DNA of 64,000 nt from Atrina japonica (Eukaryota > Mollusca > Bivalvia > Pterioida > Pinnidae): the NCBI GenBank assembly GCA_030159075.1, contig BROG01000245.1:834501-898500 (forward strand), written 5' to 3'. Shown in pieces: positions 1 through 64,000 of this stretch (positions within the stretch are counted from its first letter, which is position 1; the number at the start of each line of letters is the position of its first letter). The translations under genes and the position numbers were made by a program. The notes under the pieces were generated by a model, which had not been told where the DNA came from, made no database searches, and was given only the letters and a program-made list of their open reading frames with translations.

Positions 1-345
1 ATTTGAATGTAAAGACCACATGTAGATAAAGACACCTGTATGTAAAGGTTACCTGTAAATAAAGACACTTGTATGTAAAGATTACCTGTAGATAAAGACA
101 CCTGTAAATCAAGACACCTGTGTGTAAAGATCACCTGTAGTTAAAGACACCTGTATGTAAAGATTACCTGTAGATAAAGACACATGTATGTAAACCCTAA
201 CCCTGTGGATAAAGACCACCGGTAGATAAAGACACCTATATGTAAAGATTACCTGTAGATAAAGACACAAGTATGTAAAGACCACCTGTAGATAAAGACC
301 ACCTGTGTGTAAAGACCACCTGTAAATAAAGACACCTATATGTAA
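1..345. repeat. Minisatellite, about 31-32 bp unit
   Basis: Imperfect tandem units built on TAAAGACCACCTGTAGATAA alternate with a TAAAGACACCTGTATG variant. The array starts before the window edge. It includes a short stretch resembling CCCTAA telomere repeats near 190-205. Open frames across it are by-products of the repeat. Confidence 0.9.
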
Positions 346-1159
346 AGACAATCCATTAATACATGCCATCTCTGTCTTTTGTCTTCAGTCAGGCCAGCCA
401 ATAAAAGAAATATTGCATTGTATTACAACTCCTCTAGACTACTGGCAGCTTCTATAAAACTAAAATAAATCAAACAAAATTTAATCTCTAGATCTATATT
501 CATGTTGAGGAAATTACACAGCAAGCGAACCAACCTCATCTAATATTTAAAGACATTTAGACATATTGCAGACAATATACACAGATAATCAGAAAGTAGA
601 ACTGTCTGGCAATATTATCCTAGACAAGATACAGTGTTCCACAGAGATCATATGTTGCCATAATTAAATCATGTTGATAATGTTATCTGCCTATAGGTTC
701 CACACATTATATCAGCTACGTACATGACTGTAGCTGAGATCTGGTCAATATACATGTAATGCGCAACACAATGTGCTTATCAGAAATGATAAAACCCCAA
801 ACAACAAGTTTCCAATATTTGTGGTTTATTTTTTGTATCCAATGAAGTGTTTTTATTTGTTATATCCTGAGTTTTTTGTTGTTGCTTTATGTGAATCAAT
901 ATATAGCTGTACATTTTACAGTTAGATATGAATTTTCAGCCTGGGACTGAAAGACCACAAAAGCCTAAAGTAGATGCTAAATTACCTTTATTCCTTCCAT
1001 CCCCAGGTATCTAATCTACGTGTAAATAGTATGGTCGGTTTTGCTGTTTTAGACCAGTCTATCATGACCTTTGAGGTTGAAAGGGTTAAACAATTTTTAG
1101 CTGAAGTTTAAATAGGCAATCTGTAGCACAATGCATAGGTCAGAACAAAACAAAACCTA
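346..1159. other. Non-coding AT-rich spacer
   Basis: No coding frame, RNA gene or repeat could be supported in this stretch. Confidence 0.6.
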
Positions 1160-1480
1160 AAACACACAGGTGACCTGATTACTCATATTTGACTTGGTCA
1201 CTCACAATTGACTTGATTACTCATAGATGATCTGGTCACTCACAGGTGACCTTATTACTCACAGCTGACCTGGTCACTCACAGATGACCTGATTACTCAA
1301 AGTCATCTGGTCACTCACAGGAGACCTTGTTACTCATAGGTGACATGATTACTCACAGGTGACCTTATTGCTTACAGGTGACATGATTACTCACAGGTGA
1401 CCTTATTGCTTACAGGTGATTTAATTACTCACAGGTGACCTGGTCACTCACAGGTGAACTGATTACTCACAGGTGAACTG
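1160..1480. repeat. Minisatellite, about 20-21 bp unit
   Basis: Repeated TCACAGGTGACCTGATTAC-type units appear about 15 times, with substitutions (GATTACTCA alternating with GGTCACTCA). Confidence 0.88.
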
Positions 1481-3865
1481 AAAATAAAAACAAATAAAGA
1501 CAGAAAATACATCAAAACCCAATTATTCCCGAGTGTCTTAAGGGTAAACTTTTATCTGTTACATTGGACCAGTCCATTTTGATTTGTGGGCTTTGAAAGG
1601 GTTGAAATATTTGGCTTAGGTACATACTACAGATGTTTATTTGGACAGTTTATCATCAGCTGATGACCTCCCAATTAAAGTGACAAATTCCAAACAGGAC
1701 ATGAACAGCTCAAAACCCAAGTTTTCCTGATAACTTGCATTAATTAAAATCCTAAATGATGACATGCAATCACATATATTATGCTAACTGTAGCAAAGGT
1801 AACTTTTGACTGTTTTATACAAGTTAAGGCCAGTGTAGTCTTGTAATTGGTCTTTCATTTTGCCAAAAGCCATACAAAAAGGGGGAGGAATGCACTAATG
1901 CCATCTCTTAAATACATGCACTACCAACAACATTATTATTCTTTTTAAAAGTGTCACAAATCTTTGTGTCAAAATAGTTTACCCACCTTTGTATGCCTGC
2001 GTCAATTTCTGATATAATCTAAATAATTTATACCTTTATTCCCTTCCGCTTTGTCCATGTTTCTCAGATAAAATTATGTATATGCACAAAAATCAATGGG
2101 AATTTTTTATGTCTTGATAATACTGCTTATTCATGTGAAATACAGCTTAATGTATTATTATCGACTGAAAAAATTACAAAACCTGAAAAAAAGAAAGAGA
2201 CAACAAAAAATCCAGATGTTTCCGATCAATACGACTTTCCTATACCTGTAAGTCACCCACTGAGTAAAGAAAGTGTTGTATTCTAATAAGAAGATGTATA
2301 TATTATAAGCAATTGATCAGAGTAATATTACAACATTAAAAATCAATGGCAGGTATCATTTGATAGAAAGAATCTATTTCAGGTAGATTTCACACAGCTG
2401 TGTGTACTCAGCTATCACAGGGGACAAACTTACAGGACCCAGGTGAAGAACGGAAATATATAATTAAACGATTTATAATATATTGATAGGGTGAAAGTGA
2501 AGTCCTGTCAACTCTGTAAAATCATTTGAAAAGTAAAAGGAAATCCTTTTAACTTTTTAAAACATTCAAAAGGTAAAGTGAAATCCTCACAACTTTGTAA
2601 AACATTTGAAAAGTAAATGAAACACTCCTAACTATGTGAAACAAAATATGGACACAAACTGGCTTTTATACTCAAGTCTTCATACAATATTGAACCTGCA
2701 TTTCATACTCAATATTATTTCATTTAATTATATTTGACACACAAACATATTTCAAAAGACACACAATTTAACAGACTTAAAGTGAGCTGATTGTTTCTGA
2801 TTTGAGTAAAATCTCAGAGGAAAAAAGATGTGAACAAGCATAAAGATATTTGATCTGTATCTTGAATTGAAAACTTTTTTATGTACAAATGTATTCTCCA
2901 AATGAATGAATTGTATATTTTTGTATTATATGTATTTGCTATTTTCATTTTCAAGAGAATTCTACAGTACAGAATTTTAAAAGAACTGAGAAGAAAATCT
3001 CAGGTTTTCAGTTGAAGAAATGATTTACATGAATATGTATATAAGCATGTGGTCCTACAATGTATATCAGTGTTCCCAGACACTCAAAAACCTGCCTGAA
3101 TCACATGATTGTGAATCACGCAGAAAATCAAAAGACAATACATGCATTCATGCCCAGTGGATGCCTATCACATTATCATTCATATTGCCATTATGATGCT
3201 AACAATATACAGCCATGTCATTTCCCTGTGTTCTATCCTTACTTTGTAAACAGTGTCAGTGATTATATAACAATTAATCCTCAAAATTTAGTGTTCTATT
3301 TGTGTGTATAACACTTTCCCCAAGACCTTCTCAACTTCAAAGACTGCCACCTGATTCTTATTATGTGAAGGTGACATTCCAATGAACACAGCTTGCAGTG
3401 TCCTGACTGAAGACTTCAACTTTACAGTGGGGTGCCAAAATAAAGGAATGATTTGAAATCTTTACAGATTTTGATTATGCAATTTTTGACTCAGTATCTA
3501 AATACTCTTGAATCCCAATGCTATTGTAATATGAAAGTCCAATAGTTCATAAGTTGTCATTAGAGGTTGAACAAAGTGCATTATCCACAGGTGATGTCAC
3601 AATTTATATTTCAGATCCACAGACATTTGTGTCTATTAAACTGGGGGATGATATGAGTAAAATAAAGGTGTTTTTATGCTTTTGATGTAATTCTATGTAT
3701 GTGTACTCCTAATCAGTATCCTTGTACCCCTATTTTTGCCACCCATGGGGTACAAAAAACAGTATTCTGAAAAAGCTGTGGGAACACTGGTATATATTTG
3801 AAACAGAAACCACACTCCATTTTTGTTGATGATAATCCATATATGCATTAAACTGAAATACAGAT
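1481..3865. other. Non-coding spacer with a short 50-bp repeat
   Basis: Three imperfect units of about 50 bp lie at 2,485-2,645, built on CATTTGAAAAGTAAA followed by an AAATCCT..AACTTTGTAA segment. The rest is AT-rich with no supported gene. The 83-codon frame at 3,060-3,311 has no recognisable domain, start context or splice partner. Confidence 0.6.
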
Positions 3866-4890
3866 CAGTCCAGTTTGGTGGTGGCAGTACATGTATAGAG
3901 ATATGTTCTGAGCAGACATCAGTCCAGTTTGGTGGTGGCAGCACATGTACATGTATAGAGATATGTTCTGAGCAGAAATCAGTCCAGTTTGGTGGTGGCA
4001 GTACATGTATTAGGCTTATGTTTGTACCAGAAATCAGTCCAGTTTGGTGGTGGCAGCACATGTACATGTATAGAGATATGTTCTGAGCAGAAATTAGTCC
4101 AGTTTGGTGGTGGCAGAACATGTATTAGGCTTATGTGTGTAACAGAAATCAGTGTAACAGAAATCAGTCCAGTTTGGTGGTGGCAATACATGTATTAGGC
4201 TTATGTTTAAAACAGAAATAAGAGATATGTTTGGAACAAAACTCAGTCCAGTTTTGTTGTGGCAATACATGTATAGGGTAATGTTTGGAATAGCATTTAG
4301 TCCAGAATTATGGTGGCAGTACATATATAGGGGTATGTTTGGAACAGAAATCACTCCAGTTTGGTCATGGCAGTACATGTATGGGGGTATGTTTAGAACA
4401 GAAATCAGACCAGTTTGTTGGTGGGAGTAAATGTATACGGGTATGTTTGGAACAGCATTCAGTCCAGTTTGATGGTGGCAGTACATGTACAGGGGTATGT
4501 TTGGAACAGAAATCAGTCCAGTTTGGTTTTGGCAGTACATATATAGGGGTATGTTTGGAGCAAAAGATTGACCAGTTTGGTGGTTGCAGTACATGTATAG
4601 GGGTATGTTTGGATCAGCATACAGTCCGGGTTTGGCGGTGGCAGTACATGTTTAGGGGTATGTTTGGAACAGAAATCAGTATATGTTTGGCGGTGGCAGT
4701 ACATGTATGGGGTACGTTTGGAACAGAAATCAGTTCAGTTTGGTGGTAGCAGTAAATGTATAGGGATAACTTGGGAACAGAAATCAATCCAGTTTGTTGA
4801 TGGCAGTACATGTATAGGTCTATGATTGAAACAGAAATAAGTCCATTTTGGTAGCGGCAGTACATGTATAGGTCTATGTTTGGAATAGCA
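3866..4890. repeat. Minisatellite, 54-bp unit
   Basis: About 18-19 units carry the core CAGTCCAGTTTGGTGGTGGC followed by AGTACATGTATAGGGGTATG and TTTGGAACAGAAAT. Units with insertions and partial units occur at the proximal end (3,866-4,210). Because 54 is divisible by three, frames stay open on both strands without coding anything. Confidence 0.92.
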
Positions 4891-5009
4891 TTCTGATAAT
4901 TTTGTTGGTGGAGGTGTATGTGAACAATTGGAATAGAAAGAAGTCTTGTCTATATGTCTTTGTAGCTACTGTAATGAAATACACTTGTGACAAATGACCA
5001 AAACTGACC

Positions 5010-6180
5010 CGACTGTCATGGATGTGTTCTTTTCTAAATAACTACCATTTCTAATTACACCTGTTGTGACCTTGGGTGATGTAAATGACCATGTCTTGAC
5101 TGACCACTGATGTAGGCCTGAATTATCACATGTTTTGAGTGACCATTTTTGTTGTAAACAAACACGTCTTGAGTGACCACATGTCAAGTGACCTCAAATG
5201 TGAATGACCACAAGTATAGAGTGCCCTGTGATGTGAATAAACACATGTATGTCTTGAATGACCACTGATGTAAATAACCACATATATTGAGTGACCTCTA
5301 TTGGAAATGACCACATATCTTGAATAACCACTTATGTGAATTAACACAAGTTTTGAGTAATCTTTGATGTAATGACCACATGTCTTATGTGAATACTGTT
5401 GTAAACAACCACATGTCTGGAGTCATCTTTGATGTAATAATGACCACATGTCTGGAGTCATCTTTGATGTAATAATGACCACATGTCTGGAGTCATCTTT
5501 GATGTAATAATGACCACATGTCTGGAGTCATCTTTGATGTAATAATGACCACATGTCTGGAGTCATCTTTGATGTAATAATGACCACATGTCTGGAGTCA
5601 TCTTTGATGTAATAATGACCACTTGAGTTATCTTTGATGTAATAATGACCACATGTCTGGAGTAATCTTTGATGTAATAATGACCACGTCTGGAGTAATC
5701 TTTGATGTAATAATGACCACATGTCTTGCGTGAATACTTGTAAACGACTATGTCTTGACCTCTAATGTGAAGGACCACATGTATGTCTTGAATGACTACC
5801 GATGTGAATTACCACATGTTTTGAGTGACCTTTGATGTGACTGACCAAATCTTGAGTGTCCTCAGATGCAAATGACCACATGTATTAAGGGGCCATGGAT
5901 GTAAATGGCCACAGGTCTTGAGTGACCACTGGTTTAGATGACCAGATGTCTTAAGAGACCACAGATCTATGTAAATGACCACAGGTCTTGCGTGACTACT
6001 GATATAAATGATCACATATCTTGTGTGACATCTAAAGTTAATAATCATGTCTTCAGTAATCAATGACATAAATTACCACAATATGTCTTGAGTGACTGAC
6101 CATTGATGTGAATGACCACATATTTTCAGTAACCGCTAAAGCAAATGACCACATGTTTTGAGTGACCACTGATGAATCTA
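5010..6180. repeat. Minisatellite, 33-35 bp unit with a homogenised core
   Basis: Diverged units of the form ACCACATGTCTTGAGTGACC plus a GATGTAAATG segment run across the interval. From about 5,405 to 5,725 the array switches to nearly identical 35-bp units (ACATGTCTGGAGTCATCTTT plus GATGTAATAATGACC), about nine copies, which indicates recent local expansion. Confidence 0.9.
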
Positions 6181-6557
6181 ACTATGCGCCTGTCTACAGA
6201 GACCACTATCAGAAACACCATGTACATATGGAGTTTTAATGCTATGTGTAAATCAGTTACTCATTTACCACCTTGCAGTATCTTAAAAGATCAAATTTCT
6301 TTGAAGATTTGACTGTACCTCATTGTCTTAAATCTTATTTCCCAAGTTTGCTTTCTAATCTCAATAACATGAATAATGAATACACCCATGCATATTTGAT
6401 GAATGAATAAATCCTACAGTTACTATCCCACATGTAAACATACATGTAACTTATTGTATTGTAATGAGTACTTATAACTTCATTATCTGTCAACCAGTAA
6501 CTCATAATTATCCAATGAACTTACAATACCAAATCATTGATTTATTAATTCATTGTC
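6181..6557. other. Non-coding spacer
   Basis: AT-rich; no gene or RNA seen. Confidence 0.55.
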
Positions 6558-6706
6558 TGGAATATACTTACATCTATATGATAAGCCCTGCATCGGAAAC
6601 TTATACTCATATACTTACATCTATATGATAAGCCCTGCATCGGAAACTTATACTTATATACTTACATCTATATGATAAGCCCTGCATCGGAAACTTATAC
6701 TTATTA
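6558..6706. repeat. Three-copy direct repeat, about 47 bp unit
   Basis: Three nearly identical copies of an ACTTACATCTATATGATAAG..CCCTGCATCGGAAACTTATA unit lie head to tail. Confidence 0.9.
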
Positions 6707-7254
6707 TGTGGGTTAAACTTGTCAGTTTACTATGGCTGTTGATATTTTCGTCTTTCCCCTGGGTGTACAGTAACTGACAGCTTTAAGTTTCCTTCTGCAT
6801 CCATGTCAAACTAATATTCACCAAATTTACTCAATACTCAAGTTCAACTTATGTCATAATTTTGAGTATATACTATATGTATATAGTTATTTGAAAAAGA
6901 AACTTTTTGAATCTGACTGAATACAAGTAGGAATCAATTTATTCTTCTTCATAATTCAAATTTTGGATCACACTTATGATTTTCCTAAACAAATAGATCA
7001 TACTTGGAGTATTCTACTCAATATTGAAGTATGTACTGGATTTTTAAATATTTCTGAAGATTTCTTCAAAAGAATAGTAATACATTTCCAATGGCAAAAT
7101 AAATTTTGTACATTTTTACCTTAAAATCATGAACAGATAGTTGTGCTTGAATACTGAGTAAATTTGTCAACTTTGGACTAGGGTCATTTTCAGAAAGGTG
7201 TAAGAAAGTTACCTGTTTGATCAATTTATTGACTTAAAACAGACATCTAAAAAC
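6707..7254. other. Non-coding spacer
   Basis: AT-rich sequence with no supported feature. Confidence 0.55.
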
Positions 7255-9155
7255 TTTAATTGATATACTGACTGAAATCAGCACTAACATCATACAATGG
7301 GACAGTCATATACTGATTGAAATCAGCACTAACACATCATACAGAGACAGTCATATACTGACTGAAATCAACACTAACACATCATACAGAGACAGTCATA
7401 TACTGACTGAAATCAACACTAACACATCATACAGAGACAGTCATATACTGACTGAAATCAGCACTAACACATCATACACTAGACAGTCATATACTGACTG
7501 AAATCAACACTAACACATCATACAGAGACAGTCATATACTGACTGAAATCAACACTAACACATCATACAGAGACAGTCATATACTGACTGAAATCAACAC
7601 TAACACATCATACAGAGACAGTCATATACTGACTGAAATCAGCACTAACACATCATACAGAGACAGTCATATACTGACTGAAATCAACACTAACACATCA
7701 TACAGAGACAGTCATATACTGATTGAAATCAGCACATCATCATACAATGGGACAGTCATATACTGAATGAAATCAGCACTAACACATCATACAATGGGAC
7801 AGTCATATACTGAATGAAATCAGCACTAACACATCATACAATGGGACAGTCATATACTGAATGAAATCAGCATTAACACATCATAGAATGGGAAAGTCAT
7901 ATACTGAATGAAATCAGCATTAACACATCATACAATGGGACAGTCATATACTGAATGAAATCAGCATTAACACATCATACAATGGGACAGTCATATACTG
8001 AATGAAATCAGCATTAACACATCATATAATGGGACAGTCATATACTGAATGAAATCAGCATTAACACATCATACAATGCGACTGTCATAAAATGACTGAA
8101 ATCAGCACTAACTCATCATACAGAGACAGTCATATACTGACTGAAATCAGCACTAACACATCATACAGAGACAGTCATATACTGACTGAAATCAACACTA
8201 ACACATCATACATAGAGACAGTCATATACTGAATGAAATCAGCACTAACACATCATACAATGGGACAGTCATATACTGAATGAAATCAGCATTAACACAT
8301 CATACAATGCGACTGTCATAAAATGACTGAAATCAGCACTAACTCATCATACAGAGACAGTCATATACTGACTGAAATCAGCACTAACACATCATACAGA
8401 GACAGTCATATACTGACTGAAATCAACACTAACACATCATACATAGAGACAGTCATATACTGAATGAAATCAGCACTAACACATCATACAATGGGACAGT
8501 CATATACTGAATGAAATCAGCATTAACACATCATACAATGGGACAGTCATATACTGAATGAAATCAGCACTAACACATCATACAATGGGACAGTCATATA
8601 CTGAATGAAATCAGCATTAACACACCATACAATGGGACAGTCATATACTGAATGAAATCAGCATTAACACATCATACAATGGGACAGTCATATACTGAAT
8701 GAAATCAGTATTAACACATCATACATAGAGACAGTCATATACTGAATGAAATCAGTATTAACACATCATACAGAGACAGTCATATACTGACTGAAATCAA
8801 CACTAACACAACACTAACATCATACATAGAGACAGTCATATACTGACTGAAATCAACACTAACACATTATACAGAGACAGTCATATACTGACTGAAATCA
8901 ACACTAACACATTATACAGAGACAGTCATATACTGACTGAAATCAGCACTAACACAACACTAACATCATACATAGAGACAGTCATATACTGACTGAAATC
9001 AGTATTAACACATCATACATAGAGACAGTCATATACAGACTGAAATCAGCACTAACACATTATACAGAGACAGTCATATACTGACTGAAATCAGTATTAA
9101 CACATAATACATATAGACAGTTATATACTGGCTGAAATCAGCACTAACACATTAT
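7255..9155. repeat. Satellite array, 45-46 bp unit, with higher-order structure
   Basis: About 41 units read GACAGTCATATACTGACTGA, AATCAGCACTAACACATCAT, ACAGA. Two variant classes (ACTGACTGA..ACAGA and ACTGAATGA..ACAATGG) are grouped in blocks. A block of about 231 bp starting with the rare ATACAATGCGACTGTCATAA variant occurs at about 8,071 and again at about 8,302, a higher-order repeat. Units decay towards 9,155. Confidence 0.93.
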
Positions 9156-11010
9156 AAAATTTGGTAATTTACCTTCCTCCTAATTTCTGAGTCCAGGGTC
9201 TGAAAATTTCAGACAATATATTGCATAAAAATGAAAAAAAAAATGAAAACCTTCTTTATTTTGAAAATCCATATTTGTGAATTTTTTTATATTTTGGGGA
9301 AAATATAAACCATTTTCACATTGAGAACCAGTCCTGTAACTGGGCTTAAAATGACAATGGAAAATCTCTGAAAATTGAATTATAACCGTGTTTTAACTGT
9401 CTTCATATCAGAAATAGTCTTGGCATAGTGTTACAAAGTAAGTGTTCTGCTTTCTAATTACAAACAGTCTTGAAACAGTTGTTAAAAGTAGGCTTTTAGG
9501 AATCAATTCTATAATGTAGAGGAATGTAAAATATTATAATCTATGAAAATCTGGAAACCAGTGTTACAAATAACACCAACCTTAATTGTGAATGTCACCA
9601 ACTATGCAAATCAGCTAATGAACCTACTAAGTGTGCTCCAAAAAGTAAAAAAATTGGTCTCCCCTTGATCCTTTAAATTATTGATAGTTTTAGAATTGAA
9701 TAGATGTAAACAGGTATGCCGTATTCGGTCAAATACTAACAAAACATTAGCATACCGGATACCAATTTATCTTTGTCTTAAATTATCAGGCTACTGCAGT
9801 ATAGTGTTAGGTACAAAATCTCATATTGATAAGGTATTGTTGGTGTTTAAATGATCAATATCAGCCTACTGAAATATTTGTATAATATATTCAAAATGAT
9901 GCAACAACAGAAAATTATGAATATTTATCAATGAAATTCACCAAAATGTGAAGAAGTTTATCAAATTCACCCTGAAATATTAACACAAGAAGTATCTCTA
10001 TCCAAATCTGTGTATCACTTACCTATATACAACGATATGAAACCGATATCATTCACTATGGTGATTCATCCTATATCATTATGTAATATCAGACTGGTAT
10101 TATCATCATCACAGAAAACTGAGCACATCAAATGAGACAAGTCGAGAGCCGAGAATGAATTCAGTCTATATACACCAAAAGCTCACTTGTGTGTAAGAGC
10201 AAATAAGAGAAAACATTAAAGATTAGCTCTGCTATCCATTAGGGTGTGTTAGAACTGTATAAGCAGACTTCAGCTTACATCAATGCTGCTTTCCATCTGG
10301 TGGTCTGAATCATTCTATATTTATTGATTTGCTTGTAGGCACACATACACACATATTCCAGGCTGTGTTCAATTATAAAGAGGCAATTTCCTAAGGTTGT
10401 CCTGAGACAGTGATGTCATGGCATCACATAAAATCAATGAGTATCCCAAAAAAAAAAAAATTACATATTGATCTTTATTTTTCATTTTCCGATGAACAAG
10501 TCTGATACGACAAATTTCATAAAGACAATAGCATTATTTTCAGTGCTATATCATTGATTTCAGGAAAAATAGTATTTACCGGACAATAACGGATAGATTA
10601 GCACAGTTTATTGGGATGTAAATTTGTAGCATATGTAACTTACTGCACTGGCATACATCCATATTGTATAGGGAAAAAATAACTCACAGTACAATGAAAC
10701 CTGTCTTGAGAGATTCTATTCTTGAAAGACCACCCGTTGTTTTTAAGACAACATTTTGAAAACCACTCTGTTGAATAACCCTTTAAACAAAACTTTTTTT
10801 TGTGAGACCAGCTGTCTGGTAAGACCACATATTAGTGACAGAAGGGCGGCCTTCCAAGTCAGAGACCTCTGTATCTATATTGGAAAGTTTAAGAAAAAGA
10901 GGATAACCTTTTTAAAGGTAATATGTTAGCGGAAAAAAGAAACTGTGGATACTTAAAAGATAAATAACAACAGAAAAAGTATTCTTTATCAATCTTCATT
11001 CTTAAAGGCA
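9156..11010. other. Non-coding spacer with dispersed-repeat fragment
   Basis: No gene seen. Around 10,680-10,870 a GACCACC/GAGACC-rich stretch looks like a decayed dispersed repeat related in style to those at 12.6 and 43.8 kb. A 13-A run lies at about 10,448. Confidence 0.5.
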
Positions 11011-11985
11011 TATTTTAATATAGTAAACGCGTGTTTGAGTACTCATTTTGTTTATCATCGCGTTCGATTCGCCTAGATGGCCACAACACGCTTTTCTTGA
11101 TTTTGAAGCCCAAGCGACAAGATGGCATCGTTTGGACCGCCCACGATCAGGACGCCCGCGTGTGACGTCATGTCAGCTAGATACATATATACGCACATCA
11201 AATTTGCATAATCGATATCAATTGGCTTTATTGATTCCTAGAAGCATCCCTTTGTATTGACAGATAAGTCCTCGTACCATAAGGAAAAAAATTTAATAGG
11301 CCAACATTCATCCTCGACATCCTGCTATCCGTCCTGTTCTGCTCTGGCGTCAATGTGTTGCAAGGTTAGTGTTGTGTCGTTTCAATAACAGAGATTATGG
11401 GAAGTTCTGTTTACAGACAAGTTGAGATTTCATCTCAACAGCTGTGACGATCGTGTTCGGGCTTACCGTCATGCCAAAGGACGTTACATTGACACTTGCG
11501 TTATTCAGCACCGCCAATTTGGCAGAGGGAGCATTATGGTCTGGGATGGAATTACAACATATGGAAGGACCCCTCTGGTGACAGTCGAGGGCAATTCAAC
11601 CGGCGTACACTACCGTGACTAGATTGTACGTCAGCAATTCATTCCATTCATTTACAACAACCAGCGTAACATCATTCTGCAGCAGGACAACTCATGAATG
11701 CACACTGCACATGGTGTTACTGACTATCTACAGAAGCAAAACATGAATGTGCTACCCTGGCCTGCAATGTCATTGGATTTATCGCCTATAGAACATGTTT
11801 AGGGTGAAATGGAACGACGTCTACATCAAGAGCCAAACCCGCCTGCTACGTTGGATGCTTGGGTTGTTCTTTATGTAGTAGAACATTCCCCAGACATTTC
11901 TGCATAACCTGATTTGTTCAATACATCGTAGGTGTGAAGAATGCATCAGTGCAAATGGCAGTCATACACGATATTAAACCTGTGA
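11010..11985 (+). pseudogene. Dead Tc1/mariner-type transposase
   Basis: Conceptual translation across three frames recovers the order expected of Tc1-like DDE transposases. First comes a helix-turn-helix and linker segment with GRPRVTS near 11,146-11,170. The catalytic core follows with FGRGSIMVWDGI near 11,518-11,553, a QQDNS segment near 11,680 in place of the usual DNA motif, and LPWPAMSLDLSPIEHV near 11,750-11,800 (the conserved SPDLxPIEHxW box). The frame is broken by an early stop before 11,262, a stop at about 11,620, another just after QQDNS and a stop after IEHV, so it is inactive. The family normally encodes about 340 residues in one exon, which the 0.97-kb span matches. No terminal inverted repeats were located. 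Confidence 0.85.
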
Positions 11986-12611
11986 AACTTTTTTGCATGC
12001 CGCTTACTTTCAGTGGCTGTTCGTATCAACCATAATGGACATAATCCGTGATTTGATGTTTGAATTGAAAGATAATGCATGATATTAAATAACGATATAC
12101 ATAATTCAACATAATATTTTGTATATTAATCTATGAATGAAATTGCTGAACTACACACTTTCTTTTTTCCACTGGTATATATATATTTATACACATTGTA
12201 TATCATTATACCTTGTCACCTCTTTACATGAAATGTATATGTATACTATATTTATCATAGCAGAAAACTGACTAATCAGTAAGCTACATGATGTATTTTG
12301 TTTCAAGCCAGTGCTGTTACATTCAACTTCATGTAACAACCAAAAACATAAGTGTACAGGGTTTTACCTAGAATGTTATTATAGTGAGTCCCAGAGATCC
12401 ATAAGAACAAAATTCCAGAGTCCTTAGTTAAATTTTTGAGTCCCCAAATCAATGAAATTCAAGAAAATAAATGAAAACAAAGGCACTAATTTTCAATTTC
12501 AGGTTGAAAAAAAATCACTGAGTTTACTGATATTCATGTTTTGCGTCCTGAAAAGATTTTATGTGCCAAAGATGCAAAATCATGCATAAAGGAAAACTCT
12601 GAGTGTAAAAC
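11986..12611. other. Non-coding AT-rich spacer
   Basis: No supported gene; a short TATA-rich tract lies at about 12,176-12,200. Confidence 0.5.
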
Positions 12612-13200
12612 AGTGGACCCTCACATAAAGACCACCTCATTTAGGCCACCACCTCGCTTAGGAAACCACGTGCATTTCAGAGTTTGTTTTTAGTCTCTTG
12701 ATAAATATTTAATAAGTACATATTTCACTTAAACTTTGACCACCTCTCTAATCTGATCACTTTCAGTCAGTCATTTTGGTGGTCCTAATAGTGAGGTTCC
12801 ACTGTAACACCCCTCTAATCAGATCACTTTCAATCATTTTGGTGGTCCTAATAGTGAGGTTCCACTGTAACACCCTTATAATCAGATCACTTTCAGTCAG
12901 TCGGTTTGGTGGTCCCAATAGTGAGGTTCCACTGTAACACCCCTCTAATCAGACCTACACAACACAAATGAGTATAGTTTTTTGAGGGTTCTTGTGCTTT
13001 CGTCTTCTCTTTTTTTTTGTTTTTTTTCAGTTGGTTTCTCTTTTTTTCTTTTTTTTTCCACTGGTAACACCCTCTAAATCATATAGAGAATCACTTTCAA
13101 TGATTTTGGTGGTCCTAATAGTGAGGTTCCACTGTAACACCTTTCTAATCAGATCACTTTCAGCCAGTCACTTAGGTGGTCAGCGAGGTTCCACTGTTAT
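12612..13200. repeat. Dispersed repeat leading into a 67-bp tandem array
   Basis: Units of about 67 bp carry TCTAATCAGATCACTTTCAG, TCAGTCATTTTGGTGGTCCT and AATAGTGAGGTTCCACTGTA. About five copies occur from 12,740, some partial and one interrupted by a T-rich tract at 13,000-13,060. The preceding 12,612-12,740 part (GACCACCTCATTTAGG...) matches sequence at 43,785-43,945, so the array grew out of a dispersed element. Confidence 0.8.
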
Positions 13201-14412
13201 TGACATTAATTATGCAGGTTCTACAATTCCATATCTCCATTTACATTACTCACCTTATGGCCCTCTGCCACTGATGGACACCTCTCAATTATGAACAAGC
13301 TGTAGTGTTCATTTACTATCTGAAAAATATTGAAGTAAATATCATCAAAGATTTGTTTATATATAACCCTTACCCCTAACCCTAACCTTAACCAGAGGCA
13401 CATACAAACACAACATGTCTAAATCAAATCAGAACAGGGTGGCAGGCTACTTGTCAACACAAAAGTATTACAGCTTCAGTAATGCAGGAAGTCGTGCAAG
13501 GTCATATGTTTAATCTGAACGACCTAATTTTGGAAAATAGAACGTATTGTTTTGGTATTGGCACTTTACCTTGGTAGACCTGTATCCGTACCTTATTACT
13601 GAGATAACTACCATTTTAAATAAGTCATAACCCATAAAAGAAGGGCATGACCCAGTAAAGAGGTCATAACCAATAAAAGAGATCATAGCCTTGTTAAACA
13701 AAATCAATAAACAATGAAACCGACATTTATTCTGGATATGCAGTGTTATCTACATAGGTCATAACCTATTACCTAATCAATATTGCCTAAAGCTCTGCAT
13801 CTCCTTGTATCAGCCAATATTCATAAAAAAACCTAGTTATTAATCATGTTTGTCTGCAAGTTATGTCATGACCTTATAAATAGCACACTTCATAAAAAGG
13901 GAGAAATCATTTATTCAGTTGTTTTCTTTTCCAGATAATCATGTGATGACATTCTCTGAGAACATCACATTGTCAAATTTCATTCCAAAGATTTCTTTTT
14001 AAAACATCAGGATGTAAGACCACAAACCTCAGGATGTAAGACTGTGCTTGACAAACCTATGAAAAAGGCCAAGTAGACAAATTTTGCATGAGAAGGACAA
14101 ATAAAAGAAAAACAAAATATCCACATGTTTTTTTGAATTGAAATCTAACTGTTAATTCTGGGCCATTTTCCAAAATTATCCCCTAGGAGAAAAAAACTAG
14201 GAAAAGGCTTGATATGATCATAGTCTCTACTACAAATGATATATAAACTAGGTATGTGATTCCATAAGGCCAAGTTTTAATGACAGAAAAAAACACATTT
14301 TCTACAAGGATAACACTTTTTTGTTTTATAATATGAGAACAAAATGCAATTTGATGTGGGACACATTTAAGTATTTTCCTAATGTGGTAACAAATGAAAA
14401 GAAAAACAAAAT
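13201..14412. other. Non-coding spacer with short interstitial telomere-like motif
   Basis: 13,366-13,394 holds a few CCCTAA-like hexamers (ACCCCTAACCCTAACCTTAA). At 13,615-13,700 there are four short CATAACC(C/A)-type repeats. No gene seen. Confidence 0.5.
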
Positions 14413-14667
14413 TGCGTCATACCGGAAGTGAGGTCTTATAAAAGTGAGGTCACCCGTCCATATCTTTGGCAATGCATACTAATAAGGGTTGTGGGGGCAG
14501 CCATCTTGGGTAACTTATGAAATGTTAGTCAAACGGTTTCACAATGATGAAAATAATTTTTTTTATCTTCTTTGTGGCGCCACCCGTCGGTAAACTGTTA
14601 ATTCTGGCATGCCATTTTCCTTGAACTAAGAAAAGGCTTATCCCTAGGAGAAAAAAACTTGGAAAGG
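14149..14667. repeat. Direct repeat pair flanking the left remnant of Polinton A
   Basis: A sequence of about 65 bp with CTGTTAATTCTGG, CCATTTTCC and CCCTAGGAGAAAAAAACT occurs at about 14,149-14,212 and again at about 14,594-14,667. The sequence between them carries left-TIR fragments. Confidence 0.65.
14413..14600 (+). repeat. Polinton A left TIR remnant
   Basis: CATACCGGAAGTGAGGTC (near 14,419), GGGGGCAGCCATCTTGGG (near 14,492) and GTGGCGCCACCCGTCGGT (near 14,575) occur in the same order as in the left TIR of Polinton B (28,800, 28,928 and 29,185). The outer ~100 bp with the terminal hairpin is missing, so the true left boundary is uncertain. Confidence 0.65.
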
Positions 14668-16269
14668 CCTAATGGCGAAAAAGGGGGATGGGGGTAAGGG
14701 AGAATCACTCTGTTAGTAGGGGAAACAAGAGGGAAATGGTTTATAGAAGTTTAACATGTTTAATGGGAATATAAAGATTTTTAAAACATTGTAAAAAAAA
14801 TGTGATGAACAAGTGTACCGTTCTCAGTGCAACGTCGAGCACATGATACACTTACCCGTCTCAGATAGTGATAATAGTATTTCCAAATGATGCCATTCGG
14901 CTGCCATGAGCTCTCAGTAGTCCTGAAGTTATTTCCAAGTGTTTTAATGTTTTACTATTTTTAGAATTTTAGAAAACTAAACTTTTTCTCAAGGGGCATA
15001 CATATGATGTATTCAGGGATCAGTATCACCCTAGGTCCATCAGACGTGATAAGTCGTCTAATGAAAACCAGTCACGAAGGCGCTGATGGTACAGGACTAT
15101 TACTCCAATGCTGAGGGAAGTTATAACTTTTCGTTTCGGCGACACGACAATGAAATCAAAACCTGTAATGAACTATATGTTAAACACTAATTGCATCTTG
15201 TGTTTCATGAACTCCTACTACTACTACTCGTAGCATACACTACTCAAGTGACCAATATTTTGACAGAAAATACTTTAATATTTAAAAATAAAAAAGTTAC
15301 CATGGTTGTGGCTTGCATTTTCACATGTCCTTTTTGACGAAGTCTTAGTTTCTGACAATACTTGTCAATGGGCCATCATCAAAACACTGTGATCTACATC
15401 ACTCAAAACTCAGTTTGATCGTGCTAAACAATATCGTACCATAAGTCTGAATGCTCATTATCTCGTCCTTGTTTAACAATCTTTGTTTTATATTATGCAC
15501 AAATCATCTTGTTTCACATGGTTTACACCAATAAGAGTATATCATATGATACCAATGCCGAATCGCGAAATATTAGGGTGAAAAAGTGACTGTGGGAGAC
15601 AATGACCCAAAAGTTGAACAAGAAAATTGGGGTAACATATCCCTGTTAGAAAATAAAAAGAAAAAAACACCCCTCCTCCTAAAGGTCACGTAGGACCCTA
15701 TTGAACTAAATCTGACTAAGTCTACTCCTACACGCAGAAAAACAGTTGAAAAAACTGCAACATCCTATCTTTGACGACAAAATCTTTGTAATATATGTAT
15801 AACATTATTGCTTGTTGTGATTACCTTCGTTTTGCTTCTACCTTTGGACTCCCCATCACCACAGCCTAAGACACAGGCTACTTCATATATGAAATTACAA
15901 ATGAAAGGAATTAAATCCTATGAAAAATAAAAATGTTCTTTGTATAAGAATACTTATTTTCTACCACGAAAAAGTAAGAGCAAATGCATTTTTATCTTAC
16001 GGTAATCAAAAAATTTGGCCGTATTCGGCTTGGGTTCAAAGAAACGGGTCTTAAGGTTCATCCTCAATTGTGAAAAACGAATCTGTGGGAGTGGTTGTGC
16101 TTAGTTCCCGAACAAGAAAATTGATACAAAGTAGCATCTTCGGTGCGTTTTAACCGTGAGTGAAACTAGGTAACCAATACGTAACCCTAATTATATCAAA
16201 GTGTGATGAATCAACCTATTGTAAAACCAAAGGCTATGAGTACCCCTAAACCTCTGGAAAATGATGATG
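14668..16269. other. Polinton A left interior without recognisable gene
   Basis: No coding homology could be read. Segments at 15,790-15,830 and 15,990-16,125 (including GTGGGAGTGGTTGTGC and AACAAGAAAATTGA) match sequence just outside the right end of the element at 22,425-22,590. This stretch therefore contains a dispersed repeat or rearranged flank. Confidence 0.5.
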
Positions 16270-17358
16270 AAGATGACACAGGGTTTCTATGACGCTATGC
16301 CTACTCTTTCTTCTCGACTGACATAAAAGATTCTGCAAAGACCACCCTTAGATCAGAAAATGGTGAAGGATTGGCAAAAGATTGACTCCTACGGCCTGGT
16401 CTGTAACCCATTAAAAAATCTAAAATGCATCCATCTATTATCGATCCTTCTAATCGGGGATGGTTATGCAGTGTGTACAACCTCTCTATCGAGAAGTGAA
16501 ACGTCGAAAGTACCCCATTTCTCTCTAAATGAAGTCAAAAATGGGTTGAAAGAACAAGACATGTATACGCTTCATAAATCTATCAACCCGAGAAAGTTTT
16601 CCTCGTAACCAAAACGAGAGTGACCGATATGGTTGAACAATGGCAATTAGATTTTAGCGGATGTATTCCAACATCAAGAATTGATGTTTATCCTAAATAT
16701 GCTTGGGTCATCCCTTTGAAAAAAACATCTGCCAAAGAAATGGTACGAGGTTTCAAGCAGTATTAAAATCAAGCTAAAGGACGACGGCCTATTCGTATAC
16801 AATCCGATAAAGGAAAAAGTTTTTGAATCGTGAATTTCGTCATACGTTCATGATATTCATCTTCTTTACGACAGACATTACAGAAACAAAAGCTAGTATT
16901 GTAGAACGCTTTCAAAGGACAAAAAGCTCGCATGTGGAGATATTTTACTCATACTCGTTCACGTCGTTATGCAGATTGTTCAAGCTTATAAATCAATCGT
17001 ATCATCGTAGTATCGGTAGAAGTCCCATAGAAGTCAAATCCTTCCTTCCAATGTGTTAGAAGTCTGGGAGGGACCTTATATGACCCTCTACCGTCCATTT
17101 GCCCAAGTTTGATAAGGTGATACTTACCTAACTGGACCACGGAACTGTTCACGGTCGAGAAACGAAGTGTATTACATCCAGGATGATCACCAAGAACGAT
17201 TGGAAGGTACGTTTTACGAAATCTGAATTACAACCCGTTGTGAAAAACAGATGATGTCTATGAAGTCGACGAGATTCTCGATCATAGAAAAAGACCATTG
17301 GAAAGGATATCCTTCTACTTTTGATTCCATGGATGATCGACTCAGTAGACCTCGGTAA
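16270..17358 (+). pseudogene. INT: Polinton integrase (rve) with C-terminal chromodomain, degraded
   Basis: Reading through frame changes gives the standard order of a Polinton integrase. An N-terminal YTLHKSINPRKF segment (16,560-16,600) lies where the zinc-binding/linker region sits. The first catalytic Asp is in WQLDFSG (about 16,640-16,660), followed by YAWVIPLKKTSAKEMV (16,697-16,747). The second Asp is in RRPIRIQSDKG (16,783-16,813), and the catalytic Glu is in KASIVERF (16,890-16,915). A chromodomain-like YEVDEILDHRK (17,257-17,290) ends near 17,358. Retroviral-type integrases insert the element DNA into chromosomes, and the chromodomain is thought to steer target choice. At least one in-frame stop (about 16,765) and several frame shifts make it non-functional. 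Confidence 0.85.
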
Positions 17359-18105
17359 GCCGAGTGTCTATCAGAGTTAACAATGTAGAGTGAGTCAAGT
17401 ACTAGTTTGCTTGGAAATGGTGCGGGAGAAAACATACCATCGGAAGAAAATTGTATTCTTTGTTTCAAGTCATTCTTTGCCTTTACTATCATCATAGAGT
17501 TCATTTGGCTTTGAAAGGGTGACAATAGTAAAACTAAAAGCAAATCATTGAATCTACATAAGACTTCAAGTAATCCATTCCTAAGGACTGTATATGATAG
17601 TGACACATTATGAACTTCAATAAAAGGGGTACCCCCGTCATATGGGCTTCTCTTCCCTAAACTGATTCAATCGTTAACGAGAACAACTCATGGTCTGATC
17701 TCTCCTCAGAGAGGGTGGGATCATCATTGCAGGGAATATCGTCAATACACTCGTAGGAGCAATTAGTCTCCTATCGGATATGCAATATAAAGTGGCAAAG
17801 GTATTTGGTCAGACTTTCTCAAACCTACCATGACGAAAGCCATTTACTAAATTTGCTTTGAATACGGGAGATGGATGTTGATACAAAATAAACGTTTCAT
17901 TGAAAAATGTCTTGTTCAACGAGGAAAAGAAGCCGTGAGCATACTCGTGCCCCTCTCATGTCGACTTCTCGTTTAGTAGGCAAGAAACGAACAGGAAACA
18001 ACGAGTCATACGAAATAACGAGCCGTCCCTTTCAGTCTACTTCTACAATTAAATCTAAACAGGTCGGAAGAGAGCAGATATCTTTTGACTAACAAGATTG
18101 ATGAA
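17359..18105 (+). other. Polinton A segment between integrase and capsid, probable small virion-protein remnants
   Basis: A TTHGLISPQRG-like stretch followed by a glycine- and isoleucine-rich hydrophobic run (IIAGNIVNTLVGAISLL, 17,720-17,775) resembles the small membrane-active or core proteins that sit near capsid genes in Polintons and adintoviruses. A 61-codon basic frame (17,907-18,092) follows. Homology is too weak to name either. Confidence 0.35.
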
Positions 18106-19295
18106 TGCAAAAAGATTCCTGTGAGTGTAGTAGTGAAGCTTTAGAGTTGTTTAATGTCCCTCCCCACCAATGTAACCTTAGAAGAAAGGAAGATGGGTGA
18201 GAATATTACCCCATCTCTAATACACATTCTGTCCCTATTAGAGTTTGAAATCAAAGACAAGGCGATAAGCTAAAATCGTCAAACACGATGGAACTGTATC
18301 TAGCAAAATGATACTCAAATCACTCCCGTCCAACAATTTGAATCATAGTTTGTTTTCCGAATCGGATTGTAATCTAAATGGAAAAGTGATCACTCCTGGA
18401 ACCGAACCTATCCCTATCGAATCTCGAAAAGTTGCTGTCCTTTTCTAATAAAATATCAGATTAGTGCTACCAGTTTATGGGTCACAAGGATCAACCTGGA
18501 ACGATTTGACAAGTTGAATCCTCATGCCGATGATGTCGCCGAGAAAAACTCAGGATTAGCTGATCAGTCATGAACGTATCAGTGAAAGTAAACCTTTAAT
18601 ATGATGGATCGTCTCTCCATTTGGATCTGTTTGAACAGAAACGATTTCTACCTAATGGTATAGATGTACGCCCCCCCTAAAGGGGTTTAATAGAAGTCGT
18701 GAACCCTTTTACATGATGTGTGGAGGAGGTGAATTAGGCTATCTACTAAAGTGAAACCCATTGCATACTTTACTGAATCAGATGAACGAAACAGATGAAT
18801 ACCAGTACTGCAAATTTCCCTTGAGACGTGTAGAAGTGAAAACGTTTACCATTCCTGCTGGACACGTTCAAAGATTACAGTTCTCATTTGTATCAAGGTC
18901 AAATGGCCAAACGTATAGTAGTAGGTAATGTGAGCAATGCCGCTTTCTAATGGGGATGCGACAAAGAATCCTTTTATTTTCAATCAACATTTTAATGTCA
19001 ATAAAGGTTTAGTATCCACTCGTCCTTTAGAACCTGACTTTGAAAACAACTGTGTACTTTCATTACTTGAGCTTATATCAAGGATTAGGTCGATTAGGAG
19101 AAGACTGGGCCCCTTCCGTGACCATTGAAATTTACCTTTGTGGTGTTTTGATTGACAGCTGATCAAGACAATGATACACTGGATAAAAACAGGAAATTAA
19201 CGCAATCGAACTTCAATTGCTTTAGCAGAGAGAGTGTGAACTGTAGCATTGTCTAGGAGAATTTCGATAACGTAAGAAATCATCAACAAACAGAG
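18106..19295 (+). pseudogene. MCP: Polinton major capsid protein (double jelly-roll), degraded and shortened
   Basis: Short matches in the right order identify the family. An N-terminal ALELFNVPP followed by TNVTLEE (18,140-18,185) is the usual opening of Polinton capsids. LPSNNLNHSLFSESDCNLNG (18,325-18,380) is the 'PxNNxxHSLFSxxxxxLNG' region. LFEQKRFLPNGIDVR (18,628-18,672), a PLRRVEVKTFTIPAG box (18,820-18,865) and the GDATKNPFIFNQHFNVN box (18,952-19,002) all belong to the C-terminal jelly roll. The span of about 1.2 kb is shorter than the usual 1.6-2 kb, so internal deletion is likely. Stops and frame shifts are numerous. The intact family forms pseudohexameric capsomers of an icosahedral shell. 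Confidence 0.82.
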
Positions 19296-19349
19296 AGAAG
19301 TGGCTAAATGCAAAAGTATTCAAGGCTTGATTATGCTCATCAACTCAAT

Positions 19350-19850
19350 AGTATTTATATCACGAGACCCTTATGTTAGGACCCTTCGTTCGGCGGAGTA
19401 TACCCCAGAGACGTTTTACCGGGGCAAACATTCATTTATCGTTTAATACAGAACGATCAACCAGGAGAGCATTGGTTGCCATTCATTTCATAGGTCATCA
19501 GACCTGCTGAATATTTTGACTCTTATGGGCTACTCCATGGTCTATCCTGATATCTATCAAGTTTATGAACGCCTCGCACCAAAGTTTGTGGAATTCACTG
19601 TGTGTATTCATTTACGTCAAAAGACATCGCGGTGTCCCTAAGCCATAGTTTTTATTTCAATCGAAACCTAGACCAAGAAGAAGAAACATTGATCCTTTAC
19701 TAAACGATCGTTTTGTTTGGAGAGATGGTGTATCAGTCCTGTCAAGTCACGACAAGTATGGGTTAATTACGTCAAGGAATCCGAACCGATCGGATTTTAA
19801 TATTGCTTTTTGGTATCATGTACGTAGTTTGAGCGGGTAATAAAAATGTT
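19350..19850 (+). pseudogene. PRO: Adenain-like cysteine protease, degraded
   Basis: FGGVYPRDVLPGQTFIY (19,390-19,440), GEHWLPFIS (19,464-19,490, with the catalytic His) and AEYFDSYGL (19,506-19,532) follow the order of adenovirus-type maturation proteases carried by Polintons. A Cys-containing TVCIHL/VFIYVKRHRGV segment at 19,590-19,640 is where the catalytic Cys would lie, spread over two frames. The intact enzyme processes capsid precursors. It follows the capsid gene, as is common. The copy has in-frame stops. Downstream, GTCAAGGAATCCGAACCGA (19,768-19,786) is shared with Polinton B at 38,194. Confidence 0.75.
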
Positions 19851-20140
19851 GAGTGAATAACACTTTTTTATGAATTATTTATGAAAAAACAATATAAAAG
19901 TAGAAAGAAAAGATGGGGGTGTGCATGAGAGAGAGAAAACAGAAATAAGAGAATAGGTGAACATGTGACGGAGAGAGAGAAGAAATGAGAGAGAGACAAA
20001 GAAAAATGAGGAGAAAGGTGAAAATGTGGAGAGAGAGAAAAGAAATGAGAGAAAAGAAATAAGAGAAAACATGGGAAATGGGAAGCGAGTGAGATACGAT
20101 TCATGGGATCACGTGACCTGATGGGTTTGACAAAGAACAC
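19851..20140 (+). other. Purine-rich GA tract of Polinton A
   Basis: AGAGAGA/GAAATGAG-rich sequence is preceded by a TATAAAAG at about 19,894. Its composition resembles the GAGAAACAGAGAGAAG coding repeats of the Arg/Glu-rich gene in Polinton B (36,220-36,520). It may be a relic of a similar gene, but no frame stays open. Confidence 0.4.
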
Positions 20141-20159
20141 CATCAGAGTGCACACAGAG

Positions 20160-20880
20160 AGAAATGATGATTGCAAACTGTATGGATGATCTGCTGTTCT
20201 CTCTATTACGCAGATACATGTAACTCCTGATTGGAATACACGTGGTGTGAAAACACCTACATTTTATAGGGATTGTGTATCATAATGATGATGAGATTTT
20301 TACGGACAGACCCGCTTATGCCCTTTACAGATGTAAGTGCCGTCAAAATCCTTATCTATTGGGAGATCTACGGTATAACCCGTTGGATCGAGAGACAATT
20401 GTGTACAAGCAACTAAATATAGATGGATTCACGTGATTCACTCAGCTGATTAAAACTGCAGTTCAGACTTGAAACGGGACCAGATGAGCTTCGTGGACCA
20501 CTACACTAGTTATGTCAACAACTACAAACATGTCAATCCATTGATAGAATGGCACATGGTGTACGCCAGAAGCCATATTAAACAAGATGTACGAAGTAGC
20601 CAACACTCAATGTTACGGTTGTGAGATTGATCATGAGTCAAAAGCAACAATTCCTGCCTGATGATGTATGATGACGGCACAATGATATACTTTGACGAGG
20701 CTCTAGACACGGTGAACGAAATGAACATTTTGGAAAAATTTAAGAAAGTTTAAGAGAAATCCCAGTGCATTAAGAGACGTACAAACAGATTGGAGAGCTA
20801 CTCAACAAAGAAACAGACCGAAGCCGACTTGGATACGGTGTATCTTTGATGGAACTGGCACCCCGTCTCCATAATGAAGT
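20160..20880 (+). pseudogene. Unnamed Polinton A protein remnant
   Basis: Broken frames give FTDRPAYALYRCKCRQNPYL (20,310-20,368), a NPLIEWHMVYAR segment (20,537-20,572), and a Cys-containing QCYGCEIDHESK box (20,609-20,645), followed by MMYDDGTMIYFDEALD. The Cys/His spacing suggests a metal-binding fold. I cannot name the family. Its position after the protease suggests it is a Polinton gene. Confidence 0.4.
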
Positions 20881-21169
20881 GACAGTTTTATTTTTTTCTT
20901 TCAATTATTGTACATTTTCCAGAGATAAGCCCCTAACCCTCTAAAATACAGTTTGATTTCCTTTTTTTCATGGGGAAAATTAAAACATTAAAAACATAAA
21001 AACAAAATTGTTGTTTATGTATTTTATCTGGGTATAAGGTCACTTTGTTAGTGTACAATCACAAAGGTAACAAGAGTTATGTGGGTAAAAACACCAATGG
21101 AGAAATTTATGAGACAGTAATTCGTGACAAACTCTATTGTTATGATGTATTCAATTAGATAAAAGTCTA

Positions 21170-21610
21170 AATAAAGTAAGGTCATGTGACTAGAGAGAGG
21201 TCAGTTCAGCCTGTGAAAACTGAAAGATCCGAAGCTCAGGTGGTTAACATCATAAGAAAAAATCCACTACTATCAGCATACCAATGCCTAGATTATTTTC
21301 CATGCTAAAAAATAGAATTATCTCAAAAAAAGTCACATGACTATATAGGGTTCAGTTAGACCTCTGAGAATTTGCGATCCAAAGCTCGAAGAGTTAACAT
21401 CATAAGAAGAAACCACTACTTTTAGCATAGGGTGAAATTTTTTATTGGATCAGACAAATATTTCTCATGCACTAAAAATAGAAACAAAAAAAAGTCACAT
21501 GACTAGAGTAAGGGTTTCAGTTAGACCATCTGAAACATTTGCAATCCGGAGCTCGAAGTCTCGTCAGAAAAAACCACTACCAGCAATAGGGTGAAGTGTT
21601 TGAAATTTTT
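21170..21610. repeat. Polinton A subterminal tandem repeat, about 150-180 bp unit, three copies
   Basis: Each unit contains GTCACATGACTA (or a variant), a GTTCAGTTAGACC-type block, a GATCCAAAGCTCGAAGAGTT-type block and CACTAC..CAGCATAGGGTGA. The same units occur inverted in Polinton B at 29,560-29,860 (two copies) and once at 40,780-40,880. Confidence 0.8.
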
Positions 21611-21659
21611 TTATTTACTATATGTTAAAGACCCACTATTTCCATTTAACAAGTCTTAG

Positions 21660-22366
21660 TACATAGTATCGGCCTACACTTCTCGCGCTTGCGCACTTGA
21701 AACAGAACTCTCGACGACTAACAGTTACGAACACGGCCTACCGCTTCTCGCCACATGCGCACTGCACACCCTTAACGACGGTGGCTGCCATACGAGTTTT
21801 CACAAACCATGGAAAACCCCAAAGTTTCGGTTTAAAAATAGATTCACTCCGTCAGGGAAAACCCAAAGTTTCGGTTCTAAAAATAGATTCAAAAACTGGA
21901 AAAACCCAAAGGTTCTAAAAATAGATTCACTCTCACCTCAAAACTGGAAAAACAACTTCTCTCTCTTATTGACTTCCTCGTGAACTCTCGTGACCTCTTG
22001 TGACTTCTCGTGACCCCATCCTCTTAACGTAAAAGGCCATTGGCTCTTACCCCCAAGATGGCTGCCCCCACAAACCTTCCACTTCCGGTCATAGACACGC
22101 CTCCAAGCTCAACGATTGGCTCTTTCTACTTATTGCTATGAAAAATGACCCTCACTTCCGGTATGGTACGGACTTCCGGTATGACGTACTTCCGGTATGA
22201 CCTCACTTCCGTATATGACGCACTTGTCCCCCGGTTGTGACGTCACAGGCGGCTCTCCGGCGCGCACATTTGAAATTGAAATCATCTGATGACGTCAACA
22301 AAAACCGTTAAAAAGCGCCCCCAGGCGGCAAAATTCAAATGGCGCGTCGGAGAGCTGCCTATAACT
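21660..22366 (+). repeat. Polinton A right TIR
   Basis: Homologous in the same orientation to 41,560-42,169. Shared blocks are CTTCTCGC..GCGCACT, repeated GGTTCTAAAAATAGATTCAC, GACACGCCTCC..GCTCAACGATTGGCTCTTTC, ACTTCCGGTATGAC and the terminal GAGCTGCCTATAACT. The last ~120 bp can fold back on itself (arms at about 22,248-22,277 and 22,332-22,359). Confidence 0.85.
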
Positions 22367-22830
22367 ATAAATTGCCACACCAAATTTGAAGGAGAAAAAT
22401 AAAAAAGTTCTTGCATTTTCTACAAATGCCATTTTTATCAATCAAAAGGCCGTACGGCTAGTGGGTGAAAACTGTGGGAGTGGTTGTGCCAACAAGAAAA
22501 TTGAACAAAAAGAACAAACAAGCGTCCACGTTCTTGCAGAGAGTTGTTAACATATGTTAAACATTATTGCTTGTTGTGATACCATACCAAATTTGAAAGA
22601 AATTGAAGGTTCTTGCATTTTGTACATAATGCCCATATTTGGCAATAAAATGGACATAACTCTGCCAAATATAATTGAAATTTCACGATTTAAAGATTCG
22701 TAAAAACGGTTCATAAAATGATGCACCCTACCAAGTTTAACGAAGATCAGACCAAATTGTTGGAGTTATGGCATAAAACATTTGGGCAGACGGACGGACA
22801 ACAGCATACTATTATACCTCCGATTCATCA
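22367..22830 (+). repeat. Dispersed repeat downstream of Polinton A
   Basis: Contains two related ACCAAATTTGAA..GTTCTTGCATTTT blocks (about 22,380 and 22,588), GTGGGAGTGGTTGTGC and ends with a GGGCAGACGGACGGACA tract. I recall this kind of tract from mollusc short interspersed elements. Parts recur at 15,790-16,125. Confidence 0.5.
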
Positions 22831-24049
22831 ATGTGAAAACTGTTATTTCATAAGTATGTGACAAAGATATGTTTTTATCAGTTTAATTTTGTGCATTAAT
22901 TTGCATTTGGTCTCCTAAAATTTATTGTATTTCTTTTTTATTTTGTTTTGTGTTTTTTTTTTCTTATAGAAAGATAAGTTTTTGGTGGACGCTAATGCTA
23001 GTGTGGAAGGGAGATATTTATATAAAATATCTAATTTGATTTGGTTAATGTATATCATGAATATAACTAGTATATTATTACCTAACTATTGAATGGTTAT
23101 ACATATACAAGAGGAATAACTCTTGTGACCTTATATATCTTTTTTGTTAGAGTTATCTTTCTTTGTGATCTGACCATTGTTCAGTTCTTACCTTTGAATT
23201 TCTATCTAAAAACTATTTTTATTGGTTATTTTCCATTATCTTGAAGATTTAAATTTGTACAGTCATAGAAGACAGACATGTTATTTTTTGTAGAATAACT
23301 TTGTCTATTTAATACAATACAAGCATCTTGACAGTGAATATCTTTGTATTGTTTGTATTTTGAACTTACTAATTTGAGAATATACTATTTTGAAAATATT
23401 AATATAATGTATAATGAATTATTCCTGATCTAATTTGAACCATCTCATGTTTTTCTAAATGTTGGGTATAAAATTAATGAATGATTTAAATCAACTAAAG
23501 TTTATAAAATATTGTAAGCTCATAAATTAACAGAAGTTTATATATTAGTTTTGATTAATTAAATGTACATACAAGCGTATAACACTGTTTATATTGGTTT
23601 ACAGGGAAATGTAACAAAACTGAACATTACTGATTAGTAAGAATTTAATATTCACACAGAACCACATTCGAGTATGTGAATTGTTGTGTTTATTTTGTGA
23701 TTAAATTTAATGCATATTAATATCCGTTTTGGTGAAAAGTATCGTTTCTATTTATTATATTTTTGAAAAGAATATTTTTTAATTTACTCTAGTCATTGAT
23801 TTTTGTGTAAACAGTTGTATCTATTATTGCTATTTTACGTGTACTGTGTGAATAAATGAAGAATAATATTTGGGAATAAAAAATTAACTATCAAACCCAA
23901 ATAAAGGTGTTTGTGATATTTATTACCCAAACCCACATTGCTACACGATCTACAAATAGAAAAAAATGTCATAGAATGGCTTTATTTCCTGGCAACTTTC
24001 TCATATTCGGAGGAAAGTCTTGTGACAAGAGTGAGAGTGTCGTATTTTC
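22831..24049. other. Very AT-rich spacer
   Basis: No gene, RNA or tandem repeat was supported. Confidence 0.55.
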
Positions 24050-24215
24050 GCCTCACTAATTTGCGACCTTAAAATGTCGTCTTTTCCCCCGCAAATTTGC
24101 GACCTTAAAATGTCGTCTTTCGTCTTTTAATCTTACAAATTCGTGACCTTAAAATGTCGTCTTTTCGCCCCGAAAATTTGTGATCTTAAAACGTTGTCTT
24201 TTCGCCTCACTACTT
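24050..24215. repeat. Tandem repeat, about 40 bp unit, four copies
   Basis: Units contain AATTTGCGACCTTAAAATGT followed by CGTCTTTTCGCC. TCGTCTTTTC pieces recur at 24,430-24,530. Confidence 0.8.
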
Positions 24216-24293
24216 GTGCATTTAGACAGAGTATCTAAAGGGAGTTCAGTTCTTGTTGCTGCTCTTGTTGTTATATATAGTTTTTTTACGCTC

Positions 24294-24320
24294 TCTCTCT
24301 CTCTCTCTGTGTGTGTGTCA
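24294..24320. repeat. (CT)n(GT)n microsatellite
   Basis: CT dinucleotides run directly into GT dinucleotides. Confidence 0.85.
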
Positions 24321-24529
24321 CGCCCCTCTCTATTTAGGTTTTATGGTCACAAATAATCCCAATTATTCATCAGAATCATATAATTTTATTTTCTATTTTT
24401 TTTAAAATTACCCAGATTTATCTGTCAAAACAACACAAGCTGGAAAGACGACAAAAATATGTCGCTAATTTGCAGGTTATTTTGTCATCTTTTCACCTCA
24501 ATTTTGTCGTCTTTTCAAAATGTTAATTT

Positions 24530-24725
24530 GTACTCTTTTCTTCTTTTCGTTCTGTCCTCTTTTTGCCCCGTAATAACAAAAAAGTCGACATGGCACAAAT
24601 TAGCCACCATAGAAAACTGCATTGTAGAAAACTGCATTGTAGAAAACAGCAATGTAGAAAATGTAGAAAACTGCAACGTAGAAAACTGCATTGTAGAAAA
24701 CTGCAATGTAGAAAACTGCATTCCT
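24530..24725 (+). repeat. Dispersed element with 15-bp internal repeats, copy 1
   Basis: A unique head (TCGTTCTGTCCTCTTTTTGC..GTCGACATGGCACAAATTAG) leads into eight or nine copies of GAAAACTGCATTGTA. An inverted copy lies at 42,437-42,690. A 15-bp unit keeps several frames open, so the open frames here are not evidence of genes. Confidence 0.8.
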
Positions 24726-26939
24726 AATTATGATGTATCAGTTTAAGGAGCGCCTAAGATGCCTCAAATGTTCCTTGATTAAAATGATCTATATACATGT
24801 ATAACCCATGTAGAAGAGTATCAGATTACAGACTTTCTAATTATTTATATTGTTTAAATCTTGGTAACGATGTTGATTTCTTCAGGTAATACATATTGTT
24901 CCTGTTCCCGCGAATTCATAGTCCAGTGAATGGTAAGCTATTACAAGCCGTTAAAGGTGCATTAGTTGTGTTTACCAAGATTTTTACCTTTACTACTTGT
25001 ACTTGATGTACAATAACAAATAAGAGCTATACACAGACATAAAAAATCTTATAGTCCTAAATATTTTGTTGGCAATAAGGTCAGGTCCAGTGTGGAACTT
25101 GGGTTTCTCAAGCAATTTCCACAAAATACATAGGAATTTAAGAATTTGTATGTCTGCATATATCTCTTTTTTGATTATTTGATATCAATCAATGTAGTAA
25201 AAGGTGGGGGAAATTGAAAAAAGCTAACGCCCATTAACCAAAATCTTCAGCAAAATCTTAACCAGATAGGCTGGACTGAGGCAGTAAAAATCTACATCTC
25301 GTTTCGTTTCACTTAGAGGGGACTAATAACAGTAATGCTAAATAAATAAAAATTGACCATACACAATAGTCTGTAAAATACTTTTGTAAAAATAATTCAT
25401 TTTCAACACTAAACAGGGAATTTTTTCATCAAATTTGGGAAAAGTACATGCATTTTGCATTGGGAATGTGGCCAAAAATTTGGAAACTACGGGAAAACAT
25501 AAGATTAGATCATTCAAAAGGTCCCAGGCTCAATTTTGGGTTTTGGACAATTTAAACTTCAACAAAGGTAGTGACTGATCCTTAAAAACCACCATAACAA
25601 GTTAACTTATCAAAGGGAACCCCCGAAGAACAATGGACCCTTCTGTAATTCAATAACTTAGACCAGTCCAAATGTGTCTCTAGGTGTGAATGAGTTAAAA
25701 CGAACCGTTTCTTTTTAGATAAAACTTAAAACCTGGCTCCCATCTCATAGCAGTAATGGCATAATAACTTATCAACTCCTAAAAATCAATGGACTCTTCT
25801 GTAAAATCAATATCTTAGATTAGTCCAAATGTGTGTTAAAGGGTGATTGAGTTAGTTTCCTTGCTGCATTGGCATAAGTCCATAATGCAGGTCAAAATTT
25901 GTGGTACTTAACCTTAAGCTGGTGATATATCATTAAAAAGAAAAAATAATTTGGAGGACGCAACCCGCCCCTCCCCCCTCTATATTTTATATGTGAGTAT
26001 GTATATAGTGTTAGTTGGTCTCTTAAGTTGTATACCTATCAAATCATTAGTTTCTGCAGCTCGCATACTTAACACTGACACCCCTAACCTGATAATGTTT
26101 ACTTATTTAGTTTCTATGGTTACCAAGTAATTAACTAAAACAATGTATTTTCTTTCAAAATGTAAATTCATGAACACTTATCCAAGTATTACAGAGTCAA
26201 CTCCCCTTTTTAATCTGCTGATTATTCTCAGTCATCCTCCTATCCTATTTAAAGTTACATACATAATGACTTAATGACAAAATATCCATCAAAGTGATTT
26301 ATCTTGAATTTTATGAAATATATGTATATGAAAAAGATAAATTGAAAAATGAAAATGACCTGTTGCATACAGATCTCAGAAAAATATAATTTTAACTTTA
26401 TACTGCTGACCAAGTTATAAATCAAAACAAGGTCAACTATGAGGTTGACATTGTAAAGTAAAAGTGTAAGTAAAACGTTCAGAATAAACTAAAACAAAAA
26501 TAAAACTAATAATATATTTCCATTGTTTGTACACAAGTTTAAATTACAATAAAATACATTTTAAATAGAACTAACTAAATGAAACAGAGAGAGTCAAAGA
26601 ACTATAACATACGGTTATTATTTGAAAATTTGAATCTAATATGCAAGACAGAGTATTAAGTATATCAGAGTTGTCTCCAATTATGGATATGACCAACAAT
26701 ACTTGTTATTCTAATGTCACTGACAGTAAGTTATTTTCAGGGATCTACATTTTTCTAGTTTTCACGTTGAATCTGATATATTTTATTTCCAAGAGTGGAC
26801 GCAAGGATGTGGTAAGAGGATAGAAAAATGTCTATAAATCTTGCATATAATATTGTGCCATAAATAAGTCCCCAAGATATATTTCTCCATTATATTTTAC
26901 ATAATTTCAGCAAAACGTTCAGCACATTTTTATTTTATG
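24726..26939. other. Non-coding spacer
   Basis: AT-rich. A 60-codon frame at 26,641-26,823 has one hydrophobic stretch but no recognisable domain or splice signals that would support an exon. Confidence 0.5.
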
Positions 26940-27135
26940 TTTGTTTGTTTGTTTATTGTTGTTTATTGTCCTACTCAAGAATCTTTCAGTCATATGGAGA
27001 CGTCACCTAATCCCGGTGAAGGGCTTAAAATTTTTGCCTATGCTCAGCACTTACGGCCATTTAGAAGTCAGAGTTCTTTAATGTGCCGACACCTACTGTG
27101 ACACGTGATCTCGGTTTTTACTGTCTCATCTGAAA
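26940..27135 (-). repeat. SINE-like element, 3' part only
   Basis: TCATATGGAGACGTCACC, CAGCACTTACGGCCATT..GAAGT and TGCCGAC..CTACTGTGAC are shared with 55,500-55,760, where the same sequence is joined to a tRNA-like head on the minus strand. The head is missing here, as expected for a 5'-truncated copy. Confidence 0.65.
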
Positions 27136-27262
27136 CATTCTTTTTGATAATCTTATATATGTATACATTTTGAATAAGTATTGGTTGGAAAATAAAGATT
27201 TAAACTTGAATTTCATGTCATTTGCCATAGTTACAAAAATGTATATGAAGAAATTCAGTGTG

Positions 27263-27905
27263 GACCGTTTGAGTCCCCGAGGGTATACATAAACCTAGTA
27301 CCTGGTATTTCGGTACCAGTTGTTCATCTTATACTAAAGGAATATTTGGCACTGTTGACACCATTTAAATTCGAAAATTTTCTAAAGTTAAGATAGTCAT
27401 TTTTTTACAGTGGTTACTCTTAGACGGATTTTAGCTATACTTTTAGATATATTACAGTTGTATGACACCACTTTATCTTTAGAAAAAACATATTTTTCAA
27501 ATTGGAGCTTGATGAAGTCTAATTGGCAGAAACGGTATCGTCTTGAGCATTATAACTTTGGTATTATGTCTATAATATTTATAACCACTAGGTCGTTGCC
27601 ACTGCTGGTGGACCGTTTGAGTCCCCGAGGGTATACATAAACCTAGTACCTGGTATTTCGGTACCAGTTGTTCATCTTATACTATTTAAATTCGAAAATT
27701 GTCTAAAGCTAAGATAGTCATTTTTTTACAGTTGTTACTCTTAATTTCGGCTATACTTTTAGATATATTATTTGACCTTGTATGACACCACTTTATCTTT
27801 AGAAAAAACATATTTTTCAAATTGGAGCTCAACTGATGAAGTCTAATTGACAGAAACGGTATCGTCTTGAGCATTATAACTTTGGTATTATGTCTATAAT
27901 ATTTT
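27263..27905 (+). repeat. Dispersed repeat family D, tandem dimer (about 345-bp monomers)
   Basis: Two copies start with GGACCGTTTGAGTCCCCGAG at about 27,263 and 27,608 and end with CTTGAGCATTATAACTTTGG (27,543 and 27,868). Other copies are at 47,620-47,905 (plus) and 63,080-63,482 (minus). A dimeric structure with no coding capacity suggests a non-autonomous mobile element or satellite-like transposon, possibly of Helitron type. Confidence 0.7.
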
Positions 27906-28435
27906 TAAAGATCGAAAACTGGCTTAATAATGCAGTAAAAAATTAAATGAAAAATAAAAAGTGAAACTATTATAAACAAAAGCATTTATTGGTGAGAATT
28001 TCATGAAAATCCAACATTAAGCAAAATTAATAAATTCATGAGAAATTAAGAGTGGAGAGGGAGTGGTGGCATTGTGGGGGGACTTTGAAAGCTAAAAAAT
28101 GTTCAGTCATTTATGGTACCCATTTGGGACTAGTAAATCTGTCATGAGACTAGAAAAAAATTGCTTCCAACTAGTTCAATTGACAAATGAGACAGAAAAG
28201 CTAAGTTCAACCCCTGTGGAATTTGCCTTTTTTAGATGCTAGCATTATGTGCCCCGTTTTGGATACCATAAGGAAGAAAATTTATTTTTAAATAATATAA
28301 AACAAACTAAATAATAGTATATTGAAAAAACTTTCTAATTATGTATTCAACTTACCATTTATGCATTGATTAATTAAAATCCATCAAGAATAACTTTGAA
28401 AACTTGTCTTTGAATTTGGCGACCACCCAGTATTC
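27906..28435. other. Non-coding spacer
   Basis: AT-rich; nothing supported. Confidence 0.5.
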
Positions 28436-28590
28436 CGAGGGTCTAATAGTGCATGGGCCAAATAGACTGAAGCCCTGATAGTTCGAAGTTTTGATAGTTC
28501 GAAGATCCAACAGTCTGAAGGTCCATTAGACTGAAAATCCAAATGAGAAAGGCCCGATAGTTTGATGGCCATATAATCTGAAGTACTGAT
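28436..28590. repeat. Short tandem motif, about 20 bp, directly left of Polinton B
   Basis: Degenerate units of GATAGTTCGAAG, AGTCTGAAGGTCC and AGACTGAAAATCC type occur about seven times. Confidence 0.6.
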
Positions 28591-28664
28591 ATAGTTCCCC
28601 AAAACAGAGGCTGCATATCCAAGATTTGTAAAGTCACTATGCATGTCTACCACTAGGGGTGAGT

Positions 28665-29382
28665 AGTTATAGGCAGCTCCATGGCGTGCCATTTGAATTT
28701 AACCGCCACTGATGACGTCATCAGAATGCTGGCTTCTGATCGGTCAATTCAAATGGCACGCCATGGAGCCGCCTGTGACGTCATAACCGGAAGTGCGTCA
28801 TACCGGAAGTGAGGTCATACCGGAAGTGTGTAATACCGGAAGTGAGGTCATGTTGTCATGGCAATAAGGCGAAAGAGCCAATCGTTGAGTTTGTAGGCGT
28901 GTCTATGAGCGGTAGTGGAAGGTTTTGGGGGCGGCCATCTTGGTTAAGGAGCCAATGAGAGCCTTCGTTACAAGAGGTTGGGGTCACAAGAAGTCACGAG
29001 AGGTCACGTGAGTTCCCGAGAAGTCAACAGTAAGAGAGAGAAGTTGGGTTTTTCCAGTTTTGAGCTGAGAGTGAATCTATTTTTAGAACCGAAACTTTGG
29101 GTTTTTCCAGTTTTTAGCTGAGAGTGAATCTATTTTTAGAACCGAAACTTTGGGTTTTTCCAGGTTTGTGAAACCAGTAGTTGGTGGCGCCACTGTCGGT
29201 GAAACTAGTAGTCGGTGGCGTCACCGTCGTTGAGAGTTGTGTATCATCAAGTGCACATGCGCGAGAAGTGGTAGGCCGAGCTCGTCACTGTGAGTTAGTC
29301 GGCGAGAGTCCTGTTTCAAGTGCGCAAGCGCGAGAAGCGGTAGGCCGAGCTCGACTCAAGCTTGTACTAAAGACTTGTGGAG
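28665..29382 (+). repeat. Polinton B left TIR
   Basis: Inverse of 41,560-42,169. Order: terminal hairpin, three or four CATACCGGAAGTGAGGTC-type units, AGCCAATCGTTGAG, GGGGGCGGCCATCTTGG, then tandem 54-bp units with GTGAATCTATTTTTAGAACC (29,046-29,165). GC-rich blocks containing GCGCGAGAAGCGGTAGGCCG and CTCAAGCTTGTACTAAAGAC follow. Confidence 0.9.
28672..28773. repeat. Terminal hairpin of left TIR
   Basis: Arms of about 28 bp (28,672-28,699 GGCAGCTCCATGGCGTGCCA... and 28,745-28,773) enclose a loop with the palindrome TGATGACGTCATCA (28,710-28,723). That palindrome contains a CRE/ATF-type TGACGTCA core. The same fold with different stem bases exists at the other two visible element ends. Confidence 0.8.
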
Positions 29383-29559
29383 TAAAATGTATAGTGAAGG
29401 GTCTTTAAGGTATAGAGTGAATGAACATTGATTAGATGATGGGGGTATTTCCCTGATACCATAATTAAGTGATAAGTAATGAAGTTACCTATTTTTTTTT
29501 TTCTGAGATATTGTTTGTACATGTTTCATACGATAAACACTAAACCTATGGTAATAAAA

Positions 29560-29860
29560 ATTCAAACACTCACCCTATGCTGGTAGTGGTTTTCTGACGA
29601 TGTTGACTCTTCGAGCTTCGGATCGCAAATGAGCTCTCAGAGGTCTAACTGAACCTATACTCTAGTCATGTGACTTTTTTTGAGATAATTATATTTTTAG
29701 TGCATGGAAAATAATCTTGTCCTATCTAATAAAAAATGAAACACTCACCCTATGCTAAAAGTAGTGGATTTTTCTTATGATGTTAACACCTTGAGCTTCG
29801 GATCTCAAATGAGTTTTCACAGGTTGAACTGAACCTCTCTCTAGTCACATGACTTACTAT
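29560..29860. repeat. Polinton B left subterminal repeat, two units
   Basis: Two units of about 180 bp with AACACTCACCCTATGCT, a CTTCGAGCTTCGGATCGCAA-type block and CTAGTCA(C/T)(A/G)TGACTT. One inverted counterpart is at about 40,780-40,880. Confidence 0.8.
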
Positions 29861-30029
29861 ATTAAGGCTTTTATCTAATGAAGTGAATACATCATAACAA
29901 AAACACAAAAAACACAAATATAATTTAATATTGAATATACGCGACTAAATAGTGTGTAGTCACTACAAATTAACACAAACACAAACCCTGCATACCTTTA
30001 GTGAAGGTTTCTTTCCGAATAAGTTGAGT

Positions 30030-30045
30030 GGCCCTTAAAAGGGCC
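30030..30045 (-). terminator. Histone-type 3' stem-loop 1
   Basis: On the minus strand this reads GGCCCTTTTAAGGGCC, a 6-bp stem with 4-nt loop. It lies 36 nt past the stop of the gene at 30,082-30,387. A purine-rich GGAAAGAAACC (minus, 30,008-30,018) follows, like a U7 snRNA-binding histone downstream element. The loop differs at one base from the usual TTTC. Confidence 0.75.
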
Positions 30046-30081
30046 GTTGATTGCTCCGAAAAGCTGAATAAGAGAGAGACT

Positions 30082-30387
30082 CTAATATCTGTCGAGTAGA
30101 CGTCGCCAACGACGAACTTCTCTTTCTTTTTCTATCATCAGTCGATTTATCTCGGCCTTATGTTGTCGAAGATTGGCTAATGCTTCCTGAGCTAGTACGT
30201 ATTGTACAGGTACTGGAAGTGAAGGGTCAGGTCTAGGTGGTTCCTGGTGTTGTGTAGTCGGTGTCACAGGGGTCCTACCAGAATTGATTGGGCTGCGTGG
30301 CCTTACTACAATACGTGTCCTCTGTGTCAGAATGATTCGTATGTTTCTCTCTTCAGGTTGCATCTCCATGCCGGATGAGTTATCCAT
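30082..30387 (-). CDS. Small basic protein with C-terminal coiled coil (unknown)
   Basis: 101 codons, uninterrupted. The N-terminal half is acidic and then Arg/Pro-rich (RIVVRPRSPINSGRTP, PRPDPSLPVPV). The C-terminal third (about residues 65-101) is an amphipathic helix rich in Glu/Lys/Arg (NLRQHKAEINRLMIEKEREV) ending RRWRRLLDRY. No known family is recognised. A TATA-like TATAA lies on the minus strand at about 30,425-30,430, about 40 bp upstream of the start. A histone-type stem-loop lies just past the stop. It diverges from the polymerase gene across a 30-bp repeat array. The basic C terminus could bind nucleic acid, but that is inference. Confidence 0.6.
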   Translation of the reverse strand: MDNSSGMEMQPEERNIRIILTQRTRIVVRPRSPINSGRTPVTPTTQHQEPPRPDPSLPVPVQYVLAQEALANLRQHKAEINRLMIEKEREVRRWRRLLDRY

Positions 30388-30424
30388 GATGATGAACTAA
30401 TACCGAGACTCGGGCAGTATTAGC

Positions 30425-30431
30425 TTATATG
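30425..30431 (-). promoter_or_regulatory. TATA box of the small gene at 30,082-30,387
   Basis: CATATAAG on the minus strand at core-promoter distance from the ATG at 30,387. Confidence 0.5.
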
Positions 30432-30469
30432 GAGTGAATGACGTCACGTATTGATTTTTTCTCCCGTCT

Positions 30470-30690
30470 GAACATCTGGCCACCCGTTGTTGACACTTGA
30501 CATCTGAACACCTGTTTTTGACACTTTTGACACTTGGCATCTGAACACCTGTTTTTGACATTTTTAACACTTGGCATCTGAACACCTGTTTTTGACACTT
30601 GGCATCTGGCCACCTGTTTTTGACATATGGCCACCTGTTGTTGTAGCCTGTCTAGACATCTACGTCTAGACATTTGGCCACCTGTTTTTT
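30470..30690. repeat. About 29-30 bp tandem repeat between divergent Polinton B genes
   Basis: About seven units of CACCTGTTTTTGACACTTGG with CATCTGAA or CATCTGGC. They sit between the minus-strand small gene and the plus-strand polymerase gene. Position and regularity make a shared enhancer or replication element possible, but no function is shown. Confidence 0.85.
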
Positions 30691-30928
30691 AAGACAGATA
30701 CTGTCACTAGTTTTTAATATTTCTAATTCTATATGAAAATAAAACGAAATACAATACATTCTAGTTTTATGGACCTATAAAACATAAAAGACTAGAATAT
30801 AAAAGACTATATAAATGTGATGATACTTTGTTTGAGTATCTATACAGTTCTTTTCTTTTTTATTATAAATATATGTCTACAGTTACCGTACTTCATTTTA
30901 GATTTGACAACGGAAGCATACACACGGA

Positions 30929-33900
30929 ATGGCTAATTTACCGAACTTTGATTTATTGTTAAATGAAAGACAAGAACAGGCGAGAAGTCAAAGACAGGCT
31001 CACCAGAGAGATCAACGGGGTGATGGATTTAATGCAAACAGACAACTCACCGATTATAGTGATTACTATGAAGTAGACACCCTGAGTGAGCGTAAATCAC
31101 GTAAGTTTAAAACGGCTTCGAATGTGTACCAAGTCAAATTTAAACATTTTTCTAAAGATGCCATACACTTGGTATCAGAGGTAATAGATCATATGTTGAC
31201 TTCTATTAAGAACAAACTACAGTGTGAAGATCGGGATAAGATGAGAGTCAATATACATCATCCATCTTTAAAAAGTGTGGGTAGAATTTACGGATGCTAA
31301 AGACCTGAATGCTGATCTACTCATGGAGAAAATTGAGAAAGTGCAACAGAGTAATGAAAATTTTAAAATCGAAGATGGGTCTACCACCCTGTCAGTAATC
31401 CATGTCATACAACCTGTAGGTAGTGGGGGTGGAAAACGAAAATATCATCTCAGTGTTGATAAAAAAGTCATGCTGAACAAGAAGAGAAGTTTGATTCAGA
31501 TCAAGAATACAGACAAAACCTGTTTAGCTCGTGCTATTGTAGTTGGTCGTTTTCATTGTCAGAAACCTGGACATGGAGATGGAGACAAGTACAAAAACTG
31601 GCAACGCTATTGGAAAACTTTGATTTATGGTGATGCAAATAGATATACCCTTCAACGACGAGAAGCTCATGTCTTAATGCAACAAGCTGTATGTGATCCC
31701 CAGCAAGAGAGTGGACCTGAAGAATGGCAACGTTTTCAGACTGTGTTGTTACCCCACTACCGTTTGAAAATCTACGAGTTGAATACCAACGCAAAACGAT
31801 TGACATTAAATGTACTGTATAGTGGTGCAGGATCCGGGGCCCCCATTCACGTCTTATACGATGATCACCATTACGATTGTATCGTATCTATGCCTGGACT
31901 CTTGGAATGTAATTACTATTGTGACCGTTGTGATGTGGGTTATAATCATGTAGAAGATCACCGATGCCCTCAGCGTTGCTTTCGTTGTTTTGCAGCGTCG
32001 CCCTGTGTTCCCGACAACACAATAAAACCAATAGAATGTACACATTGTCATGGGACATTCATATCGACTCAGTGTTACGAGAATCATTTGAAACCTTATA
32101 GTAGTAATACGACCACTACTCCATGTCAGCTAATGACTCGATGTCCCACTTGTCAAGTATGGATGAGTAAGAAACAATTCACACAACACTGCTGTCAAGA
32201 AAAGAAGAAAAAATGTCGCCATTGTAAACAGATCGTGGATCTAGATCATCGCTGTTTTATACAACGGATCCCTTCTCAGGATGAATCATCTTCACCCCCT
32301 TATTACATTTTCTATGATTTTGAGTGTACCCAGGATACCGGAGAGAACACAAACCTAATCTATGTATTGCTCATCGAGTATGTCCCCAGTGTACATCCGA
32401 TGATTGGTGTGAGCAATGTAAAACCATGGAGGATCATCGTATTATATTCCGAGGTCCCCACGACACTCACTGATTTTTTGACTTGGTTATTTGAAACGAC
32501 CGTGTATGATGACATACATCAAAGGGAGAAACTTTTACATGATGGAGCTATAGCTATTGCTCATAACTTTAAAGGGTACGATGGACAGTTTATTTTACAT
32601 CATCTGGTACATCATGCCTGTGAAAAACCTGATGTGATCATGAACGGTTCTAAGATTATGTCTATGACGGCAGGAAACATCAGGTTTAAAGACTCGTGTA
32701 ATTTCTTGTCATTTCCTTTAGCTTCGTTACCTAAAGCTTTTGGATTGACTGAACTGAAGAAAGGCTACTTTCCACATTTGTTCAATACAGAAGCTAATGC
32801 TGATTACATAGGAGTATATCCCCCAGCTAAGTATTACAACCCAGAAGGTATGAAACCTGATGTCCGTCGTGATTTTGAAGCGTGGTATCAAGACCAAATT
32901 CAAAAGGGTGAGATTTTTCATTTGCAATGCGAATTAGAAGAATACTGTGAATCGGACGTGACTATTTTGCGACAAGCTTGTTTGCATTTTCAAAGCATGT
33001 GTTTGAAACTAACCGATGTGGACCCCCTTTGCTGAATCGATTACGTTTGCCAGTACGGGAAATATAGCCTATCGTCGCAATCATATGCAAAAAGATACGA
33101 TTGGTATCATACCTCCGCGGGGATATCCTTCACCACGACAGTATTCCACCCTAGCATTACGCTGGTTGAGCTGGAAAGAACATGAAACTGGTCAAACGAT
33201 TAGACATGCTCGTCAGGGAGGGGAAGTCCAAGTAGGATCTTATCGTGTGGATGGTTATCATGAAGACTCTTGCACCATTTACGAGTTTCATGGCTGTTTT
33301 TGGCACGGATGCCCCTTGTGTTTTCCTAAGTTAAAGCAAGAGCAACACCCGTTTCATCCTTCTTTGACGTATGAAGAAGTGTATCAAAAGACCTTAGAGA
33401 GAGATCAGTATTTACGTCAACACTATCAAGTAGAAACGCTGTGGGAACATGACTATCGTCAAAGGTACAAGACGGATCCAGAGTTTCAACATTTCATTGA
33501 TAAATCGTATGAGGAGTTTCCCGACCCGTTAGTTCCTAAAGATGCTTTATTTGGAGGTCGAACGAATGCTACTCGTTTGCTTTGCGAAGAAGGAGACATT
33601 CGTTACGTGGATGTATGTTCTTTGTACCCGTTTGTCTTGAAACATGGGACTTTTCCCATTGGACACCCAGACGTGATTACTCATGATTTCAAAAGTCTAG
33701 ATCAATATTTTGGACTGGTACAGTGTCGAGTCATTCCTCCTCGTCATCTGTTTCACCCCGTGTTACCTTATCGGTTTGCAGGAGGAAAGCTACTTTTTCC
33801 TTTATGCCGTACTTGTGCTCAACAAGGAATCGAACAGGAGTTGGGTATGAGTTATCGATGTTCTCATACGAATCAAGAACGACGTTTGTTAGGTACATGG

Positions 33901-34888
33901 ACGACGTGTGAATTGAATAAAGCTATAGAAAAAGGTTATGTGATCGATCGTATCTTTGAAGTATGGCATTTCCCTGATCAGTCCAATACTTTATTTCGTA
34001 GCTATATTGATCAGTTTCTCCAGATTAAGCAACAAGCTAGTTGTTTTCCTGCTTCCTGTCAAAACAGAAGAAGATCGTCGTCAGTACCTCAAAGAGATTG
34101 AAACGAGAGAACAACTGATCATACGAGAAGACGATGTAGAGAAGAATCCTATCTTACGGACCATTGCTAAACTGTTTCTGAACTGTTTGTGGGGTAAATT
34201 TGCTCAACGGACTAATTTACCTCAGACACAGTATGTGGAGAGTTACGAAGCATTACAACAGTTACTTCAAGATGATACTCGTGAGATATTACATTTAGAA
34301 CTGATTCCAAATGACGAAGGCCATGATGAGCTTGACATGATGCTGGTGAATTCAAAACAGAAGGATGACTTTGATGAACCCAATGGTTTTAGCAATGTAG
34401 TGCTAGCAGCCTTTACGACGTCTTTAGCACGGTTACATCTCTATGCCACCCTAGAACGTTTGGGAGAGAACGTGTGTTTATATTTTGATACAGACAGTAT
34501 CATTTATCAACACGATCCACAGCAGTGGAATCCTACTATCATAAACAGTTTAGGAGGATGGACAGACGAATTAGATGGCGATTCTATCTTATCCTTTGTC
34601 TCGGGAGGTCCTAAAAAATTATGCGTACAAGACTCGTCAGGACAAAACGGTGTGTAAAGTCAAAGGAATCACTTTTGATAGTCGTACCACTTCTACAGTC
34701 AACGTAGATACATTGAAACAGTTGTTACGTGGTCAACAAAAGAAAGTACTGGTATCGTACCCTCATAAGAACATGCGAACGAAACAACATAAAGTCAAAA
34801 CACAGGCGATGACTAAAGAAGTGTGCGTGTCGTGTATGATAAGAGACATCGCATTGAAAACTTTTGTACTTTACCTTATGGTTATTGA
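30929..34888 (+). pseudogene. PolB: Protein-primed family B DNA polymerase of Polinton B, frame-broken
   Basis: The reading runs from ATG 30,929 through at least five frame changes (about 31,275, 33,015, 34,050, 34,600 and 34,830) to a TGA at 34,886-34,888, about 1,300 codons. An N-terminal domain and Cys/His-rich zinc-finger-like region (31,900-32,270; CDRC, CFRCF, CTHC, CPTC, CRHC) come first. The proofreading exonuclease follows with FYDFEC (32,310-32,327), HNFKGYDGQF (32,562-32,591) and YCESDVTIL (32,943-32,969). The polymerase has DVCSLYP motif A (33,610-33,630), LNCLWGKFAQR motif B (34,178-34,210) and YFDTDSI motif C (34,481-34,501). All catalytic acidic residues are present. Most breaks sit in or beside homopolymer runs. 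It is the largest Polinton gene and would copy the element from a terminal protein primer. Confidence 0.9.
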
Positions 34889-34904
34889 ATAAAGTTTGAA
34901 TAAA
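34888..34904 (+). terminator. Poly(A) signals of the polymerase gene
   Basis: Two AATAAA hexamers (34,888-34,893 and 34,899-34,904). The first overlaps the final base of the stop codon. No histone-type stem-loop is present here. Confidence 0.65.
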
Positions 34905-34956
34905 GTTTTTTGAGTAATAAAATTTATGAGTTTGACTTTGGTGTTGGTGTTGTTGA

Positions 34957-34964
34957 TATAAAAC
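34957..34964 (+). promoter_or_regulatory. TATA box of the minor capsid gene
   Basis: TATAAAAC lies 65 bp upstream of ATG 35,022. Confidence 0.6.
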
Positions 34965-35021
34965 AGAAGACAGTGAAGGGTAGGGGTTCATTGATACAGT
35001 TGGATCTCAAGTACACGCATC

Positions 35022-36059
35022 ATGGCGACTCTCGATTCTAAAGATCATGGTAGTTTTTTACATGACTTTACCTATCGATGCTAGTTTAAAAAGTCTTTCC
35101 CGATAATACCTTAACAGAATTCAAAACTCATTTACCTCAAGCTTTAAGTATGATGGATAGTGAGTGGGAAGTAGCGTTGAGTGAATTGATCTTTCCCAAC
35201 TTGATAGAATCGATAACATCCGATGAGAATTACATAGATGTCCTGGTTCCCCTTCACGTTCCTTTGGAATCCGTCGTGACACCTAAAAATCTTCAGGACC
35301 CCTCTACGTATCCCAAGAAAAAGGAAATGAAATATCGTCAACATGAACGTTTTACTGTAGAATTGATTAAGAAACACGTCTCGTTAGATGATCCCCAATT
35401 TGATCATGTCATCTCTAAAACTGATACGAAATCGGGGATCGCTTTTTGTAGGAAGTATTTGGAGACTTTAAATTTCGTTCGGGGCTTTATGCGTCTCCTG
35501 CTGCTTTAATAGAAGAGATGAAAGTTGGTTTTTCTAGAGCCTTTCAATATGTCATTGATGGGATAGAAGATCTCTCTCATAAAAAATACTATTAAATTCA
35601 GATATGACGAAGCTTTAGATCGATTCATCATTGAGTTTAAAGGCCGATCCATCTATTCCGTTCCCTTTTTAATACGTTTTCCAAGTCTACTGGGTTATAA
35701 GCTAGGCTTTGAAGCCGTTGACATGAATGCGGAGATGACGAAATGGATCGATGTCACACACATGCCACGGTATCCACCCGATTTAAATATTGGTATGAGT
35801 GGTATCTATGTCTACAGTAAACATTGCCGAAAGTCAAATTGTAGGTTCACAATCGTTACCGTTATTACGTGTGGTCCCTTTTCAAACGGGTCAATCGCTC
35901 AATCATCAACATTGGGAACCTTTTCATTACAATTATGTGGGTTTAAATAAAAAGTATTTTTATACCATTGAAATACAATTGAGAGATGACATGGGACGTA
36001 AAATTCATTTTCTAGGAGGAAAAGTGATTGCCAAACTTCATTTTCGTCGTGTCATTTAA
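35022..36059 (+). pseudogene. mCP: Penton-like minor capsid protein (single jelly-roll) of Polinton B, frame-broken
   Basis: The opening MATLDSKDHGS is followed by FPDNTLTEFKTHLPQAL and SEWEVALSELIFPN (35,096-35,190), the hallmark N-terminus of Polinton/adintovirus minor capsid proteins. An FRSGLY-type segment (about 35,478), MPRYPPDLNIGMSGIYVY (35,762-35,815), LLRVVPFQTG (35,860-35,890) and YTIEIQLRDDMGRKIHFLGG (35,960-36,020) follow, ending LHFRRVI. Total is about 345 codons, the usual size. Breaks lie near 35,080, 35,480, 35,590 and 35,815, some of them stops. The intact family forms pentamers at capsid vertices. Its presence without a major capsid gene in the same element is notable. Confidence 0.85.
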
Positions 36060-36091
36060 AATGAAGTGCAACACAGGACTTGGGTCAGTTG

Positions 36092-36754
36092 ATGACCGAG
36101 AGTCATCGTGTTCACATCTTGTATTTGACATCTATCAATATGAAACCAACGAAAAGAGAAAATGACATGACTAAAGACGCGAGAAAAGAAGACATGAAAA
36201 GACGAAAGGGGTGGAAAGGGGAGAAACAGAGAGAAGAGAAACAGAGAGAAGAAGAAGAGAAACAGAGAGAAGAAGGGAAACAGAGAGAAGAAGAAGAAGA
36301 AGAACAGAGAGAAAGAATAGGGGAAACGATGGAAGGACAGGAAAAGATAGAAGGAGATAAAAAGTCAGAAGGACAGAGAGATGAAGGAAAAGAACAGAGA
36401 ATGAAAAGAAAAGAGGGACGTCCACGCAAAGTATCCGTAGAGAGAACAAAAGAACAAAGAGAAGAAGAAGAAAAGGGACAGAGGGAAGGAGTGAAAAGGG
36501 AACGACCACGAAAAGTAGAACAGGAAGAAATACCTCATGATATTTTAATGTTTCTACGACAATGGTTAAGCGATTGTCGTCAGTCTCCCATGTACGGTGA
36601 CACCTTTCATTTACAATTAAATGATAATAATGGCAATCGAGCAGGTATGATGTATCATGTGCATAAAGAACAACGACAAGTAGCATGGGATCCTTTTGGT
36701 CATCATGTAGACGTACCGATGATACAATTTGTGTTTCAGGACAAAAAAACGTAG
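36092..36754 (+). CDS. Arg/Glu-rich low-complexity protein with conserved-looking C-terminal domain (unknown)
   Basis: About 220 codons, uninterrupted. Starts at 36,092 or 36,140 (MKPTKREND) are both possible. Residues about 25-145 are a charged repeat of EKQREE type, predicted as a long helix or coiled coil, with two GRPRKV/ERPRKV motifs resembling minor-groove-binding AT hooks. The last 70 residues (IPHDILMFLRQWLSDCRQSP to the C-terminus) have normal composition and look globular. No family is recognised. It starts 32 bp after the minor capsid stop. An AT-hook-like basic protein in a virus-like element could be a DNA-packaging or core protein; this is inference. Confidence 0.6.
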   Translation: MTESHRVHILYLTSINMKPTKRENDMTKDARKEDMKRRKGWKGEKQREEKQREEEEKQREEGKQREEEEEEQRERIGETMEGQEKIEGDKKSEGQRDEGKEQRMKRKEGRPRKVSVERTKEQREEEEKGQREGVKRERPRKVEQEEIPHDILMFLRQWLSDCRQSPMYGDTFHLQLNDNNGNRAGMMYHVHKEQRQVAWDPFGHHVDVPMIQFVFQDKKT

Positions 36755-36802
36755 ATAAATATGATTTTTTAGTTCTGATCTAAAAATAGATTTTATGAAC
36801 CA

Positions 36803-36810
36803 TATAAAAA
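36803..36810 (+). promoter_or_regulatory. TATA box of the BIR gene
   Basis: TATAAAAA lies 51 bp before ATG 36,854. The nearer ATG at 36,821 would precede the expected transcription start, which favours 36,854. Confidence 0.6.
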
Positions 36811-36853
36811 GGGAGTGAGAATGCACATCAGGGACCATTCACTCTCAGACACG

Positions 36854-37399
36854 ATGGAAAGAACATCAAGTATGGAAACTTTATTTTCATTTACGATGGA
36901 TGCTAGTCAGACCGTCACGGATAGTGCTCCCATGAACCGAGACATGATGGATAGTGTACCACGAGTTCATCGAGTAGAAGTAGATAGTGTACCACGAGCT
37001 CATCGGGTTGAAGTGGATAGCGTACCGAGAGTCAATTTGATAGAAATGACAAGGACTCCACCTACCGAAAGGAGACAAGGTGTGACCACTTTTAAACTAA
37101 GACCTGCTACCGTCAGAGGGTTATCGTTTCATCAGGAATTAAGAATACCTTTAGCCTTGCCTAATTTTTGTACGTATGAATCCAGGTACCTGACGTTTAA
37201 AGATCATTGGCCCAAATATCTACCGGGACCTAAACAGACAGAATTAGCCAGAGCAGGATTTGTGTATTTAGGGAAAAGTGACCACGTTCAGTGTTTTTCT
37301 TGTGGCATCTGTTTAAAAGATTGGGAATGGAGCGATAATGCTTTTACAGAACATCGACGTTGGTCTAAAGATTGTGCTTTCAGTCAATTGCTGATATAA
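36854..37399 (+). CDS. BIR-domain (inhibitor-of-apoptosis-type) protein carried by Polinton B
   Basis: 181 residues, uninterrupted. The N-terminal third has a 13-residue repeat (DSVPRVHRVEV, DSVPRAHRVEV, DSVPRVNLIEM). The C-terminal ~75 residues are one BIR zinc domain. It opens YESRYLTFKDHWP, contains the GxxYxG-like AGFVYLGKSDHVQCFSC core, and fits C-x2-C-x16-H-x6-C exactly (CFSC ... EHRRWSKDC). No RING, UBA or CARD follows. BIR domains in IAPs bind caspases or IAP-binding motifs, and single-BIR proteins also occur in insect and mollusc viruses. A role in blocking death of the infected cell is inference. Poly(A) of about 28 nt follows the stop within 12 bp. Confidence 0.88.
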   Translation: MERTSSMETLFSFTMDASQTVTDSAPMNRDMMDSVPRVHRVEVDSVPRAHRVEVDSVPRVNLIEMTRTPPTERRQGVTTFKLRPATVRGLSFHQELRIPLALPNFCTYESRYLTFKDHWPKYLPGPKQTELARAGFVYLGKSDHVQCFSCGICLKDWEWSDNAFTEHRRWSKDCAFSQLLI

Positions 37400-37404
37400 A
37401 CATA

Positions 37405-37432
37405 ACAAAAAAAAAAAAAAAAAAAAAAAAAA
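37405..37432 (+). repeat. Long A homopolymer after the BIR gene
   Basis: A run of about 28 A starts 8 nt after the TAA, with no upstream AATAAA. Confidence 0.85.
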
Positions 37433-37514
37433 ACCCTGTGTGGAGCCTCCCTTCTGGGAACATCCAAGTGGCTGACGGGAACGAGTCTAAATATAGAATA
37501 AGAAGAAGAACGGC

Positions 37515-37521
37515 TATAAAG
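37515..37521 (+). promoter_or_regulatory. TATA box of the CCHC gene
   Basis: TATAAAG lies 53 bp upstream of ATG 37,568. Confidence 0.55.
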
Positions 37522-37567
37522 TAAAGTGAAGTGCAGTGACCAAACATCATTTGAATCAGTCATCAAC

Positions 37568-37750
37568 ATGAGTTATCCAGGCTTGTCACAGACGCACCCA
37601 AATTATTCACCTAATATTACACCTTACCTAGAAGGGGCCGATGAGTTTGATGAAGTTCTCAAAACTTTAGACCAGTTGCAAGAAAAACAAGAAAATGATG
37701 CGACCCAGGGAATGTTACGTGATGCCTTGCTATCCACATTACAGAAATGA
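37568..37750 (+). CDS. ORF1 of zinc-knuckle gene: acidic 60-residue protein
   Basis: MSYPGLSQTHPNYSPNITPY opens an acidic, Leu/Gln-rich helical segment (FDEVLKTLDQLQEKQEN). The TGA at 37,748-37,750 overlaps the ATG of the next frame as ATGA. The two frames may be one protein split by an indel, or two products linked by reinitiation or frameshifting. Confidence 0.6.
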   Translation: MSYPGLSQTHPNYSPNITPYLEGADEFDEVLKTLDQLQEKQENDATQGMLRDALLSTLQK

Positions 37751-38145
37751 GGGAAGAACTCACGACTATTACAACTACTCTGAAAGAATTGAAGGATAAC
37801 GTACAGCCAGGAGTCAGAACATCATATATGGGGTACGAATATAAGCCTACGCTACAGACTCATCCTTGTTTCATTTGTGGTGAAATTGGACATTGGTCTC
37901 CTAGATGTCCTAAGAATAACGAGTCGGCAACAACACCAACAACATCAGTAAGAGTAAAACCTGAGAACAAAGTAGACAATCGATCTCGTCAATCGGACCA
38001 GTGTTATAAATGTCATCAGTCAGGTCATTGGGCTTATGAATGTCCCGAACAGACTTCAACAGGGGTCAAACGTAAACTCAACTTGATGCTCAAGAAGGGA
38101 GGCAAAGCCACCAAGAAAGGGAAAGTGGAAACCGAACAGCAGTGA
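37747..38145 (+). CDS. ORF2 of zinc-knuckle gene: double CCHC protein
   Basis: 132 residues. A helical start (REELTTITTTLKELKDNVQP) is followed by two retroviral-type zinc knuckles, CFICGEIGHWSPRC (37,869-37,910) and CYKCHQSGHWAYEC (38,002-38,043), both C-x2-C-x4-H-x4-C. A Lys-rich tail (KKGGKATKKGKVETEQQ) ends the protein. Such knuckles bind single-stranded nucleic acid, as in retroviral nucleocapsid and CNBP. They are not standard in Polintons, so a nucleocapsid-like or mRNA-binding role is inference. Downstream at 38,194-38,212 lies the motif shared with Polinton A. Confidence 0.75.
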   Translation: MREELTTITTTLKELKDNVQPGVRTSYMGYEYKPTLQTHPCFICGEIGHWSPRCPKNNESATTPTTSVRVKPENKVDNRSRQSDQCYKCHQSGHWAYECPEQTSTGVKRKLNLMLKKGGKATKKGKVETEQQ

Positions 38146-38815
38146 TTGTGTTTTTAGTACTGTTTATCATGTAAATACGTTTAGTGTCACAGCGTCAAGG
38201 AATCCGAACCGACCGATCTAGGACAAAAGCTGACGTTCTTTTGCTCCGTGCTGTATGGGCAAGATCAACCGTAGTAGTGAGACAAAGTGACTCAAAGTTT
38301 TGTGATGAACGTTTTAACATGAGTTAATGTTTTCAAAGTTAATGTTCTCATAGTTCATTCTTATGTATTGTACATAGTCACAGAAAGTGAATCAGTGTTC
38401 TCATAGTTAATGTTCTGATAGTTAATGTTCTCATAGTTCATGCTTATGTATTGTACATAGTCACAGAGGGACGGCCCTAATCCTCTGTCGACTATCTAAA
38501 ACGTTTTTAGCGGGGCATTAAACTTATTAAAAATGATCTGGTGTTTGTGTATTTATGACTAAAAGGTGTACACGTTTAGAGTACACTTAGAGTTTAAACC
38601 TACTGGTATAAGGTGTACACTAAGAGTACACTTAGAGTCCTGCTCTAGTATCTACAAGGTAGACATAAAGGAGTGATCTAATGTAAAAAACAAAACTACA
38701 AAACTATGAGTAGAAGGAGATCAAGAGTAAAAGTGTAACACTTAGAGTGAGATACAGAGAAAGAGATACAGAATAAGGGTATACAAAGGATCTATGTTTT
38801 ATTACTGCTCTAATC
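38146..38815. other. Polinton B intergenic region with short direct repeats
   Basis: Contains GTCAAGGAATCCGAACCGA (38,194-38,212, shared with Polinton A). Two ~50-bp copies around TTATGTATTGTACATAGTCA (38,360-38,385 and 38,440-38,465) and two GGTGTACAC..AGTACACTTAGAGT units (38,567-38,640) follow. No gene. Confidence 0.6.
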
Positions 38816-38817
38816 AG

Positions 38818-39078
38818 TCATAGGTTTCTTTTCGTAAAAGTTAGGTGGCCCTGAAAAGGGCCGTTTTTTTGTGTTTTAGGCTTTATATGCCATGGCATAA
38901 AAAAGCATTTTGTCCGTTTTCTCTGCCGTCTTTCTCTTTTTCTTTTTTCAAGCTTCACGAGCTCAATCCATTCGTCGATATTCGATAACCACCCCACCTT
39001 TCTTCCAACTGTATCGGCACATATCAACCATTCTTCTTTTTCTTGTACTTCGCCCCACATGTTTACACAGTCAGCCAT
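38818..39078 (-). CDS. Small basic protein 2 (unknown), probably frame-shifted at its end
   Basis: MADCVNMWGEVQEKEEWLIC begins at ATG 39,078. A lysine/arginine-rich segment (KLEKRKRERRQRKRTKC) follows at about residues 42-58. As read, the frame runs through the histone-type stem-loop to 38,818. Another frame has a stop at about 38,897, before the stem-loop, and a T-run at about 38,902-38,907 lies between. An indel there is therefore likely. The gene diverges from the one at 39,199, with 120 bp between starts. The function is unknown; the basic tract suggests nucleic-acid binding or nuclear targeting. Confidence 0.5.
   Translation of the reverse strand: MADCVNMWGEVQEKEEWLICADTVGRKVGWLSNIDEWIELVKLEKRKRERRQRKRTKCFFMPWHIKPKTQKNGPFQGHLTFTKRNL
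38847..38862 (-). terminator. Histone-type 3' stem-loop 2
   Basis: Minus strand GGCCCTTTTCAGGGCC, preceded by AAAAAAAC and followed by ACC, matching the animal histone mRNA consensus in stem, TTTC loop and flanks. A downstream GAAAAGAAACC (minus, 38,823-38,833) resembles the histone downstream element. Confidence 0.85.
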
Positions 39079-39120
39079 GATCAAACAATGACTATAGACT
39101 CTGAGACATACTCGGCAGGG

Positions 39121-39132
39121 TGTGACGTCACA
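39121..39132. promoter_or_regulatory. CRE/ATF-type palindrome in a divergent promoter
   Basis: TGTGACGTCACA lies centrally between the starts at 39,078 (minus) and 39,199 (plus). Confidence 0.6.
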
Positions 39133-39198
39133 CATCGCGTGAGCGTTTCTTCTTCTCCTTCTTGTTGAACATCGCTTAGTGAAAAAACAAAAACCAAA

Positions 39199-39558
39199 AT
39201 GGAGAGCATCTATAGAGAAGCTATTTACAGAATTATTCTGTTACAACAGAAGACCAAGTGGCGTACAATGAAGTGTAATCGTTACTATCAGAGTCTACTG
39301 ACGAAACTGAATCTGAGATGGAGGCAACTGAAACATCAGCAAACGTCGCAGATAGTCAGAGATCAACTCGACCTGCAGTACCGACAGTGCTTAGAGTATT
39401 TGTCAGCGCAGTATGTTTCTACTAGAAAACAGATTAGAACTAGTTTTCGTCAACTACAGATACCGATCATCATGACGATCAAGAGAAAGACAGATGATCT
39501 ACTGGAAGCAGAACGACGTTTACCTCTGAAAAAGAGAAGATGTTACTGTCAATATTAG
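39199..39558 (+). CDS. Small basic protein 3 (unknown), histone-type mRNA end
   Basis: 119 residues, uninterrupted, very basic and helical (MESIYREAIYRIILLQQKTK; then YYQSLLTKLNLRWRQLKHQQ). It ends in RRLPLKKRRCYCQY. The LPLKKRRC terminus resembles LPFKKRFC of the gene at 39,826-40,095. No histone fold or other family is recognised. The stop is followed after 13 nt by a consensus histone stem-loop. High Arg/Lys/Gln content suggests nucleic-acid binding, possibly packaging, but this is inference. Confidence 0.65.
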   Translation: MESIYREAIYRIILLQQKTKWRTMKCNRYYQSLLTKLNLRWRQLKHQQTSQIVRDQLDLQYRQCLEYLSAQYVSTRKQIRTSFRQLQIPIIMTIKRKTDDLLEAERRLPLKKRRCYCQY

Positions 39559-39571
39559 TAACCTAACTAAC

Positions 39572-39587
39572 GGCCCTTTTCAGGGCC
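39572..39587 (+). terminator. Histone-type 3' stem-loop 3
   Basis: GGCCCTTTTCAGGGCC with ACTAAC before and ACCCAAC after, a near-perfect animal histone mRNA consensus. A purine run GAAAAG follows at about 39,600. Confidence 0.88.
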
Positions 39588-39783
39588 ACCCAACTCATTA
39601 GAAAAGTAATCTAAACTGTATTGAGATATGCTACATCTACTACTCTATAAAACATAAACCCTATTACTCATTTTATTGTGTCATAAACCCTATAACTCAT
39701 TTAATTGTCTCATAAACCCTATAACTCATTTTATTATATACACTGCACATTCAGTTTAAGGTTTCTTCTCGTAAGATATAAGT

Positions 39784-39799
39784 GGTCCTGAAAAGGACC
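39784..39799 (-). terminator. Histone-type 3' stem-loop 4
   Basis: Minus strand GGTCCTTTTCAGGACC. The second stem pair is changed on both sides (T-A in place of C-G), so base pairing is preserved. CGAGAAGAAACC (minus, 39,760-39,771) follows. It lies 26 nt past the stop of the gene at 39,826-40,095. Confidence 0.88.
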
Positions 39800-39825
39800 G
39801 TTGTTTTTGGCATATCTGCCATGAT

Positions 39826-40095
39826 TCATGTACAGAATCTCTTTTTAAACGGCAAACACTTCTCATCCATTTGCTTACGTTTTCTCTCTTCTCTACCAAA
39901 CCGTAAAACAGAATTGAGAAGTACAATTCGTCTCAGGCGAACATCTTCTTTTCCCTGATGAAAGTTCAGATCAATCTTTCGTAACTTATCTTTAGTATCA
40001 CGAATAATCTGCCTAGTATCATATACAGGCTCGATTAGAATAGGTTCGATTTCTTGTTCCATAGTGTACTCCATAGTATACGCCATGTTTGACAT
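39826..40095 (-). CDS. Small basic protein 4 (unknown), histone-type mRNA end
   Basis: 89 residues, uninterrupted; starts at 40,095 or the next ATGs (40,086, 40,074). The N-terminus is acidic and Met/Tyr-rich (AYTMEYTMEQEIEPILIEPV). The middle is helical (DTRQIIRDTKDKLRKIDLNF), and the C-terminus is basic (FGREERKRKQMDEKCLPFKK) ending RFCT. It pairs divergently with the gene at 40,308. The C-terminal basic/Cys signature is shared with the gene at 39,199. No family is recognised. Confidence 0.62.
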   Translation of the reverse strand: MSNMAYTMEYTMEQEIEPILIEPVYDTRQIIRDTKDKLRKIDLNFHQGKEDVRLRRIVLLNSVLRFGREERKRKQMDEKCLPFKKRFCT

Positions 40096-40156
40096 TTTTT
40101 ATTTTTATCACTCTTAGACTGATTTCTCCTAGGCGTCTATCACTCTTGGCGTTTTC

Positions 40157-40258
40157 ATTGGTGGAATCACGTTGCCAACGATACATAGACCAATCATCAA
40201 AAAGGTCAAAGTTGACGAGGCGGAGTACGTCGCATGCACTATACTGCTCATATAAAAA
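40157..40258. promoter_or_regulatory. Divergent promoter with CCAAT boxes and TATA box
   Basis: ATTGGT (40,157), CCAAT (40,190-40,194) and TATAAAAA (40,251-40,258) lie between the starts at 40,095 (minus) and 40,308 (plus). CCAAT plus TATA is typical of replication-dependent histone promoters, though not unique to them. Confidence 0.5.
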
Positions 40259-40307
40259 GCCGTGCGCGTCTCATTTCACTGCGCTTCATATCAAGAAGAC
40301 ACACAAC

Positions 40308-40564
40308 ATGGCACAGCCAACAAAGCAAAGTTCGGAACTTGTGATTGATACCACTCTCTTTTGGGCGAGAAAGCCGCAGTACCTGTTGAAGACCCTGAAG
40401 ACGGCCTCCCAGGAGTGGGAGTATTTTGAGAAGCAAAAGGCCGGGATTACGAGAAGCAAAAGGCCGGGATGACGAGATTCTGTGAAGTTGCTGCGGCCCG
40501 TGCAGCAGCAGCAGAAAGGAAAAAGCTAGTGTGTTGTAGGGACTGCTGCTACTGCTGCCTATAA
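40308..40564 (+). pseudogene. Small protein 5 (unknown), broken by a 23-bp tandem duplication
   Basis: MAQPTKQSSELVIDTTLFWA starts the frame, which ends early at 40,472. A 23-bp unit (40,428-40,450) is repeated exactly but for one base at 40,451-40,473, shifting the frame. Past the duplication the other frame holds an Ala-rich run and a Cys-rich end (CCRDCCYCCL) closing at 40,562-40,564, 31 nt before a histone-type stem-loop. Basic residues followed by cysteines at the C-terminus echo the genes at 39,199 and 39,826. No family is recognised. Confidence 0.55.
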
Positions 40565-40595
40565 GGCACAGGGTTTTAACAACCCATCAACAAAC

Positions 40596-40611
40596 GGTCC
40601 TTTTCAGGGCC
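40596..40611 (+). terminator. Histone-type 3' stem-loop 5
   Basis: GGTCCTTTTCAGGGCC (one G-T/U pair in the stem) with CAAAC before and ACCTAAC after. CGAAAAGAAACC at 40,624-40,635 is a strong histone-downstream-element match. Confidence 0.88.
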
Positions 40612-40639
40612 ACCTAACTTACACGAAAAGAAACCTTAA

Positions 40640-41559
40640 CTGAAACTATGCAGTTTTTGTGATGTGTTATACTATAGTGGTAAGTCTAACCTATAGTAAG
40701 TAAGTTATTTCTTTTACTTGATTGATCAAATTTTATAAGATAGAAATTCAAAACGAGGCAATTCTAAAAATAGTAACATTAAAAACTTGAGAATAAGTTC
40801 AGTTAGACTACTGAGAGCTCATTTGGCAGCCGAAGCTCGAAGAGTCAACATCGTCAGAAAAATTGCGTGAGTGTTTAATTTTTTATTTTATATACAGTAG
40901 TACAAGAAATATAAAAACTTGTTGAAACGACGTAAGTGAACAACTTCATACTTTACACTTTACAACTTTTGTCACTTTGTCACTTGTGTTACTTGTGTCA
41001 CTTTGTTACTTGTGCTACTTGTGTCACTTTGTCACTTTTGTCACTTTGAGACTTCATAACTTAGAACGTTGCACACGTTGCAAACTTTGAAACATGAGAA
41101 CGGCACACACTTGATCACTTTGACAAACTTTGAGAACGACACAAACACTTGATCACTTTGACAAACTTTGAAACATGAGAACGGTACACACTTGATCACT
41201 TTGACAAACTTTGAGTACGTTACACACTTTCATGTTCTATGGTTCTCACTCCTGTCGTGAGATTAGTCAGTCCCTGAAAAACTAGATATCCCATGATTCC
41301 ATAGCCAAGATGGCTACCCTTCCTAACCTTTCTGTTTCACTACCCACCCTCCCTCTCTGGTTTAGTGCCTACAGCCTATAAAGAGTCATCACCCATTTTG
41401 TTTCACCCTATAGTCTATACAGAGTAATCTCCCTTTGTTTCACCTATACAGGCTATACAGAGTGATCTCCCTTTGCCCCATCTCTACAGTCTATACAGAG
41501 TAATCTCCCTTTGTTTCACCTATAGAGTCTATACAGAGTAATCTCCCTTTGTACATACT
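40640..41559. repeat. Polinton B right subterminal repeats
   Basis: 40,780-40,880 is one unit of the ~180-bp subterminal repeat. 40,965-41,060 is CACTTGTG/CACTTTGTCA-type short repeat. 41,090-41,230 has three units of CACACTTGATCACTTTGACA. 41,385-41,555 has four or five units of CTATACAGAGTAATCTCCCT. The last two are absent from the left end, so the termini are asymmetric inside the TIR. Confidence 0.75.
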
Positions 41560-42169
41560 CTACAAGTCTTAGTACAAGCTTGAGTCGAGCTCGGCCTACC
41601 GCTTCTCGCGCATGCGCACTTGTGCACTCTCACCGACGGTGGCGACACCTACTGCTGGTTTCACAAACCTGGAAAAACCCTAAGTTTCGGTTCTAAAAAT
41701 AGATTCACTCTCAGCTCAAAACTGGAAAAACCCAAAGTTTCGGTTCTAAAAATAGATTCACTCTCAGGTCAAAACTGGAAAAACCCAAAGTTTCGGTTCT
41801 AAAAATGGATTCACTCTCAGCTCAAAACTGGAAAAACCCAACTTCTCTCTCTAGCCGTTGACTTCTCGTGAACTCACGTGACCTCTCGTAACCTCTATTG
41901 ACCCCAACCTCTTGTTACGAAGGCTCTCATTGGCTCGTTAGCCAAGATGGCCGCCCCACAACCTTCCACTTCCGGTCATAGACACGCCTCCGAGCTCAAC
42001 GATTGGCTCTTTCTCCTTATTGCCATGACAACATGACCTCACTTCCGGTATGACGTCACAGGCGGCTCCATAGCACGCCATTTGAATTGACCAATCAGAA
42101 GCCAGCATTCTGATGATGTCATCAGTGGCGGTTAAATTCAAATGGCGTGCTATGGAGCTGCCTATAACT
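41560..42169 (+). repeat. Polinton B right TIR
   Basis: Inverse of 28,665-29,382, with three or four 54-bp units (GGTTCTAAAAATAGATTCAC, 41,680-41,840) against about two on the left. The terminal hairpin has arms at about 42,061-42,088 and 42,134-42,162. It ends GGAGCTGCCTATAACT. Confidence 0.9.
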
Positions 42170-42385
42170 ACTATTTATGTTTACTCGCGTTAAAGAGAAT
42201 TTAATTTGCTCAATTATAACGATTAATTAGATATATCGATATAACCCCTATGTCAACCATCGTTGCCAATGATCATTTGGTTATTATTAGTATAATGAAA
42301 TTTCATGTTCTGTTTCCATTATCAAACTGATGAAAATATTACATATAATGAAGCGCACAAACACACACACTGAAATTTCGAGATA

Positions 42386-42432
42386 TTATTATTATTATTA
42401 TTATTATTACTATTATTATTATTATTATTATT
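42386..42432. repeat. (ATT)n microsatellite
   Basis: ATT trinucleotide run. Confidence 0.95.
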
Positions 42433-42436
42433 ATAT

Positions 42437-42690
42437 ATTTCTACAATGCAATTTTCTACATTGCAGTTTTCTACGTTGCAATTTTCTGCATTTTCTACAA
42501 TGCTTTTTTCTACAATGCTATTTTCTACAATGCAGTTTTCTACAATGCAGTTTTCTACGTTGTAATTTTCTACAATGCTTTTTTCTACAATGCAGTTTTC
42601 TTTGGTGGCTAATTTTTGCCATGTCGACATTTTGTTATTTCGGGGCAAAAAGAGGACAGAACGAAAAGAAGAAAAGAGGACAAATAAACA
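42437..42690 (-). repeat. Dispersed element with 15-bp internal repeats, copy 2 (inverted)
   Basis: Inverted relative to 24,530-24,725: TTTTCTACAATGCAG-type 15-mers, then TTTGGTGGCTAATTTTTGCC, ATGTCGACATTTTG and AAGAGGACAGAACGAAAAGA. Confidence 0.85.
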
Positions 42691-43254
42691 TAGCGAATTT
42701 CACTAGTATTTTCATATTGCCTGAAAATGTGCGTACGCGAAATAAGGTATTCGCGAATATATAAAAGATTGCATTATGAGGTAAGGTATATTGGTTTTAA
42801 TAAGTGACGTTGGAGAAAACGCAGTGCATTTCTATTATGTATATCAACAGAGAAAAATGGAAAACAATGCATATTACATATTTTATTACCAAATCGTAAA
42901 GAGTGTCAATATAAGGTTGGAGGTCAAATATTTTACATCTAACAAATTTAAATGGACATCAGCTGTGTTTTAACAAATTTTTTGTTTTCCTTCTTTGTTA
43001 CTTAGATTGGTATACAATAACAAGAAAGAAATATATACAGACTCAGGAATTCTTAAATTTGTAAAGACAGCTAATGTGCCTTTAATACATAATACTTTAA
43101 GTCTTGTTTAAAATGCTGTAAATGTAATAGATAAAAATGGAGCAAAACTTATAATTACCATGTACCAAGTAATATTGAAACATATTCTTGATTTTTTTTT
43201 TCAAACGATTAGAGTATCATTTAGTTCTACGTTTGATTGCTTTCCTTTTATATA
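42691..43254. other. Non-coding AT-rich spacer
   Basis: No supported gene. Confidence 0.5.
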
Positions 43255-43605
43255 TTTAGGATTTCCAGGATAAAGATACAAATCTGGTAAAAATGGACAA
43301 ACACGGACCTCTGGAAACCAAGAGGTGGGATCAGGTGCCATGGAGAAGTTAGCATCCCCTGTCAATCGGCCACACCCGCAGTGAGTCCAAAGTCAAGTCC
43401 GAATGAAATACGTGAGGAACGGATCCTCGTCACAATTGGTATAGACGTCTAAACAACCGCCAACGAAAAGGCAACTCAACATTATACTCAGTGAAACAGA
43501 GTAATCGCAAACAAGACTATTATACCGACCATAAAATTGACAACGGAACGTTGACATCAAACTCAGTTTCGATACCCCTGAACTTAAGTCATATAACATT
43601 TATAA
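43255..43605 (-). pseudogene. RT retroelement 3' tail, truncated copy
   Basis: Carries the tail shared by all copies: GACAAACACGGACCTCTGGA, GGTGGGATCAGGTGCCATGG, GTCAAGTCC. The last coding stretch (KLSLMSTFRCQFYGRYNSLV, CDYSVSLSIMLSCLF) matches the end of the reverse-transcriptase frame at 48.0-49.5 kb. The upstream part is missing. Confidence 0.75.
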
Positions 43606-43784
43606 TTACGGTTTTGACAGACTAAGAAGTGCAGTACAAAAGTGATTTACTTATTTCCAACAGATTGCTAGTTTTACACACATCAGAAACACATCTCTAC
43701 ACACCATTTCTTAGAGATTATTGAACAAAAAAACCAATGGTTTTCTACACACAGCTATCACAAGTATATCACTTGTAAAATACA

Positions 43785-43945
43785 CTGAAATCTAACCTAA
43801 AAACCACCTCGGTTAGGTGACCATCCCACATTTTAGTCTCGTGATAGATATCGTATAGATACAGAATCTCGCTTAAATGACCACTCTCTAATTATAACAC
43901 TGTAAGTCAGTCAGTTAGGTGATTAATAGCGAGGTTTCACTGTTC
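43785..43945. repeat. Dispersed repeat related to 12,612-12,805
   Basis: AACCACCTCGGTTAGGTGAC, TTTTAGTCTCGTGATAGAT and CGAGGTTTCACTGTTCT match the head of the 12.6-kb repeat in order. Confidence 0.65.
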
Positions 43946-44603
43946 TTACATATCAATAACAAAATCGATTTTTTCATAAGGCGCTCTTCCACTGGAAGTT
44001 TTATCATTTTATGTATTTTCATAATTTTATAATTTTTGTAATTTTTAAATAAAATATTCTATAAAGTTGACAAAATCAATAAATGGTATTAGAAAACAGT
44101 TAAAACAGTCTTTGAGTTTGTCATACTTATTATAAACATATTAACAATGTTTTACAAGAAAGATAAAAAAGAAATGCCCAAGATAATTATTTCTGAAAAC
44201 AAGACTATATCAGTTGAGCTCGAATACATGTAGAGTTTCAAAACAGAACGTGGCAAGGGCAAAAACATAAAGCCATGCATAAATGGCGAATTGAGTTACT
44301 ACTAGGTATATTTATTTGATTTAATGCAATAACATTCAATTCCTTTACACTTTAATACCAATTTTGATCTAACAATCAGTGAAAAAGAAGCTTTATGAAA
44401 ATATTTTTACAACTGGATCTAAAACCCATACAAAAAGAGAAATAACAATATAATACCGGTATGTCACATTTCTAAAACATGCCTGTGATGTGATTTATTT
44501 TTACAACGCATTTTCAATGCATATTGTTTCAACCATAAGAATTAAAGTATGTCTTTTTTAACTTGTGCAGTGTGGGACAGATAACATTATTTACTCGGAA
44601 CAG

Positions 44604-44764
44604 CTACCCAGTTTTATCCCGTATCATCATCACCGTCTTCTGCATGGTTTTACCGTTCCAGTTTATTCCGCTACTATATGCTCCATTCAGGTTAGGGGTG
44701 TTGTCATTCCACCAACCGATAGCGAAAGAGAAAGACTTGGAACTTTGGGAGCTGAGTACATCAC
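44604..44764 (-). other. Exon 6: end of fibrinogen-related domain and stop
   Basis: Acceptor CTTGTAG precedes GTGATGTACTC. It encodes AIGWWNDNTPNLNGAYSSGI and MMIRDKTG, then TAG. The usual HNGMxFSTxDxDND segment is not encoded here or in the 308-bp intron before it. Confidence 0.85.
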
Positions 44765-47700
44765 CTACAAGTAGAAAGATCAATCTAAAATCATATTATC
44801 CATAACAAAAAGCACAAAAATGAAAAAATAAGAAAACAAAACAAACCGAATAAACACAATCCAAAACAAAATAATAAAGAAGTACTACATGAATAGCGGT
44901 TATTGAATGGATTACTGGTGAATCCTCTTGCCATTATTATTATATTGTTGATTATGGTAGGAGTGGATTATCTAGGAATCCCTCTATCACTTCTTCGCAT
45001 ATATAAAACATTTTTAGCAGGACTCTACCTTTTATATACAGGAAATTGAACCCAAATGTGTACAACGTTTACCTGCCGTTCCAGAGTATTCTGATACTGT
45101 CAACACATAGTTATCCCCTGGACCGACCATAAATGTGCCATATTTTGCGTACAACAATGCGTCACTGCTGTCCATCATATCAATACGCAGTTCATAGGTC
45201 CCATTCTTCGTCACGTGATTCAAGTTGTCATTCCCTGAATAAAAGAAAACGATACCATTGTGATTACGACTGTGGTTACATATTATGATGCTGTGGTCAT
45301 TCTCTAACATAAAATCACAGATACCAAATTATCAAAATAAGAGTATACCTGAGAATTTTCGCTCCCGTCTTATAATCGCTATTTTCATCCTCATATCAGG
45401 AGGCAAATTTAAAGTGGAAGCGAAAAGTGAAATAATTGAAGCACGAACATAACATACATGTCACCCATGTCACTGTAGTGATTCAGGTTCAATTTATGTT
45501 TTATGTCCTAAAAGAGCAACAATAACCGGAGCGAAAAGATTCTACTTATACAGTAATCGTGCGGAGTTCCAGAGACAATATACTAGACACGAACCTCTGA
45601 AAATCCAGAGTTGGGATGAAGTGACATGGAGGAGTAAAAATCCCGTGTTGACAGGTTACACCCGCATCGAGTCCACAATTACAATCAAAGGGATAAAGTG
45701 AAGAATTACATTTTATTCCTGTCATTCTTGTAATTTTGGCAAAATTTTTGATATCGTTGTGATAACAGTTATCAGTAATTAGTTTATCCCTGCATATAAA
45801 ATGTTCGTACGATGACCAATCTGGTATATTCAATCATCTGTACGATATAACCACCATATGCTGGTGACAAAGGGATTTCACTTCTTTAATGTGGAAAGCT
45901 GACGATAGGAAAACAGAAATCGCGACTTTACCGTATCTGTGTTTATGATAAGTAAAATATCCAAGAAGAAAGCTTGATTCAGTGGTGTCTTTAATTATAG
46001 TTCAATGAGATATTGCATTCACATCCGGACGACAAATGTCATTATAAATTCAAAAGTCGACTTATCTAAATGATAAATTAAAAGCCACCGCTAGCTTTTT
46101 CTTCTGTTGATTCAAAAGCTTCTCTACGCAGTAATTAGTCACATAACCATTCTGACTGTTAACGCGTGATGATAAGGTCAATGTCATTAGGTTGGTTTTT
46201 ATGCGAGAATTATTAACCTAAATACTTCCGTATTTTGCCAATGTAAGTTAAAAAACGAAATTATAAATTAACTCTTGAAAGTATAGAAAGGATGTATTGA
46301 AGTGTTGATTTAAATAAATATAAACGGTAATACGACAAAAATAAGTTCCAAAAAATGAATTTCACAATATATTCTTAGTAATTCTGCATTTGTTTGAGTT
46401 TCTCCTCTTAATTTTGTAGACATCCAAAATAAATGAAAGATGGCATGTTAACATCTGGGAGTTTGGGCCTAATTTTGATAAATATTTTCGTTTGTTGACA
46501 TCCATAAATTACTGAAATATTTATGGATTTATTACAGTTTTTTTATGTTTTAAGCCACAGATCCATTCATTATCTTTGTAATAAACAGAAAAATGACGTT
46601 AATCTCATGAAGATTAACGTATTTCTCCTGAAAAAAAAATAGATTGGAAATAAATGGAATTTCTACCAAATGAGTACCAATTTCGTCAGGATTCTTTTAC
46701 TTTCAATTGGATAAAATAAAATTTATCTAGGAAGTATTGAAAAACCATGAATTCACGAAGAATATATAGTAAATATAAAATTTATTTAACTTATTTATGC
46801 CACACTTCTATTTTGTCAATTTGGTATTGATACTCACCCTGTTAATTCAAAATTTACAACATGAAATATTATATCAGGTCATACATTTTAAATGCAAAAA
46901 GAAATAACATCATTTAAGCATGCATATACCTATCCAAAAATTTCTCTGGGGATCGCCAAAACCAGTCTTGAACTCTGCTTGTGTTCTCGAAAATGAAACT
47001 GTGTTATCAATCCTGCGCTGAATCACCTGCAAAAATATCAAGATTGTGAAAACATTAAATATGCAATAAACACACCATGCCCCGGCTTGATTTCCCACCC
47101 AGACGCCCTAATCACTCGGCCGAGTTATTTCTGTATTTGTGCTTTATGTATGATTTAGTTATGCAGATAGCATCCTATTTGATCCAAGGTCCGAAGTAAT
47201 TGCTTAATGTTGTAGAAATATTTGTGTTTTATATATATAGTCGGATAAACTGAAATCGAAGGGGAATTAGTTTGACTTTGAAATAACAGGGTTTTTAAAA
47301 TAACCGGCTTATAATGGTAATGTATTGTCATTATTATTATTATTATTATTATTAAAAAAAATAATAATAATAATACCAAAGTTATAGTTTTACAAATGAT
47401 GTCAAACCAAATGCTCAAGACGATCGTTTCTGTCAAAAAGACATCATAAGTTGAAACACAATTGAATCAGATAATAGATAATTATATATTTCCGAAATTA
47501 ATAAAGGTATCAAACAAGGTCAAATTATAGTCCTAAATCCGTCTAAGCGTACCCAGCGTAAAATGAATATATTAGCTTTTTCAGAAGTTTAGCATTTGAA
47601 TGATGGGATCAGAGCGAAATATTACTTTAGTATAAAATACCTGGTACCGATAAAGAATCAATATTTCGCAAAGATAGCACCATTTAAATTCGAAGTTCTT

Positions 47701-50700
47701 CAAAAGCTAAGATAGTCATCTTTTTACAGTAGTTACTCTTAGACGGACTTTGTTATGCATTTAGATTTATTATTTTACCTTGTATGAGAACACTTTTTCA
47801 TTAATCAAAATACTATAATTTTAAACTGGAGCTCAACTGATGATGTCTAATTGACAAAAACGATCGTCTTGAGCATTATAACTTTGGTATTATGTTTATA
47901 ATGTTTCAGATAAAAAGGGATTTCAATGTCACAGGGCGCGATATAAGCGCCTGTAAAATTTATTTTTATCTTTATATATATTTCAAGTCTTTCAATTATA
48001 CCGTTTTAATGTCATTCGTTTTCAAAGGACGAGAACCTTCAAAATCACGTGTCCGTATTACGCTCATTTGATATACCTACAACGGATACCGATTTCGAGC
48101 TACCACATTTATATTGGATACCTAAACTTCATAAAACCCTATATAAGCAAAGATACATAGCAGGATCCAGGAAATGTTCTACCAAACCTTTATCTTTACT
48201 CCTTACCAAGATATTGACAGCTGTTAAGGAGAAACTTCAACAATACTATACAGTTGCTTATTCCAGAAGCGGTGTAAATCAGATGTGGATACTTAAAAAT
48301 TCTTAACAGATTTTAGAAAATTTGAAGGCACACAATTTTTCTCGAATTCACAGTATCAAAACTTATGACTTCTCTACTCTTTACACAACTATTCCACATT
48401 AAAAAATAAAAGAAAGACTTTTCAGCATCATAGACAACTGTTTTTTCACTAAAGGTGGTATTCGAAAATTTAAATATCTAGTGATTGCCTATCAGGATAC
48501 TTATTTCGTCAAACACCACTCTGATTCTACACATAAATACACTGAAGTTGATATAAAAAACATGCTGGAGTTTCTAATAGACAATATCTTTGTAATGTTC
48601 GGAGACGTGGCCTTTCAACAAACACTCGGCATTCCTATGGGAACCAATTGTGCTCCTTTATTGGCCAACCTGTTCCTTTATTCATACGAAGCACACTTCA
48701 TTCAGAAACTGCTGAATCAAAAGACGAAAACGTTAGCGGTGTTCTTTAATTTGACATTTAGATTTATCGACGACGTTTTGTCAATTAATAATGACAATTT
48801 TCATACATATGTCAATGCGATATATCCCAGCGAACTAGAAATTTAAGATACAACAGAATCAATCACACACGCTTCATACTTAGACATTTTACTGAATATA
48901 AACACAGACGAGAAATTAGCAACTAAGCTATACGACAAACGCGACGATTTCGGCTTTCCCATCGTAAATTTTCCATATTTAAGTAGTAATATCTCTCAGT
49001 CACCCGCATATGTAGTTTATATTTCAGAAATGATCCGATATGCCAGGGCGTGTACAACATATGAAGATTTCATATACAGAGGTTAACTACTCACTGACAA
49101 ATTATTGACACAGGGATATCGAAAACCGCGTTTAATGTCATCGTTCCGCAAATTTTACGGTCGGTATAATTGGCTTGTTTGCGACTACTCTGTTTCACTA
49201 AGCGAAATGTTGAGTTGCCTTTTCTTTGGCAGTTGTTGAGACGTCTGTACCAATTGTGACGAGTATACACTCCTCACGTGTTTCATTAGACTTGACTGTG
49301 GACTCACGGCGGGTGTGACCAGTCGACAGGGGATGCTTACTCCTCTATGGCACCTGACCCCACCTCTTGGTTTCCAGAGGTCCGTGCTTGTACATTTTTA
49401 CCGGATTTGTATCTATGTCCTGGACATTCTATTGATTTATACTTTGGTATCTGAAATTTTTTAGTTTTTTATTTTTGCGCGTCACTTTTCCTATTAAATT
49501 GAAATTTGCTAGAATCATATAAAATATTGTATTTTCACCGATTTACATCAACATGGATAGGAAAAATCGCGCTTTTATCGTTGATCTTACCATCCATCCA
49601 CCGTTGTCTTTTACCATTTCACAATATACTAAAGTAACACTTGGTGTAATGGATAGCGGATATACAGCACTGATGAAGTCATTGCCGGATCGCAGAACAG
49701 TTTGACAAGTTTCTGAAGCTGAAAAGAATAATGAAAAAGAAATAATTTTACAACGAATACAAATTACTGACTTCAATATTAAAAATCAATATAATCCCGC
49801 CATAGTGTTATTAAAAAAAATTGTCACAATATACTCCTTCATTAAGAGTTATTTCCGTTGACTCCATACTAGTATATAGTGTATACCTTTATATTTTCGC
49901 CCCTGCTTATTTTCGCTTTTTTACGTCAGAATACATATCAACCTTCTCTTAAATTCGCTTTCAATCACCATAGTTTCATGGATGAAGTGTATGCCATGCT
50001 TCAATTAATTAAAGCGAAAATTTCGTTGCCTTTTTAAATTTGACTTCTCATCTAAATTCGAAAACGACGAAAACTAAACGGCAGCGAAGTATACACTATA
50101 TATACAGTATATATATATACATACATACATACATACATACATACATACATACATACATACATACATACATACATAACATACATACATACATATACATACA
50201 TACATACATACATACATACATACATACATACATACATACATACATACATACATACATACATAGATACATACAAAACATACAAAATACATACAAAATGCAT
50301 ACATACATACATACATACATACATACATACATACATACATACATACATACATACAAACATAGATACATACAAAATACATACAAAATACATACAAAATGCA
50401 TACATACATATAGCAAAACACGTCGTCTTATGATAGTAATTGTATTTACCTATTTTGCATTTAAAATTTGGTTCGGACCATTTTCCAGTCGCGAGACAAG
50501 TTATGGTGTTGTCTGTTCCAACGACATGATACATCGTATCACACTGGTAGGTGTACTGGCTTTGATATACAGTAGATGTGGCATTGGGTGTCACGGTATT
50601 CTGAATAGTTGGTAAATCACCACAGTCTGAAATGAATAAAGCCAGATATTGACGCCATATCTTATATGTCTTCAATGCATACCATTTATTTACTTAATTT

Positions 50701-51981
50701 ACTTAACCATTCTCTCGATTGATAAGTATAATGAGAATTCAAGAGAAAAAGAAAGTGCATTCTAAAACAATTTTCGTATAGATCTATTTACATATTTCAT
50801 ATTACTTAAAATAACGTGTTTCAATGTTCCAATTTTAAAATGGGTATTTTGTTGGCGGTTTTTGCTACTGTTGTATAGTCAGTGGTGAAGGAAAAAAGAC
50901 CACCCACAATCCGCATCTCCATGATATATCGGATATAAGAGTAAAGTATTTGTCCTTGTCGCTAAATTACAAACCTCCTTAAGTTATCAGCCTTGGACTG
51001 AGTGAGGCTGGGACCTGCGTCCTCTGGAGGTGATGGACGTTATGACTCCTACAACCACCACTTATACTACTGCTACTACAGTGATGGTCTAGTGGCACGT
51101 TCGACTCGCATGCGGAAGGTCCTGGGTTCGATTCCAGAACCAGGTCTTTCCAAAGACTTTGTAGTGACTTCTTTCACCAAGCACTCGTCATTCAGAGTGA
51201 AAGTCAAAAGACTTTCGGGTGAGACTTAAAACAATAAAGATCGAGGTCTCGTGTCACGAGAGGCATGGCATGTAAAGGAACCTTCACTGCATTGGAATCA
51301 GTCCAAAATACGAACCAACTCTGTAGCACTTTATCTAAAGCTGGTTACATCTCCATATACGTGAAAACGTCTAGGCGGGACTTAATAGAACAATCAAACA
51401 AACTACAGTAATAGAACAATTAAAGAAACTACAGTAAAAGAACAATTAAACAAACTACAATAATAGAACAATGAAACAAACTACAGTAATAGAACAATCA
51501 AACAAAGTACAGTAATAGAACAATCAAACAAACTACAGTAATAGAACAATCAAACAAACTACAATAATAGAACAATCAAACAAACTACAGTAATAGAACA
51601 ATCAAACAAACTACAGTAATAGAACAATCAAACAAACTACAGTAATAGAACAATCAAACAAACTACAGTAATAGAACAATCAAACAAACTACAGTAATAG
51701 AACAATCAAACAAACTACAGTAATAGAACAATCAAACAAAGTACAGTAATAGAACAATCAAACAAACTACAGTAATAGAACAATTAAACAAACTACAGTA
51801 ATAGAACAATCAAACAAAGTACAGTAATAGAACAATCAAACAAACTACAGTAATAGAACAATCAAACAAACTACAATAATAGAACAATCAAACAAACTAC
51901 AGTAATAGAACAATCAAACAAACTACAGTAATAGAACAATCAAACAAACTACAATTATCGATGATAATGATGATGATGGTG

Positions 51982-52029
<48 letters not shown>

Positions 52030-52808
52030 TGACCGTGGCCTTGATATGGTTAATGATGCGTTTTATCCTGTTTGCGTTATTTAATCATATTAGTTCGCAC
52101 AATTGCAGTATGGTTAGCGAAATCGTGTTAACAATAAATGAATGATAAAAACTGCAACGCAATATTGCAAATTGTTTTTAGCATTGCCTTATCTCATTTA
52201 GAATTTCACAAAATCATTTCGCATAGATTTGTTTATATTTCTGGCAATTTAGTTGACTAATTTCAAGATTACACAATTTGAAATCCAACTAAGAACAAAC
52301 TATGTCACTGATCAAAAAGAAAATGAATAATGAAAATGCATTTTAATATTTAAAGTATACTAAGATACGTTAATAAAAGTAGTTGACGTCTCACTGCGAT
52401 CAATAAAGCAAAAAAACACAAAAAACAACACAAAAAAAAACCACCAAAACAAACAAAAAACAACCTTAAGAACTAGTTTACGTATATATTGTAATAAATG
52501 AATACAGAATCGAAGAGTAAATTAAAACTGCAAGTAGAAATATCGATCGTTTCGGTCAATACGTCTTCATCAGTTGAACTCGAATATAATATAAATGTAT
52601 ACACAACAGATTAGAAAAGAATGAGAAAGCCAAACTAAATTACCGGTAGGAAGACATTCAAATTGATGAGATGTCCACTGTGCTCCTCTACATTCTAGTA
52701 TGGGGTTGCCATATCCAACATATCCGATATCACAGAAGTATTTCACCTTTGTTGTATGAGCTCTGAATGTTGCATTAGCGATTTCTGGAATGCTGCTATC
52801 ATCACAAA
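44604..52808 (-). CDS. Sushi-sushi-fibrinogen-related protein gene (six exons seen, 5' end not found)
   Basis: Exons on the minus strand are 52,808-52,644, 50,626-50,450, 49,718-49,591, 47,026-46,930, 45,234-45,073 and 44,764-44,604. Every intron has GT and AG ends, and the phases join exactly (890 nt with a leading partial codon, open to a TAG). The product has two complement-control (sushi) domains and then a fibrinogen-related domain (CQTVLRSGND..VYCEMV.DNGGWM; VIQRRID; FWIGNDNLNHVTKNGTYELR; YAKYGTFMVG; YSGTAG; NLNGAY). Such secreted molecules act as pattern-recognition lectins in mollusc immunity. The fibrinogen domain is about 35 residues short. The calcium-binding loop and the last disulfide cysteines are missing. 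Signal-peptide exons must lie beyond 52.8 kb. Confidence 0.88.
45073..45234 (-). other. Exon 5: fibrinogen-related domain core
   Basis: 162 bp between TTATTCAG and GTAAACG. Encodes GNDNLNHVTKNGTYELRIDM and YAKYGTFMVGPGDNYVLTVS. Confidence 0.88.
45556..45836 (-). pseudogene. RT retroelement 3' tail, degenerate copy inside intron
   Basis: GACACGAACCTCTGAAAATC, GTTGGGATGAAGTGACATGG and GGTTACACCCGCATCGAGTC are a weak but colinear match to the tail family. Confidence 0.55.
46930..47026 (-). other. Exon 4: VIQRRID exon
   Basis: 97 bp between TTTTTGCAG and GTATATGC. Encodes VIQRRIDNTVSF and GFGDPQRNFWIG. Confidence 0.88.
47327..47375. repeat. (ATT)n/(AAT)n microsatellite
   Basis: ATT run continuing, after an A-run, into AAT triplets, giving a local hairpin-capable sequence. 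Confidence 0.85.
47620..47905 (+). repeat. Dispersed repeat family D, single partial copy
   Basis: AAGCTAAGATAGTCATC, TTTTTACAGTAGTTACTCTT and CTTGAGCATTATAACTTTGG match 27,670-27,905. Confidence 0.75.
48000..49470 (+). pseudogene. Reverse-transcriptase retroelement (Penelope-like or related), degraded
   Basis: Broken frames give LPHLYWIPKLHKTLYKQRYI (48,100-48,160), YSRSGVNQMWILKNS, FSTLYTTIPH (RT core A, with the usual Asp in nearby KTYDFST) and YLVIAYQDTYFV. LGIPMGTNCAPLLANLFLYS (48,627-48,690) and FRFIDDVLSINND (motif with DD, 48,757-48,795) follow, then YLDILLNINTDEKLATKLYD and the conserved tail. Stops at about 48,303, 48,401, 48,844 and 49,084 inactivate it. I recognise a widespread animal RT family with the IPKLHK motif. 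Placement in the Penelope-like group is likely but not certain. It sits in an intron of the sushi/fibrinogen gene, antisense to it, and is the only plus-strand copy in the window. Confidence 0.8.
49591..49718 (-). other. Exon 3: start of fibrinogen-related domain
   Basis: 128 bp between TCTTTTCAG and GTAAGATC. Encodes ASETCQTVLRSGNDFISAVY and VYCEMVKDNGGWM. Confidence 0.88.
50117..50410. repeat. (CATA)n microsatellite
   Basis: About 290 bp of CATACATA, interrupted by CATAGATACATACAAAA variants in two similar blocks. The long Tyr/Met/Cys/Val frames here are artefacts of the repeat. Confidence 0.97.
50450..50626 (-). other. Exon 2: sushi domain 2
   Basis: 177 bp, phase 1-1, between TTATTTCAG and GTAAATAC. 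Four sushi cysteines (DCGDL, YQC, ITC, FKC) and the Trp in KWSEP. Confidence 0.9.
51078..51386 (+). repeat. tRNA-derived SINE
   Basis: The head has box A TGGTCTAGTGG (51,085-51,095) and box B GGTTCGATTCC (51,125-51,135). An unrelated body follows (AGGCATGGCATGTAAAGGAA, CAACTCTGTAGCACTTTATC). The tail AATAGAACAATCAAACAAAC merges into the next array. Confidence 0.75.
51387..51957. repeat. Minisatellite, 26-bp unit
   Basis: About 22 units of AATAGAACAATCAAACAAAC plus TACAGT. The first unit is the tail of the SINE immediately before. Confidence 0.95.
51980..52025. repeat. (ATT)n microsatellite
   Basis: ATT run after a short GATGATG tract. Confidence 0.95.
52644..52808 (-). other. Exon 1 seen: sushi domain 1
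   Basis: 165 bp, phase 1-1, between TTATTTCAG and GTAATTTAG. Four cysteines (VCDD, YFC, LEC, FEC), with the domain Trp in GAQWTSHQFEC. It must be preceded by at least one more exon. Confidence 0.9.
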
Positions 52809-52893
52809 CTGAAATAAGTACCAAATTAACTTCCAGTAACCGTGATCAAATATTTATCACGTGTGAAACGAAATTGTAAATATTGAAATGATA

Positions 52894-52896
<3 letters not shown>

Positions 52897-52944
<48 letters not shown>
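52897..52944. repeat. (GAT)n microsatellite
   Basis: About 16 GAT triplets. Confidence 0.95.
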
Positions 52945-52945
<1 letters not shown>

Positions 52946-53224
52946 GGCAGTACAGCTATAATATTACCTTTATATTCATGGTTCATGTTATTGGTCTGCG
53001 TTCTGTCGTTTAAAATGTTATTTGTTACTCGTTCCAGATTTGCTTCGGTTTGTTATTTTAATTTATATAATACATTATGCCAAAGTTTAAACATTTGAGC
53101 TTGCATCTAAGTCTTTCTTAATGTAACCACCTTAACTTTACGACTATCTTCGCTTTTGACGATCTAAGCAGTTAAAACGACGGTGTAATATATCCGAAAT
53201 ATTACTTTAGTATATAAAAAGTCT

Positions 53225-53665
53225 CAGATACCAAAGTATAAATCAATAGAATGTCCAGGACATAGATACAAATCCGGTAAAATGGACAAACACGGACCTC
53301 TGGAAACCAAGAGGTGGGATCCGGTGCCATGGAGGAGTAAGCATCCCTTGTCGACCGGTCACACCCGCCGTGAGTCCACAGTCAAGTCCACTGAAATACG
53401 TGGAGGGTGAATCCTAGTCACAGTTGGTATAGACGTCTCAACAACCGCCAACGAAAAGGCATCTCAACATTTCACTTAGTGAAACAGAGTAATCGCAAAC
53501 AAGACTATCATACCGACCGTAAAATTTGCGGAACGTTGACATTAAACGCGGTTTTCGATATCCCTGTGTCAATAATTTGTCAGTGAGTAGTTTACCTCTA
53601 TATATGAAATTGTGAAATATAAACTCCTTATGCGGGTGACTGAGAGATATTACTACTTAAATGGG
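53225..53665 (-). pseudogene. RT retroelement 3' tail, truncated copy
   Basis: Carries AATAGAATGTCCAGGACATA, GACAAACACGGACCTCTGGA and GTGAAACAGAGTAATCGCAA. It stops inside the part encoding the VNFPYLSSNISQSP-like segment. Confidence 0.8.
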
Positions 53666-54174
53666 ATAAATAAGTATAGTAAGTATAGAATAATCAGGTG
53701 CTATAGAAATACCAGTTAATAGGTGTTTCATACCACACATGGAAATGTATCAGATATACGATTAGGACCAGTGTATAAAAGTGGAGGTGAAAACCCTGTT
53801 ACAACGTACCCAGGAAAGACAATCTGTCTTTTGTAAGTAAACTTCTCTACAAAATTAACTTTGGTTCAAGCTGGTTCAATCATAACTATAATTTATTTCT
53901 TTTTCTTTTAACACAAAACACCCGATGTATTTTGTTGAAATGTTTCAATACACACTCCCTCCCAAGAATACAGTCAAACCTGTCTATAAAGGCAAGGGAA
54001 CCATTATAGATACATTATGGCCTTTATCAAAACGTTTATTCATTACAAACAAGTTAACACAGGTTATGCTTAGATGACTTTAATAGGCAGGTGCCTTTAC
54101 AAAAATCTATCATTTTAATGCAAGTTTGGTGGTACTTTTTACCAGGGAATATAAAACTCACAGATTACAAACTA
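53666..54174. other. Non-coding intergenic or intronic sequence
   Basis: No exon of the sushi/fibrinogen gene was recognised. Confidence 0.45.
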
Positions 54175-54300
54175 GATATATGTACAGGAAACATATACAA
54201 ATCTGGTCAATATAGGACAAACATGGACATCTGGAAATTTAGAGGTGGATCAGGTGTCATGGTAGAGTAAATATCTCCTTTTGATCGGTCCGTAAAATTT
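54175..54300 (-). pseudogene. RT retroelement tail, very degenerate
   Basis: GGACAAACATGGACATCTGG, AGAGGTGGATCAGGTGTCAT and TTTTGATCGGTCCG match the tail family at low identity. Confidence 0.5.
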
Positions 54301-55119
54301 AGGGACGTTGTCATCAATAAAGTGAAATTGACGCCAATGTTAGATCAATTAAATGTTCCTGAACTTGTCAGAGCTAAACAGTATGTCGCAATACCATATC
54401 CATGATTGAAACAGATAAAACATCAAAACTTAAATTAACACTTATATTTTATTTATGTAAGCAAACGTACCGTGTTTGAATACTTAACATAAATCATTTA
54501 CGATACTGTAGCAGGGAAATGATTATTTAAAATGATGTGTTCGTCAAGCGTTTTTGAAATTACACATATTGATTTCTATTATCGTATTTACTTAGTTCAA
54601 AAGATGATCCCAGCACCTATACAGTTACACAGTCACGTACAATAGAATTTTTTGTGTGGCATGTCGTTATGGTGATAGTGCACTGAGTAAATTCTAGATT
54701 ACTCGATCACCATTCATGAGTCGAAGTCCCGATGTTTCGAACTTTTTAGACGGTCCCTTGAACTTCGACTCATCGAAGTTCTACTGTATTAAGACATGAT
54801 TAATAAAAGATCCCATTAATTCCCTTCAATGATATACACAAAACTGTACAGGCAATCAATACCGTTAATGGTATTTCCTGTCCGTTAGATATTCAATTAA
54901 CCTGAATTATTTCCTATTCTAACTGATTATTAAAACAATTTGTGAAGTAAAAGGTAAATATCAAACTGACGTTACAATTCGCGCTTAAAGTCAACATTTT
55001 GCTAATTTCATATATTAAGACAATACTTGCCAATACAATGCGTATTACCTGGGATGTCTATAAATTTGCTCGATATATAAAAAAACAGGTACCAACGTAT
55101 TAATCGTCAGTAGCTCCAG
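54301..55119. other. Non-coding sequence
   Basis: AT-rich; around 54,715-54,785 an inverted TCGAAGT/ACTTCGA-rich stretch could form weak hairpins. No gene. Confidence 0.45.
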
Positions 55120-55390
55120 GAGATAGCTATATAAAATGTCGCTTAACATAGGAAAAACACAGATCTCCGTATAATTCAGATGAGGAATCTTGTGCTATGG
55201 TGACATCCATAATGGCCAGCCACATGACTTCAAACGAGATTCCTCATATCCTTATGACAGCAACTGATCAGTAATTCGTTTGCCTCTGTATATGAAATGA
55301 TCGTATGTTGAACACGTACTGGATTATTGGATCATCTGCGAGATATAGACACCATTTGCTGATAAAAAGATACATTACTACTCAAATGAG
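55120..55390 (-). pseudogene. RT retroelement tail, degenerate copy
   Basis: GGAAAAACACAGATCTCCGT, CTTGTGCTATGG and TTCGTTTGCCTCTGTATATG align in order with the tail and last coding part of the family. Confidence 0.45.
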
Positions 55391-55489
55391 AAAAATTAAC
55401 CAGGAAATTATATGATATTATAGAAAAGCCTATATCATCACGTCCGTGTTAGTAAAATGTAACAAATGGAAGCTTATTGGAGTGGTTGC

Positions 55490-55765
55490 TATTGTTGTTG
55501 TATTGATGTTTAACACCCCACTCAATAAAGTTTCACTCATATGGAGACGTTACCAAATAACAGAGAAGAGCTTCAACTTTAGGTCTTTGCTTAGCATTTA
55601 CGGCCATTGAGAAGTGACGGTTTTTAATATGCCGACAGCTACTGTGACTTGGGACCTCGGTTATTACTGTCTTATCCGAATGACAGGAAAGGCCAGCCGC
55701 CTCCGCCGAGGCTCGAATCTGCGACCCTCCGGTTGCGAATCGCTCACTCTACCGTGGAGTCACGA
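55490..55765 (-). repeat. tRNA-derived SINE, minus orientation
   Basis: On the minus strand a tRNA-like head carries GGTAGAGTGAGCG (box A region) and AGATTCGAGCC (box B) near 55,707-55,760. The body follows with GTCACAGTAGCTGTCGGCAT and GTCTCCATATGAGTGAAACT. The body recurs at 26,940-27,135. Confidence 0.7.
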
Positions 55766-55849
55766 CATATTGGATTGGTAATGTGGTGTCGTTATACAAA
55801 TTTTACTATGAAGGAAGTCACTAACGTAGTATAGTATAATTTAAAAAAA

Positions 55850-56235
55850 AAAGTCTCAGATACCAAAGTATAAATCATTACGATGTCCAGGATATAGGTA
55901 CAAATCTGGTAAAAAATGGACAAACACGGACCTCTTGAAATTAAGAGGTGGACCAGGTGTCATGGAGGATTAAGCATCCCCTGTCGACCGGTCACACCCG
56001 CCGTGAGTCCACAGTCAAATTAAAATGTATTACGTGAGGAACGAATCCTCTTACTAACTGGTACATACGTCTCAGCAACCGTCATTGAACAAGTAACTAA
56101 ACATTTCACTTAGTAAAACAGAGTAGTCGCAAACAAGCCTACCGACAGTAAAATATTCGGAACGTTGACATCAAACTCGGCTTCCGATAACTCTGTGTCA
56201 ATAATTTGTCAGTGAGTAGTTTACCTGATTGCATA
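55850..56235 (-). pseudogene. RT retroelement 3' tail, truncated copy
   Basis: GATACCAAAGTATAAATCAT, GACAAACACGGACCTCTTGA, ACCCGCCGTGAGTCCACAGT and AAACAGAGTAGTCGCAAACA are colinear with the family. Confidence 0.78.
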
Positions 56236-56399
56236 TTGTAGTTACATAGTTAGATAGGTAGTGAATCTTTCTGTTTGATGATGTCGTTTTCGTTATTCAA
56301 TCTACAATTCCTAAACGGAAAATGCTGGCTGGGAATAATTTACTGAAATCGAAAACCATTTTAAAAGTGATTGAAAAACTTTTTATATTCCAAAAATAT

Positions 56400-57870
56400 A
56401 AAAAAAATTCAGATACCAAAGTATAAACCAATAGAATGTCCAGGACATAGATACAAATCCGGTAAAAATGGACAAGCACGGACCTCTGGAAACCAAGAGG
56501 TGGGATCAGGTGCCATGGAGGAGTAAGCATCCCCTGTCGACCGGTCACACCCGCCGTAAGTCCATAGTCAAGTCCAACGAAACACGCGAGGAGTGTATAT
56601 TCGTCACAATTGGCACAGACGTCTCAACAACCGCCAACGAAAAGGCAACTCAACATTTCACTAAGTGAAACAGAGTAGTCGCAAACAAGACTATTATACC
56701 GACAGTAAAATTTGCGGAACGTTGGCATTAAACGCGGTTTTCGATATCCCTGTGTCAATAATTTGTCAGTGAGTAGTTTACCTCTGTATATGAAATCTTC
56801 ATATGATGTACACGCCATGGCATATCGGATCATTTGTGAAATATAAACTCCATATGCGGGTGACTGAGGGATATTACTACTTAAATGTGGAAAATTTACA
56901 ATTGGAAAGCCGAAGTCGTATATCTTAGTTGCTAATTTCCCGTCTGTGTTTATATTCAGTAAAATGTCTAAGTATGAAGCGTGTGTGCTTGATTCTGTTG
57001 TATCTTTAATTTCTAGTTCGCTGGGATATATCGCATTGACATATGCATGAAAATTATCATTGTTAATTGACAAAACGTCGTCGATATATCAAAATGTCAA
57101 ATTATAGGACACCAACTTTTTCTTCTTTTGATTCAGCAGTTTCTGAATGAAGCCTGAATTCGTATGAATAAAGGAACAGGTCGGCCAATAAAGGAGCACA
57201 ATTGGTTCCCATAGGAATGCCGACAGTTTGTTGAAAGACCACGTCTCCGAACATTACAAATACATTGTCTATACATTGTCAACCATCGTATGACTTTCAG
57301 CGATTCAGACAAAGTGTCTGGTTCTAAGTCTTCATGTTTGGCCCATCGTCTGGCATAATCTTCGACAGAATACATAACTAAACTGAAATTCTGACGCCAA
57401 TTAAAGGAACGGGCTTTCCGGTATTTAGGGCCCCTTAAAATAAGATTTTTTAGACTTTCATTTTCAATAATAGAAACGTCGCCGGTAATGACATGCCCGA
57501 TAGGATTGTATTTGAAAGGAGATGAAGCACATGAACATGTGACAGTGTTGTGTAGAAGATGGTTGATGTCTAGGCACTGCAAAACCTGTTTGTAATTGAA
57601 TATATTGGATGCAATGCTAGGTGTATAGCTATATGAAATGCAAGGCGTGGTCCTCAGTTTAAAATATGGTGCAATACAGGAATGAACATTTTTGTGATTT
57701 AGAACATTGGCAATGTTTAAAGCGTCTATGCCTGTATTTGTAAATTTAAGTTAAAGGAAAAGACGTTTCTGTTCAGAACAGTCATCGTTTGTAACGCGTG
57801 CAGGCTTAAACAGTCTGTGGTAAGCGATGTCCATTATAATGGAGTTCACTAACACTACCTGTACTATCCT
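56400..57870 (-). pseudogene. RT retroelement, longest minus copy, RT core deleted
   Basis: The C-terminal frame (57,073-56,624) carries MSINNDNFHAYVNAIYPSEL and YGVYISQMIRYAMACTSYED, then the usual tail. The N-terminal frame (57,582-57,133) has FKYNPIGHVITGDVSIIENE and LILRGPKYRKARSFNWRQNF. These parts are joined directly, so the segment with IPKLHK and the palm motifs is deleted. It extends the family's known N-terminal part absent from the 48-kb copy. Confidence 0.8.
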
Positions 57871-59489
57871 TTGGCTTGTTTAAAAGTTAAAGTAAAGTAG
57901 CTGTAAGATCACATATAAAAAGATAAGAAGAGCAAAAATGTTTGTATTTACGTCCAATCATTTTATTTTAACCGCACTCCAATCGCTAAAATACACAATA
58001 AAGTACATACCGACTCATATACATAATGTTTTATTACATTAATATTAGCAAGAGTTTTGGAATAAGTTTTAGAAATAATGATTGATTTTTTTAAACTAAA
58101 GAGTCACAAAGCTGTCCAGATAATATCATATTTTGTACTTCTATGCTGATGCCATTATGTAAGATCGATTTATGTTATTTTAAACTCTTTAATTATGAAA
58201 GAAACAGCATGAATCATATCATTTTCAGTAGCTTGAATATCTTTGTCTATGACACCAGATATCCCGCCGGTAAAACTATTGCTTATTGATGATCTTCTTT
58301 TATTCTGATTCTCCATGATCCATTTCTGATTTTGGTTGTATATTATTTCTCATGAATTATTTGATATAATTTTCGAAGTTGTTATCCTTCAAAAAAGTAT
58401 CGATACTATTGATATTCTAACAAGAAGTTAAACAAAGTTATTGAATTGACATTATTTATTCATATAGTCATGATGCTTAACTTATACCCGTATAGAATTG
58501 CAGAGATACATCGATTGACAGAAACATATATATAACAAGTAAAACTGAACCAATCAATAATCAAAAACTCAAGTCCATTATAACACGACGAATTAGATGT
58601 CCAAATGGTCTCAACATGAAGAACAATTACGAATCCCAAACGGGATAAGACCAGGTGTCCGGAAGAAGTCAGTGTCTTCTGCTGGCATGCCACACCTGTC
58701 GCAAATGTTCCATGGAAACCTTTCTAGTTCGATGAACGAGTCAAATTCGGTACAAAGGTCAAGTCTGGTGATGAGGTCACGTTCGGTAAAAACATGATTG
58801 GTGAAACGGTGTCACTGTTTGTGGCCGTGATCATTCTATATAAAAACCAAAGGGCACAAACAATGTAACTTAGAAAAGGCCAAATAGATAAATTGTGTGT
58901 TTTCGATCACCGTACGAGCAACATAATAGACATATCATATTTCAAAATCAATTTGATTTCATCTTTCAGAAATATATCTATCTTTCCTATTTGCAAAACT
59001 AGACAGAAAACATAAGGTTCTTTACCGTGAGGATATTATGTATTAGATAATAACAAGAAGCTATCTAAATTTAAACCGTTTGATTCAGATGAAACATTAA
59101 AATGTTCTCAACATGAAGAACAATTACAAAATAAGGTGAGACCAGGTGTCCAGAAAGAGTACGAATTACCCGTCGCAAATGTTCCATGTAAACCTTCCGA
59201 GTTCGAAGCATTCTTGAATTTGGTTATATTTTATTTATTCTGTGAGAAAATATAACTACAGAAATATGATATTTTCTGATTCACATAACTCAAGAGAGGG
59301 AATTGTGACATAATTGAGGTTCCACACTATCAGAATATATGAATTAGTTTATATGAAGAATCTATCTCAATCTAAGACGTTTGTTTCAGATTTAGTCGAT
59401 CGTTTGTGGCGAAGACCCGATCACTTGACTAAACCAAAGCACAGAGGATGAAACTTTCGGTTTTCCATACCCACATTTTACTCCCTACG
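57871..59489. other. Non-coding sequence with two copies of a short dispersed repeat
   Basis: 58,606-58,740 and 59,103-59,210 share CTCAACATGAAGAACAATTA, AGACCAGGTGTCC and CGTCGCAAATGTTCCATG. Their plan resembles the RT tail family, but identity is too low to assign. TATATAAAAACCAAAGGGC at about 58,839 recurs at about 60,000. Confidence 0.5.
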
Positions 59490-59772
59490 TTTTTATTATT
59501 ATCATTATTATTATTATTATCATTATCATTATTATTATTATCATTATTATTATCATTATTATTATTATTATCATTATTTATTATTATTATTATTAGTAGT
59601 AGTAATATTATTATTATTATTATTGTTGTTGTTGTTGTTATTGTTGTTGTTGTTATTAATATTATCATCATCATTATTATTATTATTATTATTATTACTA
59701 TTATTATTATTATTACTATTATTATTATTATTATTATCATTATAATTATTATTATTATTATTATTATTATTT
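59490..59772. repeat. (ATT)n compound microsatellite
   Basis: About 280 bp of ATT/ATC/GTT triplets. The long Ile/Asn-rich frames on both strands are artefacts. Confidence 0.97.
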
Positions 59773-60344
59773 TATTGGCTTGACATGTGATGTCCGGCAT
59801 ACGACACGATTTTCCTGTAGGTACTGCTGAATTGATTAAATTAAGATGGATAAAACGGGAAACGGCAACTTAGAAACATGGTAAGACGTAGCTCAATCGA
59901 ATGATTTGTGTGCAGCCATGGACAAAGCTTTACTTTACTTTTGCCCAAATATAAAGATTTACAGTTCCGGAAAATCAGTTGGATTTTACTCGAAATAATT
60001 TATATAAAAACCAAAGGGCGCAAAAATACATTATGTGAAAAATCTCGCACCTGAGATAGACAGATCTTGTTTCTTTTAATCAGTGCTGTACTTTGTATCA
60101 CTACACACGTCGTCTGCATTGTTTGTAATCATGGGAGATCAAGAAAATTATCATGTTAAAATTCGTTATCAGTTAAACATAAATCTTAATACATTTAAGT
60201 GAAAGGTTCTTGACAGGATTAAATGTAAAACAACTATCAAACAAAAAGCAAACCTTTTACACAACGTAAATGTCTGAAAAGTACATATACCAAGTATCAA
60301 CCGTGAAAAACTCCTCAGAGCAATAAAAATACAGGGTATATATT
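59773..60344. other. Non-coding sequence
   Basis: Nothing supported beyond the short repeat at about 60,000 noted above. Confidence 0.45.
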
Positions 60345-61060
60345 GTATAAATCTTAAAACATCCAGAGATGGGATCAGGTGGTATGGATGAATAAGAGTC
60401 CTTTATGTAAATATGCACTACAGTGTTATCAAAATGATATGCATTTTACCACTCGTATTTAATATAATGTTATAGGTATAGGATTCAATGATTAAATTAA
60501 CATTTACAGTTTAATATGGTGGCACAATGCATCGTCATTATATCAATATCATGTTTACTGACTCTCTACATATTTAAAATACCAAGATATTTGGGAAGTA
60601 TTAGACCATATACAAATTTTGTGAACATTGGATAAATACGGACCTCTGAAAATTAAGAAGCGGGATCAGATGACATAAAGGAGTTAGCATCCTCTGTTGA
60701 CTGGTCACACCTGCCGTGCGTCCACAGATAAATTCATAGGAAATAAGTGAGGAATAAATCCTGTTCACAATTGTTAAACATGGCAAAGAAGTTCCAACAA
60801 CCGCTATCGAACAGGTTACTCAAAATTTCAATAATTGAAACACGGTGATTACCACAATTTACCGACCGTGCAATTAATGGAACACTGACATTAAAACTCC
60901 GGATATCCTTGTGACAACAATTTTACCTCTGTAAATGAAATGTTCATATGTTGAACACGCACTGACATATCCAATCATCAACTAACTATAAATACAATAT
61001 GCAGGCGTTAAAGGGATATTACTACTTAAATGCAGAAGGCTGAAATTATCACGTTTATAG
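60345..61060 (-). pseudogene. RT retroelement tails, one degenerate and one partial copy
   Basis: 60,360-60,400 has CCAGAGATGGGATCAGGTGG. 60,600-61,060 has GGATAAATACGGACCTCTGA, GTCACACCTGCCGTGCGTCC, TTTTACCTCTGTAAATGAAA and GGGATATTACTACTTAAATG, all in the family order. Confidence 0.7.
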
Positions 61061-61616
61061 TATAGCCTGGTTGTTAATTTAAAAGGTTTTTTACATGAAG
61101 TGAACTTACATGTTAAAGTAAAGTAATAGTATAAACAAATCAATTGTTTATCCATTTATTTAACTATCATAAACCTAGTATATTTGGAAATGTATATCGA
61201 AATTGGCATTTAGGCATTAACGAATATTGATTAAACGTTAGACTCCAAATCTGCTACACAAAAGACTTCATTACAATGGTGCAGCATAAGTATTCTCTAA
61301 TTATTCGGTATGTTTGTAAATTGAATGCCTCTTTAAAACCATTTTCATTTAAATGTATAGTAAATAGATGCCGGGAGATATTTTCTGTTACGAGCTGTCG
61401 ATGTATATATTTGATCTTTAATCGTGTTGTTATCACCTATTCGATGAAAAATAGGCCAATTACAACTCATGGTTTGTAACAACCGTATGTAATGGAAGAT
61501 TAAAACATCTCTTTCACCAAAATCACGACATTATGAACAATGCGTAGATTTACTCAAATATATCTCAGATTGTTTTCTTATTACGTGTAAACGTGCTTCC
61601 ATATAAGATTTTAGAA
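61061..61616. other. Non-coding sequence
   Basis: No supported gene. Confidence 0.45.
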
Positions 61617-63082
61617 TAATGAACACTCACAACCTAAACTATCTGTTTAAGATAATAAACACTCACGACCTAAACTATCTGTTTAAGATAATGAACACTC
61701 ACGACCCAAACTATCTGTTTAAGATAATGGACACTCACGACCTAAACAATCTGTTTAAGATAATGAACACTCACGACCTAAACAATCTTTTTAAGATAAT
61801 GAACACTCACGACCTAAACTATCTGTTTAAGATAATGAACACTCACGACCCAAACTATCTGTTTAAGATAATGAACACTCACGACCTAAACAATCTTTTT
61901 AAGATAATGAACACTCACGACCTAAACTATCTGTTTAAGATAATGAACACTCACGACCCAAACTATCTGTTTAAGATAATGGACACTCACCACCTAAACA
62001 ATCTGTTTAAGATAATGAACACTCACGACCTAAACAATCTGTTTAAGATAATGAACACTCACGACCTAAACAATCTATTTAAGATATTGGACAATCAAGA
62101 ACCAAACAATCTGTCTAAGATAATGGACACTCACGACCCAAACAATCTGTTTCAGATAATGAACACTCACGACCCAAGCTATCTGTTTCAGATAATGAAC
62201 ACTCACGACCCAAACTATCTGTTTCAGATAATGAACACTCACGACCCAAACTATCTATTTAAGATAATGAACACTCACGACCCAAACTATCTGTTTAAGA
62301 TAATGAACACTCTCGACCCAAAGTATCTGTTTAAGATAATGAACACTCTCGACCCAAAGTATCTGTTTAAGATAATGAACACTCACGACCTAAACTATCT
62401 GTTTAAGATAATGAACACTCACGACATAAACTATCTGTTTAAGATAATGAACACTCACGACCCAAACTATCTGTTTAAGATAATGGACACTCACGACCTA
62501 AACTATCTGTTTAAGATAATGAACACTCACGACCCAAACTATCTGCTTAAGATAATGAACACCCACGACCTAAACTATCTGTTTAAGATAATAAACACTC
62601 ACGACCTAAACAATCTGTTTAAGATAATGAACACTCACGACCCAAACTATCTGTTTAAGATAATGAACACTCACTACCTAAACAATCTGTTTAAGATAAT
62701 GAACACTCACGACCTAAACAATCTGTTTAAGATATTGGACACTCACGAACCAAACAATCTGTCTAAGATAATGGACACTCACGACCCAAACAATCTGTTT
62801 CAGATAATGAACACTCACGACCCAAGCTATCTGTTTCAGATAATGAACACTCACGACCCAAACTATCTATTCAAGATAATGAACACTCTCGACCCAAACT
62901 ATCTGTTTAAGATAATGAACACTCTCGACCCAAAGTATCTGTTTAAGATAATGAACACTCTCGACCCAAAGTATCTGTTTAAGATAATGAACACTTACGA
63001 CCTAAACCATCTGTTTAAGATAATGAACACTCACGACCTAAACTATCTGTTTAAGATAATGAACACTCACGACCCAAACTAT
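61617..63082 (+). repeat. Minisatellite, 36-bp unit, open for 496 codons
   Basis: About 41 units of AACACTCACGACCTAAACTA plus TCTGTTTAAGATAATG. Translated, the unit is MNTHDLNYLFKI with L/P, N/Y and K/Q variants. Blocks with the rare DNQEPNNLSKI/DTHEPNNLSKI variants recur at about 62,083 and 62,733, a duplication of about 650 bp. No signal peptide, splice site or non-repeat domain is attached, so coding is not supported. Confidence 0.95.
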
Positions 63083-63482
63083 ATTATAAACATAATACCA
63101 AAGTTATAATGCTCAAGACGATACCGTTTCTGTCAATTAGACTTCATCAGTTGAGCTCCAATTTGAAAAGTATGTGTTTTTTCTAAAGATAAAGTGGTGT
63201 CATACAGGGCCAAATAATATATCTAAAAGTATAGCCGAAATCCGTCCAAGAGTAACCACTGTAAAAAAAAAAAAATGACTATCTTAGCTTTAGAAAATTT
63301 TCGAATTTAAATGGTGTCAACAGTGCCAAATATTCCTTTAGTATAAGATGAACAACTGGTACCGAAATACCAGGTACGAGGTTTATGTATACCCTCGGGG
63401 ACTCAAACGGTCCACCAGCAGTGGCAACGACCTAGTGGTTATAAATATTATAAACATAAAACCAAAGTTATAATGCTCAAGA
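63083..63482 (-). repeat. Dispersed repeat family D inserted in the 36-bp minisatellite
   Basis: Inverted relative to 27,263-27,905. It is flanked by direct copies of ATTATAAACATAA..CCAAAGTTATAATGCTCAAG at 63,082-63,117 and 63,447-63,482, as expected for a monomer plus partial second monomer. The minisatellite resumes exactly after it. Confidence 0.85.
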
Positions 63483-63699
63483 TAATGGACACTCACGACC
63501 TAAACTATCTGTTTAAGATAATGAACACTCACGACCCAAACTATCTGCTTAAGATAATGAACACCCACGACCTAAACTATCTGTTTAAGATAATGAACAC
63601 CCACGACCTAAACTATCTGTTTAAGATAATGAACACCCACGACCTAAACTATCTGTTTAAGATAATGAACACTCACAACCTAAACTATCTGTTTAAGAT
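63483..63699 (+). repeat. Minisatellite, 36-bp unit, distal segment
   Basis: Six further units of the same array beyond the insertion. Confidence 0.93.
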
Positions 63700-64000
63700 C
63701 AATTGCGATGGTCAAGAGGTAGAGTGTTCGACTCTTAAGTAAAACGTCCATCGTTTGAGTCTTTGTTCTGGGCCATGCCAAATACGCGTAATTTCACAGT
63801 CGTTCACACTAGCGAAAATAAAATGACAAAATCAGCATTTGAAATCTCGAAAATATCATCTCTTGAATAATTCTATAACTTTTGTATCTCTAAAATAAAA
63901 TCCCGTCAAAGTTTCCGGATTTCAGTGACCAAAAATGAATATTACTTTTGCAAAAGTTTTATACTGCTTTCGGAAGAAAGAATGCACCACAGGGGTTTAA
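63700..64000. other. Spacer with tRNA-like segment
   Basis: 63,706-63,760 has AGAGGTAGAGTG and CGTTTGAGTCT, weak A- and B-box-like motifs, perhaps a decayed SINE head. Nothing else seen. Confidence 0.35.

Follow-up and report, generated by a model that had tools for sequence, protein, structure and literature searches.

Why should protein-coding genes carried by a mobile element end in an RNA signal that animals use for histone messages? In that signal SLBP binds the histone hairpin, U7 pairs with the tract downstream, and the cut falls between them. The question arises from a 64,000-nucleotide stretch of the Atrina japonica genome (the window), in which five small genes of a Maverick/Polinton-like element, here called A to E, are each followed by such a hairpin.

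Five hairpins behind five small genes

Five 16-nt hairpins were confirmed in the window by pattern search, and the sites and strands that a first-pass annotation of this DNA had assigned to them, including the TTTA loop at 30,030, were all correct. All five fit the 18-nt pattern GGYCCTTTTMAGGRCCAC without mismatch; no further match was present in the 64 kb even at ≤3 mismatches, and in 100 shuffles searched at ≤3 mismatches the mean was 0.12 matches and the maximum 2, so that no shuffle came to 5. Each hairpin is predicted to fold into a 6-bp stem with a 4-nt loop. The genes and their 3′ ends are as follows.

30,082–30,387, minus: gene A, 101 aa, without known domain (open frame; Pfam and PHROGs searches empty at E ≤ 1)
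30,004–30,050, minus: histone-type 3′ end of gene A (hairpin 30,030–30,045, loop TTTA, plus downstream tract; RF00032, 37.2 bits)
38,876–39,078, minus: gene B, small basic protein, frame broken near its end in this copy (three-frame reading)
38,822–38,867, minus: histone-type 3′ end of gene B (hairpin 38,847–38,862; RF00032, 38.5 bits)
39,199–39,558, plus: gene C, 119 aa, predicted to form a long helical hairpin (recurs in the host genome)
39,567–39,612, plus: histone-type 3′ end of gene C (hairpin 39,572–39,587; RF00032, 37.9 bits)
39,826–40,095, minus: gene D, 82–89 aa (open frame; no Pfam match; divergent from E, convergent with C)
39,759–39,804, minus: histone-type 3′ end of gene D (hairpin 39,784–39,799, double change at pair 3; RF00032, 34.4 bits)
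40,308–40,562, plus: gene E, small product whose other copies have a Cys-rich tail (reading frame interrupted after codon 54 here)
40,591–40,637, plus: histone-type 3′ end of gene E (hairpin 40,596–40,611; RF00032, 32.5 bits)

Comparison with the Rfam model, which the first-pass annotation had proposed as a check, placed four of the five hairpins above the RF00032 gathering score of 34 bits and that of gene E just below it. Every hairpin has the orientation of the preceding gene and lies a short way past its stop (A 36, B 13, C 13, D 26, E 33 nt; for B and E the stop was taken from another same-strand frame, both frames being broken in the window copy). This agrees with the earlier description of strand-matched hairpins about 13–36 nt after the stop, and the frame shift suspected before the 38,847 hairpin agrees with the break near the end of gene B. 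Two details of that description had to be amended: ACC, said to follow every hairpin, follows those of B, C and E, those of A and D being followed by ACT; and the downstream tract of gene C, which had been grouped under GAAAAG/AAGAAAC, reads GAAAAGTAATC and not AAGAAAC.

None of the five products matched a histone family in Pfam at E ≤ 1, B and E being scanned as far as the window frames run. The candidate explanation that these are histone genes interrupted by a transposon was ruled out, since by Pfam the five products are not histones. Gene C is predicted to form two long helices and one short helix (pLDDT 90); it had no relative at E ≤ 0.01 in a set of 5.8 billion proteins (6 candidates) and one weak PDB match, to ribosomal bL28m (E 0.022). 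Gene E, about 70–80 aa in most other copies, is predicted with low confidence to consist of helices and a Cys-rich tail. The gene pairs B/C and D/E are divergent; TGACGT occurs upstream of A and of B/C and CCAAT upstream of D/E (consensus matches only). In copies selected for open frames, dN/dS was 0.32 over 17 copies of C, 0.54 over 15 copies of D and 0.20 over 14 copies of E (from 80 of 91 pairs, saturated pairs dropped). An AATAAA lies 72 nt past the stop of gene B and 90 nt past that of gene D, so the B and D messages might also be polyadenylated and these motifs could serve as a back-up.

The signal in other copies and in host histone genes

A search of the host genome (832 Mb) with gene C returned at least 150 scored matches (548 candidates; 66 to 100% identity), some of them truncated or with stops. 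From these, 50 loci were picked by gene C homology, comprising the top 30 matches and a further 20 less similar ones (66 to 77% identity) and including the window copy, and a hairpin was called when within two mismatches of the core. It was found 3′ of gene B in 44 of 48 loci (30 perfect), of gene C in 48 of 50 (38 perfect), of gene D in 45 of 49 (31 perfect) and of gene E in 40 of 42 (32 perfect); one of the two gene E misses is the window's own copy, where the scan ended short of its hairpin. For gene A, tblastn gave matches in five loci only, all of which had been identified by a hairpin, so no unbiased count is available. As a separate observation, gene E is far more divergent between copies (L033, L035, L038, L044, L061 and others) than the neighbouring genes C and D, as if it had been exchanged or were under a different regime.

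The converse search, with RF00032 against the whole host genome, gave 75 scored matches (155,611 candidates), 72 of them above the cut-off. Among the 30 of these 75 that were taken as loci, 24 encode proteins of the element, a core histone is encoded by none, another five match its DNA (L025 weakly), and one is the host H1 gene L011; 29 of the 30 therefore represent the element or its relatives. A gene C relative with 46% identity (dN 0.38, dS 1.05), itself found through the hairpin, carries a perfect hairpin of 41.6 bits.

Two host histone genes provide the comparison. L011 encodes a linker histone H1 of 217 aa (PF00538, E 3e-21), its hairpin lying 28 nt past the stop (41.9 bits), and L082 an H2A of 133 aa (PF00125, PF16211) with a hairpin 24 nt past its stop (39.0 bits). 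Both have GGCCCTTTTAAGGGCC, then ACCCA, then GAAAAG 13 nt after the stem, the same signal layout as in the element genes. Searching the host genome for the histone family yielded 12 matches among 18 candidates; four were examined (L082–L085), and among these no canonical core-histone cluster was found. The comparison rests on two genes because no hairpin appeared in the 501–601 bases examined of L083 and L085 (both H2A) and of L084 (an H3 exon); these three are perhaps replication-independent variants. Compared over 48 bases, the five element signals agree with the two host signals at 31 to 39 positions, and none of 20,000 random window stretches does so at more than 25.

In all, 164 distinct hairpins were collected, two of them from the host H1 locus L011, leaving 162 without it. 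GAAAAG or a near variant stands at 13 nt in 135 of these 162, and in 160 of them the fifth nucleotide past the stem is A; according to PMC6303110, this is the position at which histone mRNA of animals is mainly cleaved. Across the 164, the loop is TTTC in 119, TTTA in 31, TTTT in 7 and another sequence in 7, and pair 3 of the stem is C-G in 109, T-A in 34, T-G in 9 and unpaired in 12. The two-sided stem change that the first-pass annotation had pointed out at 39,784 is a replacement of C-G by T-A at this third pair and is thus shared with the other T-A hairpins. The likeness to replication-dependent animal histone genes (RF00032) extends to the hairpin, the AAC flank, the A at the cleavage site, the purine tract at 13 nt and the short distance from the stop; the differences are that the element products are not histones and that their genes lie in a mobile element with many scattered copies. 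Such palindromes are reported for clam histones in PMC6210712, and for Hydractinia PMC5011920 describes the hairpin and tract as marking histone genes expressed in S phase. A U7 model gave no match in the host genome, and the control genomes were likewise without a match. The signal behind the small genes is real, histone-type and widely retained.

Alternative explanations and the proposed use of the signal

The central claim of the first-pass annotation, that the five genes have histone-type 3′ ends, is upheld by the Rfam family match, the likeness to host histone genes, the recurrence in copies and the conservation at gene E described below. We consider it highly probable, from the sequence comparisons, that genes A to E carry the full replication-dependent histone 3′-end signal, one that probably gives their messages SLBP/U7-type ends without poly(A) and expression in S phase. 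It might instead be passive baggage, a histone 3′ UTR that was once captured and duplicated and that persists only since the element copies are young. Many of the gene C matches are indeed 90% or more identical, and in the lower-identity copies (20) the hairpins of C and D are no better kept than nearby sequence. For gene C (21 copies) identity was 0.891 in the hairpin, 0.878 in the coding end and 0.935 in the 20 nt after the tract, and for gene D (20 copies) 0.874, 0.853 and 0.851, respectively; many of the C and D copies compared are decaying. Because the hairpin there is only about as conserved as the neighbouring sequence, its retention in decayed C and D copies is partly plain inheritance. 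Gene E, the cleanest test of selection because its coding sequence differs most between copies, argues the other way. At a synonymous divergence of ~1.2, mean pairwise identity was 0.932 for the 48-nt hairpin plus tract against 0.575 for the coding sequence, 0.570 from stop to hairpin and 0.764 over the 80 nt that follow (based on 20 of the 26 open copies, all 20 fitting the hairpin patterns used; L010, L032, L043, L060, L068 and L075 were left out). Another gene E set, of 14 copies, agrees (coding end 0.505, hairpin 0.844). Further points against mere persistence are the change of pair 3 on both sides of the stem and the fact that five products without evident relation nevertheless share the hairpin-tract stretch at their 3′ ends. 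We therefore regard passive inheritance as an improbable account of the signal as a whole.

More improbable still is that the hairpins act as DNA sites in replication, packaging or recombination, or as a generic viral terminator, and merely resemble histone ends. They do form inverted pairs, four of the five lie near the right end of the element, and within the window they occur only inside it. But all five are strand-matched to a gene, 13–36 nt past its stop, and they equal the host histones in the loop, the AAC flank, the A at the cleavage site and the distance of 13 nt to a GAAAAG-like tract, none of which a DNA site would require. Histone genes often come in divergent pairs, and the arrangement of B/C and D/E, together with small and partly basic products, might suggest diverged histones or histone mimics that have kept a normal histone 3′ end. 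We give this the least credence: apart from the empty Pfam search, the two very long helices predicted for gene C are unlike the histone fold, and the low-confidence prediction for gene E is of helices with a Cys-rich tail.

Use of the histone-type signal in RNA is likely, and the host machinery should accept this signal, since its parts and spacing equal those of the two host genes. In the proposed course of events, host SLBP would bind the hairpin of the A to E pre-mRNAs, U7 snRNP would pair with the GAAAAG-like tract, and cleavage of the pre-mRNA would follow nucleotide 5 beyond the stem. The resulting mRNAs would be exported without poly(A) and would give a pulse of A to E proteins during S phase, and in germline cells or cells that divide rapidly, at times when the DNA of the element could be copied. 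This suggests that the element borrows the timing of host DNA replication. It also seems probable, with somewhat less assurance than the nature of the signal itself, that a Maverick-like family moved a set of non-histone genes (five here) into the host's replication-dependent histone mRNA pathway and so tied them to S phase, which would make these the first non-histone animal protein-coding messages known to end in this way.

No report of histone-type 3′ ends on viral, Polinton, adintovirus or transposable-element genes was found in the open-licence literature, in keeping with the first-pass annotation, which knew of no such Polinton or adintovirus. Adomaviruses with 'Histoid' genes are similar in being DNA viruses that touch on histone biology; according to PMC11071296 they encode histone-like proteins, whereas in the present element only the 3′ RNA signal is histone-like. 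If the proposal is right, a selfish element acquires S-phase timing without having to supply a factor itself, and poly(A)-selected RNA data would miss the A to E messages. The element family would also provide naturally varied hairpins and tracts, well above a hundred distinct ones, with which SLBP/U7 specificity could be examined.

The carrier element and its surroundings

The element that carries genes A to E has the following further features.

28,662–42,172, no strand: whole Maverick/Polinton-like element, 13.5 kb (inverted arms, AGTAGT...ACTACT termini)
28,662–29,666, no strand: left terminal inverted repeat region (ungapped blocks 90–98% complementary to the right end)
40,785–42,172, no strand: right terminal inverted repeat region (complementary to the left end)
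30,929–31,300, plus: small gene before the polymerase, without hairpin (open frame; no Pfam match)
31,323–34,892, plus: family B DNA polymerase of organellar/viral type, in four open pieces, broken in this copy (PF03175)
36,092–36,754, plus: charged protein (open frame; its counterpart in a second copy, L086:1780–2460, has AT-hook motifs, PF02178)
36,821–37,399, plus: BIR-domain (inhibitor of apoptosis-like) protein, without hairpin (PF00653, E 2.7e-22)
37,747–38,145, plus: CCHC zinc-knuckle protein, without hairpin (PF00098, E 1.2e-11)

The left arm (28,662–29,421) and the reverse complement of 41,515–42,172 are identical in 569 of 801 alignment columns, gaps counted. An inner inverted repeat (29,590–29,666 against 40,785–40,861) is part of the element ends, which a wider search extends to 28,662 and 42,172. 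The outermost bases, AGTAGT...ACTACT, correspond to (AGT)2...(ACT)2, the commonest end motif for vertebrate Mavericks according to PMC8097293. No equal 3–12 bp were found directly outside the terminal repeats as a target site duplication. With the pieces of the polymerase searched apart, PF03175 was found in three and the fourth was without match. The polymerase has 205 relatives, and those named among the 120 listed are from oysters, Mercenaria, Haliotis, spiders and beetles; from its family, PF03175, we infer that it is protein-primed.

Neither the window frames scanned nor the middle of the second copy L086 gave a Pfam match to a retroviral-like integrase, and the same holds for capsid, packaging ATPase and protease, of which very distant versions would escape Pfam. 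That middle part is collinear with the window element at 95% and adds no such genes. In the 5.8-billion-protein set, three relatives, none of them named or with a domain, were found for one frame from the centre of a second copy. Polymerase sequences found no relatives of the element in IMG/VR. A single hairpin-pattern match there (L001) scored 18.8 bits with Rfam, far below the cut-off, and was treated as chance. The element thus resembles Mavericks/Polintons and adintoviruses in its family B DNA polymerase, long terminal inverted repeats and (AGT)2...(ACT)2 ends, and differs from them in its size of ~13.5 kb, in the genes and target site duplication not found and in having five genes with histone-type 3′ ends. 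The first-pass annotation had named it a Polinton, which its terminal ends and polymerase support; because no integrase, capsid gene or target site duplication was found, 'Polinton-like' is the safer name.

The polymerase gene has AATAAA 6 and 23 nt past its end and no histone hairpin within 200 nt, and the other central genes have neither AATAAA nor hairpin within 200 nt. Because the polymerase gene has AATAAA and lacks the hairpin, the element would run two 3′-end programmes, one of ordinary polymerase messages and one of S-phase, poly(A)-less A to E messages.

A further partial copy of the element end repeats lies about 7 kb to the left of the element (21,137–22,164) and is possibly a remnant or a short non-autonomous derivative. 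Inverted blocks of a 15-bp tandem repeat occur at 24,520–24,734 and 42,418–42,691, the latter just beyond the right end of the element. The window also contains a satellite-like array of about 41 copies of a 47-bp unit (7,263–9,160) and, at 61,616–63,082, about 41 copies of a 36-bp tandem repeat with an open frame of 496 aa made up of 12-residue repeats (MNTHDPNYLFKI), to which the Pfam matches look like low-complexity bias.
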